Position numbers and translations under genes: made by a program. 64,000 bases of DNA from Ilumatobacteraceae bacterium (GTDB taxonomy: Bacteria > Actinomycetota > Acidimicrobiia > Acidimicrobiales > Ilumatobacteraceae), in contig JAOBWK010000080.1 of NCBI GenBank assembly GCA_025463305.1, forward strand, positions 1 to 64,000, read 5' to 3'. Positions 1 through 64,000 of this stretch are shown in pieces (position 1 is the stretch's first letter; every line of letters begins with the position of its first letter). Under the pieces are notes generated by a model. The model was given only the letters and a program-made list of their open reading frames with translations. It did no database searches and had not been told where the DNA came from.

Positions 1-72
1 CTCACCCTCGACCCCACCCGCGACTACCAACCAACCGGCGCACCCAAAGGCCCCACCAGACCCCGAAAATGA
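1..72 (+). CDS. C-terminal 23 codons of an unidentified gene (5' partial)
   Basis: The first reading frame is open from the window edge to a TGA at 70-72 and encodes a polar, proline- and arginine-rich tail ending in RPRK. A strong hairpin terminator follows after 5 bp, as expected behind a real gene end. The rest of the gene is outside the window and the family cannot be named. Confidence 0.45.
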   Translation, partial: LTLDPTRDYQPTGAPKGPTRPRK

Positions 73-77
73 AACCA

Positions 78-101
78 ACCCGGACCTTCGCAGGTCCGGG
101 T
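78..101 (+). terminator. Intrinsic terminator hairpin
   Basis: A perfect 10-bp stem (78-87 with 92-101) closes a 4-base TCGC loop and is followed by CGTTTCC. It directly follows the upstream stop codon. It argues that the phosphatase gene starts downstream of it, not at the ATG at 69. Confidence 0.75.
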
Positions 102-140
102 CGTTTCCGATCTCCTGAGAGATCACAGCTCCCGGCGAGC

Positions 141-1631
141 GTGATCCGAACCCACGGACCGGGAGGCTCGGCGCGGGTGGTGTTCGGCTCGTGCCGAACG
201 GCCGCACCGCACATCGCTCCTTGGGCACTCGAGCTGTCGCTCGATCCGCGCGGCCGGGGCGTCGATGCGCTGTATGCCTACGCGTTCCAGATGGCGCGGC
301 TGCCGGTCGAGCAGTGGCCGGACCTCGCGGTGTTCCTCGGCGATCAGGTGTACGCGGACGACTCGTCGCCGAAGACCCGCGCCCGCGTGCACGCGGCACG
401 CGCAGCCGATCGGGCCGGGCTCGACACCTTGCCGGACGAGCTCGTGCACGGGTTCGAGGAGTTCACCTGGCTGTACCAGGAGTCGTGGTCGCCCGAGCTG
501 GAGCGATGGTTCCTCGCGAACGTACCGAGCGTCATGATCTTCGACGATCACGAGATGATCGACGACTGGAACATCTCTGCGGACTGGGTGCGTGAGATCC
601 GCCGCCAGGGATGGTGGGAGGACCACGTGATCGGCGGCCTGATGACGTATTGGCTTTACCAGCACCTCGGCAACCTCAGCCCAGGTGTCATCCGCGACGA
701 AGGCCTGCTCGCCCGGCTGATGGAGGCCGACGACGGTGAGGCCATCCTGCGACAGTGGGCGCTGGGGTCGGAGGAGTTCACGCCCGTTCCCGGCGGCTAC
801 AGGTTCAACTTCACCCGCGACATCGGACCGATTCGCCTGGTGATGCTCGACGCGCGCAACGGTCGCGTGCTCGAGCCGGGGCACCGGAGGATGATCGACG
901 ACGACGAGTGGCGTTGGGTCGTTGCCGCCTGCGACGCGCCCGTCGAGCACCTCATGATCGGCACCTCGGTTCCCGCCTTCGTGCCGCGTGGCATGCACGA
1001 CCTCCAGGTGTGGAACGAGGCGATCGGCGACGGTCGATGGGGAGGGCTCGGTCGTCGGGTCGGCGAGCTCGCCAGGATCAAGGCCGACATGGAGGACTGG
1101 CCGTCGTTCAACGCCTCGTTCGAAGCGCTCGGTCGTCTGCTGGCCGAGCTCGGCAGCTCGTCGCGACCGGACGCGCCGAGGACCATCGCCGTGCTGTCCG
1201 GCGACATCCACTTCTCGTACGCCGCGCAGATCCACTTCCCGGCCCGGGCGCGGATGGGGAGCACTGCCCACCAGCTCGTGAACTCGCCCATCCGCAACGC
1301 GCTCACCGGCCCGGAGCGCACGGCGATGCACATGGGCATGTCGCGAGGGCTCGGCGTGCTCGGGCGGGTCCTGCGGCGTGCCGTTGGCCGGCGACGGACC
1401 GAGCTCCGCTGGACGATCGATCAGGGTCCGATCTTCGACAACTCGCTGGGCGAGCTGGCGTACGACGGCGCACGGGCGAGGTCACGCGTCCTGCGCGTCC
1501 AACCCTTCGATGAACACGCGGACCCCGCGCTCGACGTGGCGATGGACATCGATCTCGTCGCCGGTGCCCGAGCGACGACGGGTGGCCGACCGGTACGCGA
1601 CCGGCCACGTTGGCGGCCGCGACGACGCTGA
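141..1631 (+). CDS. PhoD-like metallophosphatase family protein
   Basis: A calcineurin-like metallophosphoesterase of the PhoD type, a group that hydrolyses phosphate mono- or diesters using a bound metal centre. Counting from the GTG at 141, FGSCR is at residues 15-19, LGDQVYADD at about 66-74, FDDHE followed by DDWN at about 134-143, and LSGDIHFSY at about 351-359. These are the usual metal-ligand blocks in the right order. The frame is open to an ATG at 69, but that start would translate through a terminator hairpin, so the GTG at 141, just ahead of the first conserved block, is preferred (496 aa). No signal peptide or Tat motif is visible, unlike classical secreted PhoD, so a cytoplasmic relative is likely. 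The true substrate is unknown. Confidence 0.88.
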   Translation: MIRTHGPGGSARVVFGSCRTAAPHIAPWALELSLDPRGRGVDALYAYAFQMARLPVEQWPDLAVFLGDQVYADDSSPKTRARVHAARAADRAGLDTLPDELVHGFEEFTWLYQESWSPELERWFLANVPSVMIFDDHEMIDDWNISADWVREIRRQGWWEDHVIGGLMTYWLYQHLGNLSPGVIRDEGLLARLMEADDGEAILRQWALGSEEFTPVPGGYRFNFTRDIGPIRLVMLDARNGRVLEPGHRRMIDDDEWRWVVAACDAPVEHLMIGTSVPAFVPRGMHDLQVWNEAIGDGRWGGLGRRVGELARIKADMEDWPSFNASFEALGRLLAELGSSSRPDAPRTIAVLSGDIHFSYAAQIHFPARARMGSTAHQLVNSPIRNALTGPERTAMHMGMSRGLGVLGRVLRRAVGRRRTELRWTIDQGPIFDNSLGELAYDGARARSRVLRVQPFDEHADPALDVAMDIDLVAGARATTGGRPVRDRPRWRPRRR

Positions 1632-1769
1632 TCGATCACGCTCGTCGTGGCGCTCGAAGCCGCACTGGTCCGAGCGGTGCGGTGGCACCTGAGGCAGCGC
1701 ACCGTCCGATGCTGCAAGGTTTTCGACAGGTCGAACGCTGGTCGGCTCTCCGCGCCGGTGAGATCCGCG

Positions 1770-2255
1770 TCACCGAGGGTCGCGGCACGCTCTCGATGCC
1801 CGATCGGAGCCGTCGTCGTCGACGCCGGACTCGGCCACCTCGAGTGGCGCAAGGAGCTCTGCGACGAGAGCCCGGACGCGCCGATCGATCTCGTCGCGGA
1901 TGGGCCGCACCGCCGCCACGTCTCGTCCGGCTGGGTCGTCCAGTTTCCAGTCGAGGTACCGCTTGCCGGGGTAGAAGGGGCACTGGTCACCGCAGCCCAT
2001 GGTGATCACGACGTCGGACGCTCGAACGGCTTCGTCCGTGAGTCGCTTCGGTGTGGCTCCGTCGGCATGGAGGTCGATGCCGAGCTCGGACATCGCGGCC
2101 ACGACGGCCGGGTTGATCGTGTCGGCGGGTGCGGTTCCGGCAGATCGGACGATGATGCGGCCGGCGGCGTGGTTGGTCAGCAGTGCTGCGGCCATCTGGG
2201 ATCGGCCGGCGTTGTGGACGCACACGAAGAGGACCTCGGGTCGGGTGTCAGGCAT
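1770..2255 (-). CDS. arsC: Arsenate reductase, low-molecular-weight phosphatase type
   Basis: Reduces arsenate to arsenite in the cytoplasm. The N-terminal P-loop is C-x5-R (CVHNAGRS, Cys12 to Arg18), with a second cysteine pair in MGCGDQCP and the general-acid Asp region in LDDP. The pattern resembles actinobacterial ArsC proteins that work with mycothiol or thioredoxin; which partner is used cannot be read here. The ATG at 2255 is chosen because it directly precedes the first strand. It overlaps the aquaporin gene by 8 bp, so the two are probably translated together. Last gene of the leftward arsI-aquaporin-arsC operon. The product, arsenite, is the likely substrate of the neighbouring channel. 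Confidence 0.93.
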   Translation of the reverse strand: MPDTRPEVLFVCVHNAGRSQMAAALLTNHAAGRIIVRSAGTAPADTINPAVVAAMSELGIDLHADGATPKRLTDEAVRASDVVITMGCGDQCPFYPGKRYLDWKLDDPAGRDVAAVRPIRDEIDRRVRALVAELLAPLEVAESGVDDDGSDRASRACRDPR

Positions 2256-2982
2256 CGGGTCTCGCTGTCGGAGGGTCACGGAAGACGAAGCGGACGAAGG
2301 CGAATGCGGTGAGTCCTCCGGCGGCTTGCATCGCGACGAACATCGGCGCCGAGCGGGGTGCGATCCCGGAGAAGCTGTCCGAGAACATTCGTCCGACGGT
2401 GGCTGCCGGGTTGGCGATGCTGGTCGACGAGGTGAAGAAGTAGGCGCCGCCGATCCACAGCCCGACGGCGTAGGGCACCGATGCAGAGCGACCGGTACGG
2501 ACGCATCCGTTGATGATCAACAACAGCGCGAACGTCGCGACAGCTTCGGAGAGCCACAACGCGCCGGAGGAGCGGACGTGGTGGGCGACTTCGAAGGTGG
2601 GCCGCCCGAACATCGCGTTCGCAACGATCGCTCCGACGCATGCACCGGCGAGTTGGACGCCGATGTAGGCGACGGTGTCGCCGGTGGTGATGGTGCCGTT
2701 GAGCCGATCGACGAGCGTGACGATCGGGTTGAAGTGCGCCCCGGAAACGGCGGCGAACGTCAGGATCAGACCGATCAGGGCTGCGGTGGTCGCTGCCGCG
2801 TTCTCGAGCAGCTGGAGACCCGTGTCGGCGGGGGAGAGGCGGCTGGCCATGATCCCCGACCCGACCACGGCGATGAGCAGCAGCGCCGTGCCGACACCTT
2901 CGGCGACGAGACGGCGCCCGAGGTCGAGACGGAGCGTGCCCGTCCCGGTCTCGATGCCGTCCTCGACGGTCGACCCGGTCAG
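2248..2982 (-). CDS. Aquaporin-family channel of an arsenic operon (AqpS-like)
   Basis: Major intrinsic protein with about six membrane segments and two NPA-type half helices: HFNPIVT in the first half and SIANPAAT in the second. In arsenic operons of this gene order an aquaglyceroporin replaces the ArsB pump and lets arsenite leave the cell down its gradient. The reading frame runs open far into arsI, but that part is a shadow. Alignment with the second copy at 8154-8864 places the first residue at a CTG (2982-2980) that overlaps the TGA of arsI. No ATG, GTG or TTG lies at this position, so a CTG start is inferred. About 244 aa. Confidence 0.87.
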   Translation of the reverse strand: MTGSTVEDGIETGTGTLRLDLGRRLVAEGVGTALLLIAVVGSGIMASRLSPADTGLQLLENAAATTAALIGLILTFAAVSGAHFNPIVTLVDRLNGTITTGDTVAYIGVQLAGACVGAIVANAMFGRPTFEVAHHVRSSGALWLSEAVATFALLLIINGCVRTGRSASVPYAVGLWIGGAYFFTSSTSIANPAATVGRMFSDSFSGIAPRSAPMFVAMQAAGGLTAFAFVRFVFRDPPTARPDA

Positions 2983-3428
2983 CAGCAGCCGCCGTTCGAA
3001 CCAGCGGTCGCGCCGACAGCGTCGGTCGAGAGGCCGATGATCCCGGTCGTGTCGCACCCCATCGCTGGGGCGTCGCCCTTGACGAAGTAGATCTCCCACA
3101 TGTTCTCCGGGCCCTTGATCCACGTCTTGTCCTGGACGGCGAAGCAGCACGACACGTCCTCCTGGATCTCCTGCTCCATGCCGAGTTCGTCGGCGCGAGC
3201 GATCATCGCGCCCACGGCTTCGACGTCGTCGACCTCGACCCCGACGTGGTTGAGCGAGCCGGGCTGGCCCATGCCGGTGAAGAGGATCAACTTCAGCGGT
3301 GGATCGGCGATCGCGAAGTTCGCGTATCCGTCGCGGACCTTGGCGGGCTCGGTGCGGAACAGCTTGGTGTAGAACGCGATCGAGGCGTCGAGGTCGGCGA
3401 CGTTCAGCGCGAGCTGGACACGTGACAT
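2979..3428 (-). CDS. arsI: ArsI/CadI-type VOC metalloenzyme
   Basis: A small vicinal-oxygen-chelate protein (149 aa) of the ArsI/CadI family. Known ArsI cleaves the carbon-arsenic bond of trivalent organoarsenicals. Visible features are the conserved N-terminal YTKLF region, an LNHVGVEV block carrying a metal-ligand His, the vicinal cysteine pair in EDVSCCFAV that binds the arsenical, WEIYF carrying the Glu ligand, and a C-terminal CC pair. First gene of the leftward operon, divergent from arsR across a 118-bp control region. Its stop overlaps the inferred CTG start of the aquaporin gene. Confidence 0.92.
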   Translation of the reverse strand: MSRVQLALNVADLDASIAFYTKLFRTEPAKVRDGYANFAIADPPLKLILFTGMGQPGSLNHVGVEVDDVEAVGAMIARADELGMEQEIQEDVSCCFAVQDKTWIKGPENMWEIYFVKGDAPAMGCDTTGIIGLSTDAVGATAGSNGGCC

Positions 3429-3459
3429 GGCAGGTTCCTCCTTGGGTCGGACGACAGTG

Positions 3460-3512
3460 CATTGACATCCGTCGATGTACTCACGGTATCAGTCGATCGA
3501 CGTTTGTCAATG
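3460..3512. promoter_or_regulatory. Divergent arsI/arsR operator-promoter region
   Basis: Two inverted 8-mers, CATTGACA (3460-3467) and TGTCAATG (3505-3512), face each other and place a TTGACA-like -35 element on each strand. Between them lie smaller palindromes (ACATC-cgtc-GATGT and GTCGATCGAC). This is the only gap between two divergent arsenic genes, so it is the obvious ArsR binding site. The -10 elements are not clear. Confidence 0.55.
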
Positions 3513-3546
3513 GACTACTTCGACGATCGTGGATACAGTTGGTTCC

Positions 3547-3885
3547 ATGCCGACTCGCAAGATCGCGGTGCTCGATCCCATCGCCTGCTGTTCGCCGGTC
3601 CGTTCCTCCGTGCTCGACGAGGCGCAAGCCGTGGAGCTCTCGCATGCGTTCGCCGCGCTCGCCGACCCGGTCCGGCTGCGGATGCTCTCCTACATCGCGT
3701 CAGCCGATGGCGAGGTCTGCGCGTGTGATCTGACCGAGGTGTCTGCACGGTCACAGCCGACCGTCAGCCACCACATGAAGATCCTGTTCGATGCGGGCCT
3801 CGTGAGTCGCGACAAGCGTGGTCTGTGGGTCTGGTACCGCGCCGTCCCGGAGCGACTCGACGCGCTCCGGTCCGTTCTGCGGTGA
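3547..3885 (+). CDS. arsR: ArsR-family arsenite-responsive repressor
   Basis: Winged-helix repressor of 112 aa. The recognition helix region is QPTVSHHMKILFDAGLV and the wing is RDKRGLWVWY. Cysteines occur in an N-terminal PIACCSP block (Cys14, Cys15) and in EVCACDL (Cys58, Cys60), a layout like the actinobacterial ArsR type whose arsenite site differs from the E. coli ELCVCDL-only site. Divergent from arsI and in one transcription unit with arsN downstream. It should repress both units and release them when arsenite or antimonite binds. Confidence 0.93.
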   Translation: MPTRKIAVLDPIACCSPVRSSVLDEAQAVELSHAFAALADPVRLRMLSYIASADGEVCACDLTEVSARSQPTVSHHMKILFDAGLVSRDKRGLWVWYRAVPERLDALRSVLR

Positions 3886-3890
3886 CCGTG

Positions 3891-4376
3891 ATGATCATCG
3901 TTCGATCGTTGACGCAGGCCGACTGGCCGGCAGTCGCAGCGATCTACGAGGCCGGGATCGCAACGGGCAACGCCACGTTCGAAACCAGCGCTCCGGCGTG
4001 GGAGTCCTGGGATGCGGCGCACCTCGCCGACCATCGACTGGTCGCTGTCGACAGCGACGTCGTTGTCGGCTGGGCCGCGCTCAGCGGCGTGTCGGACCGA
4101 TGCGTCTACGCCGGCGTCGCCGAGAACAGCGTCTACATCCACCACGACCACCGCGGCAAGGGCGTCGGGCGTCGGCTCCTCCAAGCCCTCGTTGACGGTT
4201 CTGAAGCAGCCGGCTTCTGGACCGTGCAGACGGGCATCTTCCCCGAAAACCATGCGAGCCTCGCACTCCACGAGGCGTGTGGGTTCCGGATCGTGGGTCG
4301 CCGCGAGCGCATCGGACAACTGGCAGGCGTGTGGCGGGACACCCTCATGCTCGAGCGCCGCAGCGCGAGCGTGTAG
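3891..4376 (+). CDS. arsN: ArsN-like GNAT N-acetyltransferase
   Basis: GNAT fold related to phosphinothricin acetyltransferase; ArsN1 proteins in arsenic operons acetylate the organoarsenical antibiotic arsinothricin. Visible landmarks are AAIYEAGIATGNATFET near the N-terminus, the acetyl-CoA loop in HHDHRGKGVGRRLL, and the PENHASLALHEACGF helix. The ATG at 3891 is used. A GTG at 3882 overlaps the arsR stop as GTGA and may be the true, coupled start, adding three residues. 161 aa. Function is inferred from family and place; general amino-acid acetylation is an alternative. Confidence 0.85.
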   Translation: MIIVRSLTQADWPAVAAIYEAGIATGNATFETSAPAWESWDAAHLADHRLVAVDSDVVVGWAALSGVSDRCVYAGVAENSVYIHHDHRGKGVGRRLLQALVDGSEAAGFWTVQTGIFPENHASLALHEACGFRIVGRRERIGQLAGVWRDTLMLERRSASV

Positions 4377-4414
4377 CGAGCCCGGTTCCGTTGGGTCAGG
4401 GCCGGTGATCATCG

Positions 4415-4461
4415 ACGCTGTCAGCAGATGTCGCGCCACACGCGACATGTGCTGACAGCGT
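4415..4461. terminator. 21-bp inverted repeat, likely bidirectional terminator
   Basis: Arms 4415-4435 and 4441-4461 pair over 21 bp with one mismatch around a CCACA loop. It lies between arsN and the tRNA fragment, 39 bp after the arsN stop. There is no T-tract, so it may instead have belonged to the original tRNA gene's downstream region. Confidence 0.6.
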
Positions 4462-4465
4462 CTCG

Positions 4466-4510
4466 TGGTGCGCCCCCTGGGTTTCGAACCCAGAACCTGC
4501 GGATTAAGAG
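4466..4510 (-). other. 3' half of tRNA-Lys(CUU): attachment-site remnant (attR-like)
   Basis: Read on the minus strand, this 45-bp block is the anticodon loop CTCTTAA (anticodon CTT), the 3' anticodon stem TCCGC, variable loop AGGTT, a perfect T-arm (CTGGG-TTCGAAA-CCCAG), the acceptor strand GGGGCGC, the discriminator A, and encoded CCA. The bases before the loop (CTGGC) do not pair with TCCGC, and no D-arm or 5' acceptor strand follows. Identity to a tRNA therefore begins exactly at the anticodon loop, where many tyrosine recombinases cut. By geometry the integrated element lies to the right and the old chromosome to the left. Confidence 0.8.
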
Positions 4511-4673
4511 GCCAGAAAGAATCTTCCAGACTGTGTCAGACGGTTTCGCTGACCTGCGGTTTCTCGAACCTGAGGGTCCAACCCGTCCGCAATTTTCCAG
4601 TCTGTTCGTCACCGTTCGGCGCCGAGTTGGGCGCCAAGAACCTGCGGTTTGTTGGGACTGGGGGTCCGCAGGT
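4494..4673. repeat. Short repeats beside the tRNA fragment (possible recombinase arm sites)
   Basis: ACCTGCGG occurs at 4495-4502, 4552-4559 and 4640-4647, and inverted at 4666-4673. A second motif, TTCCAG-A/T-CTGT, occurs near 4524 and again near 4595. No gene is visible between 4511 and 4742. Spaced direct and inverted repeats next to an att core are typical of integrase and excisionase arm sites, but this role is inferred. Confidence 0.45.
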
Positions 4674-4742
4674 CGAGCCGCCACAGGCATAGTACGGACG
4701 CGATCGCGCACGATGGTGCACCGGCCTGCTCACGAGCGATTG

Positions 4743-6401
4743 TCACTCGTCAGGTACGAGTGTTCGGACAGCAAGGGTCATGAGATCGGTCAGCCTCTTC
4801 AGCAGATTCTCCCCAAAGCCGCGGGTGGACGGGTAGTCGAGATCGAATGAAGGGATCTGGTGAAACCGGTGCAAGGGATTGAGGCATCGCTGCATCGCGT
4901 AGTCCTCGATCGCCCACCATTCGCCGTGAGCAATGCCGCTTGCCGGTTGGAAGACGTGCCGATACAGCCCGTCGAGTCCGGTGTCGGCTGCCATCTGGCG
5001 GAGGTCCTTGCCCGCGAAGTTCTTGTCGACGGACACCTCCTGGAAGGCCTCACCCCGATCGCCTCCGGTTGAACGCGCCATGGAGTCGATCGCCTCGACG
5101 AGCATGGCTGGCGGCTCCTCGAACGTGGCGCTTAACTCCTCCATCTGTTTCCGGAGGAGCTTTCGCTTGCCGAAGCCGTATCGCTGATAGTTGACGTAGG
5201 TGGCCGGGTCGTTGGTGCTGGCCATCCAGGTGAGCACTATCTCGGTCTCCGCGAGCACTCGCTGACTGCCCATGCCGTGCTCGCCTGACCACAGGTCCGG
5301 GTGCGAAGCCGTTCGGATCGCGGATCTTGCTGCTCGAGCGACAAGGCCACAGATCACCTCATGCTTCTCCGGCTGGTACATGTCGTGGCCGATGTCGTGG
5401 TCCAGCGCAATCGCCAGGAACCTGTTGAACAGATCGGTCATTTGCTCAACGGCATTGGCGGATAGCTCGTCAGCTACTGGATCGAGATGCGGAACGTCGT
5501 CGGCCTCGTTCTCACTCGCAGACTCAGTCGCGTCGCCCACGGCATCGCCGACAAATTCTTTGGGGGCCGCCACCGCGTCGGCCTCGTGACCGTCGACCGC
5601 ATCGTGGTTGCCAATATCCGACAGCCCTTCTTCGGGCATGCAGTCTGTGGCGTGCCAGTTGTGAAGCCAGAACGATCGGGCCCACTCGATGCGCCGAATG
5701 ACGTCGCGTGGGTGACGTTCCCGCGTCGCTCCGTCGTGTGCGAGAAACGAACTGCGTATCAAGGCGCTTGCCATGGCACGGTTCGTTCCGCCCGGAAACT
5801 GCATCACGTCGCTGCGCAACTCGTCTTGCATGTCCAGCTCGCCGGTTAGGAGCGCCCAGCGCAGCACGCTGTTCTTGGTGAGAGCATTGTTGGCTGAGAC
5901 AGCGTCGACAACCGCTTTGGCCAGGACTCCCGCGGCACGCTCGGGCGTCACAAGTCCCTCCGGGTTCCACGGTTCGAAGAGCAACCAGGTGCCGGGTGCG
6001 TCGACGTAGAGCGCCATGATCGCGATCAATTCGGCTGGCACGAGGTGATTCCGATCGGGGCTTGAGCGCACCACCTCCACCACAATCGATCGGTCGGCGA
6101 TCGCGACTGTGTCAAGGGAAGTCAGGCGACCGTCGAAGACATTCGCCCCGTCAAAGTGGTCGGTCTCGAATTTCGCGATGAGCGCATCCTGCAGTCGGTT
6201 GATCGCCAAGATGCCTTCGTCGCCGAACATGCTGCCGACCACGGCGGGCCAGAGAAGGTCCGGCAGGTCATCCCGCACCCAATCTGACGCGCGCAGGTTC
6301 TCGTAGGCGAGAAGGGGTGGCCGATAGATCCGGCCCTCACGGAGGTGACCCTCGAGAACGCCGTCAGGCTGGATTCGTCCGCGTTGTGGTCCCTTCACCA
6401 T
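4743..6401 (-). CDS. Uncharacterised 552-aa protein with HEPN-like C-terminal region (DUF5677-like, tentative)
   Basis: Not recognised with certainty. No membrane segment or signal peptide is seen. The middle (about residues 275-310) is an acidic low-complexity linker. The C-terminal third is all-helical in character, with a GLYRHVFQPASGIAHGEWW block followed by NPLHRFHQIPSF, which resembles the DUF5677 group of HEPN-related domains. The N-terminal half (RPPLLAYENLRASDWVRDDL onward) matches no family I can name. It is the first gene inside the putative element and points toward the att site. The HEPN gene upstream runs the same way, so the pair may be one module. Fewer G/C third positions than neighbours fit acquired DNA. 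Confidence 0.7.
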   Translation of the reverse strand: MVKGPQRGRIQPDGVLEGHLREGRIYRPPLLAYENLRASDWVRDDLPDLLWPAVVGSMFGDEGILAINRLQDALIAKFETDHFDGANVFDGRLTSLDTVAIADRSIVVEVVRSSPDRNHLVPAELIAIMALYVDAPGTWLLFEPWNPEGLVTPERAAGVLAKAVVDAVSANNALTKNSVLRWALLTGELDMQDELRSDVMQFPGGTNRAMASALIRSSFLAHDGATRERHPRDVIRRIEWARSFWLHNWHATDCMPEEGLSDIGNHDAVDGHEADAVAAPKEFVGDAVGDATESASENEADDVPHLDPVADELSANAVEQMTDLFNRFLAIALDHDIGHDMYQPEKHEVICGLVARAARSAIRTASHPDLWSGEHGMGSQRVLAETEIVLTWMASTNDPATYVNYQRYGFGKRKLLRKQMEELSATFEEPPAMLVEAIDSMARSTGGDRGEAFQEVSVDKNFAGKDLRQMAADTGLDGLYRHVFQPASGIAHGEWWAIEDYAMQRCLNPLHRFHQIPSFDLDYPSTRGFGENLLKRLTDLMTLAVRTLVPDE

Positions 6402-6489
6402 CTACCGAACCTAGACGAGCGATCGGCCAAGAAAGGTCGGGGTTCCGCACACGCGCGGCGACAGCCGACCTCACTCATTCCTCGCTGTC

Positions 6490-7722
6490 CTAGACCTCAT
6501 CAACCTGCTGGGCATCGATCCACGGTGGGATCAGATCACCTCTGTCGATCGCCTCGATTGTCTCGCGCCACATGGGCGGTTCCGGGGCAAGCTCGACCTC
6601 GCGCGTCAGATCCCCGATCGGGTCTCGCTGGTGCGCCATCAGCCACTCGAGCACTGGCTTCACCAGGTAGTGGGCGAAGTGGTACTCGGCGCTCTCGGCA
6701 GAGGCGGTCGTCGTCGGCGCTGGTTCGTCTCCATGAGCGGCAATCGATCGTTCGTCGTACCAATCAAGGACAGTTCGCCACTGGCTGCATCGCCATAGAG
6801 CTGACTCATCTCCCAATCGGCGGAGGCGGGACAGGCGGCCGTTGCTCGCCGGTTTGATGAACAGCACTGCGCAATTCGGCTTGTCTCTTCCGCAATGGAG
6901 TTCGCTTTCTAGCGCGCACGTGAACCAGGTCACGTATCGAGCCAAGGTGAGAGCCTGCGGACCTTTCAGCGAACGGTCAATGAGCATCGCCTCCATCGCA
7001 GTGATGATCCCGATCATCTTCAGGTCCGCGCGATGTTCCACGACGGCACGCGAATAGAGCTGCACCCCCAACACCGCCCGCCTCTCGCCCTCCGATCTCG
7101 AATGCTTGGTGAGCGCTTCGCTGACGAACTGAAAGGCTGCAGAATCGAGCCACTCCTCCCGGTTGACGGCCGAGAACTCCCATCCTGTGAAGCTGCCACG
7201 GTGGAAAGCGCCAACGGCGCTATAGCTGCCGGTGAGGACATACTCCACGGTTGCCTCAAAGACCTCGCCAGGGAGTCCGAACAGCGCCGTCATCGTCAAC
7301 GCACGCGATTGCTGGAAGAGGCGAAGCAGGTCGAGTGCAGCGCGTACGGCGTCGAGGGCTGTCTCGGCCTCCTCCGAATCTCGTCGCTCTACCACGGCGA
7401 CGGACCTACCTGACACGCCGGTGAGCACGTCATTTATCCAGTCATCGACTGGACCTCCAACTCCACCGACCGGCGGTGTGTCCGCGAGGAGCTCGACAGC
7501 GCGGTTGGCAGGCAGAAACGTGACGCGCCCGACAGTCCACGCATCAGGAACGGTCAGGTTTGCGATCGGGAAGATGAATCGCTCGGCGCGTTCGGTCACG
7601 CACTGATGCTCGCGCTTCGGGCCCGCCATGGCGTGCACTTCGTGAGACGCGGAGGACGGCGATGTCCTGATTGTCTCTGGCTCGGACTCTGTCGATGCGG
7701 ACGCCTCTGAGCTCAGCTCCAT
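6490..7722 (-). CDS. ApeA-like HEPN-domain protein
   Basis: 410-aa cytoplasmic protein. Near the C-terminus it has WYDERSIAAHGDE, in which R-S-I-A-A-H matches the R-x4-H HEPN nuclease motif and the following G fits the ApeA-like HEPN pattern. A long N-terminal region with AEETALDAVRAALDLLRLFQ-like helices may be a sensor. HEPN proteins of this group often cleave RNA in phage defence or toxin systems; that is family knowledge, and activity here is inference. The ATG at 7722 overlaps the end of the broken arsC copy by 10 bp; an ATG at 7629 is an alternative. 88 bp separate it from the 552-aa gene. Confidence 0.78.
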   Translation of the reverse strand: MELSSEASASTESEPETIRTSPSSASHEVHAMAGPKREHQCVTERAERFIFPIANLTVPDAWTVGRVTFLPANRAVELLADTPPVGGVGGPVDDWINDVLTGVSGRSVAVVERRDSEEAETALDAVRAALDLLRLFQQSRALTMTALFGLPGEVFEATVEYVLTGSYSAVGAFHRGSFTGWEFSAVNREEWLDSAAFQFVSEALTKHSRSEGERRAVLGVQLYSRAVVEHRADLKMIGIITAMEAMLIDRSLKGPQALTLARYVTWFTCALESELHCGRDKPNCAVLFIKPASNGRLSRLRRLGDESALWRCSQWRTVLDWYDERSIAAHGDEPAPTTTASAESAEYHFAHYLVKPVLEWLMAHQRDPIGDLTREVELAPEPPMWRETIEAIDRGDLIPPWIDAQQVDEV

Positions 7723-8143
7723 TGGGCGGGCGAGAGGAGTTCGGTGACGAGTGCTCGGACGCGTCGGTCGATCTCGTCGCGGATGGGTCGCACAACGTCG
7801 ATCCCTTGGCCGGCGGGATCGTCGAGTTTCCAGTCGAGGTAGCGCTTTCCGGGGTAGAAGGGGCATTCGTCGCCGTAGCCCATGGTGATGACGACGTCGG
7901 ATGCCTGCACGGCGGCGTCAGTGAGCTTCTTGGGTGTCGCTCCATCGGCGTTGAGGTCGATGCCGAGTTCCTGCATGGCGTCGATGACGGCAGGGTTGAT
8001 GGTGTCGGCGGGTGCCGTACCGGCGGATCGGACGACGATTTTGTCACCGGCGTGGTGAGCAAGAGTGCGGCGGCCATTTGTGAGCGTCCAGCGTTGTGGA
8101 TGCAGACGAACAATACTTCGGGGATGTGGGCGGGTTCAGACAT
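7713..8143 (-). pseudogene. arsC: Second arsC, broken by a one-base deletion
   Basis: The first 28 codons (CIHNAGRSQMAAALL, with an intact C-x5-R loop) read in one frame. The rest, from HHAGDKIVVRSAGTAPAD to the end, reads in another. The two halves align to the intact arsC at 1770-2255 if one base is restored near 8058-8060. The C-terminal half also has MGYGDECP where the intact copy has MGCGDQCP, so one redox cysteine is gone. Either the gene is dead or the assembly has an indel here. It lies 10 bp downstream of the second aquaporin gene in the same order as locus one. Confidence 0.85.
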
Positions 8144-8153
8144 CAGGAGCCTC

Positions 8154-8864
8154 CTAGCCGGGCTGCGGGTAGATGAAGCGGATGAGGGCGTAGGCGAGCA
8201 GCGCGCCGACGAGCTGCATGGCGATGAACATCGGGGCGGACGATGGCTTGATCCCGGCGAAGCTGTCGGAGAGCATGCGGGCGATCGTGACGGCAGGGTT
8301 GGCGAAGCTCGTCGAGGAGGTGAACCAGTAGGCGCCGCCGATCCAGGCGCCGACGGCGAACGGGACGACCGAGGCTCGGCCCGTGCGGACGCAGCCGTGG
8401 ATGACGAGCAGCAGCCCGATCGTGGCGATGACCTCAGACAGCCACAACGCGCCCGAGGATCGGGTGTGTGTGGAGATGTTGATCGGGTCGAGCTCGAACA
8501 TGACGTTCGCGATCACGGACCCGATGCAACCGCCGACCGTTTGAGCGATCACGTAGAGGATGGCGTCGCGGGTGGAGATGGTGCCGAAGAGTCGGTCGAC
8601 CAGGGTGACGACGGGGTTGAAGTGGGAGCCGGACACCGAGCCGAACATCAGGATCAACGCGACGAGCGCACCGGCGGTGGCGAATGCGTTCTCGAGGAGT
8701 TGGATGCCGACGTCGGTGGGGGATAGGCGCGACGCCATGATCCCGGACCCGATCACGGCAACGATCAGCAGGCACGTGCCGACGGTCTCGGCCACAAGCC
8801 GTCGGGCGAGCGCGAGATGGAGTTCGCCGGTCCCGGTTTCGGGAAGGTCGGCGAGTTCGGTCAC
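8154..8864 (-). CDS. Second arsenic-operon aquaporin (AqpS-like)
   Basis: 236-aa major intrinsic protein closely related to the product of 2248-2982, with the half-helix motifs HFNPVVT and SFANPAVT. It keeps a normal ATG start and an intact frame, so it is probably functional although its arsC neighbour is broken. The start overlaps the stop of the ArsR-ArsC fusion gene as ATGA, so the two are co-translated. It should pass arsenite produced by the fusion reductase out of the cell. Confidence 0.9.
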   Translation of the reverse strand: MTELADLPETGTGELHLALARRLVAETVGTCLLIVAVIGSGIMASRLSPTDVGIQLLENAFATAGALVALILMFGSVSGSHFNPVVTLVDRLFGTISTRDAILYVIAQTVGGCIGSVIANVMFELDPINISTHTRSSGALWLSEVIATIGLLLVIHGCVRTGRASVVPFAVGAWIGGAYWFTSSTSFANPAVTIARMLSDSFAGIKPSSAPMFIAMQLVGALLAYALIRFIYPQPG

Positions 8865-9523
8865 GATGCCACCCGTCCAGCGAATGCTGAGATCCGTTGA
8901 TCGAGTTCGTGGATGGCATCGTCGAATGCGACCTTGGTGTTGACCGCAACCGGGTCAGGGATCGACCAGTGCAGCCACGAAGCTGGTGGTTCGAGTTCCT
9001 CGTGGGCCTGGTCGCAAACGGTGACGACGAGGTCCGGCATCGCCGCTATTTCGTCGAGTCGGCGGGGTCGGGTGTCCGCGAGGGTGAGCTGCGCTCGGCT
9101 GGCTGCCTTGAGGGCTCCAGGGTGGATCCGCGCGGCAGGATGTGTGCCGGCAGACAAGGCGGGTTGCCCGGTTCGTTCGATCCACAGCGCTGCGGCCAGC
9201 TGCGACCGGGCCGAGTTCTGTGTACAGACGAACAGAGCCGGCGTCGCGTTCGGCAGGTGGACTGGCGAGACCGACGCGAACGGCTCGGGCTCGAGGTGGA
9301 CGTAGCGGCGACGACCGTCGCCAGAGGAACGGTGGCGGGTGATCAGTCCGACGCGCTCCAGGATGTCGAGGTGGTGAGCGAGCAGGTTCGACGGCAGCCC
9401 AACAATCGTCTGCAGCTCCATCGGCGCCCGATCGGCCCGCGACAGCTCATCGACGATCGCGAGCCTGATCGGGTCCCCGAGAGCGGCGAATCGCTCGGCG
9501 CGTGTCACGAGATGTTCGTCCAT
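8861..9523 (-). CDS. ArsR-ArsC fusion: repressor domain plus arsenate reductase domain
   Basis: 220 aa. Residues 1-90 are a winged-helix ArsR domain (RFAALGDPIRLAIVDEL, then SNLLAHHLDILERVGLI). Residues about 96-215 are a low-molecular-weight phosphatase/ArsC domain with FVCTQNSARSQLAAALW (C-x5-R) and the acid region SIPDPV. ArsR-ArsC fusions are known in actinobacteria. The regulator half lacks an obvious ELCVCD-type cysteine site, so its ligand may be sensed through the reductase half, or not at all. It heads a leftward operon with the second aquaporin. A palindrome at 9538-9557 lies just upstream of its start. Confidence 0.9.
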   Translation of the reverse strand: MDEHLVTRAERFAALGDPIRLAIVDELSRADRAPMELQTIVGLPSNLLAHHLDILERVGLITRHRSSGDGRRRYVHLEPEPFASVSPVHLPNATPALFVCTQNSARSQLAAALWIERTGQPALSAGTHPAARIHPGALKAASRAQLTLADTRPRRLDEIAAMPDLVVTVCDQAHEELEPPASWLHWSIPDPVAVNTKVAFDDAIHELDQRISAFAGRVAS

Positions 9524-9537
9524 GCAGTCACTGTGGT

Positions 9538-9557
9538 GACTCGATGGTCATTGAGTC
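9538..9557. promoter_or_regulatory. Palindromic operator upstream of the ArsR-ArsC fusion gene
   Basis: GACTCGAT and ATTGAGTC form an 8-bp inverted repeat with one mismatch around GGTC, 14 bp upstream of the fusion gene's start. A further TTGAGT half site follows at 9566-9571. Autoregulation by the fusion protein is the simple reading; binding is not shown. Confidence 0.45.
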
Positions 9558-9626
9558 AAGAACAGTTGAGTGAACTTCGGGTGAATGCCGGCGGATGACC
9601 CGCCGGCACCCATCATTCGATGTAGG

Positions 9627-10037
9627 TCAGCAGCACTGCGACGTGGACACCGGAACAGTCTCGAGCACCGGCTCAGCACCGTCGGCCCAGCCGCTGGCCT
9701 TGTCGGTGATCCCGCACGCCATCGCTGGCGCGTCGCCCTTGACGTAGTAGATCTCCCAATCGTTCTCCGGGCCCTTGAGCCAAGTCTTGTGCTGGACGGC
9801 GAAGCAACACGACACGTCTTCCTGGATCTCCTGCTCCATGCCGAAATCGTTCGCGCGAGCGACCATCGCGGCGACCGCGTCGACGTCTTCGACTTCGACG
9901 CCGATGTGGTTGAGCGAGCCGGGCTCGCCCATGCCGGTGAACAAGATCAGCTTGAGCGGCGGATCGGCGATCGCGAAGTTGGCGTGGCCCTCGCGGATCT
10001 TGGCGGGCTCGGTTCCGAACAGCTTCGTGTAGAACGC
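9627..10037 (-). pseudogene. arsI: Second arsI, missing its first ~17 codons
   Basis: The frame aligns with ArsI from AFYTKLF (residue 18 of the intact copy) to the end, including LNHIGVEV, the EDVSCCFAV thiol pair and a terminal QCC. The start codon, the first 17 residues and the promoter are absent, because the frame runs straight into a truncated arsR on the opposite strand at about 10038-10046. An internal ATG could still give a 105-residue product, but that would lack the first beta-alpha unit. Confidence 0.85.
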
Positions 10038-10045
10038 GGTGGACC

Positions 10046-10323
10046 GCCGACGACGAGGTGTGCGCGTGCGATCTCACCGAGGTCTCCGGCCGTGCGCAAC
10101 CGCCGGTCAGCCACCACATGAAGATACTGTTCGACGCTGGCCTCGTGACGCGCGAGAAGCGCGGCCTGTGGGCCTGGTACCGAGCAGTCCCACAACGGCT
10201 CGACGCTTACGAGCCGTGCTCGCTGAAGACCATCGCGCTCCGTGTGATGACCGTGGATGACGGGCCGAGTGTCGCCACGATCTACGCCGAGGGCATCGCC
10301 ACTCGGAACGCAATGTCCGAGAC
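10046..10323 (+). pseudogene. Truncated arsR fused to a truncated arsN
   Basis: Starts at ADDEVCACDLTEV, equivalent to residue 53 of the intact ArsR, and continues through HHMKILFDAGLV to PQRLDA. The normal stop is lost. The frame then passes through an unrelated stretch into VATIYAEGIATRNAMSET, which matches the first part of ArsN (IYEAGIATGNATFET), and homology ends near 10323. Together with the headless arsI copy this shows that one deletion removed both 5' ends and the shared promoter. Confidence 0.8.
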
Positions 10324-10377
10324 GTGCGGGCATGGCATACATGGATGCCGCCGTCGTCAAGCCGGGCTGGGCGAAGC

Positions 10378-10803
10378 TCACGTGACCGGCCATGCCAGTC
10401 CGCAACGCTCGGCCGCACCCTCGAGCGCCTCGACCAGCCGATCGGTCGAGCCGGCGCACGCCTCGAGCTGGTCTGCGTCGAGAAGCACGACATGTTCGGC
10501 GTCAGTCTCAGCGACGATGACAGGCGCGTTCCCGTTGGCGGCGGCGCGGACCTTGGCTGGCTGATCGTCACGGTGAAAAGTGTCGATGGGCACCGGTATC
10601 CCCGCCCGGCATGTCTTCCATTCGGGGCGTTGGCGCAGAGCGCCATGCGTGATGTCACACAACGAGCAGTGCCGACGACCGAGACGGGCACCAACCCAGT
10701 AGGAAAGCTCTCCGCGCAGGCTGCTGTCGGCGTCGTAGACGCCGATGAGACGCACGATCGGCTGATTCGGTCGCGCGTCGCGTGGCTTCATTCGTAACAG
10801 CAT
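10378..10803 (-). CDS. Conserved protein of unknown function with HCSLCDITHG motif
   Basis: 141 aa from the ATG at 10803 (a second ATG at 10791 is equally possible). The protein begins with a strand-rich RLIGVYDADSSLRGELSYW block followed by GRRHCSLCDITHG, where His and two Cys could bind a metal. I recognise this as a recurring small actinobacterial protein, but no function is known to me. It follows the arsN remnant and is divergent from the CDF transporter gene. No membrane segment or signal is seen. Confidence 0.7.
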   Translation of the reverse strand: MLLRMKPRDARPNQPIVRLIGVYDADSSLRGELSYWVGARLGRRHCSLCDITHGALRQRPEWKTCRAGIPVPIDTFHRDDQPAKVRAAANGNAPVIVAETDAEHVVLLDADQLEACAGSTDRLVEALEGAAERCGLAWPVT

Positions 10804-10883
10804 CGCGCCTCGGCGACGGGCGGCGTCATCAAGTGGCCCGCATTCAGTGTCGCGTGTTCGCGAACGGCTGGCACGATGTCGGG

Positions 10884-11498
10884 GTGAACCGGCGGGCACA
10901 GTTCTCAGGCGACGCGAAGTTGGTTCGTGCCGGGGTGTTGTTGGAGAGTGCCACGTTGGGTTGGAACATCGTGGGAGTCGTCGTGCTCGCCATCAGCGCA
11001 ACTCGTGCTTCGTCCGTGGCCTTGGCGGGGTTTGGGTTCGACAGTCTGATCGAGATCGGTGCGAGCACGGTCGTGTTGTGGGAACTATCCGGCACTGGTG
11101 AGCAACGCCAACGCCGGGCGCTGCGCCTGATCGCGGGGGCGTTCGTGGCGTTAGCGATCTACTTGTTGATCCAGTCGGGCATTGCGTTGATCGCCGGTCA
11201 CCACGCCACGCGAAGCATGCTCGGCATCGTGTGGACCGCGACGACCGCAGCGGTGATGTTCGCGCTGGCCGCGGGGAAGTCGACGACGGGTCGGGCGAGC
11301 GGCAACCCGGTGTTGATCACTGAGGGCAAGGTCACCTTCATCGATGGGGTGCTCGCGTGTGCGGTGTTGTCAGGAATCTTGCTGAACGTTGCGCTCGGCT
11401 GGTGGTGGGCGGATCCCGTTGCCGGGTTGGTGATCGTCTACTACGCCATACGAGAGGCACACCACATCTTCACGACCACGGCCACCGACGGCGGCTGA
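10884..11498 (+). CDS. Cation diffusion facilitator (CDF) family transporter
   Basis: 204-aa membrane protein with about five to six hydrophobic segments. The first has the GFDSLIEIG block with an Asp used as a metal ligand in this family, and the last has WWWADPVAGLVIVYYA with the second Asp-containing site. This family exports divalent metals by proton antiport. The usual long cytoplasmic C-terminal domain is missing, so it is a short form. The GTG at 10884 is chosen because longer forms would overlap the divergent gene and add a non-hydrophobic, unlikely N-terminus. Its place beside arsenic genes suggests a metal-resistance role. Confidence 0.82.
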   Translation: MNRRAQFSGDAKLVRAGVLLESATLGWNIVGVVVLAISATRASSVALAGFGFDSLIEIGASTVVLWELSGTGEQRQRRALRLIAGAFVALAIYLLIQSGIALIAGHHATRSMLGIVWTATTAAVMFALAAGKSTTGRASGNPVLITEGKVTFIDGVLACAVLSGILLNVALGWWWADPVAGLVIVYYAIREAHHIFTTTATDGG

Positions 11499-11590
11499 CG
11501 TTGCGGGGATGTTCTTGGTGGAGGCGGGGGTGTGTGTGCCTGCCAGGATGCATGAGTTCAGGCTTGCTCGCTGGCCGTCCGGCGGCGGTT

Positions 11591-11626
11591 CGCCGAGCCG
11601 CCCGCCGGGGTGCGGGCGGCTCGGCG
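11591..11626. terminator. Bidirectional terminator, perfect 15-bp stem
   Basis: Arms 11591-11605 and 11612-11626 are perfect complements, very G/C rich, around a CGGGGT loop. It lies between the convergent CDF transporter gene and the channel gene and ends 7 bp from the latter's stop. Confidence 0.8.
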
Positions 11627-11632
11627 CATCGG

Positions 11633-12400
11633 TCAGTCGTTCGGTTGGTTCTGGATGGTCTTGGCTTGAGCGATCCTGGTTTGGGCCCGGCTTTGGATGC
11701 GATCCTTCGCTCCCTGGCTGGCTTGTTGGATCTTGGGCTTCTCTTCGTCGTACTTGGCGAGGACGTTGGTCCACCGCTCCCGCATCGGGAGGATGCCGCC
11801 GCCTCCGATCGCGATGACGGCGGAGCCGACGATGATCGCAAGCAGCGCGTAGAAGAGACCGGTGACGATCTGCGGAGCGATCAGCAGTTCGTTCAAGGCC
11901 GCGAACGTGCCGATGACGAGAATCGCCGCACCCGCTGCGGTGCCGAGTGTCCTGCCGTAGCTGAGACCACTGAGGCTGGCATCGACGAGCTCGCGGACCG
12001 CGGCACCGATTGCGCTGGCGATCACGATGATGATGATCGCGACGAGGACTCGTGGGATGTAAGCGATGACGCTGCGGAGGAGGTCGCTGATCGGGTTCTT
12101 CCCGAACACACCGAAGGCCATCTGCAGCACGAGCAGGAAGAGCCCGTAGAAGATGAGCTTGGCGACGATGTCGGATGCATCGAACTTCGACTTCGCGAGC
12201 GCGGATTTCACGCCGCCTCGCTCGACGGCCTTGTCGAAGCCGACCTTGTCGAGGATCGCGTTCAGGGCTTTGCTGATCGCCTTGGCGACGATGTAGCCGA
12301 GGATCAGCACGATCAGGAACCCGATCAGCCTGGGCACGAAGCTGGCGACGTCGTTCCAGGCCTTCTGGATGCCGTCACTCCATTCGATCTTGGCGATCAT
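11633..12400 (-). CDS. Small mechanosensitive-channel-like membrane protein (conserved TM-helix family)
   Basis: 255 aa. Starts with a short amphipathic stretch, then several hydrophobic segments: PRLIGFLIVLILGYIVAK, AKLIFYGLFLLVLQMAFGVF, RVLVAIIIIVIASAIGAA and further C-terminal ones. A glycine-rich IAIGGGGILPMRERW loop and a charged coil-like tail follow. The layout matches the CmpX-type conserved TM-helix proteins related to MscS but lacking the large cytoplasmic cage. Its ATG overlaps the stop of the PRC-barrel gene as ATGA. It is the last gene of a three-gene operon that looks like an envelope or osmotic stress unit. Confidence 0.85.
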   Translation of the reverse strand: MIAKIEWSDGIQKAWNDVASFVPRLIGFLIVLILGYIVAKAISKALNAILDKVGFDKAVERGGVKSALAKSKFDASDIVAKLIFYGLFLLVLQMAFGVFGKNPISDLLRSVIAYIPRVLVAIIIIVIASAIGAAVRELVDASLSGLSYGRTLGTAAGAAILVIGTFAALNELLIAPQIVTGLFYALLAIIVGSAVIAIGGGGILPMRERWTNVLAKYDEEKPKIQQASQGAKDRIQSRAQTRIAQAKTIQNQPND

Positions 12401-13158
12401 CGGGCGTCACCGAGGCCACGGTCATCGACGTCGCCTTCGACGCCGATGCGCTCCTTGCGGACCGTTTCATCGACGGGCACTTGCTCGGTCTCGGTCTCGG
12501 TCTCGAGACCGACACGCTCCTTCGCGACGACGTGCTTGCTGACGTCGACGACTTCTTTGGAGAGCACGATCTCCTCTTCGCCTTCGACGAAATCGCCGGC
12601 GCTGTCCGTGCCGGTCGCGGGTTCGCGCACGACGCGGGCCATCTGGCGTTGCACCGGCACGGTCAGGTTGACGTTCTCGGTCTCGACCCACTTGCGGAGC
12701 TTGACGCGTCCGGCTTCCTCGCTGTGCTTGTTGACCGAGAGCTCTTCTTCGGATCGCACCATCGAAGCCGCATCGCTCGTCCCGTTGGCCGGGGTGGCCG
12801 GCACGGGCGGGGGCAGGGTCGCGGCGGTGTCTCGGTAGGTGCGTCCGTAGTGGTTGTAGAGGGCGCGCTCTTCTTCTTCGGAGAGCTGCCCGTCCGCTTC
12901 GGCGTGCGGGGCGTCCTTGATCAGTGCCTTGTCGTAGGGGACGACGACGTTGCCGTCGGTGTCGAACCCGACGCCTTCGATCGGCACGAAACTGACTCGG
13001 GTGCCGAACATGCCGGTGGTGACCGCGAGCCACTCCGGCTTGCGGGTGTCGGTGTCCAGGTACAGGTCGAACACGGTGCCGACCTTGTCGCCTTGCGGGT
13101 CGACGAGGGTGCGGCCGGTGAAGTCGCCTGCGGTTGCTTGGGTGTTGTCGGTGGTCAT
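12397..13158 (-). CDS. PRC-barrel and DUF2382 domain protein
   Basis: 253 aa. Residues about 10-90 form a PRC-barrel (GRTLVDPQGDKVGTVFDLYL, then PEWLAVTTGMFG). Residues about 150-245 form a DUF2382 domain (EEELSVNKHSEEAGRVKLRK and repeated E-x-V-x-V strands). This pairing is common in actinobacterial and cyanobacterial stress proteins; the mechanism is unknown. The frame is open upstream for 84 codons, but that part is Arg/His/Gln-rich shadow of the next gene. The ATG at 13158 overlaps that gene's stop as ATGA. Confidence 0.88.
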   Translation of the reverse strand: MTTDNTQATAGDFTGRTLVDPQGDKVGTVFDLYLDTDTRKPEWLAVTTGMFGTRVSFVPIEGVGFDTDGNVVVPYDKALIKDAPHAEADGQLSEEEERALYNHYGRTYRDTAATLPPPVPATPANGTSDAASMVRSEEELSVNKHSEEAGRVKLRKWVETENVNLTVPVQRQMARVVREPATGTDSAGDFVEGEEEIVLSKEVVDVSKHVVAKERVGLETETETEQVPVDETVRKERIGVEGDVDDRGLGDAR

Positions 13159-13415
13159 GCTGCTGCTCCTGTTGTGATGAGAGCGGTGCTCTCGTTGTTG
13201 GTTGGTGGTGGGTAAATGACGGTTGCGGGTGAGCTGTCGTTGTTGATGTCGAGGCCTGGCTTGTCGTTGGTGTCGTTGATGTTGAGCGCCCACAGCAAGC
13301 CGGCTGCGATGATGACGATCAGCAGCAGCCCGGCAATCCAGGGCACCCATCCCAGGCCGTGTTTGGTCCGTCCTGTTGCGCTGTGGGCGGCAACGAGCTT
13401 CGTTGGCCATGGCAA
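13155..13415 (-). CDS. Small single-pass membrane protein
   Basis: About 86 aa with one strong hydrophobic helix (IAGLLLIVIIAAGLLWAL) and a polar outer tail rich in Asn, Asp and Pro. No family recognised. The start is uncertain: a TTG at 13415 follows a GAGAGG site, and a GTG at 13466 is the upstream option. An ATG closer to that site belongs to a different, non-coding-looking frame. First gene of the operon with the PRC-barrel and channel genes, all joined by ATGA overlaps, and divergent from the sigma factor gene, which may control it. Confidence 0.65.
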   Translation of the reverse strand: MPWPTKLVAAHSATGRTKHGLGWVPWIAGLLLIVIIAAGLLWALNINDTNDKPGLDINNDSSPATVIYPPPTNNESTALITTGAAA

Positions 13416-13535
13416 GGTTCCTCTCGATCGGTGCCGATGTGTGCGCTGCTCCTGCTGCGCTGGCACATGAAGAAACGCTTCCGGGCTTGTCGCGTCACGT
13501 GTTTATGTCTCGGCGACGTGGGGCAGCGGTTGGCG

Positions 13536-14780
13536 ATGGCGGCCGATGAAAAGGCCCTGACTTCGCTCTCCTCGGTGATTCGGCGCACGCTGCTGGCGAG
13601 AACGACGGACCACGACCTCGTCGAGGACCTGACGCAGGAGACGCTGGTCCGGGTCGCGGCGGCACAAGCCCGCCTCGAGGGCGACATGCTGCGCGCGTAT
13701 GCGATCGTGACCGCCCGCAACACGCTGAACGACCACCTTCGTCAGAGCTCGATCGGCCGGCGTCACCTTCATCGCCTCGTCGAGTACCGCAGCCTCGACG
13801 GCCCAGAAGCATTGACCTTGGAACGCGAAGAGACTGACGCCCTCGCCTCGGCGCTCGACAAACTCGACCCTCGCGACCGCCAACTGCTCGTCGAGCACGA
13901 AGCCGAGGGCGCCACACTGGACGAACTCGCAGCCAGACACGGAACCACCTCGAGAGCTGTCTCGATGCGGCTGTCCCGGGCCCGAGCCGTGCTCCGAGTC
14001 GAGTTCGTGGTCGCGTATCGCCGGATCCGCCGTCTACCGGTGCAATGCCGCAACAACTTGGTCGCCCTGTCTGCTGGTGACTCCCGCCGGCAGACCGAAC
14101 TCGGCGCAGCAGACCATCTGCTCCATTGCGCGACCTGTGCCGAGCTGTCGCACCCTGTCGCGGCACGTCGGCGAGGTATCGCCGCAATGATCCTCGTCCC
14201 GGCCACGACAATCCGACGGTTCATCGTAAGGCTGCGCCGCAGCCACGTCACTCAAGCCGTTGCTGCCACCGTGGCAGTGGTTGCAGCGACGATTGCGTTT
14301 CTGGCGCTGCGGCCGAGCACGCATGCACCGACAGCTCACCAACCGGCACATGTCGTCAGCACACAAGCGACCCGCGCCATTGCAGCGCCGGCGCCCGCCC
14401 CCGGGTCGACGGCGCACTCCACGCAGCTGGCGCCCGTCACGAATGCTGATCGATGCGCAGGCGCCGCAGGTGCCGCTGTCATCGACGCGAACGCAGACTC
14501 ATGCCCGTTCGAGATCGCCCACGCCAGAGTGACCACCGTGCCAGCCGACGAGGGCTTCTGGATCACTGCACCTGACGGCCAACCAGCTTGGGTCAGCCTG
14601 ATCGGAACCGGAGAGTCACCAGCCCACATCGTTGCCGGGGACGTCGTTGATCTGACCGGCGTCATCCGGGCGAACACACCACAAACGACAGCGCCCATAC
14701 CCGCTGATCAACTCGCCCAAGTGAATGCCCGGACGGCACACCTCGAGGTGAACTTCGACGCCGTGGTCATCGACAGATGA
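13536..14780 (+). CDS. ECF sigma factor fused to an anti-sigma zinc motif, membrane helix and extracytoplasmic domain
   Basis: 414 aa in one frame. Residues 1-80 are sigma region 2 (DLVEDLTQETLVRVA). Residues about 105-160 are region 4 (LDKLDPRDRQLLVEHE, then RAVSMRLSRARAVL). At about residue 192 comes ADHLLHCATC, an exact H-x3-C-x2-C zinc-binding anti-sigma motif. One membrane helix follows (QAVAATVAVVAATIAFLAL), then a Thr/Ala/Pro linker and a roughly 110-residue outer domain with strands. So sigma factor, its restrainer and a sensor are one chain. Release would need proteolysis or a conformational change. An in-frame GTG at 13518 and an ATG at 13467 are other starts. The divergent stress operon is the likely target. 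Confidence 0.85.
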   Translation: MAADEKALTSLSSVIRRTLLARTTDHDLVEDLTQETLVRVAAAQARLEGDMLRAYAIVTARNTLNDHLRQSSIGRRHLHRLVEYRSLDGPEALTLEREETDALASALDKLDPRDRQLLVEHEAEGATLDELAARHGTTSRAVSMRLSRARAVLRVEFVVAYRRIRRLPVQCRNNLVALSAGDSRRQTELGAADHLLHCATCAELSHPVAARRRGIAAMILVPATTIRRFIVRLRRSHVTQAVAATVAVVAATIAFLALRPSTHAPTAHQPAHVVSTQATRAIAAPAPAPGSTAHSTQLAPVTNADRCAGAAGAAVIDANADSCPFEIAHARVTTVPADEGFWITAPDGQPAWVSLIGTGESPAHIVAGDVVDLTGVIRANTPQTTAPIPADQLAQVNARTAHLEVNFDAVVIDR

Positions 14781-15873
14781 CACATCGTGGCCGTGTGGCT
14801 CTGCCGTGCAGCGACAGGAGCGACGCCGTCACGCGTCGCCGCCCGCGAGCCCGACGGCGTCGTTCGATCCGACACGGCGATATCGGAAGCCGGTGATTCC
14901 GTTCCATGGACGTCATTCGCCTTCACCGCAGTAGGCGAGCGCATCCCGCGCATCTCGACGGCCGCGGGCCGATGGCAGCTGCACTGAAGCGTGAGTGTTG
15001 GAGGAAGCATGTACTGCATCGGTTTTGTCAAGGCGGCACATGGCCGGGCGGGCCCATGCGAGGGCGAAGTCCTTTCAAGGGCGGCACGAAGTCGGAGGAG
15101 GTCAAGGAGGCCGCCGAATGTTGAGCGCAGATTCAGGCAGTCAGCGTCCGCGTACAGCCGCAGGATGGCGCATCCAGAAAGACCGGAGCTATTCCCGCTC
15201 GGCAGATCCAAAGGGCCTTGAAGGGCCGATGGTGAGAGCACGGACGGGTTGCAATTGATGGTTTTGACAAGGCGGTGGAACGGGCGGGAGACAACGTCGT
15301 GGTCCGACTTGCCGCGCCTTGGATTTGGAATCTCGTCAGATGCTCGTGCCGCTAACGGATGTCTGGATCGCCGCCCCGAAGAGAATGTCGACCAATTGGC
15401 TGAACTCACCTTCATTGACTCGGCTGGCAGTCGGGACATTCTGAACAGCGGCCATTTCGCCCAGGCCGCCGGCATCTCATACCGCTGATTCCCAGGCGCT
15501 GCCGAATGTACGGCGAGTTTTCGAACTGACAGGCGTCAGCGGGGCCTTGCGCCTATCGGCTGATCGTCACCCACACAGAGCTGCACACGATGAAGGCTGA
15601 CGACGGGTGGGAGGTGATGCGCCAGCTTCAACCGTCTCGGTATCGGCTGCGCGATCATCAACTTGATCGAGTCTGGTATGTCACAGCGGGTTACCTGCGG
15701 TCGACGGTCGATCACGCGGGTGCCGATGCACGCGTTTCGCTTTCCGCATGACGCGGTACAAGTGGTTCGCGCAGCGAGAGCAGCGTCGCTCGGAGGGCCC
15801 GGCGAGTTCAGCGATCACCGCTGCGAGCGTGCCGGCGTGTCGTACCAGTTGTTGCAGAGCCCGGAGGAATGAG
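14781..15873. other. Stretch without an intact gene; degraded regulatory remnants
   Basis: No frame here has a convincing start, site and domain. Near 15398-15450 the text LAELTFIDSAG is the core of a STAS anti-sigma antagonist, and in another frame around 15290 DNVVVRLAA resembles its first strand. Near 15737-15790 FRFPHDAVQVVRAARAA resembles the first helix of an RsbW-type HATPase. GGTTTTGTCAAGGCGG (15021) and GGTTTTGACAAGGCGG (15259) are near-identical direct repeats. I read the stretch as a decayed partner-switching module, with low certainty. Confidence 0.35.
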
Positions 15874-16320
15874 GTGCCCAGCAGATACCCCCTGGTGAAC
15901 CTGGAAAGTCTCCTGACCGTTTGCAGGCGTGCAATCGCAGACATCGATGGCGCGTTGCACGCATCGGTTGCACGGGCGTCTGGCGGTCAACTCGACATCG
16001 TCGTTTCCACTGACTGCCGCCTGGACCTTGAGATCAGCAATGGTCCCACGACGACGGCGCTCAAACTGAACCGGATCAGCCTATTGCCGACGAATACGCT
16101 CACGGACGAGTTCCCGGATTACGCGCTTGCCTGTCGCGCCGCCGGCATCGGCAGCGTAGCGAGCGTGCCAATCAGGGCCGGGAACAAGCTGCTCGCCGTA
16201 CTCACCGTCACCTCCGCCGACCATCACGGCTTCAGTGCGAATGATCTTCGACGCCTGCGAGATGCGGCTGTGAATCTCTCTGCACATCTCCAGACACCCG
16301 CCTACGAGCCGCTCACGTGA
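15874..16320 (+). CDS. GAF-domain-like regulatory protein
   Basis: 148 aa. N-terminal helices (LESLLTVCRRAIADIDGA) lead into a GAF-like core with YALACRAAGIGSVASVPI and GNKLLAVLTVTSADHHGFS, and a final LRRLRDAAVNLSAHL helix. No catalytic residues. Such small GAF proteins accompany STAS and HATPase proteins as ligand-sensing inputs. The GTG at 15874 follows a GGAGG site by 6 bp, which decides the start. It is related to the protein at 59227-59607. It follows directly the remnants of a partner-switching module. Confidence 0.72.
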   Translation: MPSRYPLVNLESLLTVCRRAIADIDGALHASVARASGGQLDIVVSTDCRLDLEISNGPTTTALKLNRISLLPTNTLTDEFPDYALACRAAGIGSVASVPIRAGNKLLAVLTVTSADHHGFSANDLRRLRDAAVNLSAHLQTPAYEPLT

Positions 16321-16378
16321 GCCGCCGCATGAATGGTGGTCGGCGCAGAGGCGGTCCGCGCCTCTCCAGCTTCACTCG

Positions 16379-16708
16379 CTACGTGAGGAGCCGTTGCCCG
16401 TTGTCGCTCGGCGCGATGCCGTCCAGATGGAAAGCGACGATCAAATGGCCAAGCGTGGCCTCGTAATCGGGATGGACCTGTAGGTCGGTGTCGACGACGT
16501 ACCGGTTCCGTCTGCCCACACGCGTCCGAATCACCGCACCATGCTGCACAAGTTCATTCACGAGATTGAGCACGGTGCGATCGGAGTAGCCAGTCGCGTC
16601 AGCGATGCTGGTCAGCGTTGGCCGGTCCATCGAAGCAAGACAAATCAACACATGTGCGGTGCGAGTGAGCAACATGATCGGAGGCGTGCTGGATGGCGGT
16701 GTGTTCAT
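16379..16708 (-). CDS. Winged-helix (MarR-like) transcriptional regulator
   Basis: 109 aa. A helix-turn-helix is clear: TLTSIADATGYSDRTVLNLVNELVQHGAVI followed in sequence by the wing RVGRRNRYVVD. It is related in layout to the regulator at 61405-61857. No ligand domain. Target unknown; no adjacent gene in the same direction. Confidence 0.72.
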   Translation of the reverse strand: MNTPPSSTPPIMLLTRTAHVLICLASMDRPTLTSIADATGYSDRTVLNLVNELVQHGAVIRTRVGRRNRYVVDTDLQVHPDYEATLGHLIVAFHLDGIAPSDNGQRLLT

Positions 16709-16964
16709 CGGTGACCTTCAGTGGTGACCCATCCGACTCAGCTATCGGCGAAGAAGCAGGAACCTTGAGCGATCGAGATGGCGTCGCTGGCGATGTGCGC
16801 GGGCGACTGGTTGGAGCGAGCTACGCCTCACCAGGTGTGGGGGTCTGAGAGCATCCGCTGCTGGGGCAATCCGATACGCCGTTACGGCATCTATGGCATG
16901 AGTCAATGGGCGTTGTTGCGGGATCGCAGGGGCCCTCACATCGGGCAGCAGCCGCTGACCGTCG

Positions 16965-17396
16965 TCAGCGGGGACGGTCGACGGGGGACGCTTCTGTGCT
17001 GTTGGCGATGGGTTTGATCAATCGCACGACGTCACGACCGAATCCCTTTCGCTCGTACATCTGCGCGGCTCTGGCGTTGTCCTCGAAGACAGAGATCGAC
17101 AGCCAGTCGAACCCCTGCGCGCGAGCCCAGTCCTCGGCGATGTCGAGCAGCCGAGCAGCGATTCCACGGCCCTCGAAACCTTCTGCGACGACGAGGTCCG
17201 CGACATGGCCGTGTCGGCGGCGGCGGTAGTAATCGTCGGTCGAATGCACGTGCACGAACGCGACGAGACGGTCATCGACTCTGGCCACGAACACACACGG
17301 GTCGTCGGCCTCTGCTCGGACAGCCTGTCCGATCACGTCGGAATCGGTTTCGGTCATCGATGCCGGGTCGCGCCACGCCGGGGGACCGAACGCCAC
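16965..17396 (-). CDS. GNAT acetyltransferase
   Basis: 143 aa from the GTG at 17396. The acetyl-CoA site is VAEGFEGRGIAARLLDIAE, followed by SISVFEDNARAAQMYERKGF. Upstream in frame the text SLSDVPAILALAPRL is a good GNAT N-terminus, but it is preceded by a TAA after a few codons and has no ATG, GTG or TTG. So either a CTG near 17435 is the start, or the real start has been lost. Substrate unknown. Confidence 0.78.
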   Translation of the reverse strand: MAFGPPAWRDPASMTETDSDVIGQAVRAEADDPCVFVARVDDRLVAFVHVHSTDDYYRRRRHGHVADLVVAEGFEGRGIAARLLDIAEDWARAQGFDWLSISVFEDNARAAQMYERKGFGRDVVRLIKPIANSTEASPVDRPR

Positions 17397-17507
17397 CAGC
17401 CGAGGCGCGAGGGCGAGTATCGCTGGTACATCTGACAGGGACGCACGCTCGACAGCCTCTTAGTGCCGGCGCGAATCGGAGTCCGGGGTCATGGCTGCGA
17501 TGTTATG

Positions 17508-17541
17508 CAGCGCCCTCGCGCGGTGGGCGGCGAGGGCGCTG
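17508..17541 (-). terminator. Terminator of the subtilase gene
   Basis: Perfect 12-bp G/C-rich stem (17508-17519 with 17530-17541) around a 10-base loop, 16 bp beyond the subtilase stop on the minus strand. Confidence 0.7.
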
Positions 17542-17556
17542 CGATCTCGTGTGCGG

Positions 17557-19194
17557 TCAGTTCCAGGCGGCGTCTGACCAGCGCGCGCCCGACCAGCGTG
17601 CACCGTCCCACGTGCCTGCGGACCAGCGGGCGCCTGACCAGCGTGCACCGGTCCAGCGTGCTCCGTCCCAGACGGCGTCGGTCCAGCGTGCTCCGGTCCA
17701 GCGGGCTCCGGTCCAGTCGTTGGAGGTCCACGTCCCGGCGGACCAGCGTGCGCCGTCCCAGGTGTCGCCCGTCCACCTGGCCCCGTTCCAGGTGCCGTCG
17801 GTCCACGCCGCTTGCGCTGCGGTGGCGGCGGCCAGGGCCGTGGTGTCGACGGGGTTGGCGAAGATGTCGGACTCGCCCGTGAGCGGGGTTGCGTTGATGA
17901 CGACGTGGTAGCTGCCGCGGCTGGCCTCGATGGATCCGAGGCCGGTGCCCGACGGGGGGATCGCCACGACCGTCTGGACGAACTTGGCGACGTCGCCGGG
18001 CTTGGCCGCTGCGACCGCGGCAACGTTGACGGAGCCGGCGCCGGAGTATCGCGGGTCCTTGCCGCCATGCTTGGACGTGTCGGTCAGGTTGATGCCGGTG
18101 GTCGACAGCTTCAGGTACGCCTTCACCGCATCCGGGGTCGCTGTCGGGAACTTGGAGAGCATCAGCGCGACGAGGCCGGACACGACCGCTGTCGACTGGC
18201 TCGTGCCGCTCGCCCGCTGGAAGCGGGTGCCGATCTTGCCGGTCGTCACGTTCTGATCGACGAAGCCTCCCGGCACCGCGAGGCTGGCGACGGAGATGCC
18301 GGGCGCTGCCACGTCGACGGGTCGTGCGAGGGTGCCGTGCTGGGCGAAGTCGGCGACGGTGTCGTCGGCCGAGCTGATCGTGCCGTGCGGGTCGGTCGTG
18401 CCGACGGCGAGGATCGATGGTGAGTACGCGGGATCGGCCAGTTCGCCCGGCGCGTCTCCGTCGTTGCCGCCCGCAGCGACCACGACGATGCCGGCCTTCC
18501 ACGCTTGCTCGGCGGCGAAGGCCAACGGATCGACCTGCGCCGGTTGGAGCGAATCCGTGCCGAAGCTCAGGTTGAGCACGCGGATGTTGAGCCCTGGGTC
18601 GTTGCGATGCTGCACGACCCAGTCGATCGCCGCGATCACCTGGGTGACATCGACCGCCCCGTCGTACGCACCGACTTTGACGTTGACGATCTTGGCTTGT
18701 GGGGCGATCCCGACGAACTTGGTGGTGTCCGTGTATGGATCGTTGTCGGTGCACGTCTTGCATCCCTTCGCCGAAGCGCCCGGCAGCACGTCCGAACCGG
18801 CGATGATGCCCGCGAGGTGTGTGCCGTGACCGAACGCGTCGGTGGACGCAAGGGCCGGGTCCTGCGAGTCGAACGACAGGTCCGGACCGTCGATCACCTT
18901 GCCCGGCGCATCGAGGCCAGGCACCTTCGCGACGCCGGTGTCGATGACCGCCACGCCGACGCCTTGGCCGAAGTAGCCCTGGTTCCACAGCGTCGGCGCA
19001 CCGGTGATCTGCGCGATCGCTCCGAGTGCTCCGGTGTCCACCGGCGGCGGCCCCGGTGCAGCGCCGGCCGGGCTCGCCACCGACACTGCGCCGGCGACGA
19101 GCGCCACGCCCGAAGCCCCCACCAGCGCCGTGAACCAACGAGTCGTGCGGCGCCAAGCGCGTGCACGCACATCCGTGTGCGTCATTCCCTGCAT
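17557..19194 (-). CDS. Secreted S8 (subtilisin-like) serine protease with Trp-rich repeat tail
   Basis: 545 aa. After a basic start comes a hydrophobic signal segment (ALVGASGVALVAGAVSVA) ending at ASPAGAAPG. The catalytic triad is visible: Asp in VAVIDTGV, His in GHGTHLAGIIAG, Ser in ASGTSQSTAVVSGL. A KGCKTC cysteine pair lies between Asp and Ser. The C-terminal 85 residues are a repeat tail in which W-x-G-A-R-W occurs about nine times. Tails with regular Trp spacing are known on actinobacterial subtilases and may fold as a beta structure or bind the wall; this is unproven. Start chosen at ATG 19194, with another ATG at 19185. Confidence 0.92.
   Translation of the reverse strand: MQGMTHTDVRARAWRRTTRWFTALVGASGVALVAGAVSVASPAGAAPGPPPVDTGALGAIAQITGAPTLWNQGYFGQGVGVAVIDTGVAKVPGLDAPGKVIDGPDLSFDSQDPALASTDAFGHGTHLAGIIAGSDVLPGASAKGCKTCTDNDPYTDTTKFVGIAPQAKIVNVKVGAYDGAVDVTQVIAAIDWVVQHRNDPGLNIRVLNLSFGTDSLQPAQVDPLAFAAEQAWKAGIVVVAAGGNDGDAPGELADPAYSPSILAVGTTDPHGTISSADDTVADFAQHGTLARPVDVAAPGISVASLAVPGGFVDQNVTTGKIGTRFQRASGTSQSTAVVSGLVALMLSKFPTATPDAVKAYLKLSTTGINLTDTSKHGGKDPRYSGAGSVNVAAVAAAKPGDVAKFVQTVVAIPPSGTGLGSIEASRGSYHVVINATPLTGESDIFANPVDTTALAAATAAQAAWTDGTWNGARWTGDTWDGARWSAGTWTSNDWTGARWTGARWTDAVWDGARWTGARWSGARWSAGTWDGARWSGARWSDAAWN
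17560..17815 (-). repeat. Coding repeats of the subtilase tail
   Basis: Imperfect 12-18 bp units encoding W-T/S/D-G-A-R-W. They are in frame throughout, so selection is on protein, not on DNA. Such repeats can change number by slippage. Confidence 0.75.
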
Positions 19195-19694
19195 GTCTGT
19201 CCCTGTTCCATCAGCCCACCCGATGAGGGCGTCATCATGCGCTGCGCTCAAGGACCCGTCCAGGCAAGAGACCTTCAATCCTCTGCGGCCGCCCGCCCGC
19301 GCACAGTGAGAACCGCTTGACAAACCCTTGCCGAAATTCAGGATCAGTGGCACCGGCGTGTTCGAGCTTGTCGTGTGCTGATACCGCCAGTGCTGACGGC
19401 GACGGTGGCCGAATGCCGAGGAGCATGATGCGCCAGGTGCCCGCCCGCCGTGAAAACGAGGAGGTGGCGCGCCACCTCTTGGATCCGATCGATGGATCAC
19501 TCGACTGCTCCCGGATCACGAGCGCATGACTTGAGGGATTCTACCGATCGTGGCGATGGCCGGGGAACGACAGCGCGCATTGCTCCTGAGTGCTGCAGTG
19601 TCGCAGGCGCCTCTCGCCTTCGTTCGATTCAAGTGCTGCGCAACGGGTGTCGATGACTTGACGGGCCGTGGTTCGAGTTGAGGGGAGGTGTGCC

Positions 19695-22433
19695 GTGGCG
19701 GAAGATCCAGTCATTCGTGGCCGGTCGCGCAGCATCGTCTCGTTCTTCGTCGGCTTCGCGCTCCTGATCGTCGTTGCGGCCGGCGTCGGGACGTACTTCG
19801 TCTGGCAAGCCACGAGGCGAACCGCGCTCAGTGAGGCCGGGCGAGATGCTGCTTTTGCGGCCGGCGGCGCGGCCGGATCGATCGATGCAGCGGTTCGCGA
19901 TGCGGCGGCGACGGTGTTGACGGCTGCACAGTCATCGGCCGTGCCCCAGGCGATCAGGACGCCGCAGGGCTGCACCCTGTCGTTCGCAGGGGTCGGGCCG
20001 TTCACGGCGGGGCATCTCGATTTCCTCGCCGCCGACGGGCAGGTTCGATGTGCCTCGGAACCCGTCGATGGGCGGCGGTATCCCATTGCCACGTGGTTCC
20101 CGGACCTGCGCGATGGTGCCACCGGGACGGCGTTGCACACCGAGGTCTCCGGCGCGACGGTGCTCGTCGTGGCGGCCGCCGTCCCTGGCGGTGGATATGT
20201 CGCCGCGTTTCTCGATCTCGACGTGCTCGGCGCCGGCCTCGGCCGGCTGTATGGCGGGCGTCGGAACCTCGAGTTCGTGGTCACGAGCGTGGGCAGCGCT
20301 CGGATCCTGGCCCGGTCGGTGGACGATGCGGCCTGGAGCGGCAAGGCCGTCGCCGACACGGAACTGGCTGGCGTCGTCGCCAGCGGATCTCATCTCGATG
20401 TTGAATCCCTCCCCAGGGTCTACGCCAGGGGAGCCACCACGGGCACGCTGCACTGGCTCGTCTACGCCGGAGCGGATCGTTCGGCCGCTCTCGCCGACGG
20501 CGCCTCGGACTTCCGACAGCTGATCGCCATCGTCGCGCTGGCCGTGCTGGGTCTGCTGGCCCTGTTCGTCGGCATGTACCGACGCATCATCGGTCCGATT
20601 CGGGCGTTGTACCACGGGACGCAGATCCAGCGCTCGAGCAACTCCGTGGTGCCGCTTCCACTCACCGGGCCACGCGAGATCGCCGCGGTTGCGCGAGAGC
20701 TCAATGCTGCGATGAGCGAGCTCAGGGCGTCCGAGCAGACCTACCGAGTGCTCTTCGACGGCAACCCACAGCCCATGTGGGTGTGGTCGCTCCGCACCGG
20801 ACGTTTCCTCGCCGTCAACCAAGCCGCGATCGAGCTGTACGGCTACTCGCGTGATGAGTTCCTCTCGATGCGCGTGGACCAGATCGTGCCGAGCGCCCAC
20901 GTCACGCTGGCATCGGTCGAGGACCCGTCAGGGGTGAGGCAGGTTGCTCGCTCCGGGCCGCTGTTGAAGTCCGGACCATGGACGCATGTGAAGCGTTCGG
21001 GCGAGACGATCAGTGCGGAGATCACCTCGGACGACTTCAGCTACCTCGGCCAGCCCGGACGATTCACGATCGTCGTCGATGTGAGCGAGCGGCTCGAGCA
21101 CGAACGGCAGCTCCAACACCTCGCTCTGCACGATGACCTCACGGGCCTCGCCAACCGCACGCTCATCCTCGACCGTTTGGCGACGGCCATCGGCATCGCG
21201 GACCGTGAGTCGAGCGTCGCCGTGCTCTCCGTCGATCTCGACGGCTTCAAGCTGATCAACGAGATGCACGGTCACGACGCCGGCGACCACCTGCTGACGG
21301 TGGTGGGTCAGCGGCTGTCCGAGGAGCTCCGTCCGAGCGACTCCCTCGGTCGCGTCGGAGCGGACGAGTTCGTCATCGTCTGCCCCCGGCTGTCGGACGA
21401 GACCGAAGCGGTTGCCATGGCCAGCAGGGTGGAAGGCATCCTCGCGATACCGATCGATGTCCGCGGCACACCGACGTTCGTGACGGCGAGCATCGGGATC
21501 AGCATGTCGGTCGAGGGATCCATACCGGCGCAACTGGTTCGCGATGCCACCCTGGCGATGCATCGGGCCAAAGAGCGCGGTGGTGACCGCTTCGAGATCT
21601 TCGACGAGGGGATGCGCGAGAGGACCCTCGTCAAGCTCGCGACGATCAACGAGCTCCGCCGCGCTGTCGAGAACGATGAGCTGCGGCTGCAGTTCCAGCC
21701 GGAGATCGACTTCGCGACCGGTGCGTGCAGCGGCTTCGAGGCCCTCGTGCGCTGGGAGCACCCGTCGAGAGGTCTGCTCGCCCCGGCCCATTTCGTGGAG
21801 CTCGCCGAGGAGAGCGGATGCATCGTGCAGCTCGGAGCATGGGTGCTCGATGCGGCATGCCGTCAGGCCGCCGAGTGGATGAGGCAGGGCCTCACGATCG
21901 GCACGATCTCCGTCAACCTGTCGACAAGAGAGCTCGTCCAACCATCGCTCGTCGGCCAGGTCAGCTCTGCGCTGGATCGGTCGGGGCTCGATCCGGGCAG
22001 GCTCTGCCTGGAGATTACCGAGACCTCGTTGATGGAGGACCCGGACGGGGCGGTGTCGGTGCTCGCCGCGCTGCGCGATCTCGGGGTCAAGCTGAGCATC
22101 GACGACTTCGGCACCGGCTACTCATCGTTGCAGTACCTCCGCCGGTACAAGGTCGACTACCTGAAGATCGATCGCAGCTTCGTGTCCGGTCTCTGCACGG
22201 ACGTGCAATCGACAGCGATCGTGTCGAGCGTGATCCAGCTCGCGCATGCATTGGAGCTCTCCGTCGTCGCCGAGGGCGTCGAGGAGATCGGGCAGGCCGA
22301 CATGCTCCGCGCCATGGGCTGTGACCACGGGCAGGGGTACCTGTGGTCGCGCCCCGTGTGGCCCGCTGATGTGCCGGCGCTGTGCAAGCGGCCCCTACAC
22401 GGGCGGCCCCTCGTGTCCGCGGTGCGACCATGA
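19695..22433 (+). CDS. Membrane-bound PAS-GGDEF-EAL cyclic di-GMP protein
   Basis: 912 aa. Two membrane helices (SFFVGFALLIVVAAGVGTYF and ALAVLGLLALFVGMY) flank a 220-residue outer sensor. Next come a HAMP-like link, a PAS domain (YRVLFDGNPQPMWVWSL), a GGDEF domain and an EAL domain. The GGDEF signature reads GADEF with an I-site RPSD five residues before it, so cyclase activity is doubtful. The EAL part has EALVRWEHP and DDFGTGYSSL followed by DYLKIDRSF, so phosphodiesterase activity is likely. The GTG at 19695 follows a GGGGAGG site. Its stop overlaps the next gene's start as ATGA, so two cyclic di-GMP enzymes are made together. Confidence 0.92.
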   Translation: MAEDPVIRGRSRSIVSFFVGFALLIVVAAGVGTYFVWQATRRTALSEAGRDAAFAAGGAAGSIDAAVRDAAATVLTAAQSSAVPQAIRTPQGCTLSFAGVGPFTAGHLDFLAADGQVRCASEPVDGRRYPIATWFPDLRDGATGTALHTEVSGATVLVVAAAVPGGGYVAAFLDLDVLGAGLGRLYGGRRNLEFVVTSVGSARILARSVDDAAWSGKAVADTELAGVVASGSHLDVESLPRVYARGATTGTLHWLVYAGADRSAALADGASDFRQLIAIVALAVLGLLALFVGMYRRIIGPIRALYHGTQIQRSSNSVVPLPLTGPREIAAVARELNAAMSELRASEQTYRVLFDGNPQPMWVWSLRTGRFLAVNQAAIELYGYSRDEFLSMRVDQIVPSAHVTLASVEDPSGVRQVARSGPLLKSGPWTHVKRSGETISAEITSDDFSYLGQPGRFTIVVDVSERLEHERQLQHLALHDDLTGLANRTLILDRLATAIGIADRESSVAVLSVDLDGFKLINEMHGHDAGDHLLTVVGQRLSEELRPSDSLGRVGADEFVIVCPRLSDETEAVAMASRVEGILAIPIDVRGTPTFVTASIGISMSVEGSIPAQLVRDATLAMHRAKERGGDRFEIFDEGMRERTLVKLATINELRRAVENDELRLQFQPEIDFATGACSGFEALVRWEHPSRGLLAPAHFVELAEESGCIVQLGAWVLDAACRQAAEWMRQGLTIGTISVNLSTRELVQPSLVGQVSSALDRSGLDPGRLCLEITETSLMEDPDGAVSVLAALRDLGVKLSIDDFGTGYSSLQYLRRYKVDYLKIDRSFVSGLCTDVQSTAIVSSVIQLAHALELSVVAEGVEEIGQADMLRAMGCDHGQGYLWSRPVWPADVPALCKRPLHGRPLVSAVRP

Positions 22434-24541
22434 CAGCGCCGGAGATGACCGCCGACGACGCGTTCGGGGGCCGGCACTTCGGGAGCGCGAACAACCAGTA
22501 CATCATCCCCTACCTGCGCACCCGAACCCCTCCCGGGACCCTCGACCGAGTCCTCGCGAGGGCAGGTGAGCAACGCTCGCCAGACGTGCTGGTCGATCCG
22601 GGCACGTGGAGCACGTACGACGAGTTCCGCCGCCTGCTGTCTGCATGCGCGGCCGAGCTCGGCGACGAGGTCCTCCCGGAGTTCGGGCTGAACTCGTTCG
22701 CCGACATCTCCACTCCCGACACGGCTGCGATGCTCGCTGCCTTCGGCTCGCCGGCGGCGTTGTACGCCGACATCGGTCCTGCCGCCGCAGGCGTCTCACC
22801 GGTCGTCGCGATCAGCGGACATCCGGTCGGCGAGACCGAGTGGTTTTTGAGCATGCACTTCGAGCCGAGGTTCGAGCCGTTTCGCGAGTACTGCCGCTAC
22901 GCGATGGGCCTCGTGGCGGTCACGCCGCGCCTGTTCGGCTACCAGTCGGCGTCGGTGGTCGAGGAAGCATGCGAGTGCCGTGGCGACCCGGCGTGTGTCT
23001 TCCGCGTCTCGTGGGAACCCGTCGATGAATCGACACGGAGAACCCAGCTGCTCGACGTCCAGGTGCAGATGCTGCAAGGCAGCCTTGAGGCGTTGCAGGT
23101 CACGGTCGGTGATCTGGTCTCCGGGGACGAGCTCGAAGTGGTCTTGGCGCGGATCGTCTCGTCCGCGGCACGTGCCGTGAACGCTCCCGGTTTCGTGCTG
23201 GCGATCGACAGCGCCGTCGAGAGCTCCAAGCGCGTCTTCTCCGACGGCCTCGATGCGACGTCGGCCGCCGCCATCGCCGATGCACTGCTCGGTGGCCGAC
23301 AGCTGACCGATTCACACTGCCTCGTCGTCGAGCTCGCATCACCGCGTCGGACATATGGACGGCTTGCCGCGCTGAAGCCGAATGGAGACTTCTACCCGCA
23401 AGAGCTGGGCACGCTGCGCGCATACGGTCGCCTAGCCGCCGCCGCCCTCGACGCAGCCGCGGCCCACGAGGAGACCCGCGTCCAGGCAGCTCGCGCCGAG
23501 GCGCTCCTGACCCTCTCCATCGCGCTCGCGGAGGTGACCACCTCCGACGAGATGGCCCAGCGGATCGCACAGGCCATGCTCTCGGTCATCGATTGCGATC
23601 GCGCACTCGTCATGCTCGCCGACAGCCCAGCCACCGGACGCGTCGTCGGAATCGCCGGCTATCCGCCCGAACTCGCTGCAGCGTTGGTCGGGCGTTCCTT
23701 CCCGATCGAAGCGAGCCCGGAGGCGGTCGTCACCATCGAACAGTTCGACGAATCGTCGAGCACGGTCCTCTCAGGCGGGCAACGCACGATGACGTGGACC
23801 GGCACGGTCGCAGCCGCCTCCTTCCCCATCGTCTCCGATCGAGGCCTGGTCGGCTTCATCTCAGCCAGCGTGACGAACAGGCCGGACCGGCTGACGGGAT
23901 CTGCTGATCTCGGCGTACGGCTTCGCGGACTCGGAAGCCAGGCACGAACTGCACTCAACAACGCTGCGCTCCTCGAGCAGGTTCGACACCAAGCGCTGCA
24001 CGACGAACTGACGGGTCTTCCGAACCGCGCCCTCATCCTGGATCGCGCCCAGCAGATGCTGGCCAGAGCAACGAGGACGGGCGTGCCCGTCGCTGCCTAC
24101 TTCGTGGACCTCGACAACTTCAAGCTCGTCAACGACACCTTGGGCCACGCAGCGGGGGACCAGATGCTTCGAACAGTCGCCGAACGTCTTTCCGGGATGC
24201 TGCGTTCACAGGACACGCTGGGACGGCTCGGGGGAGACGAATTCGTGGTGCTCGCAGAGGATGAGTCGCTCGATCGCGGCGCCGTCTGGCTCGCCGCACG
24301 GATCCTCGACGCTTTCTCGTCGCCATTTCACCTCGATGGCTTCGTTCGTCGAGCGATGAACACGTCGGCCAGCATCGGAATCGCGACCGGCTGGCGCTGC
24401 GACGCCGACGAACTCTTCCGCGACGCCGACATCGCGCTCTACCGCGCGAAAGCTGCGGGGCGTGGACGCGCGACCGTCTTCGAACCGTGGATGCTCAGCG
24501 AAGCAATGCAGGAGCTCGAGGAGGAGTTCGACCGAGCCTGA
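22430..24541 (+). CDS. GAF-GGDEF diguanylate cyclase with V4R-like N-terminal sensor
   Basis: 703 aa, soluble. The first 200 residues resemble the V4R/heme-NO-binding-associated group: a long sensor ending in EEACECRGDPACVFRVSW, with Cys residues that could bind a ligand. Two GAF-like regions follow, then a complete GGDEF domain (LGRLGGDEFVVL) with the inhibitory I-site RSQD five residues upstream. It should therefore make cyclic di-GMP under product inhibition. Translated with the preceding GGDEF-EAL protein through ATGA overlap. The two probably form a synthesis/breakdown pair with different inputs. Confidence 0.9.
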   Translation: MTAPEMTADDAFGGRHFGSANNQYIIPYLRTRTPPGTLDRVLARAGEQRSPDVLVDPGTWSTYDEFRRLLSACAAELGDEVLPEFGLNSFADISTPDTAAMLAAFGSPAALYADIGPAAAGVSPVVAISGHPVGETEWFLSMHFEPRFEPFREYCRYAMGLVAVTPRLFGYQSASVVEEACECRGDPACVFRVSWEPVDESTRRTQLLDVQVQMLQGSLEALQVTVGDLVSGDELEVVLARIVSSAARAVNAPGFVLAIDSAVESSKRVFSDGLDATSAAAIADALLGGRQLTDSHCLVVELASPRRTYGRLAALKPNGDFYPQELGTLRAYGRLAAAALDAAAAHEETRVQAARAEALLTLSIALAEVTTSDEMAQRIAQAMLSVIDCDRALVMLADSPATGRVVGIAGYPPELAAALVGRSFPIEASPEAVVTIEQFDESSSTVLSGGQRTMTWTGTVAAASFPIVSDRGLVGFISASVTNRPDRLTGSADLGVRLRGLGSQARTALNNAALLEQVRHQALHDELTGLPNRALILDRAQQMLARATRTGVPVAAYFVDLDNFKLVNDTLGHAAGDQMLRTVAERLSGMLRSQDTLGRLGGDEFVVLAEDESLDRGAVWLAARILDAFSSPFHLDGFVRRAMNTSASIGIATGWRCDADELFRDADIALYRAKAAGRGRATVFEPWMLSEAMQELEEEFDRA

Positions 24542-25111
24542 CGAACACATGGCGCGGCCCGCCAACGCTCGCTCACGACCGCGGGATTGGCTTCGGTACG
24601 CCGAAGAGGCTTGCGGTGAGCAGCACAACGGCCGAAGAGACGGGCGCAGCGCAGAATGGCTTGACGAAGTGAGGGTCCCCTCCTCGCCAATCCGTTGGGA
24701 GCCGACAGTATCTTCACTCCTCAATGCGGCGCTTACACCCGCCCCATGTTGATGGTGCTCGGCCTGCTCGTCGACGTCGAACGCTCGATGCACGCGTCCG
24801 TCCGACTGCCTGACGCCGAGCGGCCAATGACCGTGTGGACTGCGAACGAGTGAATCGGCATGCGAATGGAGTGGGCACTTGTGATGGCGGCGGAGAGCGG
24901 TCGCGCGTCGCGTGGACCCGGCAACGTTGCCCTGCCGCACCTTGGAAGCAACGCCCGACCGCCTTCACCAGACCGACGTGCGATCTGTACCGTCGTAGCC
25001 CGGCGGCGTGATGGGAAAGAGGACACCCAACGGATTGGCGGCGACGTGGCGGAATTGCCGATACGTTCAGTGGTTTTGCGCGAAGGCTGGGGGTCTTGCC
25101 ATCATTCCGGC
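24542..25111. other. Intergenic, with a short relic ORF at 24746-24853
   Basis: No full gene is seen. The + strand ORF at 24746-24853 encodes 35 residues (MVLGLLVDVERSMHASVRL core) that match the first part of the protein at 59227-59607 (MVLGILRDLLERI and HATVHLPD). It is a truncated paralogue. The rest shows nothing recognisable. Confidence 0.4.
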
Positions 25112-27589
25112 GTGGGTGGACCCGGCAGGAACGCAGGCGCGCCTCATTGGCGAGACGTCGGGCTCGGCTCGGTCGTCGGCGCGATCGTCGTCCTGTCGGA
25201 TGGGCTGAGCGGTCCTTCGATCATCCTGATACCCCTGCTCGTGCTCGCTCCTCTGATCACATCGGTGCGTGGTTCGGCGAACGAGACGATCGCGGTCGGA
25301 TCGGCGGCGGTGGGGTTCGCTGTGGGTCTCGGTTGGGTCGATGACATCGCCGGTGATCTCCGTCATTTGGTCGCGATCGCGACAGTCGTGGTGGGCGGGT
25401 TCTTGGCTGTCTGGTTCGCCGCGGCGCGTGAGAAGCGCGACGCTCAGATCGCAGAGTCCGCAGACGTGATGCGCTCCATGGATCGGCTGAAGGTGTCCTT
25501 GTCGACCGGGCGCATGGGGGAGTGGTCGTGGAACGCGACCGACGACTCGGTCGAGTGGGACGTCAACGTCCTCGAGCTCTTCGGCGTGGCACGCGAACGG
25601 TTCGGGGGAGACCTCGGTGGTTGGCTCGCGCTCATCGACGATCGGGATCGGGACCTGACCAGGGCCGAACTCGCGGCAGCGGTCGATGAGGCGAGGTCGT
25701 TCCGGTTCGACCACCGTTGCATGTGGGACGACGGATCGACCCACTGGATCGCGGTGATCGGCGACGTCGCAGTCGACAGCTCGTCGGGTCGCGTCACGGG
25801 TGCGTTCGGACTGGCAGTGGATGTCGATGAACAGCGCCGCCAGATCGATGAGGGGAGCCGGCTGGCGGAGTACGAGCGCGGCCAGCGTCAGCGTGCCGAG
25901 TACCTCGCCAGCGTCAATGAGGTGCTCACGTTCTCCGTCGACCTAGCGCAGATCATCGACAGGATCTCGAACTCGATGATCTCCAACCTGGCCGACTGGT
26001 GCTCGATCGTCCTTTCGATCGACCGACCCCGCGACCGTCCTCTCATCACCGTTGCCCACATCGACCGGGAAATGGTCTGTTGGGCGGAGGACGTGCAGAG
26101 GGAGCACCCGTATGACCCGGATGCCGAGTGGGGCGCGGCGGGCGTCATAGCACGCGGGCGTGCCGAGTTCATTCCCCGGGTGGATCCACGGTTATTCGAC
26201 CTTCCTGGCGGCGAGGTGCTCGCCCGGGCCATGCCGGGTTCGATCATCACGGTGCCACTCAAGGGCACGCTCGGCATTCTCGGCGCGCTGCAGCTGATCC
26301 GCACCAGCGACAAGGCAGCTTTCTCAACGGCTGACCTCGAGTTCGTCGACGAGCTCGCCGGGCGCGTGGGTTTGTCGTTGAACACCGCCATCCTCTTTCA
26401 GCGGCTCACCCGCAGCCGCTCGGCGCTCGACACGTTGCAGGAAGTGAGCGGTCACATCTCGGCGGCTGCCACTCGCGAACAGGTTCTCGATGCGGTCCTG
26501 CTACACGTTGCCGACGGTCTTGGCGCCACACACGGGGTCGCGTTCCTCCTCGACGAAATGGGCCGGCCAACTCTCGCAGCGGCGACCGCAGACGTCGACT
26601 CGGAGGCTCGAGAGCTGGCCCGAGACGCGGCCACGCATGCACTGGAGATCGGCCAGGTCGCCACATGGCACACCCCGACCGCTCGAAGCGATGCAGCCTG
26701 GGTGGGAGTACCCCTACGCATTCTGCACCGCACGACGGGTTGCGTGGTGTTTGCGCTGTCAGGCGAGCGGGAGTTGTCGACCGAAGATGAGACAATGCTT
26801 GCGACGATCGGCTTGCGCTGTGCGGGAGCCTTGGAGCGTGCCTCGTTGTACGAGCGCGAGCGTTCAGTCGCGCTGACCTTGCAGCATCGACTGCTCTCGA
26901 CCCTGCCGTCGACGCCGACCTGGCTCGAGGCCGCAGCCTGCTACGTGCCAGCGAGCGGCCTCGAGATCGGCGGCGACTGGTTTCAACTCCTCGACGCCGG
27001 CGGCGGCCGCATCGCGGCGATCGTCGGCGACGCCGTCGGACATGGGTTCGCCGCTGCGGCAGCGATGGGCCAACTCCGCGCGTCGTTCGCGACAGCAGTC
27101 GCGAACGACGCCGAGCCACTGAACGCCCTCACTGCGGTCGACCGTTTCGCAGAACTCGGCGCCGACACGATGGCCGCCTCGGCCGCCTATGTCCTCCTCG
27201 ACCCGGACACTGGAGCCCAATACGCGAGCGCAGGACACCCATCCGTCCTGCATGTTGCCGCCGGCGGCACCGTTGCGTTCCTCGATGGCGGTCGTGGACC
27301 TCTTCTCGGGTTCCGTGCGAACCGGGCGACAGGAACCGAGCACATCTCATTTTCGGATGACGATCTCATCGTGATGTACACCGACGGGCTCGTCGAGCGG
27401 CGTCGAGAAGCGATCGACACAGGTCTACGACGCCTCGCCGAGGCTGTCCGAGAAGCGAGACACCTCGCGCCTCAAGGGTTGGGCGAAGCGATCGTCGCCG
27501 CCTGCACGGAAGGCCGCGAGCCAGAGGACGACATCGCTGTCTTGATCCTGCGTCGCCAGACACAAGATCCTGCGCGACCTCGCAACTGA
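25112..27589 (+). CDS. Membrane PAS-GAF-SpoIIE (PP2C-type) phosphatase, RsbU-like
   Basis: 825 aa. N-terminal hydrophobic helices (GPSIILIPLLVLAPLITS, HLVAIATVVVGGFLAVWF), a PAS domain (GRMGEWSWNATDDSVEWD), two GAF domains, then a PP2C-type SpoIIE domain. Metal-binding Asp residues are in LEIGGDWFQL, VGDAVGHGFAAA, MYTDGLVE and PEDDIAVL. Phosphatases of this class dephosphorylate a STAS anti-sigma antagonist and so switch on a sigma factor. The STAS protein at 58923-59243 is a candidate partner. The start is uncertain: GTG 25112 gives a clean N-terminus, and longer starts at 25070 or 24860 are open. Confidence 0.87.
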   Translation: MGGPGRNAGAPHWRDVGLGSVVGAIVVLSDGLSGPSIILIPLLVLAPLITSVRGSANETIAVGSAAVGFAVGLGWVDDIAGDLRHLVAIATVVVGGFLAVWFAAAREKRDAQIAESADVMRSMDRLKVSLSTGRMGEWSWNATDDSVEWDVNVLELFGVARERFGGDLGGWLALIDDRDRDLTRAELAAAVDEARSFRFDHRCMWDDGSTHWIAVIGDVAVDSSSGRVTGAFGLAVDVDEQRRQIDEGSRLAEYERGQRQRAEYLASVNEVLTFSVDLAQIIDRISNSMISNLADWCSIVLSIDRPRDRPLITVAHIDREMVCWAEDVQREHPYDPDAEWGAAGVIARGRAEFIPRVDPRLFDLPGGEVLARAMPGSIITVPLKGTLGILGALQLIRTSDKAAFSTADLEFVDELAGRVGLSLNTAILFQRLTRSRSALDTLQEVSGHISAAATREQVLDAVLLHVADGLGATHGVAFLLDEMGRPTLAAATADVDSEARELARDAATHALEIGQVATWHTPTARSDAAWVGVPLRILHRTTGCVVFALSGERELSTEDETMLATIGLRCAGALERASLYERERSVALTLQHRLLSTLPSTPTWLEAAACYVPASGLEIGGDWFQLLDAGGGRIAAIVGDAVGHGFAAAAAMGQLRASFATAVANDAEPLNALTAVDRFAELGADTMAASAAYVLLDPDTGAQYASAGHPSVLHVAAGGTVAFLDGGRGPLLGFRANRATGTEHISFSDDDLIVMYTDGLVERRREAIDTGLRRLAEAVREARHLAPQGLGEAIVAACTEGREPEDDIAVLILRRQTQDPARPRN

Positions 27590-28381
27590 CGAGACTCGCG
27601 GCCGCGTGTCTCCCGCGCAGACCCAGGCTGGCATGCTCGATTCGAGTCCGCACTCCGGGTGCTCGCTGGCCGACGGATCCAGCGTCCGCAACTGCATTCG
27701 AAGTTGCTCGTAGAGGGATGATCGCTGGCCTGCGTGACGCAATGCTCGACACGCTGCTGTACTCGGCAGCGGATGCGAGATGACGCGCAGCGACGAGTTC
27801 GGCGTGGGCGTCGACCTCGGCGCGATCGCCTCTGACGACACACGGATTCGGCTGAACATGGTGAGCTCCTTGGGGCCTGATACGAACGGGTCCGACAACA
27901 CGAATCTCTTGGCGGCCACCAACTCACCCCGACCGCAGACCGCGCCCGGTCCGCCACGGCAGCCCGACCGTGCGCGAGCTTCTTGGAACTTCGACTGTTC
28001 TTCCCTCCCGGCGTCCACAGTGCGGGCCGAGGTGTCGCGGTACGTCCCGGCTTGAGCGGAAACGCATCGCGAGTGTGTCCGCCGACGGATTTGCTCGGCG
28101 TCAGCGATCAAGCGCTTGGGAGGTTCCGCCCGCGAAGTCACACGCGACGATCGCCTCGCGCGCCTCGTCATGCGTCCGCACGCGATGAGACGGCACTCCT
28201 CGCCGCCGGGATCCACCTGACCGCCGTCGCAGTGAGCGGACCTTTCGCGAGCCGAGCAGCAGTGCAGGCCGACGAAGGTGCGCTCAGCATTGCGTCACGC
28301 GCCCGACGATGCGTTCCAGGAGCGATCGAGGCGGGCGGGTCGTGGGACGTTGGTGGTACGCGCCCTGCGTATGTTCGCCGG
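27590..28381. other. 792-bp stretch with no recognised gene
   Basis: Several overlapping open frames exist on both strands, but none shows a domain, a ribosome site or plausible composition. Nothing further is supported. Confidence 0.4.
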
Positions 28382-30874
28382 ATGGGCTCGTGTGTCGCTT
28401 CTTGTCAGTCATCTTCCCGTTCCAAGGGGCTACCCGGGCGGGTGGTGGCCGCTGTTGTGATGGTGGCGGCGATAGGCGTGACGAGCGCCGGAGGTGGTGT
28501 TGTCGTCAGGGCGACAGGGAGCGCGCCGTGCGTGTCGTCGACGCTGGTGGGATTGCCTCCGGCCCGGCTGTTGGACACCCGCATCGGTGCGGGGTTCGAC
28601 ACGATCGATCATGTCGGCGCGGGCGGTGGCCCTGTGTCGGGAGGATCGACCCTCGATGTGCACGTGGCCGGGCGCGGTGGGGTGCCGTCGTCTGGGGCGA
28701 GTGCGGTTGCGTTGAACGTGACGGTGGTCGATCCGACGTCGGCGTCGTACATCACGGTGTATCCGGCCGGCCAGCCGCGTCCGTTGGCGTCGAACTTGAA
28801 CATGGTCGCCGGGCAGGCGATCGCGAACATGGTGATCGTGCCGATCGGCGTTGGCGGCAACGTCACGTTGTTCAACAACGCCGGCGCGACCGATCTGGTG
28901 GTCGACGTCCTTGGTTGGTGGCCGCCGAGCGCGTTCGACGGTCTGACCCCGGCGCGGCTGTTGGATACTCGAACCGGCCCAGGCATCGACACGATCGACC
29001 ACACGGCGCTCGGAGCAGGTTCGCTCGGTCAGGCTTCGACCCTGGATGTCACGGTTGTCGGTCGCGGCGGTGTCCCGGCAACAGGGGTGGGCGCCGTAGC
29101 GGTGAACATCACCGCTGCGGGCGCGACCGCCGCGTCGTACGTGACCGCGTTCCCGGCCGGGCAACCGCGACCCGTTGCGTCCAACCTGAACACCTCACCG
29201 GGTGAGACGATCCCGAACATGGCGATCGTCCCCGTCGGTGCCGATGGCAAGATCAGCCTCTACAACAACTCCGGTTCCACGGATCTGGTCGTCGACGTGT
29301 TGGGCTGGTTCCCGACGGGCGCCTCGTACAGCGGACTCACACCCGAACGACTCCTCGAGACCCGCTCGGGTGGGTCGTTCACGACGATCGACCACGTCGC
29401 CGAAGGCAGAGGTGCGCTCGCCGGCCAATCAACGCTCGACGTCCAGATCGGCGGGCGGCCCGGCATACCCGCGTCGGCTGGAGCGGTCGCGCTCAACGTC
29501 ACCGCGATCGATCCCACTGACGCGTCGTACCTGACCGTGTACCCGACAGGCCACGCGCAACCGGTCGCCTCGAACCTGAACTTCACGCCCGGCCAGACGA
29601 TCCCGAACATGGTGATCGTCCCCCTCGGTGCCGGCGGCAAGATCACCCTGTTCAACAACGCCGGACGCGTCGACGTCGCGATCGACGTGCTCGGATGGTT
29701 CGCCGCACCGACGCCGGCGACCAACGAGCTCGACCTCCGCGCCGATGGCACCCCGACCACCGGACTTGGCCTGTCCAGTTGGGCGCTCAGCGCCGACGGC
29801 CGCTACTCGGTCTTCAGCGGCGACTTCTCCGATCTCCCGGGTGGCAACGCCGCAGCGCAGATCGGGATCTACGACCGCACGACCAGGCAGTTCACGATGG
29901 TCGACACGCAGCCTGGCGCACCGACTGGCAACCCCACCAACGATTACCCGGCGATGTCGAAAGATGCCAGCACCGTCGCGTACTGGACCGCAACAGCGAC
30001 CGGGGACCGCATCGCGGTCTGGGATCGCGCCACGAACGCCACCACCTTTGCCGACGTACCGGTCAGCGGGTCGTCGGAAGGGTTCGCCGCGCCAGCGGTC
30101 GTGGTCTCGGCGACCGGGCGGTTTGTCCTGTTCGACAGCAGCGACGACAACCTCGTCAATGGTGACCACAACCACGCAGAAGACGTGTTCGTCCGCGACC
30201 GCACCACGGGCACCACCACCCGCATCGACCTCGGTGTCGGCAACGCCGAAACCGCCGGCGGATCGAGCCGCCTCGGCAGCATCAGTGCCGATGGCCGCTA
30301 CGTCACGTTCGAATCGAACGCAACCAACCTCGTCTCCACCCCGGACATGACCGGAAGCTCCGGGCTGTATCTGCGCGACACCCTCACCTCGACCACCACG
30401 CTGCTCGCCGCCGCGCCAGGCGGGTCCGCCTTCTTCCAAAGCCTCATCGCCGCAGACGGCTCGACCATCTACTACTCACGCGAGGACGCAGGGACCACGG
30501 TGACCCGGTACACCATCACGAGCGGAGCTCGCGCCGAACTCACCTTCAGTCACGACCCCACATCATTCTTCGGGATCGACGACGTTTCCACCACGGGTCG
30601 GTTCCTCGCCTTCAACACCGCAGCAGCCGACATCGTCCCTGGCGACACCAACAACGACGTCGACACCTTCATCTACGACGCCACCACCGGCACGACCACC
30701 CGAGCTTCGCTCGGCGCGGACGGCACCCAACCCGACGGAGAGTCATACGGTGCCGGCATTAGCGACGACGGCACCCTGCTCCTGTTCGACTCAGACGCCA
30801 CCAACATCGTCATCGGCACCAGCCACACCGGAGGCGTCTTCCTCCACGACCCAACCCAATGCCCAGTCATCTGA
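28382..30874 (+). CDS. Secreted protein: three RLLDTR repeats plus PD40-type beta-propeller
   Basis: 830 aa. A signal peptide (RVVAAVVMVAAIGVTSAGGG) is followed by three domains of about 125 residues. Each starts with PARLLDTR or PERLLETR and contains SASYITVYPAGQPRP-like and ASNLN and NMVIVP blocks, ending in VDVLGW. From about residue 460 on, repeats with LSADGRYSVFSG, SATGRFVLFDS and SADGRYVTFES form a TolB/PD40-like propeller. RLLDTR domains are a common secreted module in actinobacteria; the function is not established. A broken relative lies at 61999-62982. No sortase motif is visible at the end, so it is probably released or loosely attached. Confidence 0.88.
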   Translation: MGSCVASCQSSSRSKGLPGRVVAAVVMVAAIGVTSAGGGVVVRATGSAPCVSSTLVGLPPARLLDTRIGAGFDTIDHVGAGGGPVSGGSTLDVHVAGRGGVPSSGASAVALNVTVVDPTSASYITVYPAGQPRPLASNLNMVAGQAIANMVIVPIGVGGNVTLFNNAGATDLVVDVLGWWPPSAFDGLTPARLLDTRTGPGIDTIDHTALGAGSLGQASTLDVTVVGRGGVPATGVGAVAVNITAAGATAASYVTAFPAGQPRPVASNLNTSPGETIPNMAIVPVGADGKISLYNNSGSTDLVVDVLGWFPTGASYSGLTPERLLETRSGGSFTTIDHVAEGRGALAGQSTLDVQIGGRPGIPASAGAVALNVTAIDPTDASYLTVYPTGHAQPVASNLNFTPGQTIPNMVIVPLGAGGKITLFNNAGRVDVAIDVLGWFAAPTPATNELDLRADGTPTTGLGLSSWALSADGRYSVFSGDFSDLPGGNAAAQIGIYDRTTRQFTMVDTQPGAPTGNPTNDYPAMSKDASTVAYWTATATGDRIAVWDRATNATTFADVPVSGSSEGFAAPAVVVSATGRFVLFDSSDDNLVNGDHNHAEDVFVRDRTTGTTTRIDLGVGNAETAGGSSRLGSISADGRYVTFESNATNLVSTPDMTGSSGLYLRDTLTSTTTLLAAAPGGSAFFQSLIAADGSTIYYSREDAGTTVTRYTITSGARAELTFSHDPTSFFGIDDVSTTGRFLAFNTAAADIVPGDTNNDVDTFIYDATTGTTTRASLGADGTQPDGESYGAGISDDGTLLLFDSDATNIVIGTSHTGGVFLHDPTQCPVI
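28549..29712 (+). repeat. Three coding repeats (RLLDTR domains)
   Basis: Three diverged units of about 385 bp encode the RLLDTR domains. Blocks such as the ones coding for ASNLN and NMVIVP remain close at DNA level, suggesting old tandem duplication. Confidence 0.7.
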
Positions 30875-31379
30875 CAGACGTCCACCCAGACCAAGGAATG
30901 AATCGCGCCCGGGTCGCGTGACCGAGGCACATCACTCCGACTACGGAGGCGGCGGTGAAGGCCGGCGGGGTCTGAGCAAAAAATTGCCGACCTGGACCTC
31001 TTCCGGCAGGCTCAGGAGATCTGGCGCTCGTGATCTTCAGCTTCTCTCACCGTCGGTTGATGAACATCTTGAGTCGGCGAGGGCACCGGGAGAACGCAGC
31101 CCGATCCGGCGTTTGGCGGCTCCTCAGATGTCGCCGCAACTTCTTTCGCCCGGCGTAAGCTCAGCGAAAACGAAGGAGTGATCATGGTCAACCGGAGACG
31201 GCCCATGGAATCTCATGAGCCGGCATCGAAGCGATTCCGTGGGCTGTTGTGGGCTGAGGCCCACAGCAAGCCCGGGGTAGTCCCCCCTTCGACACCAGGA
31301 TCGTGGGCTACAGCCCACAAAACCCGTGTCGAAGTGCCGTCCCCGAAAGGGCGGCACTCGACCCCGGTGGTAGGCACCT
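30875..31379. other. Intergenic region with three consecutive hairpins (31241-31358)
   Basis: No gene is seen. Hairpin A (31241-31273) has a 7-bp inner stem TGTGGGC/GCCCACA and an outer GGGCT/AGCCC arm. Hairpin B (31287-31334) has a 9-bp outer stem CTTCGACAC/GTGTCGAAG and an inner GTGGGCT/AGCCCAC stem. Hairpin C (31333-31358) has AGTGCCG/CGGCACT plus CCC/GGG with one bulge. The heptamer GTGGGCT or its complement recurs in A and B. The cluster ends 21 bp before the ATG at 31380, so it could be a structured leader or a protein-binding array. Confidence 0.6.
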
Positions 31380-31820
31380 ATGTCTGCCATCCACGACACC
31401 TCACCACATCAGCTCGCGGAGCTGATCATGATCGCCGGGAGCAAGCTCGCCGACGAGGACCGAGTGAGCGGCGCGCTGGTGCCGACCGGGATCCCGGTCC
31501 GACGCGGCCGCCTGTACCTCGGTCGGTTGCGGACCCTGCTCGACTCGTCAGAACGACCGAGCCTTGGAGTTCGCTTCGCGACGGCGTGCTGGATCGGTCC
31601 GGCTGGCGGTTCGATGCCCAACCTCGGTCAACTCCGATACGCGGCGACCATCGACGTCGATCCACGAGGTCGCCTCGTGCTCGACCGTCGAGTGCGCTCG
31701 TGGTTGGCCGTCGACACGCCGATGTGCTTCGACGTGATCACTGCGCCGGCCAGTGAGGGCGGCGTGCTCGTCGTCCCCGTCGACGGATTCGCGCAACGTT
31801 GGCAGGCGATCTCATCGTGA
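31380..31820 (+). CDS. Small protein with AbrB/MazE-like C-terminal part (tentative)
   Basis: 146 aa. The C-terminal half, YAATIDVDPRGRLVLDRRVR followed by SWLAV and VLVVPVD, looks like the swapped-hairpin AbrB/MazE DNA-binding fold. The N-terminal half is not recognised. It sits between the hairpin cluster and the recombinase remnant and reads in the same frame as the latter. The TGA at 31818-31820 is followed by coding-looking sequence in that frame. It may be the recombinase's partner or regulator. Confidence 0.6.
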   Translation: MSAIHDTSPHQLAELIMIAGSKLADEDRVSGALVPTGIPVRRGRLYLGRLRTLLDSSERPSLGVRFATACWIGPAGGSMPNLGQLRYAATIDVDPRGRLVLDRRVRSWLAVDTPMCFDVITAPASEGGVLVVPVDGFAQRWQAISS

Positions 31821-31913
31821 ACGATTCTGCGTCTCCTCGACCTCTGCGAACGCGTTCGACCGGAACTGGAGTGCCTTGGCGAGCTCGGTCGAGCACTCCT
31901 CGATGTCGTCGGC

Positions 31914-33071
31914 GTGATCGAACAAGTCGGCGCCTGCCGGACCATCTCCGCGCTCGACGAACCCGCCTTCGCGCTCGACGTGCTCACTGCTGCCGGGAGT
32001 ATCGAGCCGCGCTCGATCGGTCAACTGCTCGACTTCTTCCGACTTCGCGCCGACGCAATGCCCGCCCCCTCCGGTGCAGCGAGGTCTTCGGCCATCACCG
32101 TCGCCGACGCAATCGATCTCTACGAGTCGAGCGCTCTCGCGCTGATGGCGACCGGCACACGCGCGGTGTATCGCACGTGGACGCGGCGCCTGGTGGTCGA
32201 ACACGGTGACCGTCCGCCACGCTCGCTGACCGCCGGTGACCTGACCGATCTCATCGCTCGACATGTCATCGCCGGACATAGTGCCGACGATCGTTGACGA
32301 ACTGGGCGCTCGGCCGAAGAGAACGCAGTCGGCGCCTTCCGGCACCTGTGGTCGTACCTGTGCGACAAGGGATACGCGACGACGAACATTGCGCTCGGTC
32401 TCCGCACGCCGACACGTCCGGAGCCCCGCCGTCGCGCGTTCACTCTCGAAGAAGCAGCGCTGCTCCGTCGCCTCGCGCGAGGTGGACGCGACCCGCTGCT
32501 CGACGAATTGACCCTCGCGCTCCCCGAACGCGTGGGCCTGCGACGGATCGAGCTCGGACGACTGCGCATCGGCGACATCGACTTCGAGCGACGCACGATC
32601 GAGGTATGGGGTAAAGGCGACAAAGACCGGACCATGCCGATCCCGCCCGCCCTCTTCGATCTCATTCATCGCTATCTGGAGAGCCGGCGCCGGACGCATC
32701 TGTCGAGTCACGAATGGCAACGGACAGACGAAGTGCTGCTGCGCCGCCCACCGTCGCCCGCTGCGCCGATGGGCCGACCCACGGGCCGGCGACGCATCGA
32801 AGATCTGTTCGTCCGATTGCAGGGCGACGCGCCGGATCTGTTCGCGCGCGGCGACCTCTCGCTGCACTCGTATCGGCACTCGCTCGGCACCTTCGTCGAC
32901 AGCGCTTATGGCAGACCCATGACTCGGGCGGTGCTCGGGCACACCTCTCGGCAGTCCCCGACGGACCACTGTGTCCATGTGGACCGGGAACGCCTTGCCG
33001 AGGCGCTTGCTGACTACGAGCAGCGACTGCTCGACCTTGACTACTCCGCGCAGGATGACAAGACCGCCTGA
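31914..33071 (+). pseudogene. Tyrosine recombinase (XerC/D-like integrase), inactivated
   Basis: One frame carries a SAM-like N-terminal domain (AIDLYESSALALMATG) and a catalytic domain. It is cut by an in-frame TGA at 32295-32297 and resumes at once with SAEENAVGAFRHLWSYL, so it is a nonsense change, not a frameshift. Visible active-site parts are Arg in VGLRRIELGRL, HSYRH, and LGHTS. The nucleophile position reads DHCVHVD where active enzymes have a Tyr in place of Cys, a one-base change. Coding-like sequence also extends upstream to 31821. With a stop and no nucleophile the enzyme cannot work. Confidence 0.85.
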
Positions 33072-33279
33072 GACAGCCTCGGAATCTTTCTCTGTTCATG
33101 CTGGAGGGACCCCGGTGGTGGGGGTGCGCGCAGTTTCTCGAACCTCATGTTTAGTACCGAGGCCATCCCGGGTAGGGAATAGGCCACTGTTCTCGCCCTG
33201 GCGGCGCGGTGGGCGGCGGCGTCCAGTTCGAGAGCACCTGCCCGATCGGAGACGGCATGCGCACGCGGAAAGCTCGAAC

Positions 33280-34023
33280 GTGGGAGTACTTGGTCCGCTG
33301 ACCCGCCTCGCGGCAACCGCGACAGTGACCGCTCTGTCGGTCACTGTCCTCGTTGCGTGCGACTCCGCTCCCAGCTCCAACACCGCCGAGACGAGTCGGG
33401 TCGTCGTCTCCTCATCCACGCCGCCGACGACGACCGTGCCCCCGACCAGCAGCGAGGCCAAGACGACCTCCGGGGCGACCACGTTGACGATTGAGCCCAC
33501 AGCGAGTTCCGTTGACTCACTTCCGCCATCGACGGCTGCCCCGACGACAATCGCAGTCCCGAGCACCGCAGCGGCGGCCGATCCTGAGGCCGCCGTGCGA
33601 TCGGCGATTGCTCTCGCCGAGAGTTCCTATTCGGCTTGTCTCACCGCGATGCCATCGTGCGATCCGGCGACTCTGGCAGTCGCCCGAGCCGGGGATCTGC
33701 TGCAGGGCAATGTCGATCGCGTCAACGAATGGAACGCTCAGGGTTACACCGTCCGTGACCGCGACCAATTCCGCTACGTCGTCGAGTCGGTGACCCTGGG
33801 TCAAGACAACACCACAGCATCCGCGGTCGTGTGCATTGCAGATGGCAGCAAATTGGTCCTGCCCAATGCTGGACCAGCCGGCGTCGACGTCGTAGTCGAT
33901 GACACCTTTGCGTCCGGCGTTTCCACATGGGATATGCGTTTGGACGGCGATGGTGTGTGGAGGGTCTATGGAGCGCCATCGACCGGCCCGGCAGAGACGA
34001 GCGATGTGTGTCCGCCGGCGTGA
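33280..34023 (+). CDS. Secreted lipoprotein of unknown function at the head of the Tad locus
   Basis: 247 aa from the GTG at 33280, preceded by a GGAAAG site. A hydrophobic signal segment ends in the lipobox LVAC, followed by a long Ser/Thr/Pro linker typical of actinobacterial lipoproteins. The C-terminal domain (LAESSYSACLTAMPSCDPAT and further) has a paired cysteine. Its end overlaps the next gene's start as GTGA, tying it to the Tad operon. No named family. Confidence 0.75.
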   Translation: MGVLGPLTRLAATATVTALSVTVLVACDSAPSSNTAETSRVVVSSSTPPTTTVPPTSSEAKTTSGATTLTIEPTASSVDSLPPSTAAPTTIAVPSTAAAADPEAAVRSAIALAESSYSACLTAMPSCDPATLAVARAGDLLQGNVDRVNEWNAQGYTVRDRDQFRYVVESVTLGQDNTTASAVVCIADGSKLVLPNAGPAGVDVVVDDTFASGVSTWDMRLDGDGVWRVYGAPSTGPAETSDVCPPA

Positions 34024-34868
34024 ATACCCTGCTGACGTTGACGATCGCCATTGGCGGCGCTGCGACGGTCTCGAGAGTCGACGCCTCCCCAGGAGATGGT
34101 GTCGGCCAGGGCAGCTCCTCATCAGGGGTGATCACCGCTGGTGCGACCGTGTACACCAACGGAGGAGCGGCAACCTCGTCCGGGTCTTCGTCGTGTACGT
34201 GGGATCAGATCCAGACGCTTGGATCGGCGGAGACGGCGCAGGTGTCGTGGCCGAACACTCGGAATGGGATCACCTACGAGCTGTGGCGCAAGACCTGCAA
34301 CGGCGTCGAGACCTACATCGAGGTCCCGCAGACCAAGCCCACCGACTTGCTCCCAGGTCTGCTGAGCCAGCTGAAGAGTTCGAAGCTGCCCGAGCCAACG
34401 CCGACGTTCTTGGGCACTGACCCGCAGTTCGGTTGGGCGTATGTCCAGGTTCCGTTGGACTTCCGCGCGAATCCTGCCTCGTGGGCCCCTGTGTCCGTGA
34501 CGGCATCCGCGGGTCCGGTGTGGGCGACGGTCACGGCCACACCGCAAAGGTTGACGTTCGATCCGGGCGATCCGTCCGGGCCCGGTGCAGTTAGCTGTGA
34601 CGGTGAGGGACCTATCGCCGCATACGTGGCGGACGCTCCGGGGGCGTGCTCGTACACGTACGTGGATGCGTCGTCGACGTCTCCGGTCGATGGCTACCAC
34701 TTCACGACCGAGATGACGATCGAGTGGGCGATCGTCTGGACGTCGTCGACGGGTGCGGGTGGTGCGCTTCCGGCGTTCTCGACGACATCGACGACACCGC
34801 TCGCTGTCGCTGAGGCGAAGGGTCTCGTCACGTGCACTGGCGGTCGACCGCAAGAAGGTGGTTGCTGA
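34020..34868 (+). CDS. Secreted protein of unknown function, Tad operon
   Basis: 282 aa. An N-terminal hydrophobic stretch (LLTLTIAIGGAATVSRVDA) suits a signal peptide. The mature part has no recognised domain, contains several Cys residues (SSCTWDQ, KTCNG, SCDGE, GACSYTY, CTGG) that could form disulfides, and ends EGGC. The start GTG at 34020 overlaps the lipoprotein stop. The next gene begins on its last base (TGATG). The place suggests a pilus-associated surface protein. Confidence 0.72.
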   Translation: MNTLLTLTIAIGGAATVSRVDASPGDGVGQGSSSSGVITAGATVYTNGGAATSSGSSSCTWDQIQTLGSAETAQVSWPNTRNGITYELWRKTCNGVETYIEVPQTKPTDLLPGLLSQLKSSKLPEPTPTFLGTDPQFGWAYVQVPLDFRANPASWAPVSVTASAGPVWATVTATPQRLTFDPGDPSGPGAVSCDGEGPIAAYVADAPGACSYTYVDASSTSPVDGYHFTTEMTIEWAIVWTSSTGAGGALPAFSTTSTTPLAVAEAKGLVTCTGGRPQEGGC

Positions 34869-35566
34869 TGGCTCGCACCGTCCGATCCCTCGCGCATCAT
34901 GCCGACGTCCCGGAGGCAGGACCGGCGTTGTCGGTGGTGTCGGTTGCTGGTCCGAAGCGACGTCGACCGTCGTGGGTGGCGTTGGGTGTGGTCCTTGTCG
35001 GGTTGGCGGCGTTGCTGGGTGCGTGGGTGTTCACGACGACGTCTCATCGTCTGTCGATCGTGGTGGCGTCCCATGACATCTCGCCAGGTGAGGTCGTCAC
35101 GGCTGCGGACCTCCGTGTGGTCGAGATGGGCCAGACCGGTGGAGTGCGTGCAGTCCAGTCGTCGCAGCAGGATCTGATCATCGGTCAGGCAGCGCGCGGC
35201 CCGATCCCGGAGGGCACGATCTTGAACACCGGTCTGTTCTCGCAACGCAGCGATGTCGTGCCCGCCGGCCAGGTCGTGATCGGCGCGGAACTCGATCCTG
35301 GGGCGGTCCCGACGTCGGTGTTGCAGGCCGGCGACCATGTCGGGTTGCTCGGCGTCGTGAAGACGACCGCAGCCGACGCCGCTGGAGTCGCGCCGTCGGC
35401 GGTGTCGTTGGGGGCGGGAACGGTGTGGTCCGTCGAGCGGGCGAGCTCGAGTTCGACCTCATCGAAGCTGTGGGTGTCGTTGCTGATCCCCGAGGGCGCA
35501 CAGGCCGCAGTCGCGCAGTCGGCAGCGGACGGGCTTTTGCGATTGTCGTTGGTCGGCGGGTCATGA
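34868..35566 (+). CDS. cpaB: SAF-domain pilus assembly protein (CpaB/RcpC-like)
   Basis: 232 aa. One membrane helix (WVALGVVLVGLAALLGAWVF) is followed by a SAF domain (VASHDISPGEVVTAADLRVV, then GQAARGPIPEGTIL). CpaB/RcpC proteins sit at the envelope end of Tad pilus machines and contact the export channel. No LysM or beta-clip extension is seen. The stop overlaps the next start as ATGA. Confidence 0.85.
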   Translation: MARTVRSLAHHADVPEAGPALSVVSVAGPKRRRPSWVALGVVLVGLAALLGAWVFTTTSHRLSIVVASHDISPGEVVTAADLRVVEMGQTGGVRAVQSSQQDLIIGQAARGPIPEGTILNTGLFSQRSDVVPAGQVVIGAELDPGAVPTSVLQAGDHVGLLGVVKTTAADAAGVAPSAVSLGAGTVWSVERASSSSTSSKLWVSLLIPEGAQAAVAQSAADGLLRLSLVGGS

Positions 35567-36312
35567 TTGTGGCGCTGTCATCGGTTGGTGGTGCGCCAGG
35601 TGTGTCGTCGTGGTGCGTGCTGCTCGCGGCGGCGTGGCCGGTCGACACGGATGTTCGGGTTGTGCTCGAGGCTGATGTGAGTGGCGGGGTGTTCGGCGCC
35701 CGTTACGGGCTTGGTGTCGACCCTGGGGTGGTGTCGTTGATCGCCGGGCTGCGCCGCTCAATGGATGGCGGCGTTGACCTTGGCGAACATGGCCGTCTGC
35801 TCGCGCCTTCGCTGTGGTTGATCCCGGGGCCAGAGTCAGCGGAGCAGGCGACAAAGGTCTGGCCCGGATTGACCGGTACCGTCGCCGACTGCGCAGCCGC
35901 AGATTCGGGCGTGTGGTTCGTCGATTGCGGGCGGGGACCGGGTAGCGGTGGCGATAACGATTTCGTACGGAGTGCCGTGTTGTCGATCGTCGTGTCGCGT
36001 GCTGAAAGCGAACATCTCGTGCAGGTGCCTTCGCGTGTGGCGGACTTGCGCAAGGTCGGCTGCCGGGTGGCGGTGTTAGTGATCGGCAAGGCCGGCCACG
36101 GCACGGAGGAGCTCGGTGCGTTCTTCAGGTCGGATCGGACCTGGGTGGTGGGCGAGACGAGCGACCTGGTCGCGATGACCGCGGCAGTACTGCATGGCGG
36201 CCGGGCACGCCGGTCGTGGTTGTGGCGTTCCGCTGTCGATGTGGCCGCATCGGTGTACGACGAGATCTCGACCACCAGCGCAGATCCTGCAACGGCGGGA
36301 GACGTCGCGTGA
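35563..36312 (+). CDS. TadZ/CpaE-like ParA-family protein with degenerate Walker A
   Basis: 249 aa. It begins with MIVALSSVGGAPGVSSW, the place of the P-loop in MinD/ParA proteins, but the lysines of the deviant Walker motif are missing. A later VVLEADVSGGVFG region matches the family's second nucleotide block. Atypical ATPases of this kind (TadZ) place the Tad machine in the cell, sometimes without hydrolysing ATP. Position between cpaB and tadA supports this. Confidence 0.75.
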   Translation: MIVALSSVGGAPGVSSWCVLLAAAWPVDTDVRVVLEADVSGGVFGARYGLGVDPGVVSLIAGLRRSMDGGVDLGEHGRLLAPSLWLIPGPESAEQATKVWPGLTGTVADCAAADSGVWFVDCGRGPGSGGDNDFVRSAVLSIVVSRAESEHLVQVPSRVADLRKVGCRVAVLVIGKAGHGTEELGAFFRSDRTWVVGETSDLVAMTAAVLHGGRARRSWLWRSAVDVAASVYDEISTTSADPATAGDVA

Positions 36313-37619
36313 ACCGTGTCGACCCGGCCCTGGTGGTGGCCTTGACCAAGGCGGTCCAGGCAGCGCTGGAGCTGGACGCGACCGAGCGATTGAAGTCCGA
36401 TCGCGCTCATCTCTCGGCTGCCGCCCAGGAGGCGTTGGCGGACTCGGTGTTACGCGCTGAGTTCCAACGGATCGACGAGGAGCGGATCGCCGGCGGCGCC
36501 GAACGCCTGTCGCCGGTGGACGAGCAGCAGCTGTCGGAACGTGTGCTCGCGTTGTCGGTCGGGTTGGGTCCGGTCGAGCTGCTGCTCGCCGATGACTCAG
36601 TGGAGGAGGTCGTCGCGTCGAGGTTCGACCTCGTGTTCGTCTACCGCTCGGACGGCACGGTGGAGCAGATCGACGATCGGTTGTGGGCTTCGGAGGCCGA
36701 ACTCGACGCGTGGTTGTCGCATCTGGCCCGTACGGCTGGTCGCACAGAACGCCAGTTCAATTCGCAGGTGCCGCTGTTGGTGATGCGCCTCGGTGAAGGG
36801 TTGCGGCTCGCTGCGACGCGCGGGGTGTCGCAGCACGTCTCCTTCGCGTTGCGTCGCAACGCGCTCGGCAAGGTGACCTTGGGGGATCTCGTCGGGTTGG
36901 GGATGTTGACGGAGGTGGTGGCCGAGTTCTTGCGGGCGTGTCTGCGGTCGAGCGAGATCCGGATCGTGTTCTCCGGCCCGACCGGCTCGGGGAAGTCGAC
37001 GGCGGTCCGTGCGTGTTTGGCGGAGATGGATTCGATGAAGCGGATCATCATCATCGAGGACACTTCGGAGCTGGATCTGTTCGACCCGGTTGCACATCCG
37101 AACGTCGAGTCCTGGGAGGAACGGCTGGCCAACAACGAGGGCGAGGGCGCGATCACCCAGGGGCAGCAGGTCAAGCATGCCTTGCGGTACCGGCCGGATT
37201 GGCTGGTGTGTGGGGAGGTCCGCGACTCCGATGCGGCGGTCCCGATGTTGAAGGCGATGACCCACGGCCAGTCATCGCTGACCACTGTCCACGCCGCCTC
37301 CGCCGTCGGCGCGCTGGACAAGCTCGCCCTCTACCTCGGCACCGGCGAAGACCGCCTCCCACCGGACGTGGCCCACAACCAGCTCTACCAGGCCGTCGAC
37401 TTCATCGTCCAGCTCGACCGGCTACCGGATGGACGGCGCGTCGTCACAGAGGTACTCGAGGTCTCGGGTTTCGACGGCAAGCGGTGCACGACGAACACGA
37501 TCGTCACCCGCGACGACGACGGGCACCCGGTCACGTTGCAACGTCTTGAACAAGCCCATGTCGCCAAGCTGCGCCGCGCTGGCTTCGACGATGCCCTGTT
37601 GGGCGGAGGGTTCCGATGA
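36309..37619 (+). CDS. tadA: Tad pilus secretion ATPase TadA/CpaF
   Basis: 436 aa. Type II/IV secretion ATPase: Walker A GPTGSGKSTAVRA, Asp box around IIIEDTSELDL, Walker B GEVRDSDA, and the His-box LTTVHAAS. It powers pilin polymerisation at the inner face of the membrane. Start GTG at 36309 overlaps the preceding stop (GTGA), and its end overlaps tadB (ATGA). Confidence 0.95.
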   Translation: MNRVDPALVVALTKAVQAALELDATERLKSDRAHLSAAAQEALADSVLRAEFQRIDEERIAGGAERLSPVDEQQLSERVLALSVGLGPVELLLADDSVEEVVASRFDLVFVYRSDGTVEQIDDRLWASEAELDAWLSHLARTAGRTERQFNSQVPLLVMRLGEGLRLAATRGVSQHVSFALRRNALGKVTLGDLVGLGMLTEVVAEFLRACLRSSEIRIVFSGPTGSGKSTAVRACLAEMDSMKRIIIIEDTSELDLFDPVAHPNVESWEERLANNEGEGAITQGQQVKHALRYRPDWLVCGEVRDSDAAVPMLKAMTHGQSSLTTVHAASAVGALDKLALYLGTGEDRLPPDVAHNQLYQAVDFIVQLDRLPDGRRVVTEVLEVSGFDGKRCTTNTIVTRDDDGHPVTLQRLEQAHVAKLRRAGFDDALLGGGFR

Positions 37620-38458
37620 CAGCGCTCGCCGGAGCTGTCGTCGGTGTGATCTCTGCGATCGGAGTGTGGATCGCGATCCTCGGCGCGACCGGCGTCACCG
37701 TCAACGAACATCCCAAGACCTCGATCGAGTGGTCGACGGTCGGCTGGCGAGCCGCACTCGTCGTCTTTGCGGCTGCTGTTGTTTGGGCGGTCACTGGGTG
37801 GCCGGCCGCTGGCGGGCTGGCCGGGGCGGCGACGGGGATCGCTCCGATGCTGAGTGGTTCGCGTCGGCGGCGCCGGGAGTTGGAGGAGCGAACGGAGAGC
37901 CTGGCGTCGTGGGCGGAGATGTTGCGCGACACGATCAGCGCGCACGCCGGACTTCGGGAAGCGATCGCTGTCACAGCGCGTGTTGCGCCGCCGGCGATCC
38001 GACGGGAGGTGCAGGCGCTGTCGGTGCGTGCCGAACGCGAGTCGCTGCCGGTTGCGTTGCGACGCTTCGCGAGCGAGGTCGACGACCCGGTCGCCGATCT
38101 GATCGTGACGGCCTTGGTGATCGCCGCCGAACGGCAGGCGCAACGCTTGTCCGACCTGCTTTCGGAGATCGCCGCTTCCGCGCGTCAGCAGGCGGCGATG
38201 CGGATGCGGATTGAGACCGGACGGGCACGGACCTATGCGTCGAGCCGTGCCTTGGTCGTGATCACGCTCGGCCTGGCGGTGTTGCTGTTGCTGTTCTCCC
38301 CGAGGTTCATGTCGCCGTACGATTCGGTGACCGGGCAGCAGGTCATGCTCGGCATCGGCGCCCTCTTCGCTGGCGCCTTGTGGGGCTTGGTCCGGATGAG
38401 TCGCCCGGCACCTGCCCCTCGGCTGCTGGCCACGATCGAGGACGGGGTCGTCGGATGA
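37616..38458 (+). CDS. tadB: Tad pilus inner-membrane platform protein TadB
   Basis: 280 aa, GspF-type. N-terminal helices (LAGAVVGVISAIGVWIAILG, AALVVFAAAVVWAVTGW), a cytoplasmic T2SSF domain (LASWAEMLRDTISAHAGLREAI) and C-terminal helices (ALVVITLGLAVLLLLF, VMLGIGALFAGALWGLV). It forms the rotor-like platform for TadA together with TadC. Confidence 0.92.
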   Translation: MTALAGAVVGVISAIGVWIAILGATGVTVNEHPKTSIEWSTVGWRAALVVFAAAVVWAVTGWPAAGGLAGAATGIAPMLSGSRRRRRELEERTESLASWAEMLRDTISAHAGLREAIAVTARVAPPAIRREVQALSVRAERESLPVALRRFASEVDDPVADLIVTALVIAAERQAQRLSDLLSEIAASARQQAAMRMRIETGRARTYASSRALVVITLGLAVLLLLFSPRFMSPYDSVTGQQVMLGIGALFAGALWGLVRMSRPAPAPRLLATIEDGVVG

Positions 38459-39321
38459 TGTTGATGGCGATGATCGTTGCCGGCGCGTGTGCGGGCGGGG
38501 GAGTGCTGATCATCGCACGCGGCCTCGTCGGCACGACCGAACCGTTGACAGCGCTGGTCACCGAACTGCACCGTCCACGAACGACAGCAGCAACCGCAGG
38601 GCGATCCAAGCGACTGTCGTTGGAGGCCTTGGCCGGTCGATCCACGCCCGACCGTGCGTCGGACCTGGCGGTGTGTGAGCGAGATCTTGGCAAGTACGTC
38701 CAGGACCGGCTGCTGTGGGCGGCGATGTTCGGTGCCCCCGGCGCACTTCTGCTGCTCTTGTCCGTAACAGGGAGTGCCTCGTTCGTGTCCCCGTCACTGC
38801 TGCTGATCGCGCTCGTCGGCGGAGCGACCGGCGGCTGGTTCTACGCCCGAATCGACCTCCGTTCCGACGCCGACCGGAGCCGCCGCGAGTTTCGCCACGC
38901 CCTCGCCGCATACCTCGAGCTGGTCACGATCCTGATGGCCGGCGGCGCCGGTGTCGAGACTGCGATGTTCGACGCTGCAGCTGTCGGCCACGGCACCGCG
39001 TTCCGGCACCTACGCTCCGCCCTCACCGCCGCGCAGGCACGACGAGAGCCGCCGTGGCGGGCACTCGGTGAGCTCGGCAACCGGCTCGGTGTCAACGAAC
39101 TGATCGAACTTGAAGCATCCATGACCCTCGCCGGCGGCGGCGCGCTCGTTCGGGACTCCCTCAACGCGAAGGCCGAAGCCATCCGCGCCAAGGACCTCGC
39201 CCAACTCGAATCGGACGCAGAAGCTAAATCAGAAACGATGGTCCTGCCCGTGGCGATGATGTTCGCCGGATTCCTGCTGCTGATCGGCTACCCGGCGCTC
39301 GCTGCGCTCTCCACACCATGA
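38455..39321 (+). CDS. tadC: Tad pilus inner-membrane platform protein TadC
   Basis: 288 aa, second GspF-type protein. The soluble domain has FRHALAAYLELVTILMAGG followed by VETAM, and the last helix is MMFAGFLLLIGYPALAAL. Starts at the first of two tandem ATGs, overlapping the tadB stop as ATGA. Confidence 0.92.
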   Translation: MMLMAMIVAGACAGGGVLIIARGLVGTTEPLTALVTELHRPRTTAATAGRSKRLSLEALAGRSTPDRASDLAVCERDLGKYVQDRLLWAAMFGAPGALLLLLSVTGSASFVSPSLLLIALVGGATGGWFYARIDLRSDADRSRREFRHALAAYLELVTILMAGGAGVETAMFDAAAVGHGTAFRHLRSALTAAQARREPPWRALGELGNRLGVNELIELEASMTLAGGGALVRDSLNAKAEAIRAKDLAQLESDAEAKSETMVLPVAMMFAGFLLLIGYPALAALSTP

Positions 39322-39408
39322 ACACTCCGACGGACCCCGCAACAGCGCTACAGGCGCGGCCGACCCCGATCTCGATGACCACGAACCCTGACCAAAGGAG
39401 CCCCCGAC

Positions 39409-39609
39409 ATGTTGCAATTCCAGATTCTGATCCTGACGACGTGGATGCGCGCCAGCGCACCGATTCGACGACGCATCGACGAACGCGACCGCGGCGAGAT
39501 CACCTCCACCACGGCGCTGATCGTGCTGCTTGTCGTCGCAGCAATCGCCGCCGGCGGAGTGATCGCGGCCAAGATCGCCGGCAACGCCAACGCCGTTCCA
39601 TCACCCTGA
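39409..39609 (+). CDS. Small Flp-pilin-like protein
   Basis: 66 aa with a strong AAAGGAG site 9 bp before the ATG, the best ribosome site of the operon. A charged N-terminus (RRRIDERDRGEITSTTA) precedes one hydrophobic helix (LIVLLVVAAIAAGGVIAAK). A Gly-Glu-like processing site (RGE) followed by the helix is the layout of Flp/TadE-type prepilins cut by a prepilin peptidase. High expression and small size suggest the major pilin. Confidence 0.75.
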   Translation: MLQFQILILTTWMRASAPIRRRIDERDRGEITSTTALIVLLVVAAIAAGGVIAAKIAGNANAVPSP

Positions 39610-40016
39610 CCCAACGTGCCGCAGCCTCCGCCAGACGCGATCGTGATCGGGGTGAGGTCACCACGACCGTGATCATGGTCCCCGTTATTCTCCTCGCGAC
39701 GTTGTTCGTGGTGCAGTTCGGACTCGCCTACTACGCCCGCAGCGTCCTCGCCGGTGCCACCCAGGACGGAGCGGCGGCCGGAGCTCGACGCGACTCGAGT
39801 CCGAGCGAAGGCAGTGCACTCGCCGACGACCTCATCGATCAATCCGCCAGCGCCCTGCTCAATTCCCACGCCGCCCACGCGTCGACCGACGGTCAGACCG
39901 TGACGGTGTCCGCGGAGGGCAAGGTCGTCTCCTTGCTGCCGTTCGTCGGATCGATCACCGTTCGAGCTTCCGCGTCGGCGACCGTCGAGCAGTTCGACCC
40001 GCAGGGCCAGCCATGA
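39606..40016 (+). CDS. TadE-like pseudopilin
   Basis: 136 aa. RDRGEVTTTVIMVPVILLATLF is the processing site and helix of TadE-type proteins, followed by AYYARSVLAGATQDGAAAGA. No ATG, GTG or TTG precedes the processing site in frame. A CTG at 39606-39608 overlaps the pilin stop as CTGA and is inferred as start. The alternative GTG near 39669 would delete the processing site. Confidence 0.82.
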   Translation: MTQRAAASARRDRDRGEVTTTVIMVPVILLATLFVVQFGLAYYARSVLAGATQDGAAAGARRDSSPSEGSALADDLIDQSASALLNSHAAHASTDGQTVTVSAEGKVVSLLPFVGSITVRASASATVEQFDPQGQP

Positions 40017-40429
40017 CCGAGCAACCAACGACCGATCGTGGCTCGGCCGGCGTCGAGGCTGCGATCGCAGTCGTCGCGCTGCTGTCTGTCGGGTTCTTCA
40101 TCGTCGGCGCGCTCCGAGTCGTCGGAACCGGCGGCGACGTCAACGCCGCCGCACACTCCGCAGCACGGGCCGCGGCGGCCGAGTACGACTCCGGCGCTGC
40201 GTCCGCAGCCGCGAACACCGCCGCAGCTGGCGTGCTCGCCGATCGAGGAGTTGCCTGCCAATCCCTCAATGTCAGCGTCGGCGGAGACTTCGTCGCCGGC
40301 GGGCTCATCACCGTCGACGTGTCCTGCACCGTCTCGCTCGGCGATGTCGTCCTCTCCGGGTTCCCCGGCAGCCGAACCGTTCACGGCCACGGCGTCGAGC
40401 AGATCGACATCGTCCGCGGAGGAACCTGA
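40013..40429 (+). CDS. TadE-like pseudopilin
   Basis: 138 aa. RGSAGVEAAIAVVALLSVGFFIVG gives the short positive leader, Gly-containing cleavage area with the +5 Glu, and helix of a TadE-family protein. The Ala-rich outer part has two cysteines (ACQSL, SCTVS). ATGA overlap with the preceding gene. Confidence 0.82.
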   Translation: MTEQPTTDRGSAGVEAAIAVVALLSVGFFIVGALRVVGTGGDVNAAAHSAARAAAAEYDSGAASAAANTAAAGVLADRGVACQSLNVSVGGDFVAGGLITVDVSCTVSLGDVVLSGFPGSRTVHGHGVEQIDIVRGGT

Positions 40430-40430
40430 G

Positions 40431-40853
40431 ATGAACGCCGCGCGTCTCGAGTCGACCGAGCGTGACCGTGGCTCAGTGATGCCGATGACCACCATCCTGG
40501 TCATCTTCTTGATGATGGGCGCGTGGTCGCTGATCTCGGCATCACAACAATGGGCGGCCCGCCGCGACGCCCACGCGGTCGCCGCCGCAGCTGCCCGGGC
40601 CGCAGCCCAAGCCGACCCGCTCGCGCTCCGCTCCGGCGACCTCATCGACCCCGACGCAGCCCAAGCAAGAGCCGAAGCGATCATCTCCGCATCCGGATAC
40701 GCCGGCTCCGTCACCATCGACGGCGCAGCAGTCACCGTCTCAGTCTCCGCTGGAGTCGACTACGCCTTCCCCGCACCCGGGTTCCCGTCAAGCGTCTCCG
40801 GATCCGCTTCCGCAGTCGTGCAGCGCGGAGTCACCGGCACCGAAGGAGGCTGA
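40431..40853 (+). CDS. TadE/TadG-like pilus assembly protein
   Basis: 140 aa. ERDRGSVMPMTTILVIFLMMGAWSLI is a charged leader plus helix, then Ala-rich QWAARRDAHAVAAAAARAAA, as in Rv3654c/TadG-like actinobacterial proteins. The start follows a GGAGG site in the end of the previous gene. Confidence 0.78.
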   Translation: MNAARLESTERDRGSVMPMTTILVIFLMMGAWSLISASQQWAARRDAHAVAAAAARAAAQADPLALRSGDLIDPDAAQARAEAIISASGYAGSVTIDGAAVTVSVSAGVDYAFPAPGFPSSVSGSASAVVQRGVTGTEGG

Positions 40854-40855
40854 CC

Positions 40856-43800
40856 ATGACCCAGCTCGTCCACCGCTCCCGGCAACTCCTCGGCTGCCTC
40901 GCACTCATCGCCCTCGTCGCTGGTGTCCCGGCTGTACTCGCTCAGATCGCAGGTTGGCCGCTGCCGCACCGACTCCCGACCTGGTCCCGCTTCTCAACCG
41001 CCGTGCAGCAAGGCGACATCCCAGCCAACACCGTCATTAGAGCCATCGCCGTGCTCGTCTGGATCGCGTGGCTGCAACTGATGTGGGCGCTCATCTGGGA
41101 ACTCGTCGTGAACGTGCCTCGCGTTGCCCGCGGGCAACGAACGGTCTCGGCCCCGATGGTTCCCCAGTCGGTCGGCAACGGCATGGGACGACTCGTCGCG
41201 CTCATCCTCTCCATCGGGATCATCGCATCGAGCAGCCGAACCCTTGCGCTTGCCCCCGCATCGACGACACCGCTGCCGCATCGCACCTCGGCGGTGGCGG
41301 CCCTCGTCACCGAGACACCATCGCAACGCCAAGCTCCAACATCGGTCCCCGTGGCCTCTCGGTGGCATGTCGCTCCACGAGACTCGCTGTGGTCGATCGC
41401 TGAAGCTGCGCTCGGCGACGGATCACGAGTGCACGAGATCATCGACCTCAACCCGACCGTCAACTCACCACGAGACATCCGCAGCGGCATGATCCTCACG
41501 CTCCCACGCGACGCCACCGTGCCGGCCGACCGCCAACAAGTGACATCCGCCAACCAACCCGTCGACGTCGCCACACCAGACGCAGCACCGAGCTACGCAC
41601 CCGAAAGCACGATCACCGTCGTGCGAGGCGACACCCTCTGGGACCTCTCTGAGACGGAACTGGAGACCGCCGGAATTGCCCGGCCCTCCGGCCGCGACGT
41701 CGTCGAGTACGTCCACGAGGTCGTCGCCGCCAACCCGATCATCGCCGAACCCAACCTGATCTACCCCGGCCAACAGTTCGTTCTGCCTGCCATCGGCCAA
41801 CCACCCCCCGCTCAGCCGGCTGCGGACGCGCCCGCCGCCGACGCGCCTGCAGTCGCGCCAACGGAATCGCCTCCCGGCAGCAATGTGCCACCGACCATCG
41901 AGACCGCACCAGTCGTTCGTGATTCGTCAGTTCCGACGTCGACGGTCGACGAAGAGAGTTCAAGCACCACCGCACTCCCGCCGGTGCCCACGGCGACTTC
42001 GCCGGTGACCACCGAGCCAACGCCGTCGACCACCTCCGTAGACCGAGCGGCTGCGAACGCTGCAACCGCTGCAACCGCTGACGTGTCGACATCGGACTCC
42101 ACGGTCGGATGGCTCGCTGGAATATCTGGCTCGACAGTGCTCGCCTCAGCACTCGTCGTCGCGCATCGTCGACGCCGTACCCGCCAGGCAACCCGGGGCT
42201 CACGACTCGCCCTACGACATCGACCCGAACCGGCCGTAGCGCACCTCGAACGATCACTCGTCACCGCCGCCGACATCGCTCTCGTCACATGGGCCAACCA
42301 TCAGCTACTCGGACTCCTCGAACGAATCGACCACAAGCGAATCGCCGGCGGACCCGTCGCCGTCGAACTCTCCGAGACCGCCGGCATCGAGCTGCTCTGG
42401 GATCAACGGAACCCGACAACCATCAAACCCTGGACCAGCAACGACGGCGGCTGGACATGGCGCATCCCGTATGACCCCGACGAACTCTTCGCCGCGAACG
42501 GCGTCGTCGCATTGCCAAGTCTCGCGAGCATCGGCACCCGCCAAGGCAATCAGCTCCTCATCGACCTCGAGGCCTTCGGCAGCATCTCGATCGGCGGCGA
42601 CCCGGGCCGCGTCGACGACTTCGTGCGGTCCCTTGTCCTCGAGCTCGGAAACGGTGATCTCCTCTCCGACACCTACATCCACGTCGTCGAACACGACCTC
42701 ACCGCCAACGAGCTCTCGCCCCGTGTGCAAGTCCGACACGCCGAGTCCGCCCTCACGCATCTCCGCCAGATGATCGAGGCAAACCGGGAGCTCGCCGACA
42801 CGAACCAGGCGGCCGACACCTTCCGCCTCCGAGTGAACTGTGGCCCGCTCGGCCATGAAACGACGATCGTCGTCGTGCCAGCCAACGAAGCGCTGGTCGA
42901 CGACTTCGTCAACGCGGTATCGCCACGCTCAGGCGGGATCGTAATAGTCATCGGCGAGCACGCCGATAGCGCCGCCACCATCTCGCTGCCAGCGGACGGC
43001 ACAGCCTGTTTGCAGCCACTCGGGCTGGCATTCGACGCCGCCGGCGTACCGACCGAGACCATCGCCCTGTTGGACGCCCTTGCCAGCGACACCGGGCACG
43101 ACATCGAAGTTGACGAGCCCGCACCCGCCGAAACGGACGCCACATCTGCGCGGGACGAACGCCGGTCGCTAGCCGAGTCGTTTGTGACGGACGACGAGGT
43201 GGAGCAGCTCGAGCTGGACATGCTCGATTGCGACGGCGACGAGGATCAGCCGAGGTCTCTGCCAGAGCCGGGCCTTCTCGTCCGACTCCTCGGCGCCCCG
43301 ACGCTGCCAGACCACCCTCAGCTCGGACGCCTCGACGTCAGCCTGGTCGCCTTCCTCGCGTGCCACGACCACTCGGCGACCGAAGACCAAGTCATCAATG
43401 CTGTATGGGGAGGTCGGCACATCGAACGATCCACGCTGTGGAACCGAATCTCCAAAGCGCGATCGACACTGGGACCATTCCTTCCCGGACGTGGCCAATC
43501 ATCCCAGCTCGTACGGCTCAGCAAGGACGCGGTGACAGATCTCGACCTCTTCAGAAGCCTCGCTGCGCACGCCACGCAAGTGTCGTCGTCGGAAGCACTC
43601 GAGTTGATCGAGCAGGCCATGGACATGATCGTGGGTGTCCCCTTCGATGCACCGGGCTACGACTGGGCCTACGACCATCAGTACTTCGCGCAAGCCTGCA
43701 ACCTCATCGAATCGACGGCGCTGCGCGGAATCGACATCGCCCTCGAAGCCAACCACCCCGAGGCCGCGCGGCGAATCGCCACCGCCGCGCTTCGTGCACT

Positions 43801-43987
43801 CAAAGCCGATGAACCGATCTATCGAGCGCGAATGCGCATCGAAGCACACGTCGGGAACCTGACCGGCGTGCGAGGCGCCTACAACGAACTTGCCGGCATG
43901 CTCTCCGAACTCGCAGAGGACGACTCCTACCAGCCGTCGAACAGCACCAAGTCACTGCTCGGCCAGCTCGTCGGCACGAGCGACTGA
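40856..43987 (+). CDS. Large membrane protein with two LysM domains and a C-terminal BTAD regulator-like domain
   Basis: 1043 aa. Two N-terminal helices (CLALIALVAGVPAVLAQIAG and a second near residue 70), a third near 110, then two LysM domains (WHVAPRDSLWSIAEAALGDG and ITVVRGDTLWDLSETELE, each ending in a GxxLxLP-type strand), a long Thr/Pro/Ser linker, one more helix (WLAGISGSTVLASALVVAH) and a soluble C-terminal half. That half ends in a winged-helix plus BTAD tetratrico domain (LVRLLGAPTLPDHPQLG, then ALELIEQAMDMIVGVPFDAPG). So a wall-binding part outside is joined to a transcription-factor-like part inside. Last gene of the Tad operon. Confidence 0.85.
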   Translation: MTQLVHRSRQLLGCLALIALVAGVPAVLAQIAGWPLPHRLPTWSRFSTAVQQGDIPANTVIRAIAVLVWIAWLQLMWALIWELVVNVPRVARGQRTVSAPMVPQSVGNGMGRLVALILSIGIIASSSRTLALAPASTTPLPHRTSAVAALVTETPSQRQAPTSVPVASRWHVAPRDSLWSIAEAALGDGSRVHEIIDLNPTVNSPRDIRSGMILTLPRDATVPADRQQVTSANQPVDVATPDAAPSYAPESTITVVRGDTLWDLSETELETAGIARPSGRDVVEYVHEVVAANPIIAEPNLIYPGQQFVLPAIGQPPPAQPAADAPAADAPAVAPTESPPGSNVPPTIETAPVVRDSSVPTSTVDEESSSTTALPPVPTATSPVTTEPTPSTTSVDRAAANAATAATADVSTSDSTVGWLAGISGSTVLASALVVAHRRRRTRQATRGSRLALRHRPEPAVAHLERSLVTAADIALVTWANHQLLGLLERIDHKRIAGGPVAVELSETAGIELLWDQRNPTTIKPWTSNDGGWTWRIPYDPDELFAANGVVALPSLASIGTRQGNQLLIDLEAFGSISIGGDPGRVDDFVRSLVLELGNGDLLSDTYIHVVEHDLTANELSPRVQVRHAESALTHLRQMIEANRELADTNQAADTFRLRVNCGPLGHETTIVVVPANEALVDDFVNAVSPRSGGIVIVIGEHADSAATISLPADGTACLQPLGLAFDAAGVPTETIALLDALASDTGHDIEVDEPAPAETDATSARDERRSLAESFVTDDEVEQLELDMLDCDGDEDQPRSLPEPGLLVRLLGAPTLPDHPQLGRLDVSLVAFLACHDHSATEDQVINAVWGGRHIERSTLWNRISKARSTLGPFLPGRGQSSQLVRLSKDAVTDLDLFRSLAAHATQVSSSEALELIEQAMDMIVGVPFDAPGYDWAYDHQYFAQACNLIESTALRGIDIALEANHPEAARRIATAALRALKADEPIYRARMRIEAHVGNLTGVRGAYNELAGMLSELAEDDSYQPSNSTKSLLGQLVGTSD

Positions 43988-44571
43988 GCCAGGCGTGGGT
44001 AGGCCACCGGAAGGTGCCCGCCGGTGCACAACAGATCCGCCGCCGAGGTGAAGGTCTGAGTGATGAGGCCTCGAGGTCTGACTGCCCGGTGCTCGCCGCG
44101 TATCCGGCGGTAGGGGGCAGCAGCGGGGATGCGAGCGCCGTTCTCGGCTATCTCTGCATTTCCGCCGGAGGGTCGGTGTCGCGCTGACCGCTGCGTTGGT
44201 CGGACCACTGGGGAATCGGGGCTCGTTGTCAGTCGGGCTGATCGTGGGCGGCGAGATCGGTTGGTGGGGCAGCCCACCCGCCGAGCAGGTTCAGGCCTGC
44301 TCGGGCGATGATGCCGGTTCTGCGCTGTACCACCGACGAATCGCACAAGCAGCGCAGTTCCTCCTCGGCGCCGAGTTGGTCACCGGCAGTGACCTCCTCA
44401 TCGACAGCGGCGTCATCGCCGCAATCCGTGCCGGCGCGTCAGCCTGGAACGGTGACCACCAAGCCCCGATCCGCTGCGATCGCTTGATCGGAGGAAGCCC
44501 CTTACCGAACTCGCAAGTGCGGAGCCGACGTTGCCGCCGCCGCTGATCGAGTCGGTGGGCGGGTCGTCATG
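43988..44571. other. 584-bp stretch with no confident gene
   Basis: A weak hairpin (CACCGG at 44005-44010 with CCGGTG at 44021-44026) just after the Tad operon may be its terminator. A + strand frame at 44196-44546 (116 codons) contains some plausible sequence (LYHRRIAQAAQFLLGAELV), but it has no family and no clear ribosome site. It may be a relic. Confidence 0.35.
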
Positions 44572-45246
44572 TCACTCTCTCGCGATTGGATGGCGGAGCG
44601 CGGAGGCTGCGCCGCCACTACCTCCCTGTCTGGTCCGCTTGCCACGCTGCTTGACCTGGCGTGTGTCGGCCGGTTGTGACGCAGTGGGGATGGCGTTGTC
44701 GATGAGGACAACTGCGATTGCAGCGGCTGTGGCGAGGGTGTCGGTGTCGAGCACTCGGCTACGGGCTGAGGCTCCATCGAGCAGTAGCGCGAGTTGCTCG
44801 CCGAGCTGCTCGGGGTTGGTGGCGCCGGCCTCGCGGGCCGTCTCGGTGAGCCGGGCGGCGAAGGCCCGCTTGTAGTCGCGTGCGTGGATGCGGGCGGGGT
44901 GGCTCGAGTCGGCGATCTCGACGGCTGTCGCGATGAACGGGCACAGGGGCGAGTGCACTTCGAATGCGGCGAGGAGACGTTGTCGCGCCGTGGTGTCGGT
45001 CCTGTCGAAAACTTCCGGCAGGACGTCGGGGTCGAATCGGCGGAGGCACTCGGCGATGACCTCGTCCTTGCTGGCGAAGTGCTGATAGAGGGTTCGTTTG
45101 GACACCTCGGCCACTGCGCACAGCTGGTCGATGCCGGTGGAGTTGATGCCTTGCTCGCGGAACAGTTCCCGAGCAGCGCCGAGAATGCGTTCCCGCGCGC
45201 CTCTGCCTCGGCGAACGCCTTGTGGCCCTTTCTCCGGTTCTGTCAT
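44572..45246 (-). CDS. TetR-family transcriptional regulator
   Basis: 224 aa. N-terminal helix-turn-helix: RILGAARELFREQGINSTGI then VAEVSKRTLYQHFASKDEVI. The C-terminal ligand domain contains SPLCPFIATAVEIADSSHP. The start ATG at 45246 is the first after the divergent promoter. It is divergent from an SDR gene across a 123-bp gap with palindromic sites, so it probably represses that operon and is released by a small molecule handled by it. Confidence 0.93.
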   Translation of the reverse strand: MTEPEKGPQGVRRGRGARERILGAARELFREQGINSTGIDQLCAVAEVSKRTLYQHFASKDEVIAECLRRFDPDVLPEVFDRTDTTARQRLLAAFEVHSPLCPFIATAVEIADSSHPARIHARDYKRAFAARLTETAREAGATNPEQLGEQLALLLDGASARSRVLDTDTLATAAAIAVVLIDNAIPTASQPADTRQVKQRGKRTRQGGSGGAASALRHPIARE

Positions 45247-45270
45247 GTCACCATCGTAGGCCGATTGGGT

Positions 45271-45334
45271 ACCGATCGGTGTGGTTAGGTTGGTTTGCGT
45301 CGGAGTGAGAGATACGTTCCACACAGATCGGTGT
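45271..45334. promoter_or_regulatory. TetR operator candidates
   Basis: ACCGATCGGT at 45271-45280 is a perfect 10-bp palindrome. GATCGGTGT occurs at 45274-45282 and again at 45326-45334, 52 bp apart, about five helical turns. Both lie between the divergent TetR and SDR genes. Confidence 0.5.
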
Positions 45335-45369
45335 ACATAACATCGGCACGGCGCGAGAATGGAGTCCTG

Positions 45370-46104
45370 ATGGGAAAGCTCGATGGCAAAGTTGCGGTGA
45401 TCACCGGAGCGACCAGCGGTATGGCGCTGGCTGGTGCGAAGTTGTTCGTCGAAGAAGGCGCGTACGTCTTCATCTCGGGCCGTCGGCAGGACGCCCTGGA
45501 CGAAGCCGTCAAGGAGATCGGTCGGAACGTGACCGGCGTACAAGGCGACTCGGCCAACCTCGCAGACCTCGACCGATTGTTCGAGACGGTCAAGCTCGAG
45601 AAGGGCACGATCGACGTGCTCTGGGCAAGCGCTGGCACCGGAGAGCAGGGCAAGCTCGGCGAGATCACCGAGGAACACTTCGACGATGCGTTCATGTTGA
45701 ACGCGCGCGGCACGCTGTTCACGGTCCAAAAAGCGCTGCCACTGTTCAACGACGGAGGATCGATCTTCATGACCGGCTCGAACGCATCGGTCCGTGGCTA
45801 CCCCGATTGGAGCGTGTACGCAGGGAGCAAGGCAGTCCTGGCCGCCTACGCACGGGTCTGGGTTGCCGAGCTGCGAGATCGCAAGATCCGAGTGAACGTG
45901 CTGATCCCCGGCTCGGTCGTCACACCCAAGATGGAAGCGGTGCTGTCCCCGGAGCTGAAGGCGCAGTTCGAGTCAGTCATCCCGCGACGAGCGATGGGCC
46001 GCCCCGAAGAGATCGCATCGGTCGCGCTGTTCCTCGCCTCGGACGACTCGAGCTACGTCAACGGCATGGAGCTCGTCGCCGACGGCGGCACCACAGTCAT
46101 CTAA
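45370..46104 (+). CDS. Short-chain dehydrogenase/reductase
   Basis: 244 aa classical SDR: cofactor site TGATSGMALAG (a Gly-x3-Gly-x-Ala variant of the usual Gly-x3-Gly-x-Gly), NAG-equivalent SAGTGE, and catalytic Tyr-x3-Lys in YAGSKAV with the Ser in MTGSNAS upstream. The end VNGMELVADGGTTVI is typical. GRR after strand 2 favours NADPH. Substrate unknown. First gene of a likely TetR-controlled operon. Confidence 0.93.
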   Translation: MGKLDGKVAVITGATSGMALAGAKLFVEEGAYVFISGRRQDALDEAVKEIGRNVTGVQGDSANLADLDRLFETVKLEKGTIDVLWASAGTGEQGKLGEITEEHFDDAFMLNARGTLFTVQKALPLFNDGGSIFMTGSNASVRGYPDWSVYAGSKAVLAAYARVWVAELRDRKIRVNVLIPGSVVTPKMEAVLSPELKAQFESVIPRRAMGRPEEIASVALFLASDDSSYVNGMELVADGGTTVI

Positions 46105-46162
46105 CCGTCAACAAGACACCACGACCTCACTGACCGACATACCAAACAAAGGAACATACGAC

Positions 46163-46780
46163 ATGTCCACCATCAGCATCATCGGCTCAGGCAACATGGC
46201 CGCCGCCATTGGCGCCCGAGCGATCAAACACGGACACACCATCGAGCTCATGAGCCGCAACACTGCCAAGGCTCAGGCGCTCGCCGACCAGATCGGTAAC
46301 GGAGCCGCCGTCGGCGTCTACGGAGCCCGACCAGAGGGCGACATCGTCATCGTCGCCGTCCTCTACGCCAGCGCAGTCGACGTGGTCGCGCTCTACGGCG
46401 ATGCGCTCGCCGGCAAGATCCTCGTCGACATCACCAACCCGTTCAACGCCGACGGCAACGGACTCGTGACAACACCGGGAAACTCGGTATCCGAGCAGAT
46501 CGCCGCTGCCGCCCCCCAAGGAGCGCACGTCATCAAGGCGTTCAACACGATCCTCGGCAGCGTCATTGCCCACGACAAGCCGGTAGACGTCTTCCTCGCC
46601 GGCGACAGCACCGAAGCAAAAGGACGTGTCGCGGCGTTCGTGGAGAGCCTTCACATGCGGCCGCTCGACTCGGGAGCACTTGAGATGGCCCACGCCCTGG
46701 AGTGGGCCGGCATCCTCCTGGTCGGCGTGGCACGCAACGGCGCCGGCTTCGACATCGCCCTCGGCGCCAAGGTCCCGTGA
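46163..46780 (+). CDS. NADPH-dependent F420 reductase-like oxidoreductase
   Basis: 205 aa Rossmann protein with IIGSGNMAAAIGARAIKHGH and SRN after strand 2, then a conserved VDITNPFN and KAFNTILGS block seen in the F420:NADPH oxidoreductase and dinucleotide-binding group. An AAAGGAA site precedes the ATG. Together with the SDR it suggests a redox pathway, perhaps F420-linked, which is common in actinobacteria. Confidence 0.88.
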   Translation: MSTISIIGSGNMAAAIGARAIKHGHTIELMSRNTAKAQALADQIGNGAAVGVYGARPEGDIVIVAVLYASAVDVVALYGDALAGKILVDITNPFNADGNGLVTTPGNSVSEQIAAAAPQGAHVIKAFNTILGSVIAHDKPVDVFLAGDSTEAKGRVAAFVESLHMRPLDSGALEMAHALEWAGILLVGVARNGAGFDIALGAKVP

Positions 46781-46880
46781 ACACCGTCAGTCCTTCGAGA
46801 TCCACACCCGACGTTCCGAACTCGATGTAGCAAGAAAGCTGGCTTCGGGTCGCACTCTCCGGGCGAAGGTAAGGTCAGGC

Positions 46881-47570
46881 ATGGAGCCGGTATCGGAGGA
46901 CTGGGAACGCGGCCTCGCAGTAGTCGCGCATCCCGATGACCTCGAGTACGGCGCGGCGGGTGCGATCGCTCGCTGGACCGCTCAGGGCAAGACGATCACC
47001 TACCTGCTGGTGACCAGCGGCGAGGCCGGGATCGACGCGCTCGATCCCACACTCTGCGGGCCACGTCGTGAAGCCGAGGAACGAGCTGGCGCAGCAATCG
47101 TCGGCGTGACCGACGTCGAGTTCCTGCGCTGGCCAGACGGCACGGTCACCGGCGGGATCGAGCTGCGCCGCGCAATCGCCGGGGTCATTCGCCGGTGTCG
47201 ACCCGAGATGGTGCTGACCTTGACCTTCGAGACGGAGGCAGGCGGCTCCGTGAACCACGCCGATCACCGCGCCGTCGGATTAGCGACTGTCGACGCGGTG
47301 CGCGATGCAGCGAACCGCTGGGTGTTTCCCGAACTCGGCGCAGCGTGGTCGGGAGTTCAAGCCACCTATGCGTTCGGAGCCAGCGAACCAACGCACTTCG
47401 TCGACGTGACCCTCACGATGGACGCAGCGGTCCAATCGCTCACGGCGCACAAGGCGTACCTCGACGGTCTTGGCGGTGACTTCAATACCAACCAGTTCCT
47501 CCGCAGCAACGCTGCACGCGCAGGAGCCGAAGTCGATTGCGGGTACGCCGTCGAATTCCGCTTGTACTAG
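46881..47570 (+). CDS. PIG-L (LmbE-like) family deacetylase
   Basis: 229 aa. The zinc site AVVAHPDDLEYGAAG and the later NHADHRAVG are the family's His-Pro-Asp-Asp and His ligands. Family members remove acetyl groups from GlcNAc-type substrates, including in mycothiol synthesis; the exact substrate here is not known. 100 bp downstream of the F420-type gene, so it may have its own promoter. Confidence 0.9.
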   Translation: MEPVSEDWERGLAVVAHPDDLEYGAAGAIARWTAQGKTITYLLVTSGEAGIDALDPTLCGPRREAEERAGAAIVGVTDVEFLRWPDGTVTGGIELRRAIAGVIRRCRPEMVLTLTFETEAGGSVNHADHRAVGLATVDAVRDAANRWVFPELGAAWSGVQATYAFGASEPTHFVDVTLTMDAAVQSLTAHKAYLDGLGGDFNTNQFLRSNAARAGAEVDCGYAVEFRLY

Positions 47571-48023
47571 CAGCGTCGACGCGATGCACGTGAGGGCATC
47601 AGGATTGATGACGGAACATTTCGATGTGCGGGCGCGTGGCGGCGAGGAACTCCAATCCTGATCGCCTGTATCCAGAAGCAGCGCAGATCCTGCCGATACG
47701 CCTTCAGCGTGCGGCCGCCCCACCGGGAAGGAACGCCACCGCTACCAACTCCGCCTCGTCAGCCTTGCGCACGAGCAGAACCTCATCAAACCCAACTCGA
47801 TTCGGACATTGCAGACCCCCTAAAAGTCGTGAACCTCACGGGACACCGACCGTCAACCGATGCACCGTTCGTAGACGACTGCCACAGAAGTGCCGGTATG
47901 TCGCGATACCGAACGTCCCGATGCCGATCCGAAGCCGCCCCTCATCAGGGCTCCATGACAGCGAGCTGCCCCACTCGATCGGGGTCACTCCCGTTCACAC
48001 CACGCCGGCGAGCATCTGCTCTG
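47571..48023. other. 453-bp stretch; one possible 50-codon ORF
   Basis: On the minus strand a GTG at 47988 opens a 50-codon frame to a TGA at 47836 with plausible composition (PIEWGSSLSWSPDEGRL, then IGIGTFGIATYRHF). It has a weak ribosome site and no known family, so it is left as a possibility. Nothing else is recognised. Confidence 0.3.
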
Positions 48024-49064
48024 TCAGAACGAGCAGCCGCTCGTTGGAAGGGTGCGCGGATCGAGACCGATCTGGTCGTAGTAGAGGCTTGCGATTAGTC
48101 GCTGCGGGCAACGCTGCACGCCGTCGATACGGATTTCGACGTGAATGTGCGGCGCACCTGAGCGCCCGGTGTCACCGGACCACAGGATCTGCTGGCCGGC
48201 ATTCACGGTGTCGCCGAGACGGACGGTGACATCGGTTGCGTGGCAGTACGTCCACCGCACGTTGTCTGCATCGACGATGGTGATGCCGACACCACACGTT
48301 TGGCAGTCGGCGCGTCCGGATCCGCAGTTCGCGGTCCACCAGTTGTGCGGCCAGTCGTGGACGACATCGACTCGCCCGGCTCGAATGGCGTAGATCGGTG
48401 TGTGGACCGGGACGAGCCAGTCCCACGCGGGGTAGTCGTGGTGCGGTGCGTCGATGGCGCTCGGTGCGGCATCGAGGAGAGCTCGCGGACCGGGAAGCGA
48501 CCAGCCACCGCCAATCGGGGCGACGCTCCCTCCGATGCACTCGGTGGATTCCGGCGTGGCCGATGGCGAACCCGCTGAATCGAGCTGGTCGTGGTAGGTG
48601 TCCATCCATCGCGCTTGGTATTGGCGGGGTGTGAGCCGGTTGCCTGCGTCAGCGCGGGGCACGGTGTCCCACTCGGCCGATGTCGATGCAGGGACGTGTC
48701 CGATGTACCAGACGACGGGCACCGCGGTGAAGTCGTTGTCGTTGTGGCTGAGGATGCTGTTCACGAGATCTGTCGCCTTCTGATCCTGGACGGCCGGGGG
48801 AGCGTCTTTGGCGTGGGCGTAGCCGCCGTAGCGGTTCCAGGAGCTGTCGAGGAACTGGTACGCGCCGGACGCTGTCGCGCCTTTCGCTTGGGCGGTGTAG
48901 TCGTCGTTTGATTCGAGGTGACGGATCGTGGCGAGGATCGGCGTGATCTCTGCTGTGCCGTCGGTGCACGGCGTGAGCTGTGGACCGTCACCGTTCGCCA
49001 ACAGGACTGGGAGCAGGGTCGCGCCGACGGCGAGCGCGGCGACGGCGGCAGCGAGAGCCTTCAT
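48024..49064 (-). CDS. Wall hydrolase: transglycosylase-like domain plus M23 peptidase (VirB1-like)
   Basis: 346 aa. A signal-type helix (LAAAVAALAVGATLLPVLLA) is followed by a lysozyme-like/Rpf domain (ATIRHLESNDDYTAQAK, GASGAYQF-like ATASGAYQFLDSSW), and then an M23 metallopeptidase with the zinc motifs HHDYPAWD and PHIHVEIRI. It would open peptidoglycan to let a secretion or conjugation channel through. Divergent from the type IV secretion operon, with a palindrome in the 125-bp gap. ATG 49064 follows GGGAGA and is preferred over the GTG at 49073. Confidence 0.9.
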   Translation of the reverse strand: MKALAAAVAALAVGATLLPVLLANGDGPQLTPCTDGTAEITPILATIRHLESNDDYTAQAKGATASGAYQFLDSSWNRYGGYAHAKDAPPAVQDQKATDLVNSILSHNDNDFTAVPVVWYIGHVPASTSAEWDTVPRADAGNRLTPRQYQARWMDTYHDQLDSAGSPSATPESTECIGGSVAPIGGGWSLPGPRALLDAAPSAIDAPHHDYPAWDWLVPVHTPIYAIRAGRVDVVHDWPHNWWTANCGSGRADCQTCGVGITIVDADNVRWTYCHATDVTVRLGDTVNAGQQILWSGDTGRSGAPHIHVEIRIDGVQRCPQRLIASLYYDQIGLDPRTLPTSGCSF

Positions 49065-49082
49065 GTCTCCCAACGGGGTGAG

Positions 49083-49097
49083 CGGTCGCTGCGACCG
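49083..49097. promoter_or_regulatory. Palindrome in the divergent secretion-locus promoter region
   Basis: CGGTCGC and GCGACCG form a perfect 7-bp inverted repeat around one T, between the wall-hydrolase gene and the pilin-like gene. A repressor site is possible. Confidence 0.35.
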
Positions 49098-49189
49098 GGA
49101 ACTCGGAGATTCTTTCCCGTTGTCGGGTGATGCGATCCCGCTGGTGTGTACGGCCCGCAGCTGGCAGGTCTTCCAGAAAGGAGCGTGTC

Positions 49190-49570
49190 ATGAGTGAAAC
49201 GAACAGGGAAGGCGTGCTAGCTCGGGTCGCCCGCAAAGCGATCGCGGCGACAGTGTTCGCCGTCGTTGAGGGCGTGTTGATGTCCGGGGCGGCGTTCGCG
49301 GATTCGATCCCGAACCCGCCGGCGGATGGCTCGGCGCCGGGAGCGGCGTTGATCAGCACGGTGATCGGCTGGTTGAAGTGGGCCGGTCTGGCTTCGGCGT
49401 TCGCCGGGCTGTTGATCGGGTCGATCATGACTGGGGTCGGCCATTTCGGGTCGAACTACTCGGCGTCGTCGGCTGGGCGGAAGTGGCTGCTCGGCGGGAT
49501 GGGCGCAGCCGTGCTCGCCGGTCTCGCGTGGACGATCGCGACCACGTTGTACACGGCGACGGGCGGCTGA
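49190..49570 (+). CDS. Small two-helix membrane protein, VirB2-pilin-like
   Basis: 126 aa with a strong AAAGGAG site. A first hydrophobic segment ends in SGAAFADS, a good signal cleavage site, and two further helices follow (LISTVIGWLKWAGLASAFAG and LLGGMGAAVLAGLAWTIAT). A cleaved leader and two helices is the VirB2/TrbC pattern. First gene of the rightward secretion operon. Confidence 0.75.
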   Translation: MSETNREGVLARVARKAIAATVFAVVEGVLMSGAAFADSIPNPPADGSAPGAALISTVIGWLKWAGLASAFAGLLIGSIMTGVGHFGSNYSASSAGRKWLLGGMGAAVLAGLAWTIATTLYTATGG

Positions 49571-49572
49571 AC

Positions 49573-50238
49573 ATGCGCAAACTCACAATCGCCATTGCGT
49601 TGCTCGTCGCACTCGCCGTCATCGGCACAGTTGCGATGCGCATCGGGAAGACCGCTTCAAGCCGCCCATCAACCTCGGCGAGCGGGTCGAGCGTCACCGC
49701 AAAATCGAATGCCACGTCGAATGAAGCGACCAACGGTTCAGTGCTGGCAGCAGCGAGGCAAGCTGCGATCGACGCAGTCGCCACCACTCCGACCGTCATG
49801 AAGGCTGGGTTCATCTCGCGACGAGACCTGATCGCATCGTTCGCAACGCCGACGTACGCGCCGAAACTTGCCGACGAGACGTCAGCTCAGATGGACGAGT
49901 TGCTCGTTCAGGTCGGGCAGGACGACGTCGACGCTGGTTCGATGCAACTCGCCGAGCGGCCGATCACCGCCGCGGCCACAACGACGCGGGACGGCGTGCA
50001 GGTGCAGGTTTGGTCGGTGCTGATCATCGCGGTTCGGGGTGCGGGCCCGGCGCGTCAGGTCTGGCGGACCGTCACGCTGCAGATGCGCCTCGACGGCGGC
50101 AGATGGCTGGTCGACGATTGGAAGTCGACGCTCGGCCCGACGCCGTCACCGGCTGCGGACGTGACGTTCGAGGATGCCTCGACGTTCACCGGACCGCTGG
50201 GATGGGATGCGGCCGACGTTGACCGGGCGGTGCGCTGA
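49573..50238 (+). CDS. Membrane-anchored secretion-locus protein of unknown family
   Basis: 221 aa. An N-terminal helix (LTIAIALLVALAVIGTVAM) and Ser/Thr linker precede an outer domain with VQVWSVLIIAVRGAG and WRTVTLQMRLDGGRWLVDDW. The alpha-beta pattern and the closing GRWLVDDW strand resemble the NTF2-like fold of VirB8-type proteins, which is a suggestion only. It starts 3 bp after the pilin gene. Confidence 0.7.
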   Translation: MRKLTIAIALLVALAVIGTVAMRIGKTASSRPSTSASGSSVTAKSNATSNEATNGSVLAAARQAAIDAVATTPTVMKAGFISRRDLIASFATPTYAPKLADETSAQMDELLVQVGQDDVDAGSMQLAERPITAAATTTRDGVQVQVWSVLIIAVRGAGPARQVWRTVTLQMRLDGGRWLVDDWKSTLGPTPSPAADVTFEDASTFTGPLGWDAADVDRAVR

Positions 50239-51458
50239 TGTTCCCGATCCCGAACCCTTTGGATCTGTTCGGTGACGCGATCAGCAGCGTCACGGGTTGG
50301 GCGTGGGACAAGGTCATCGAGGGGATCTACACCTGGTTCGCGAACGGCTTGTTGATGTTGATGGAGTGGGTGTGGGGTGTCCTCGACACCGCCACTACCC
50401 CACGGCTCACCGACGCCTGGTTCGCGGACGGACTGGTGCGTCCGATGGCGGCGATATCGCTGTCGATCACGATCGCGTTGATGCTCGCCTCAGCTGTGCA
50501 GGCCGGGTTCGGAGGCCGACCTGAGTTGATCGGCGACGCACTCAAGGAAGGCCCGAAGTCGATCGTCGCGACGGCGCTGACGATCGTGGTGATGGACGTC
50601 ATGATCAAGGGTGCCGATGTGATCGGCGATGTGGCGTGGCAAGCCGGCCGAGCGGACGCGATGACGGCGATGGACCGGATCGCGGCGACGATCGGGAGCG
50701 CAGGCGCGTTGGCCGGCACGTTCCTCGGTCCTTTGGCGCTGCTGTTCGGCATGATCGGACTGCTCGTCACGACCGTCGTGCTGTTCATGCGCTCGTCTCT
50801 GTTGTACGTGGTGGCAGCGTTCGCGCCGATCGTGTGGTCGTCATCGGTGGCGCCGATGATGCGCGGCTCGGGTCGCCGACTGGTGCAGGTGACGGTCGCG
50901 TTGGTGCTCGCGAAGCCGGCGATCACGATCACACTCGTCGTCGGTGTGAAGTTGTTGGCGAACGGCGGGACGACGTCGAGTGGCGGGGATGGCGCAGCCG
51001 CGCTTGGCGTGTTGATCTCGGGGTTCTCGTGCTTCGCGATCGCAGGTCTGTCGCCGTGGGTCGTCTACCGGCTGTTACCGACGGTGGAGTCGGCGACGGT
51101 CGGGACCGGGATCGTCGGCGGGTGGGGTCGGAGCGCGATGACCGCAGCGAACGTCGGCATGATGGCCAAGTCGGCCGGGACTTCCGCAGCGGCGTCGGCG
51201 GCGTCTCGGTCGCTGCCCCAGATGCCCGGGGCAGCCGGTGGGGGAGCGCAGTCCGGTTTCGCCGGTGCGGCGACTCCGACCGCAGGCGCTGGCTCATCTG
51301 GGTCGCGGAGTGGAGCGACAGCGATGCCATCGGTTGCTGCGTCACCGTTCAATGCAGCCCGCAGCGCCGGGCCGGCGGCACGGTCCGATTCCGATGATGC
51401 CGGATCCCGAACGACCGTTCCGACGCCCCGTTCCGCACGTAGCGATGGTGAGCAGTGA
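50238..51458 (+). CDS. Polytopic inner-membrane channel protein (VirB6/TrbL-like)
   Basis: 406 aa with about six to eight helices (MAAISLSITIALMLASAVQ, LLFGMIGLLVTTVVLFM, LVQVTVALVLAKPAITITL and others) and a long Gly/Ala/Ser-rich cytoplasmic tail of about 110 residues. Layout and place fit the VirB6/TrbL group that forms the translocation path. TGATG overlap with the previous gene. Confidence 0.8.
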   Translation: MFPIPNPLDLFGDAISSVTGWAWDKVIEGIYTWFANGLLMLMEWVWGVLDTATTPRLTDAWFADGLVRPMAAISLSITIALMLASAVQAGFGGRPELIGDALKEGPKSIVATALTIVVMDVMIKGADVIGDVAWQAGRADAMTAMDRIAATIGSAGALAGTFLGPLALLFGMIGLLVTTVVLFMRSSLLYVVAAFAPIVWSSSVAPMMRGSGRRLVQVTVALVLAKPAITITLVVGVKLLANGGTTSSGGDGAAALGVLISGFSCFAIAGLSPWVVYRLLPTVESATVGTGIVGGWGRSAMTAANVGMMAKSAGTSAAASAASRSLPQMPGAAGGGAQSGFAGAATPTAGAGSSGSRSGATAMPSVAASPFNAARSAGPAARSDSDDAGSRTTVPTPRSARSDGEQ

Positions 51459-52951
51459 TGAGCGAGCAGGCGGCGGATCGGGCGGCCCGTTACTCGTTCG
51501 GTGACAACACGCGTGCTGGACTGTTGTTGGGTTTGACCGTTCGGCAGAGCATCCCGATTGTCGTCGGTGTTGTGTGGCTGACGATCTGCATCGCGATCCA
51601 GGTTCCCCTGGTCGGTGTGCTCGGCCCGTGCGTCGGTCTGATCGTGTCGTTCGGGACGTGGAAGCGGACCCCGCTGTACGAGACCGCGTCACCAGCGGCA
51701 CGCATCGCGATCAATCGGTTGCGTCATCGCAACACCTGGGTAAGGACCTCGCTGCTTGGCACCGGCGACGGCTACGAGCACCAGGTTCCTGCGGCGTTGA
51801 GCGGGCTCGAGGTGTTGGCTGCCGAGATCGACTGGGCGAACGGCCCTCAGGCGGCTGGTGTTGTCCATGACCGGTCGGCCGGGACGGTGTCGGTCGTTCT
51901 CGACGTCGTGGGCGACGGATTCGCGGTCGCGTCATCGCGCGAGCAGGACGGCATCGTCTCGTCTTGGGGCGCGACGATGGCCCCATTGGCACGCGTTGAT
52001 TGCCCGGTCTCGAAGGTGACGTGGCAGGTGTGGACCCGTCCGATCGGGGTCGACGGCCACCTCGAGTTCCTCGATGCTGCGGCACCCTCGCAGCCTTCGA
52101 AGTCCCGCGAGGACTATGACCAGTTGCTGCTCTGGCAGGCTCCGCACACCGTGTCGCACACGGTACTGCTCACGCTCACCGTCGACATGAGGCAGGTCCG
52201 GTCACGCCGTCGTCTGACTCGATTGGACGCGTCGATCGAGGCCGTCCTCGACGAGGCCCGTCTGCTCCGGGACCGACTCGACACTGCGGGAGTCTTCACG
52301 AACGCGCTGTTGTCACCGGCGGCGCTGGCGGACACGATCAGGTCCCGGTCCGATCCGACCCGGATCGACACGGGAAAGGACATGCGTCGGTCTCTGAGCG
52401 CGGCGACTGGGCGCGTGCCGTTGGAGTGGGGTCCGATGGCGGTCGAACCGGGATGGTCGCACGCTGCGGTGGACGGATCGTTGCATCGTTCGTATCGGGT
52501 CGCGAGTTGGCCGATGCTGCCCGTCGGTGCGGACTGGATGGCACCGTTGCTGACCGGCGCCACCGCTATCCGAACGGTGACGATGGTCCTCGAACCCGTC
52601 GCGCTGACTCGTGCGGCGCAGGAAGCGAACCGGCAGCTGACCTCGATCGAGGCAAATCGCCAACAGAAAGAAGGCCACGGGTTCCGGCTGACGGCTCGCG
52701 AGCGTCGCCGACACGCTGATGTCGAGTCGCGTGAGCGTGAACTCGCCGAAGGTCATCCCGAGTTCCGTCACGTCGGGATCGTCACCGTCGCCGCAGCAAC
52801 GCTCGACGACCTCGACGACGCCGCTGCGGCGGTGGAGCAGGCGGCAGCGCAGTCGATGCTCGATCTCCGTCCGCTCGCCGCACGTCATGTCGAGGGCTGG
52901 GTTGCGTCATTGCCGGTGGGTCGCTCTGTGCGGCAAGGCAGGTGGACATGA
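51458..52951 (+). CDS. SCO6880-family secretion-locus protein
   Basis: 497 aa. Two N-terminal helices (IPIVVGVVWLTICIAIQVPL and VLGPCVGLIVSFGTW) precede a large soluble part. SCO6880-type proteins accompany the VirB4-like ATPase in actinobacterial conjugation loci and act like the PrgI/TcpE membrane part joined to the N-terminal half of VirB4. Here the ATPase half is the separate next gene. The ATG at 51458 is used; a GTG at 51455 overlaps the previous stop. Confidence 0.8.
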   Translation: MSEQAADRAARYSFGDNTRAGLLLGLTVRQSIPIVVGVVWLTICIAIQVPLVGVLGPCVGLIVSFGTWKRTPLYETASPAARIAINRLRHRNTWVRTSLLGTGDGYEHQVPAALSGLEVLAAEIDWANGPQAAGVVHDRSAGTVSVVLDVVGDGFAVASSREQDGIVSSWGATMAPLARVDCPVSKVTWQVWTRPIGVDGHLEFLDAAAPSQPSKSREDYDQLLLWQAPHTVSHTVLLTLTVDMRQVRSRRRLTRLDASIEAVLDEARLLRDRLDTAGVFTNALLSPAALADTIRSRSDPTRIDTGKDMRRSLSAATGRVPLEWGPMAVEPGWSHAAVDGSLHRSYRVASWPMLPVGADWMAPLLTGATAIRTVTMVLEPVALTRAAQEANRQLTSIEANRQQKEGHGFRLTARERRRHADVESRERELAEGHPEFRHVGIVTVAAATLDDLDDAAAAVEQAAAQSMLDLRPLAARHVEGWVASLPVGRSVRQGRWT

Positions 52952-54213
52952 CCGGGTTGGCGGTGGATTGGCATCGCACGACAATGGCTCACCTGTGTTC
53001 GGCGTACCCGTTCCACGCCGACAGCGGCTTCGGTGACCGCGGCGCCCTGATGGGGGCGAACATCACCGCCGGGCTCGGCGCGTTCTACTTCGACCCGTTC
53101 GAGTTCTACACCGAACGCCACCTGACGAACCCGAACATGATCGTGATGGGCTCCGTCGGGTTCGGGAAGTCGGCCACCGTCAAAGCCCTCATCCGCCGAC
53201 TCCGTGCCGTCTACGGGAACCGCCGCTACCTGGCGATCATCGACCCGAAAGGCGAGTACAGCCCGGTCGCCGCCGACCTCGGCCTGTCAGTCGTCAAGCT
53301 GTACCCGGGCGGTCCACACCGGATCAACCCGATGGACGCCGCCGACGGCGACTCCGACGACAGCGTCATCGCCCGCCAGAGCCTCGCCACCCAACTGGTC
53401 GCAGTCGTCCTCGGCCGTGAGCTGTCACCGTTGGAGGACGCGGTGCTCGGCTGGGCCGTGGAGCGACGCTGCCGCACCGGTGGCCCGTTCACGCTCGCCG
53501 ACCTGTGCGCCGAGATCTCCGACCCCGCCGATGAGCTCGTGCGGATGTCGCGCCACACCCAACTCGAACTCGCCCGGGCGACATCACCGGTGACGTTCGC
53601 GCTCGACAAGATCTGCCGCCGCACCCTGCGCGGCATGTTCGACTCGCCGACCACCGTCAACGTCGACTGGGAACACGGCCCCGGCGTCGTGATCGACCTG
53701 TCCGCCGTCTACGGCAAACGCGACGCCCTCCCGCTCGTGATGATCGCCGCCACCCACTGGCTCTCCGCCGCCCTGCGCGGTCACCCGCATCGGCAGTCGA
53801 TCCAAGTCGTCGACGAAGCCTGGGCTGCGATCCGTCACGGCGCCTCCTACTTCCAGTCGAGCCTCAAACTGTCCCGAGCTCATGGTGTCGCGACCGTCCT
53901 CGTCTGCCACCGCCCGGCCGACCTCACCGCGCAAGCTGACGACGGCACCGCCGCCGCGAAGATCGCCGCCGGACTGCTCAGTGACATCCAGACCCGAGTG
54001 CTGCTGCGCCAACCCCCGGAGCAGATCGCGGACGCCGCAACGATGTTCGACCTCTCCGATCGCGAACGGCAATGGCTCGGCCAACTCGTCCCCGGTCGGG
54101 CGATCTGGCGGATCGGATCCCGCTCCGCCGTCGTACAAACGATCCTGACACCGAACGAGCGCCGCCTGTTCGACACCGACCAAGCCATGGTGGATCAACG
54201 TGACCGGCCATGA
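52948..54213 (+). CDS. VirB4/TraC-type secretion ATPase
   Basis: 421 aa. Walker A GSVGFGKSATVKAL and Walker B IQVVDEAWAAI, with the PKGEYSPVA block typical of VirB4-like and TraC-like ATPases. The N-terminal non-catalytic half of VirB4 is absent and appears to be supplied by the SCO6880 protein, to which it is joined by an ATGA overlap. Energises assembly or substrate transfer. Confidence 0.92.
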   Translation: MTGLAVDWHRTTMAHLCSAYPFHADSGFGDRGALMGANITAGLGAFYFDPFEFYTERHLTNPNMIVMGSVGFGKSATVKALIRRLRAVYGNRRYLAIIDPKGEYSPVAADLGLSVVKLYPGGPHRINPMDAADGDSDDSVIARQSLATQLVAVVLGRELSPLEDAVLGWAVERRCRTGGPFTLADLCAEISDPADELVRMSRHTQLELARATSPVTFALDKICRRTLRGMFDSPTTVNVDWEHGPGVVIDLSAVYGKRDALPLVMIAATHWLSAALRGHPHRQSIQVVDEAWAAIRHGASYFQSSLKLSRAHGVATVLVCHRPADLTAQADDGTAAAKIAAGLLSDIQTRVLLRQPPEQIADAATMFDLSDRERQWLGQLVPGRAIWRIGSRSAVVQTILTPNERRLFDTDQAMVDQRDRP

Positions 54214-55308
54214 CCGGACCACACCACGGTGGAGCATCGACGACGTCCTCGCCCGCACCGACCTCGCCAACCTCCTCGACGAACTCGGCCAACCTTCCGG
54301 CCGCCTCGGACCGAACCGGCGCTGGCACTGCCCAGTCTCCGGCCACGAAGATCACCGCGCGTCGGTGTCGATGTACCGCGACCACCACGGCCACGAACGC
54401 TGGCGCTGCTGGTCCGGCGACCACCGCGGCGACGCCATCGACCTCGTCACCATCACCAGCAACCGCGACCGCGTCGAGGCCGTCGACTGGCTCGCCACCC
54501 GCGCCGGAATGATCCCCGACCGGCCACTCCCACCCATCCAACCCAAACCCACACCCGACCGCACCCTGCCGGCGACCGTGATGGCACCCGTCGTCGAACG
54601 CTACGTCCGGCTCTGCGCCAGCGTCCTGCGCGGACCCCAAGGCGCACCCGTGCGGGAGTGGCTGCACAACCGTGGCATCAACGACGACACCATCCACGCC
54701 AACCAGATCGGCGCCGACCCCTCCCGCACCGTGCTCCGACGCAACGCGGGCTCCCGTACGGGGCAGCGATCGCCGCCACGTTCCCGGCCCTCAACCCGGC
54801 CGGACGCGTCACGTACGTGCAAGCCCGCTACCTCGACCCCGACGCCACCGGCCGCAAGTACGACAACCCCGCCGCCGTCCTCGCTCCACACCCGCGACTC
54901 GCCTTCCCCATCACCACCAACACCGCCCAGTCCGCGCAGTTGCTGGTCTGCGAAGGCCTCCCGGACGCACTCATCGCCGCCCAAGCCGGCTTCCCTGCAG
55001 TCGCGATCCTTGGCGCGCAAACACCCGACGAGTCCGTTGCCGCACGAATCGCCTCCCACGCGACCGAACGCGACCTTGCAGTCACGCTCGTCTGCGACCC
55101 CGACGCCGCCGGCCGACGCGTCGCCGAAGCACTCTGCCCCCTCCTGCAAGTACACGACATCGAACCCCGAGTGCTCACACCGCCGAACGGACTCGACCTC
55201 AACGACTGGGCACTCACCGAACCGGACTGGGCCGAACAACTCCCAACCGTTCACCGTGAATCTGTGACGCGGCCAGGGATCGGCGACGAAGCGACGATCG
55301 AGCTGTAG
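54200..55308 (+). pseudogene. Primase-like protein (zinc finger plus TOPRIM) with a one-base frameshift
   Basis: The first part, from GTG 54200, carries a CHC2-type zinc-binding region (HCPVSGHEDHRASVSM, then RCWSGDHRGDAIDLV) and runs to about 54748. From there the sequence continues one frame over with GLPYGAAIAATFPALN and a TOPRIM domain (LLVCEGLPDALIAAQ, VTLVCDPDAAGRR). Adding one G at the GGG run 54748-54750 joins the halves without loss. So it is either a sequencing indel, a recent mutation, or a slippery site. Primases with this layout serve plasmids and conjugative elements in lagging-strand priming after transfer. Confidence 0.82.
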
Positions 55309-55384
55309 GCCGACGATGACACTTCACAGACCGGACGCACGGGAGTACCATTTTCCTCAACGGTTCGAGGCGTCACCGACAAGC

Positions 55385-55417
55385 GCCTCCCTCATTGCCA
55401 CACGCAATCAGGGAGGC
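55385..55417 (+). promoter_or_regulatory. Hairpin that buries the ribosome site of the next gene
   Basis: Arms 55385-55398 and 55104-equivalent 55404-55417 pair over 14 bp with one C-C mismatch around CACAC. The right arm contains AGGGAGG (55410-55416), which lies 9 bp before the ATG at 55426. When folded the site is hidden. It may also end transcription of the primase gene, although no T-tract follows. Confidence 0.6.
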
Positions 55418-55425
55418 CCACGCCC

Positions 55426-55878
55426 ATGAACACCACCGAATGGGTGTTCCGCCACGCCGGCGGATGCCTCATCGAAACACCCGACCTCCCCGCCCCCCAA
55501 GGTCCCCAGCGCAGAGCCTGGATCGCCACCCACTGGCACGAACCCGGAACCGGCCACTGGCAAACCCTCGCCTGGACCCCCGGCGAACGCGGCTGGCAAC
55601 TCCCACAAACACTCGCCGTCGGCGACGTCATCGAATTCGGTACCGACACCCTCGATCCCTACGGGCAACCCATCCACGGCACCATGACCCGCTGGTACGG
55701 ATGGCTCCACTACGCCACCAACCGCGGCATCGTCGTCTACGGACCCTTCACGACAGTCGCTGCTGCCGAGGACGCCGCCAGGCCGCTCGTCGACGAACTC
55801 CGCCTCGCCCAACTCGGCGTCGAGATGGGGGAGTGGGTCAGCGGCCACGACATCGGCATCGCTGGCGACACCCGATGA
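55426..55878 (+). CDS. Unknown 150-aa secretion-locus protein
   Basis: Soluble, rich in Trp and Gly, with WVFRHAGGCLIETPDLPAP at the start, RRAWIATHWHEPGTGHWQTL and MTRWYGWLHYATNRGIVVYG in the middle, and an acidic helical end. No family recognised. The ATG overlaps nothing upstream, but its end overlaps the coupling-protein start as ATGA, so the two are translated together. The ribosome site lies in a hairpin, so this pair may be controlled apart from the upstream genes. Confidence 0.75.
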   Translation: MNTTEWVFRHAGGCLIETPDLPAPQGPQRRAWIATHWHEPGTGHWQTLAWTPGERGWQLPQTLAVGDVIEFGTDTLDPYGQPIHGTMTRWYGWLHYATNRGIVVYGPFTTVAAAEDAARPLVDELRLAQLGVEMGEWVSGHDIGIAGDTR

Positions 55879-58169
55879 CCGACGACAGGTTATCGATGCC
55901 CGGCGAAGGGACCGAGGTCGTGGCCATTGCCGCGGGTGCTGCGATCATGGGCGTCGGCGTCGCGACCTGGGCAGGGGCACGGCTCTCCACCGTGGTCGGT
56001 GGTGGACACGTGAGCGGAGGGTTCGGTGACTGGCTCCTGGTCGCCAGTCGCCTGCTCCGTGGACAGGGCCAGCGCGCAGCCTGGGGACAGCTTGCATCCG
56101 ATCTCCCCGGTGCGCCGCTCTACTGGGCGTGCACGTCGCTCGCGCTGCTCGCTTTGGTTGCGACCGGCGTGTTCGCCTACTTCGGATGGAAGCGCATCCG
56201 AGTCGATGCACGACGCCGCCGGTTCGGCCAAGACACCGAAGCACACCAAGCCAAACAAGCCGACATCGCCCCATTGATCGTCAAAGACGTCATCCCGCCC
56301 GCGGGCAGGATGCTGCTCGGACGGATGGCCGGCACAACATCGATCCTCGCAACTGAAGACCGCACCCGCCACCCGATCGCGAAGGGCTCAGCCCGCCGCC
56401 AAGGTGATCGCGGCTCCGTCGCACTCATCGGGCCAACCGGCTCCGGCAAGACCGCGCTCGTCGCATCCGCGATCGCCACCTGGGACGGGCCCGTCGTCGC
56501 CGTCTCCGTCAAACGAGACCTCTACAACACCACCGCAAACTCACGCGCCAAACGCGGCGAGATCGCCGTCTTCGACCCTGGCGGAGCCACCGGTCTCGCC
56601 ACCGCCCGATGGTCACCTCTCGAAGCCGTCACCACATCATCGGGCGCGCTCCGCACCGGACGCGCCCTCGCACAAGCCATCCCGCGTGGCGGCGTCTCCA
56701 ACGCCGACTACTGGACCAAACACGGCGAGAAACTCCTCAGCGCGTTCATGGCCGTCGCCGGACTCGCCCGCCTCCTCACCGACAACGACGACACCCCGAC
56801 GCGGGTGTCGATGGAACAGATCGCGACCTGGGTCACCACCATGGCCGGCGCCAGCGACCCGACCATCAACCAACTCCTCCACCGAGGACTCGGCAAACAC
56901 CAGAACACCGAGATCAAGCTCATGGCACGCCACGCCGCAGTCACCTTCATCGGCATCGCCCGAGAAGACCACAAGATCCGCTCCAGCATCTACTCAACCG
57001 CATCCCTCGCTCTCGACCCGTGGCTCGAACCGTCCGTTGCACACTCCGCCACAGACTCCGCCCGACCCTCCTACCTCGCCGAGAACCAGTGGCCGACCAA
57101 GCCACGCTTCATCGACCTCGACTGGCTCATGGCAGGCGACGACGACCACGCCAACACCCTCTACCTCGCCGCAGCGCAACCCGAATTCGAACGACTCTCA
57201 CCCGTCCTCGGTGGGCTTCTCGCCGACCTCAAAGACGCAATCCACGCACGAGACATCGCACAGCAGCCGCTCACCAAGCCGCTGCTGTTCGTCATCGACG
57301 AAGCCGGCCAACTCGAACTCGGATGGCTCCCCACCGAAGTCTCCACCATCGCCGCCCTCGGAGCATTCTTCGTCACCTGCTGGCAATCGCTCTCCCAGAT
57401 GCAACACCGCTACGCCACCCTCTCCGACGCGGTCCTCTCCGGACATCGCACCAAATGCTTCTTCGCCGGCGTCGACGACCTCGCCACCACCGGCTACCTC
57501 GCCAACCTCCTCGGTACCGAACATGTCACCACCCGGGGATCGTCTCGAGACTTACCGACGATCTGGACGAACGCCCGCAACGGTGCGGGCAGAACCATCT
57601 CTGAGTCGGAAACGTCTGAGGGATTTGCCCCCGCGAACGCACTGCGCCAGATGTTCCCCGGGGAAGCCGTCCTGCTCCACGGCACACTCCCACCGATCCA
57701 CCTCGACGCCGTTCGATGGTGGAAGGAAACCCAGCTTCGCGAGCTCTTTCCGACCGATGCGCAGGGACGGTCGATCCCCGACCCGAACCAACCAACATGC
57801 CCGCTCACCGACAAGCCGGCTACGGGCGACGCCACCGTCGTCGACGAGACCACGTTCGAATCTGCTCGTGCTCAGCTCCCACCAACCCCACAATCGACAA
57901 CGAACAAGACTGCAGCTCTGACGTCGGATCAACCGAAGACCGAGACCAAAGGTCAACTGTCCATACCGTTGGAGACAGCACCGACTGAGGTATCCGACCA
58001 GCCGGTCGTCACCGGGGCAGCGGCCAGACCGCAGAGCGATCGACCCCGCACACGATGCGAAAAGTGCCAGCGATCCCTGGGGCCCGACGAGGCAACCGGA
58101 GCGCGCATCGCCGGCAGGCTCGTCACGGTCTGCGCAACCCCATGCAGAGCGGCTCCAGACGCTCAGTAG
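55875..58169 (+). CDS. VirD4/TraG-type coupling protein with C-terminal zinc-ribbon-like tail
   Basis: 764 aa. Two N-terminal helices (VAIAAGAAIMGVGVATWAGA and CTSLALLALVATGVFAYF), Walker A IGPTGSGKTALVASA, Walker B LLFVIDEAGQLEL and the FFVTCWQSLSQM block of the TraG/VirD4 group. It links cytoplasmic substrates to the secretion channel. After a Thr/Pro-rich linker the chain ends with RTRCEKCQRSLGP and LVTVCATPCRAA, a C-x2-C and C-x3-C pair that could bind zinc. Such a tail could be the substrate- or DNA-recognition part. Confidence 0.92.
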   Translation: MTDDRLSMPGEGTEVVAIAAGAAIMGVGVATWAGARLSTVVGGGHVSGGFGDWLLVASRLLRGQGQRAAWGQLASDLPGAPLYWACTSLALLALVATGVFAYFGWKRIRVDARRRRFGQDTEAHQAKQADIAPLIVKDVIPPAGRMLLGRMAGTTSILATEDRTRHPIAKGSARRQGDRGSVALIGPTGSGKTALVASAIATWDGPVVAVSVKRDLYNTTANSRAKRGEIAVFDPGGATGLATARWSPLEAVTTSSGALRTGRALAQAIPRGGVSNADYWTKHGEKLLSAFMAVAGLARLLTDNDDTPTRVSMEQIATWVTTMAGASDPTINQLLHRGLGKHQNTEIKLMARHAAVTFIGIAREDHKIRSSIYSTASLALDPWLEPSVAHSATDSARPSYLAENQWPTKPRFIDLDWLMAGDDDHANTLYLAAAQPEFERLSPVLGGLLADLKDAIHARDIAQQPLTKPLLFVIDEAGQLELGWLPTEVSTIAALGAFFVTCWQSLSQMQHRYATLSDAVLSGHRTKCFFAGVDDLATTGYLANLLGTEHVTTRGSSRDLPTIWTNARNGAGRTISESETSEGFAPANALRQMFPGEAVLLHGTLPPIHLDAVRWWKETQLRELFPTDAQGRSIPDPNQPTCPLTDKPATGDATVVDETTFESARAQLPPTPQSTTNKTAALTSDQPKTETKGQLSIPLETAPTEVSDQPVVTGAAARPQSDRPRTRCEKCQRSLGPDEATGARIAGRLVTVCATPCRAAPDAQ

Positions 58170-58420
58170 TGATCGTCGACGGCCACCCTTGGATCACCTC
58201 GCGCCGACGCGACGTCCCAGATGCATGTCTTCGCACCTGCAAAACTGAGCTAGTGGAAACTCAGACCGGCTCCAGCACCGATATAGCTACGCCGAGTAGC
58301 GGACGATGCGATCGCTACGGAACCTTTCCTGAATGCCCGCTCTGCGGCGGATCACTTCACCCCGAACACGCACACTTCAAATGCCGCTCCTGCGGATGGC
58401 GCGACAGCTGCTGCGACTGA
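58169..58420 (+). CDS. Small zinc-ribbon protein
   Basis: 83 aa from a GTG that overlaps the coupling-protein stop (TAGTG). The C-terminus CPLCGGSLHPEHAHFKCRSC followed by GWRDSCCD is a complete zinc ribbon. The N-terminal half is disordered in look. A later GTG near 58253 is an alternative start. Role unknown. Confidence 0.65.
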   Translation: MIVDGHPWITSRRRDVPDACLRTCKTELVETQTGSSTDIATPSSGRCDRYGTFPECPLCGGSLHPEHAHFKCRSCGWRDSCCD

Positions 58421-58689
58421 CGCGATCGACCGAGCGCGCCGATCGGAATCCGCGCAACCCGTTGGTGCTTCGCCGCGAGCCTCGCGCCCGCCGAACTGAG
58501 GCGTTCGGCGCCGCTCGTACCTGTAACTCGACAGATGATCTGTTGCGGTCGAATGACGGAGGAACGGGCCGGATCTACGAAGCGTGGCCCGCCGATCCCG
58601 TACTGCTCGCCCGCCTGCTCGGGTCGCAGCGATCGCCACCACCCGAGGATTCATGATTGCCTCACGCTGACGTTGGGTACGTGACCGCC

Positions 58690-58875
58690 ATGAGCACCAA
58701 GCGCGAGAAGATCAAGCCCCACGAGGGCGACAGCCGCTACATCCGCCGTGACGACGACGGCAAGTTCACCGACGACCAAGTGGATGTCGGCGCATCCAGC
58801 GCCGCAGACCAGCGTCAGCACTCCACGCACGAGCCCCCGAAGGGCCAGGGAGACAAGGGCGACCGGCACAACTAG
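58690..58875 (+). CDS. Small hydrophilic conserved protein
   Basis: 61 aa, highly charged, with KIKPHEGDSRYIRRDDDGKF and a Gly/Asp/Lys tail (PKGQGDKGDRHN). I recognise the pattern as a recurring small bacterial protein of unknown role, usually monocistronic. Probably disordered. ATG 58690 chosen. Confidence 0.7.
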   Translation: MSTKREKIKPHEGDSRYIRRDDDGKFTDDQVDVGASSAADQRQHSTHEPPKGQGDKGDRHN

Positions 58876-58922
58876 CAGCCCAGCGCAGTCACCTCGAAGC
58901 CAAGGATCTACGATCCTCGGCC

Positions 58923-59243
58923 ATGGATGGGATCAACGTTGTGGTGGCCTCGGACTCCGGTCACGTCGTGGTGACGGTGGTTGGTGAGTTGGACATGGCG
59001 ACCGCTCCCGCACTCGGTGAGGAGGTCGGTGCCGCAGTCTTGGTCGACCCGCCGCCCCAGTCGGTCATCATCGACCTAGCAGCGGTTACGTTCTGCGACT
59101 CCCGAGGACTGCGGGAGCTACTGACCCTCAAGCAGCGCGCAGATGGTGCAGGAGTGGCATGGCAGATCGTCGGCGCAAGGGACGGCGTGCTCCGCCTGTT
59201 CGAGATCACCAAGGTGATCGAAGCGCTCAACGTGCAGGGGTGA
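58923..59243 (+). CDS. STAS-domain anti-sigma factor antagonist (RsbV-like)
   Basis: 106 aa. VVVTVVGELDMATAPAL is the first strand-turn of STAS and IIDLAAVTFCDSRGLREL is the core containing the phosphorylatable Ser of DSRG. When dephosphorylated it would bind the HATPase anti-sigma at 59677-60219 and free a sigma factor. The SpoIIE-type phosphatase at 25112-27589 could reactivate it. Its 3' end overlaps the convergent GAF-like gene by 17 bp. Confidence 0.92.
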   Translation: MDGINVVVASDSGHVVVTVVGELDMATAPALGEEVGAAVLVDPPPQSVIIDLAAVTFCDSRGLRELLTLKQRADGAGVAWQIVGARDGVLRLFEITKVIEALNVQG

Positions 59244-59607
59244 CTACCAGCTCTGCGAGCTGAGCTGCTGTTGTGATCCCGATCTTGAGATCGGCGGTGA
59301 CGAACCCGTACGGCTCCTCGGAGTCGACGGTGAGGACCGCAAGTGCCGTGCGGTTCTCAAGAACCGGGAACGCCGCCTCGCTGAACACGCCACGAGTAGC
59401 GCAGAGGGCTGCATACGGCGAGTCCGGCAGAGTGAACAGGCGGTGAGGTTGGCCAGTGGCGAGTGCGAGCGAGGCGGGGCTGAGCGTCACCATCGGCTGG
59501 GCATCGGGATCGGTCGAGACGAGCACCGAGCCGTCTGGCAAGTGCACAGTTGCGTGTCGAGAGCAGTCGATCCGTTCCAGCAGATCGCGCAGGATACCCA
59601 GCACCAT
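59227..59607 (-). CDS. GAF-like sensor protein of a partner-switching cluster
   Basis: 126 aa. MVLGILRDLLERIDCSRHA leads to a GAF-like core (YAALCATRGVFSEAAFPVL, then TALAVLTVDSEEPYGF) and a C-terminal helix. It resembles the protein at 15874-16320 and the relic at 24746-24853. Runs in the same direction as, and 69 bp downstream of, the HATPase gene. The ligand is unknown. Confidence 0.75.
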   Translation of the reverse strand: MVLGILRDLLERIDCSRHATVHLPDGSVLVSTDPDAQPMVTLSPASLALATGQPHRLFTLPDSPYAALCATRGVFSEAAFPVLENRTALAVLTVDSEEPYGFVTADLKIGITTAAQLAELVVTPAR

Positions 59608-59676
59608 TCCTCCTCGTCTCGTAGAGACGATGAGCCGTTCCCGGTGGCGGCACCGGCCAGACCATCTCCCTTGCGG

Positions 59677-60219
59677 TCAGGACGCTCGCAACACGAACGG
59701 GCCTCGCCTCAACCCCTCCAGCGACAGCGCGTTCGCCAGCCGCTGGGCCGCCGATCGTGACGGCGCGGGCGACTCGTTTGCAGTGCGCTGGGAGCGAGCC
59801 GCAGGGGTCGACACGGCCTCGACGGGCACCTCGAACCACACGGCCTTGCCGTGCTCGCCCTTGTCGATCACACCGAACCCCAGGGCCGTGCCTCGAACGA
59901 GAATCAGACCTCGACCGCAGGTGTCGGTCATGTCGACGTCGGCCATCTTGCGCTCGGTGTCGAGCAGGATCTGGAAGGCGTCGCTGATCGAGAACCCGTC
60001 GTGCACCTCGACCCGCAGGGTGTCATCGTGCAGCACGATGACGACGTCGATGTCTGACGCAGCGTAGGTCACTGCGTTCGCAACCAGCTCGCTGGTGAAC
60101 AGCATCGCATCCTCGGACAACATCCCAGCCGAGCCGAGCGCATTCTCGACGAATCGTCTGGCTGCGCGGCTGGCGCTGCGTTCGGGCAGCAGCCGGATGG
60201 ATGATCGGCGCTCGCTCAT
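59677..60219 (-). CDS. HATPase anti-sigma factor kinase (RsbW-like)
   Basis: 180 aa. The GHKL fold is visible: MLFTSELVANAVTYA (N-box), VEVHDGFSISD (the G1 box, here HDGFS) and CGRGLILVRGTALGFG (G2). It is the serine-kinase/anti-sigma type that holds a sigma factor and phosphorylates a STAS protein. The start ATG 60219 follows an AGGGAGC site. A 40-residue polar tail follows the domain. No sigma factor is adjacent, so its target lies elsewhere or it has another partner. Confidence 0.9.
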   Translation of the reverse strand: MSERRSSIRLLPERSASRAARRFVENALGSAGMLSEDAMLFTSELVANAVTYAASDIDVVIVLHDDTLRVEVHDGFSISDAFQILLDTERKMADVDMTDTCGRGLILVRGTALGFGVIDKGEHGKAVWFEVPVEAVSTPAARSQRTANESPAPSRSAAQRLANALSLEGLRRGPFVLRAS

Positions 60220-60499
60220 GGCTGCGCTCCCTGACGGCGGCTCGCCTGGATGAAACCGGGCGCCCCAAGGAAACGGGCCGTTGGCACTCACCCTACCGTC
60301 CCTGCGAAGGACCTACGGCGTCAGCGTCATCCGGTAGGCGGCGCTGTGGCGAAAGGTTCTGGGAGGTTGGCCAAAGTGAGGGGCCGCAAGCGAGGGTTGA
60401 ACCGGCGAATCCCTCGCTCTACAGTCACGGGCGGTCAAGAAGTCGGCCACGGGTCCGTCGCTGCCTAGTCCCCGCAGCGAAGATGCTGGCGGTATCACC

Positions 60500-60736
60500 A
60501 TGGACTTCAACTCGAAGTGCGAATCTTGGTTCAATGGCCTCCCAGCCGAGTTTCAGGAGCGAGCGTGCTACATCGTCGATCTTGTTCCTGACTGGATGGT
60601 CGTCTCCCTGCGGGAGGCCGACATAGCTCTAGCCGCAGCCGAGATGACGTGTGCTTTGCGGCACGGATTCCTGATGCCAACGGCACTCATGGAGTTCTTG
60701 GAATCGAAGCGGATGGCCGACAGCGGCGTCTGTTGA
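60500..60736 (+). CDS. Unknown small protein
   Basis: 78 aa, soluble, mostly helical in character (FQERACYIVDLVPDWMVVSL, then ADIALAAAEMTCALRHGFL). No family recognised. It precedes an ANTAR gene in the same direction, 77 bp away, and may be a small input protein. Confidence rests only on length, composition and position. Confidence 0.5.
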   Translation: MDFNSKCESWFNGLPAEFQERACYIVDLVPDWMVVSLREADIALAAAEMTCALRHGFLMPTALMEFLESKRMADSGVC

Positions 60737-60813
60737 ACGCCGTCACAGACTGCCTGGCGCGAAGGCGTTCGGCCGAGCGGTCAGCGTGGGCCACGGGCGG
60801 GTACACGGGCGAT

Positions 60814-61233
60814 ATGGCCGCAACCGCTGAGGACTTCCAGGATCTCCAAGCAGAGATCACGAGGATGCTGGCCGCTGCCTTGCGTACCGAGGAGGACCAC
60901 GCCGCCGACATCGAGCGGCGCATCGAGGCGCATCTTGCCGAGACGGACCGTCGAGACCAGCTACACCTGGCCGAGGTTGACCGTCGCGACGTCCTTCATC
61001 ACGACGAGAAGAAGCGCCGACATGACACCTACGAGCGAGAGCTTGACAGCATCCGTGCTGCGCTCGACAACCGGGACCTGATCGGCCAGGCTAAGGGGAT
61101 CGTCATCGCCTCGATGGGTTGCACGGCGGACGAGGCGTTCGACCTCTTACGCAAGCAGTCCCAGGCTGAGAACCGCAAGCTGCATGAGGTCGCTGCGGAT
61201 GTGGTCGGTACAGCGCAGCGACGACGTCGCTGA
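60814..61233 (+). CDS. ANTAR-domain protein with N-terminal coiled coil
   Basis: 139 aa. Residues about 1-85 are a charged coiled coil (AAALRTEEDHAADIERRIEA, then repeated EVDRRD/ETDRRD). The C-terminus DNRDLIGQAKGIVIASMGC with DEAFDLLRKQSQAENRKL is an ANTAR domain, which binds paired RNA hairpins to prevent early termination. The usual GAF or receiver sensor is replaced by the coiled coil, so it may be switched by a partner protein. It sits within the partner-switching cluster. Confidence 0.87.
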   Translation: MAATAEDFQDLQAEITRMLAAALRTEEDHAADIERRIEAHLAETDRRDQLHLAEVDRRDVLHHDEKKRRHDTYERELDSIRAALDNRDLIGQAKGIVIASMGCTADEAFDLLRKQSQAENRKLHEVAADVVGTAQRRRR

Positions 61234-61404
61234 GCGTGCGCTCACCCCAGCAATCACCCTCTGCGTGACCTTGAGCTGTGCCCCGCCGTGCCGAAGCCAC
61301 AGGCGTCGCTGCCGGTGATTCCCTTCCGAGCCGACAGCGACGTCACGCACGGCGATCGTTCCGCTCGTTCCTCGGGGCACCTTGAGCGAGCGTAACGCGC
61401 TGGC

Positions 61405-61857
61405 TTATGCGGAGTTCGGGCCTTCGACTTGGTCGTCACCGACTTTCTCACCGCCCGCCTCGATCAGCGCGTCGTTCGCCACATCCGCTCGAAGGTCAGG
61501 CTCAGCCCGCTGCGTCTCGTCGTCGTTGCTCATGGTCGCCAGATGCCCGGTCGACAGCTCCACCAACCGCAACAGCTTGCTGACGTCGTTGATCGAGACC
61601 ACGCCATCGTCGAACGGTCGGGCCGCTCGAACCGTGTAGATACTCCGTCGCCAGTTCGACGGGTCGCGCCGAGCTGTCAGCCAGCCGTCCTCGATCAGCT
61701 CGGCCACGATCGTCGCCGCACGCCGAGGAGACAGGCCGATCGCCGCTGCGATCTCCGTCTGCTTGACGGTCGGGTCGTTGGCGATGACGGCGAGGACGTG
61801 AAGATGCGGCCCGACGAACGACCAGCCGCCCGGTGGTCTCTGCGCTCGGCGCGGCAT
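61405..61857 (-). CDS. Winged-helix (MarR-like) regulator
   Basis: 150 aa from ATG 61857 (61926 is another start). WSFVGPHLHVLAVIANDPTV opens the domain, QTEIAAAIGLSPRRAATIVA is the helix-turn-helix, and RSIYTVR the wing. The C-terminal part (DVSKLLRLVELSTGHL) is helical, then acidic. Layout resembles the protein at 16379-16708. Divergent from the secreted RLIDTR gene. Confidence 0.75.
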   Translation of the reverse strand: MPRRAQRPPGGWSFVGPHLHVLAVIANDPTVKQTEIAAAIGLSPRRAATIVAELIEDGWLTARRDPSNWRRSIYTVRAARPFDDGVVSINDVSKLLRLVELSTGHLATMSNDDETQRAEPDLRADVANDALIEAGGEKVGDDQVEGPNSA

Positions 61858-61998
61858 GACGGAACCGTAGCCGGTGCGGTTGTAGGGGTTCCCCTGATTC
61901 GAGCGACCCGCCCCATCGGTCATCATGGCGGCAACGTCAACGGCAGGAGGACGACGACGCGTCGATTCAGTTTCGTACATGTAGGAGTCGCAGCACTG

Positions 61999-62982
61999 AT
62001 GGGTGCAGCGACGGTGAGCGCCATCGGCCTCGTCCAGTCGGCGGGTGCAGCGGGTACGGGTACAGCCTCCGTGCTCGTGCCGATCACACCTTGCCGCCTC
62101 ATCGACACCCGAACAGGAGCGGACAACGTCGGCACCCGCGCCACCCCGATTGGGGCCCGGTGAAGCCGCCACGTTCCAGGTGACCGGCACCAACGGGAAC
62201 TGCACCATCCCGGCGAGCGCCACGGGCATCGCTACCAACGCAACCGCCGTCAACGCCTCGTCTGCGTCGTACATCACGATCTACCCCGCCGATGCCTCGC
62301 CCCGTCCGACCGCCAGCAACCTCAACTTCGTGGCTGGTGCGCCACCAACCCCGAATCAGGTGACGGTCGGGCTGTCCGCCACCGGAGCGATCGGCGTCTA
62401 CAACCTCTCAGGCACGGTCGATCTGCTCGTCGACATCGTCGGTACTACCAAGCCATCACGGGTGGTGGCACCCAAGGACCGACCGGGCCACAAGGACCGC
62501 AGGGAATCCAGGGCATCCAAGGACTCACGGGTGCGGCAGGCCCAAGGTGTCCAACTAGAGGCTGCGTCCAGCCATACGGAACCTTGGAGGTCGACTACGA
62601 CAGCACCGCATTGGCGTCGATCAACAACCGTGTGAGACCCGGTAGCGGCAGTGCGTCAGCGCACATTCCCCTCACGCTTCCACTGGGTGCTGTCATCCAG
62701 TCGGCATCAGCGACAATCTTCGATTCCGCCGGATCGACGCAATACCTCGTGTACCTCAGCCGCCAGCACCTGACGGTGGGCGGGTCGGGTCAGCAAGGCG
62801 TCGATGATACGGACGTCGGCATGGTGACCGGTGGCACCGCATCCAATCAGCCCGTGACGCAGACCATCACACCGTCATCGACGGCCATTGTGTCGGCCAC
62901 CGACAGCTTCTACCTGCAGTTCAATCTCGGCGTGAACACGAACGCCTTCTGTCGAGCGAGCGTCATCTACACGCTGCCGTAG
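61999..62982 (+). pseudogene. Secreted RLIDTR-collagen-like protein with two compensating one-base shifts
   Basis: From ATG 61999 a signal-like segment and ITPCRLIDTRTG are read. At the GGGG run near 62152 the frame must move to continue with GEAATFQVTG, SASYITIYPADASPRP and VDLLVDIVG. Near 62443 it must move back for YQAITGGGTQGP and nine collagen-like triplets (GPT GPQ GPQ GIQ GIQ GLT type), followed by a strand-rich C-terminal domain ending VIYTLP. The first and third parts share one frame, so the two shifts cancel. Either two indel errors or a decaying gene. The intact form would be about 327 aa: a RLIDTR domain, a collagen-like stalk and a head. Confidence 0.75.
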
Positions 62983-62988
62983 CGACGG

Positions 62989-63297
62989 TCAGCGGTCCGC
63001 GTTCTGCCGCCACAGGTTCCTGGATGCGTCGGTCTTGGCCTGGTCGGCCGCATTCAACTTGTCGCGCTTACTTCCCTTTGGCACCTCGGGCACGACCCGC
63101 ACCGGGTACGGCCCGGAGACGTACAGCTCCCTGGCCCGCTCGTCTCCCCGGCGACGGTGCTCGACCCACAACGCCTTCCACCGCTCGATCAGCTCGGGCG
63201 GGCAGTCGTCCGGGACCTAGCCCTTCTCGGGCACTTCATGCGCTGCGCAGTGAAAGCGTCGGGCAAGCGCGGCCAGCTCGTTCTCGACGGCGTCCAT
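62989..63297 (-). pseudogene. Small unknown gene with an in-frame amber stop
   Basis: From ATG 63297 the frame reads ENELAALARRFHCAAHEVPE, then meets TAG at 63219-63217, then goes on as PDDCPPELIERWKALWVEHR and VSGPYPVRVVPEVPKGSK to a stop at 62989. The halves look like one 102-residue protein in which a Trp or Gln codon became TAG. An internal start could give the C-terminal 60 residues. No family recognised. It lies just downstream of the Ku gene, in the same direction. Confidence 0.6.
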
Positions 63298-63328
63298 GAA
63301 CGCAACCTACGCAACGGCTGCGGTTGGG

Positions 63329-64000
63329 TCAGGCCGACTTCTTGCGGCGCACCGGAGCCGCAGCGTCCGCCGCCACCTTCTTCGCTGCCGGGCGAGCCGT
63401 TGGGTGACGAGCGCGCGACGCCTTCGCCGCTTCAACGCTCGCTTCGAGAGCAGCGGCGAGATCGACGACCGTCGAGCGCTCAGGCGCCACCTCGGCCTTG
63501 ATGGTGCGCCCCTCGGCCTTGGCCTCGATCAGCGCCATCACCTGCGCCCGGTACTCGTCCCGGTAAGTCGCCGGATCGAACGGATCGGCCATCGCCTCGA
63601 CAAGCGTGCCCGCCATCGCCAACTCACGGTCAGAGAGCTCAACTCCGACCACCGTCTCGAGATCCTCGACCTCGGCCGGGTCGACGACCTCGTCCGGGTA
63701 CGCCAGCGTCGACAGCGTGAGGTGCTCACCATCAGATCGAACGGCGGCGAGGTACTCGTGCTGACGCATGACGAACTTGCCGATCCCCACCTTGCCGGAG
63801 CCAGCCAGTGCCTGAGCGAGCAGGGCGTACGGCTTCACGATCTTGCCCGGCAGCATGATGTAGGACGACTCGTACATGGCGGCTGGGATCTGCTCGGCGG
63901 GCACGAACGTGTCGATCCCGATCTCCTTCGACTTCGCCGGAGCGAGCGGCTTGAGATCGTCGTCTTCGATTAGCACGTAGTGCCCGCCGCCGAGATCGAA
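63329..64000 (-). CDS. ku: Ku protein (non-homologous end joining), C-terminal part
   Basis: The frame is open to the right edge, so the N-terminus is outside the window; 223 codons are visible. VLIEDDDLKPLAPAKSKEI, IPAAMYESSYIMLPGKIVKP, YALLAQALAGSGKVGIGKFV and MRQHEYLAAVRSDGEHLTL are Ku core blocks. The tail is Ala/Lys-rich with VRRKKSA at the end, as in actinobacterial Ku. It binds DNA ends and recruits LigD. LigD is not in view. Confidence 0.93.
   Translation of the reverse strand, partial: FDLGGGHYVLIEDDDLKPLAPAKSKEIGIDTFVPAEQIPAAMYESSYIMLPGKIVKPYALLAQALAGSGKVGIGKFVMRQHEYLAAVRSDGEHLTLSTLAYPDEVVDPAEVEDLETVVGVELSDRELAMAGTLVEAMADPFDPATYRDEYRAQVMALIEAKAEGRTIKAEVAPERSTVVDLAAALEASVEAAKASRARHPTARPAAKKVAADAAAPVRRKKSA

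Follow-up and report, generated by a model that had tools for sequence, protein, structure and literature searches.

Islands that integrate into tRNA genes by means of a tyrosine integrase leave a recognizable trace, and the Islander catalogue describes such islands as carrying a 3′ fragment of the tRNA gene at their far end and counts tandem arrays of them (PMC4383910). In Frankia, tandem AICEs integrated in a tRNA-Lys gene have been described, and the same work sought actinobacterial T4SS-type ICEs through their integrase, VirB4-like, VirD4-like and relaxase genes and also describes an integrase with an internal stop (PMC3218068). More elaborate arrangements are on record. In Shewanella, the composite genomic island CGI48 occupies a tRNA gene and harbours a further island, GI21, with its own att sites and integrase (PMC8978831), and the tripartite ICE3 of Mesorhizobium has three integrases and three separate regions (PMC5882170).

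Here we describe a 64-kb stretch of DNA (hereafter the window) that looks like a combination of two mobile elements and not a single one, because its conjugation genes have their own unjoined docking site and an interrupted integrase. Composite islands and multi-site ICEs are known already, and the variant found here is the unjoined inner site with an interrupted integrase. The AICEs and T4SS-type ICEs mentioned above presumably come from actinobacteria other than that of the window. No tRNA-Lys or tRNA-Leu elements of Ilumatobacteraceae are named among the literature matches listed.

Like the Islander islands, the window has a displaced 3′ fragment, and its anticodon-loop crossover corresponds to their site A; whereas the catalogue demands an intact tRNA gene and an integrase in the interval, both are outside the view here in the case of tRNA-Lys (PMC4383910). 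Compared with the actinobacterial ICEs sought in PMC3218068, the T4SS genes here sit on a tRNA-Leu(GAG) site, and the TrwC search of the window was negative. The arrangement recalls CGI48 in being an island within an island, but GI21 has both attL and attR, while the window has one attP-like junction and an integrase stop (PMC8978831). If the region is one element, it resembles the tripartite ICEs in having several integrase/attachment systems, but unlike ICE3 it has one visible integrase, which is interrupted, the second being unseen (PMC5882170).

The tRNA-Lys fragment and its arm

On the minus strand at 4466-4510, the window carries a displaced 3′ fragment of a tRNA-Lys(CTT) gene, which starts with CTCTTAATCCGCAGG and ends with GGGGGCGCACCA. 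The fragment is identical at 45 of 45 bases to positions 31-75 of the 75-nt gene, spanning the first base of the anticodon loop through the CCA, and the intact gene is present in 11 related genomes. The best chance matches to these 45 bases were 25/45 in the rest of the window and 28/45 in 30 single-letter shuffles of the window. A first-pass annotation made from the sequence alone had placed a perfect 3′ half of a tRNA-Lys, from anticodon loop to CCA, at exactly these coordinates, with an unrelated 5′ neighbour and no intact tRNA-Lys in view. All of these points held: the match to the intact genes of relatives is exact, the sequence from 4511 onward is non-tRNA, and within the 64-kb window neither ARAGORN nor Rfam at the gathering threshold detects any tRNA. 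On the CCA side of the fragment lies a terminator-like hairpin (4412-4462), a near-perfect palindrome with copies of 80-84% identity at five places in genome G004. A similar hairpin follows the partial tRNA-Leu end of G004 contig C275 described below, and the hairpin is a dispersed terminator-like repeat.

Scanning the contigs of relatives for the exact 45-mer yielded 15 loci in 11 genomes, all of which are MAGs with titles naming Actinomycetota, Actinomycetes, Acidimicrobiales, Acidimicrobiaceae or Ilumatobacteraceae; among the 221 genomes of the family of G004, the exact 45-mer is found in the same 11. Eleven loci are intact, mutually identical 75-nt tRNA-Lys(CTT) genes, and the remaining four (L006, L009, L012 and L014) are bare halves. 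Relatives thus carry intact genes with the same 3′ half, an outcome that supports the scar in the kind of check that the earlier annotation had proposed for the genome of the window itself. A tRNA-His gene is called beside the intact tRNA-Lys in 10 of the 11 cases, the exception being L001, whose stretch begins 80 bp before the gene. A tRNA-Ser called by ARAGORN in L012 overlaps the tRNA-Lys half and was taken as spurious.

Bare halves recur at the boundaries of tandem tyrosine-integrase elements in these relatives. The 19,573-bp contig C96 of G007 (L028, 1-19573) carries nt 37-75 of tRNA-Lys at its left end and nt 29-73 at its right end, and its interior contains an inward-reading integrase gene, an IS110 transposase, a TrwC relaxase and an AbiEii gene. 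The integrase gene adjoins the CCA side and is broken into two overlapping ORFs that match Phage_integrase, and the contig is apparently a complete tRNA-Lys element. The same genome has an intact tRNA-Lys on C78 and halves on C80 and C50, and in G003 an intact gene is accompanied by two exact halves and by a 51-base match at 92%. These loci show tandem accretion at tRNA-Lys in this group. The tRNA-Lys(CTT) gene of these actinobacteria is thus an integration hotspot with tandem arrays, one element of which carries a relaxase. The layout of G007:C96 and G003 is the one described for tRNA islands (PMC4383910) and for the tandem AICEs of Frankia (PMC3218068).

Directly beyond the anticodon-loop end of the fragment is a sequence (4511-4650) that we assign as the distal attachment arm of the tRNA-Lys element. 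Core and arm together are 75% identical, the identical tRNA core included, to sequences in G007:C80 (query 4463-4650) and G217:C41 (query 4468-4642). The arm alone (~140 bp) scores 68 and 55 at these two loci and 17-23 at six other halves, as compared with ≤25 in 1000 shuffles. The arm is therefore common to two of the eight other tRNA-Lys halves compared, and the arms of the remaining six are unrelated. Element-specific DNA starts exactly at the inner end of the tRNA-Lys fragment, the arm being shared from the cut on. On the CCA sides of G007:C80 and G217:C41, blastn similarity to the window does not extend past the core. Given that the arm recurs at tRNA-Lys halves of two genomes, the right side is fixed as the distal arm of the element, and on comparison of the sequences 4466-4510 is the attR-type distal scar of a tRNA-Lys element located to the right. 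The earlier proposals that the element extends rightward from 4511 and that the fragment is the scar of a tyrosine recombinase cutting in the anticodon loop are both borne out, the latter by the intact copies and tandem halves in relatives together with the recurring arm.

Searching the window by tblastn with the tRNA-Lys integrases of G008 and G007 gave best E values of 4.5 and 8.6, and with another integrase, beside the tRNA-Lys in G007:C78, the best was 1.4. As no integrase of the tRNA-Lys type is thus found in the window, the integrase end of the element would lie beyond the 64 kb or has been lost. An integrase match between the window and L013 proved to be a repeat-protein match.

The left flank

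By geometry, the left flank (1-4465) is the DNA that lay downstream of tRNA-Lys before this insertion. Reading leftward from the CCA, the hairpin is followed by genes for an ArsN-like acetyltransferase, ArsR, an aquaporin and a PhoD-like phosphatase, as assigned with Pfam and NCBIfam; the ArsN1a score of 146.7 is under its cut-off of 170. Five relatives (G001, G010, G203, G205 and G208) share the genes downstream of tRNA-Lys, a neighbourhood that in G001 begins with a zinc-binding dehydrogenase. Five left-flank proteins had no match (E≤1e-3) in seven stretches downstream of tRNA-Lys genes or halves of relatives, namely those of the five genomes just listed, G218 and the half in G007:C50, and a tblastx comparison of the five shared neighbourhoods with the window gave no match above 60 bits. 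The CCA side of G007:C50 likewise differs from the shared neighbourhood. The first-pass annotation had taken the left side for the native chromosome, a view that is not supported as it stands, the left-flank proteins having no match in the neighbourhood common to five relatives. "Old chromosome" therefore means only what preceded the insertion, and the left side may represent an island of earlier origin or a flank that has been rearranged.

An attP-like junction and the conjugation-type genes

A second attachment site occurs on the plus strand at 31279-31297, where the last 19 nt of a tRNA-Leu(GAG) gene, including the CCA, stand with no tRNA body. This core is identical at 19/19 positions to the intact tRNA-Leu(GAG) gene at 526-612 of G219:C405. 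An 18-mer of the core matches at 18/18, compared with ≤16/18 in 30 shuffles. Across 29 genomes, exact copies of this 18-mer are present at 11 places, in 10 of the genomes, and every copy is inside a tRNA-Leu gene. To the left of the core is a distal-type arm (P′; 31174-31278, plus strand) of a tRNA-Leu(GAG)-type element, 80% identical, core included, to 516-638 of G004:C275, with GTGGGCT/GGCCCAC motifs at 31239, 31249 and 31258. To its right is the proximal arm (P; 31298-31330, plus strand), which has GTGGGCT/AGCCCAC motifs and aligns, core included, at 78% identity to DNA directly downstream of tRNA-Leu(GAG) in G219 and at 74% in G006. The motif GTGGG[CT][CT] or its complement, which we picked once the sequence had been inspected, has five copies within 31239-31318 and 43 in the entire window. 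Its copies left of the core are spaced (10, then 9) as they are to the right of the core in G219. Among the 221 family genomes, the P′ arm is found in G004 alone and the P arm in G219 and G006, with a match of 21 bp only in G106.

In G004:C275, a partial core (ending CGACAC) comes after the same P′ arm, and beyond it are a hairpin and a gene that by eye looks LuxR-type; another contig of this genome, C21, terminates within the tRNA-Leu(GAG) core. The DNA past the partial core of C275 had no match in 11 stretches downstream of tRNA-Leu(GAG) of other genomes, so we infer the far-end status of C275 from its arm and partial core only. Judged by its matches to other genomes, the junction at 31279 is a P′-core-P arrangement, attP-like and in the unjoined form. 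Such an arrangement with no tRNA body points to a circle junction or a tandem boundary of a tRNA-Leu-type element and not to a simple integrated end. We also considered the region left of 31279 as native DNA upstream of another tRNA-Leu and rejected this reading; in G004:C71 and G219:C137, the gene preceding tRNA-Leu(CAG), which encodes a secreted repeat protein, is a relative at no more than 66-67%.

The core adjoins a tyrosine integrase gene of the tRNA-Leu element (31821-33071, plus strand; PF00589 E=2.5e-12 for its second piece), which shares 82% identity over 403 aa with an uninterrupted 408-aa integrase of G219 and itself contains one in-frame stop at 32295-32297. The gene is probably dead and presumably the one that the earlier annotation called a dead integrase, a call that the in-frame stop confirms. 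No Pfam match was obtained for the preceding ORF (31380-31820), which in G219 forms a gene of its own. Further along the plus strand, Pfam and NCBIfam assign Tad-type pilus/secretion genes at 34814-40016 (a SAF-domain protein, a TadA-like ATPase, two T2SSF-like proteins, the second of which matches under the Pfam cut-off, and a TadE-like protein) and conjugation-type genes at 52942-58169 (a VirB4-like ATPase, a primase-like CHC2 zinc-finger protein and a TraG/VirD4 coupling protein). For the VirB4-like and VirD4-like genes, DUF87 and T4SS-DNA_transf pass their Pfam cut-offs and the NCBIfam scores are under theirs; the CHC2 match is under its Pfam cut-off, and the conjugation-type genes are colinear with G219 at 88%. 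When the coupling protein was compared with plasmids by tblastn, it matched best on a 77-kb Iamia plasmid, with 37.8% identity over 59% of the protein. The TrwC relaxase of G007:C96, the one relaxase protein tried, had no match in the window at E≤0.01. Genes related to this locus are also present in G001, 8-23 kb downstream of a tRNA-Leu(TAA) that has its own integrase, and a TrwC-like match is located there ~12 kb past the T4SS genes.

The segment 31279-57887 is colinear with contigs C405 and C356 of G219 at 85-91% identity. The G219 match begins inside the intact tRNA-Leu(GAG), at its 3′ end, with the Tad/T4SS genes directly on that tRNA. When the G219 locus was compared with 28 other genomes, 22 matched the upstream gene and the tRNA, the matches ending at query 305-316, and at least five of these 22 (G004, G005, G007, G008 and G218) have a contig end within 10 bases; the G006 match extends ~80 bp further, and five of the 28 match only other tRNA-Leu genes. 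Because the matches stop at the tRNA end, the segment looks like DNA inserted at tRNA-Leu(GAG) in G219. The first-pass annotation had taken everything from 4511 to the secretion locus as a single conjugative island, a picture that is not supported in that form, as a separate tRNA-Leu(GAG) core at 31279 marks the start of the unit with the dead integrase and the secretion locus. A 4-kb segment at 43,996-48,021 (TetR, F420-type oxidoreductase, PIG-L deacetylase) is missing from the otherwise colinear G219 copy. A further segment of ~119 bp (58304-58422), one frame of which reads as a small Cys-rich zinc-ribbon-like peptide, is 78-86% identical over 91-128 bases in at least 10 related genomes, mostly away from T4SS matches.

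Genes between the two junctions

The first gene inside the element (4743-6401, minus strand) encodes a DUF5677 protein (PF18928 E=5e-14) and is apparently the HEPN gene of the earlier annotation. A search for it in 18 related genomes returned no match, a result that shows nothing since the search had no positive control. Further right is a second ars cluster (8154-10564), comprising genes for an aquaporin, an ArsR-ArsC-like fusion and ArsR by Pfam and NCBIfam, which is probably cargo of the element. In G004:C156, an ars cluster at a distance of ~15.5 kb on the downstream side of tRNA-Lys shares 79-83% identity with it. The tRNA-Lys half is flanked by paralogous ars clusters, at 2248-3886 and 7734-10230, and the cluster on the tRNA-Lys contig of G004 is nearer to the right copy (79-83%) than to the left copy (75%).

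A GGDEF/EAL gene pair at 19625-24529 is 76% identical to pairs in G004:C208 and G219:C364. These homologues sit in a shared, chromosome-like context, the flanks of which are lacking in the window. The GGDEF genes (19.7-24.5 kb) and Ku (63.4 kb) of the window have neighbouring counterparts in G004:C208, and a simple insertion between the two was considered and rejected. In G219, the GGDEF contig C364 shares the G004 context, and the Ku matches are on other contigs, which speaks against the simple-insertion reading.

Relation between the two units

The tRNA-Lys scar and the tRNA-Leu attP-like junction are 26.8 kb apart. The best explanation, towards which we lean with some reserve, is a composite island at tRNA-Lys that has captured a tRNA-Leu-type ICE whose own site is unused. 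An incoming element with the same 45 bases would have entered the gene when a tyrosine recombinase exchanged strands in the anticodon loop, displacing the 3′ half of tRNA-Lys(CTT) to 4466-4510 and rebuilding an intact tRNA-Lys at its other, integrase-bearing end, outside the window. This element begins at 4511 with its distal arm and probably carries the ars and signalling genes as cargo. A second recombination unit is located at 31279, namely a Tad/T4SS conjugative element with a site matching the 3′ end of tRNA-Leu(GAG); captured in the tRNA-Lys island without using its own site, it would now possibly be mobilised only by an unseen tRNA-Lys integrase. In a composite of this kind, 4511-31173 and 31174-64000 would travel together. 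If the composite is real, the window records a conjugation module switching its tRNA docking site. An unlikely version of the same arrangement is a single actinobacterial ICE that has both a tRNA-Lys and a tRNA-Leu(GAG) attachment system, with the tRNA-Leu site unused, its integrase broken and the docking site of the conjugation module changed; such an ICE would be a step between a composite island and the Mesorhizobium multi-site ICEs. Several observations weigh against a composite: the intact tRNA-Lys, the cognate integrase and the other end of the element are all outside the view, six of the eight other tRNA-Lys halves have unrelated arms, the left flank differs from the neighbourhood that relatives share at tRNA-Lys, and the GGDEF/EAL homologue has its chromosome-like context. 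In addition, the arms facing each other are both of the distal type, and a rearrangement between two tRNA islands would give the same outcome.

Such a rearrangement, which we regard as possible but on the unlikely side, would have joined an island at tRNA-Lys and a tandem pair at tRNA-Leu(GAG) by a chromosomal deletion or inversion within them, leaving two distal ends face to face and both integrase ends and tRNAs removed or relocated. It accommodates the distal type of both arms, the tandem accretion at tRNA-Lys in relatives, the lack of any tRNA in the window and a left flank that is not the shared neighbourhood. A simple deletion, however, would presumably remove the intact tRNA-Lys, tRNA-Leu and perhaps tRNA-His, so that copies would be needed elsewhere. 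Both arms at 31279 also bear the GTGGGCT variant, as the two ends of one element would, but this argument is weak because the G004:C275 arm has GTGGGCT too. It is distinctly unlikely that the contig is chimeric or mixed, a metagenome assembler having joined molecules at the 45-base or 19-base repeat or followed an excised circle; within 64 kb, a chimera would look the same as a composite. Assemblies of relatives do break at or within ~100 bases of these repeats (G007:C96, C50 and C80; G004:C21; G218:C28), but the 19-base core is shorter than the usual assembly word lengths, and the element side of each junction agrees with independent genomes. Excision of a circle would moreover depend on an integrase, and that of the tRNA-Leu unit is interrupted. 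We consider it about as unlikely that the half-tRNA is the fossil of an old, lost element which has no connection with the DNA beyond 4650, a reading compatible with the shortness of the shared arm (just ~140 bp), the chromosome-like context of the GGDEF pair homologue and a view free of tRNA-Lys integrases. Against a fossil stand the alignment of the arm from the cut onward and the ars cluster at 8-10 kb, which has a similar counterpart on the contig of G004 that bears tRNA-Lys. Arsenic genes are close to tRNA-Lys both in the window and in G004.
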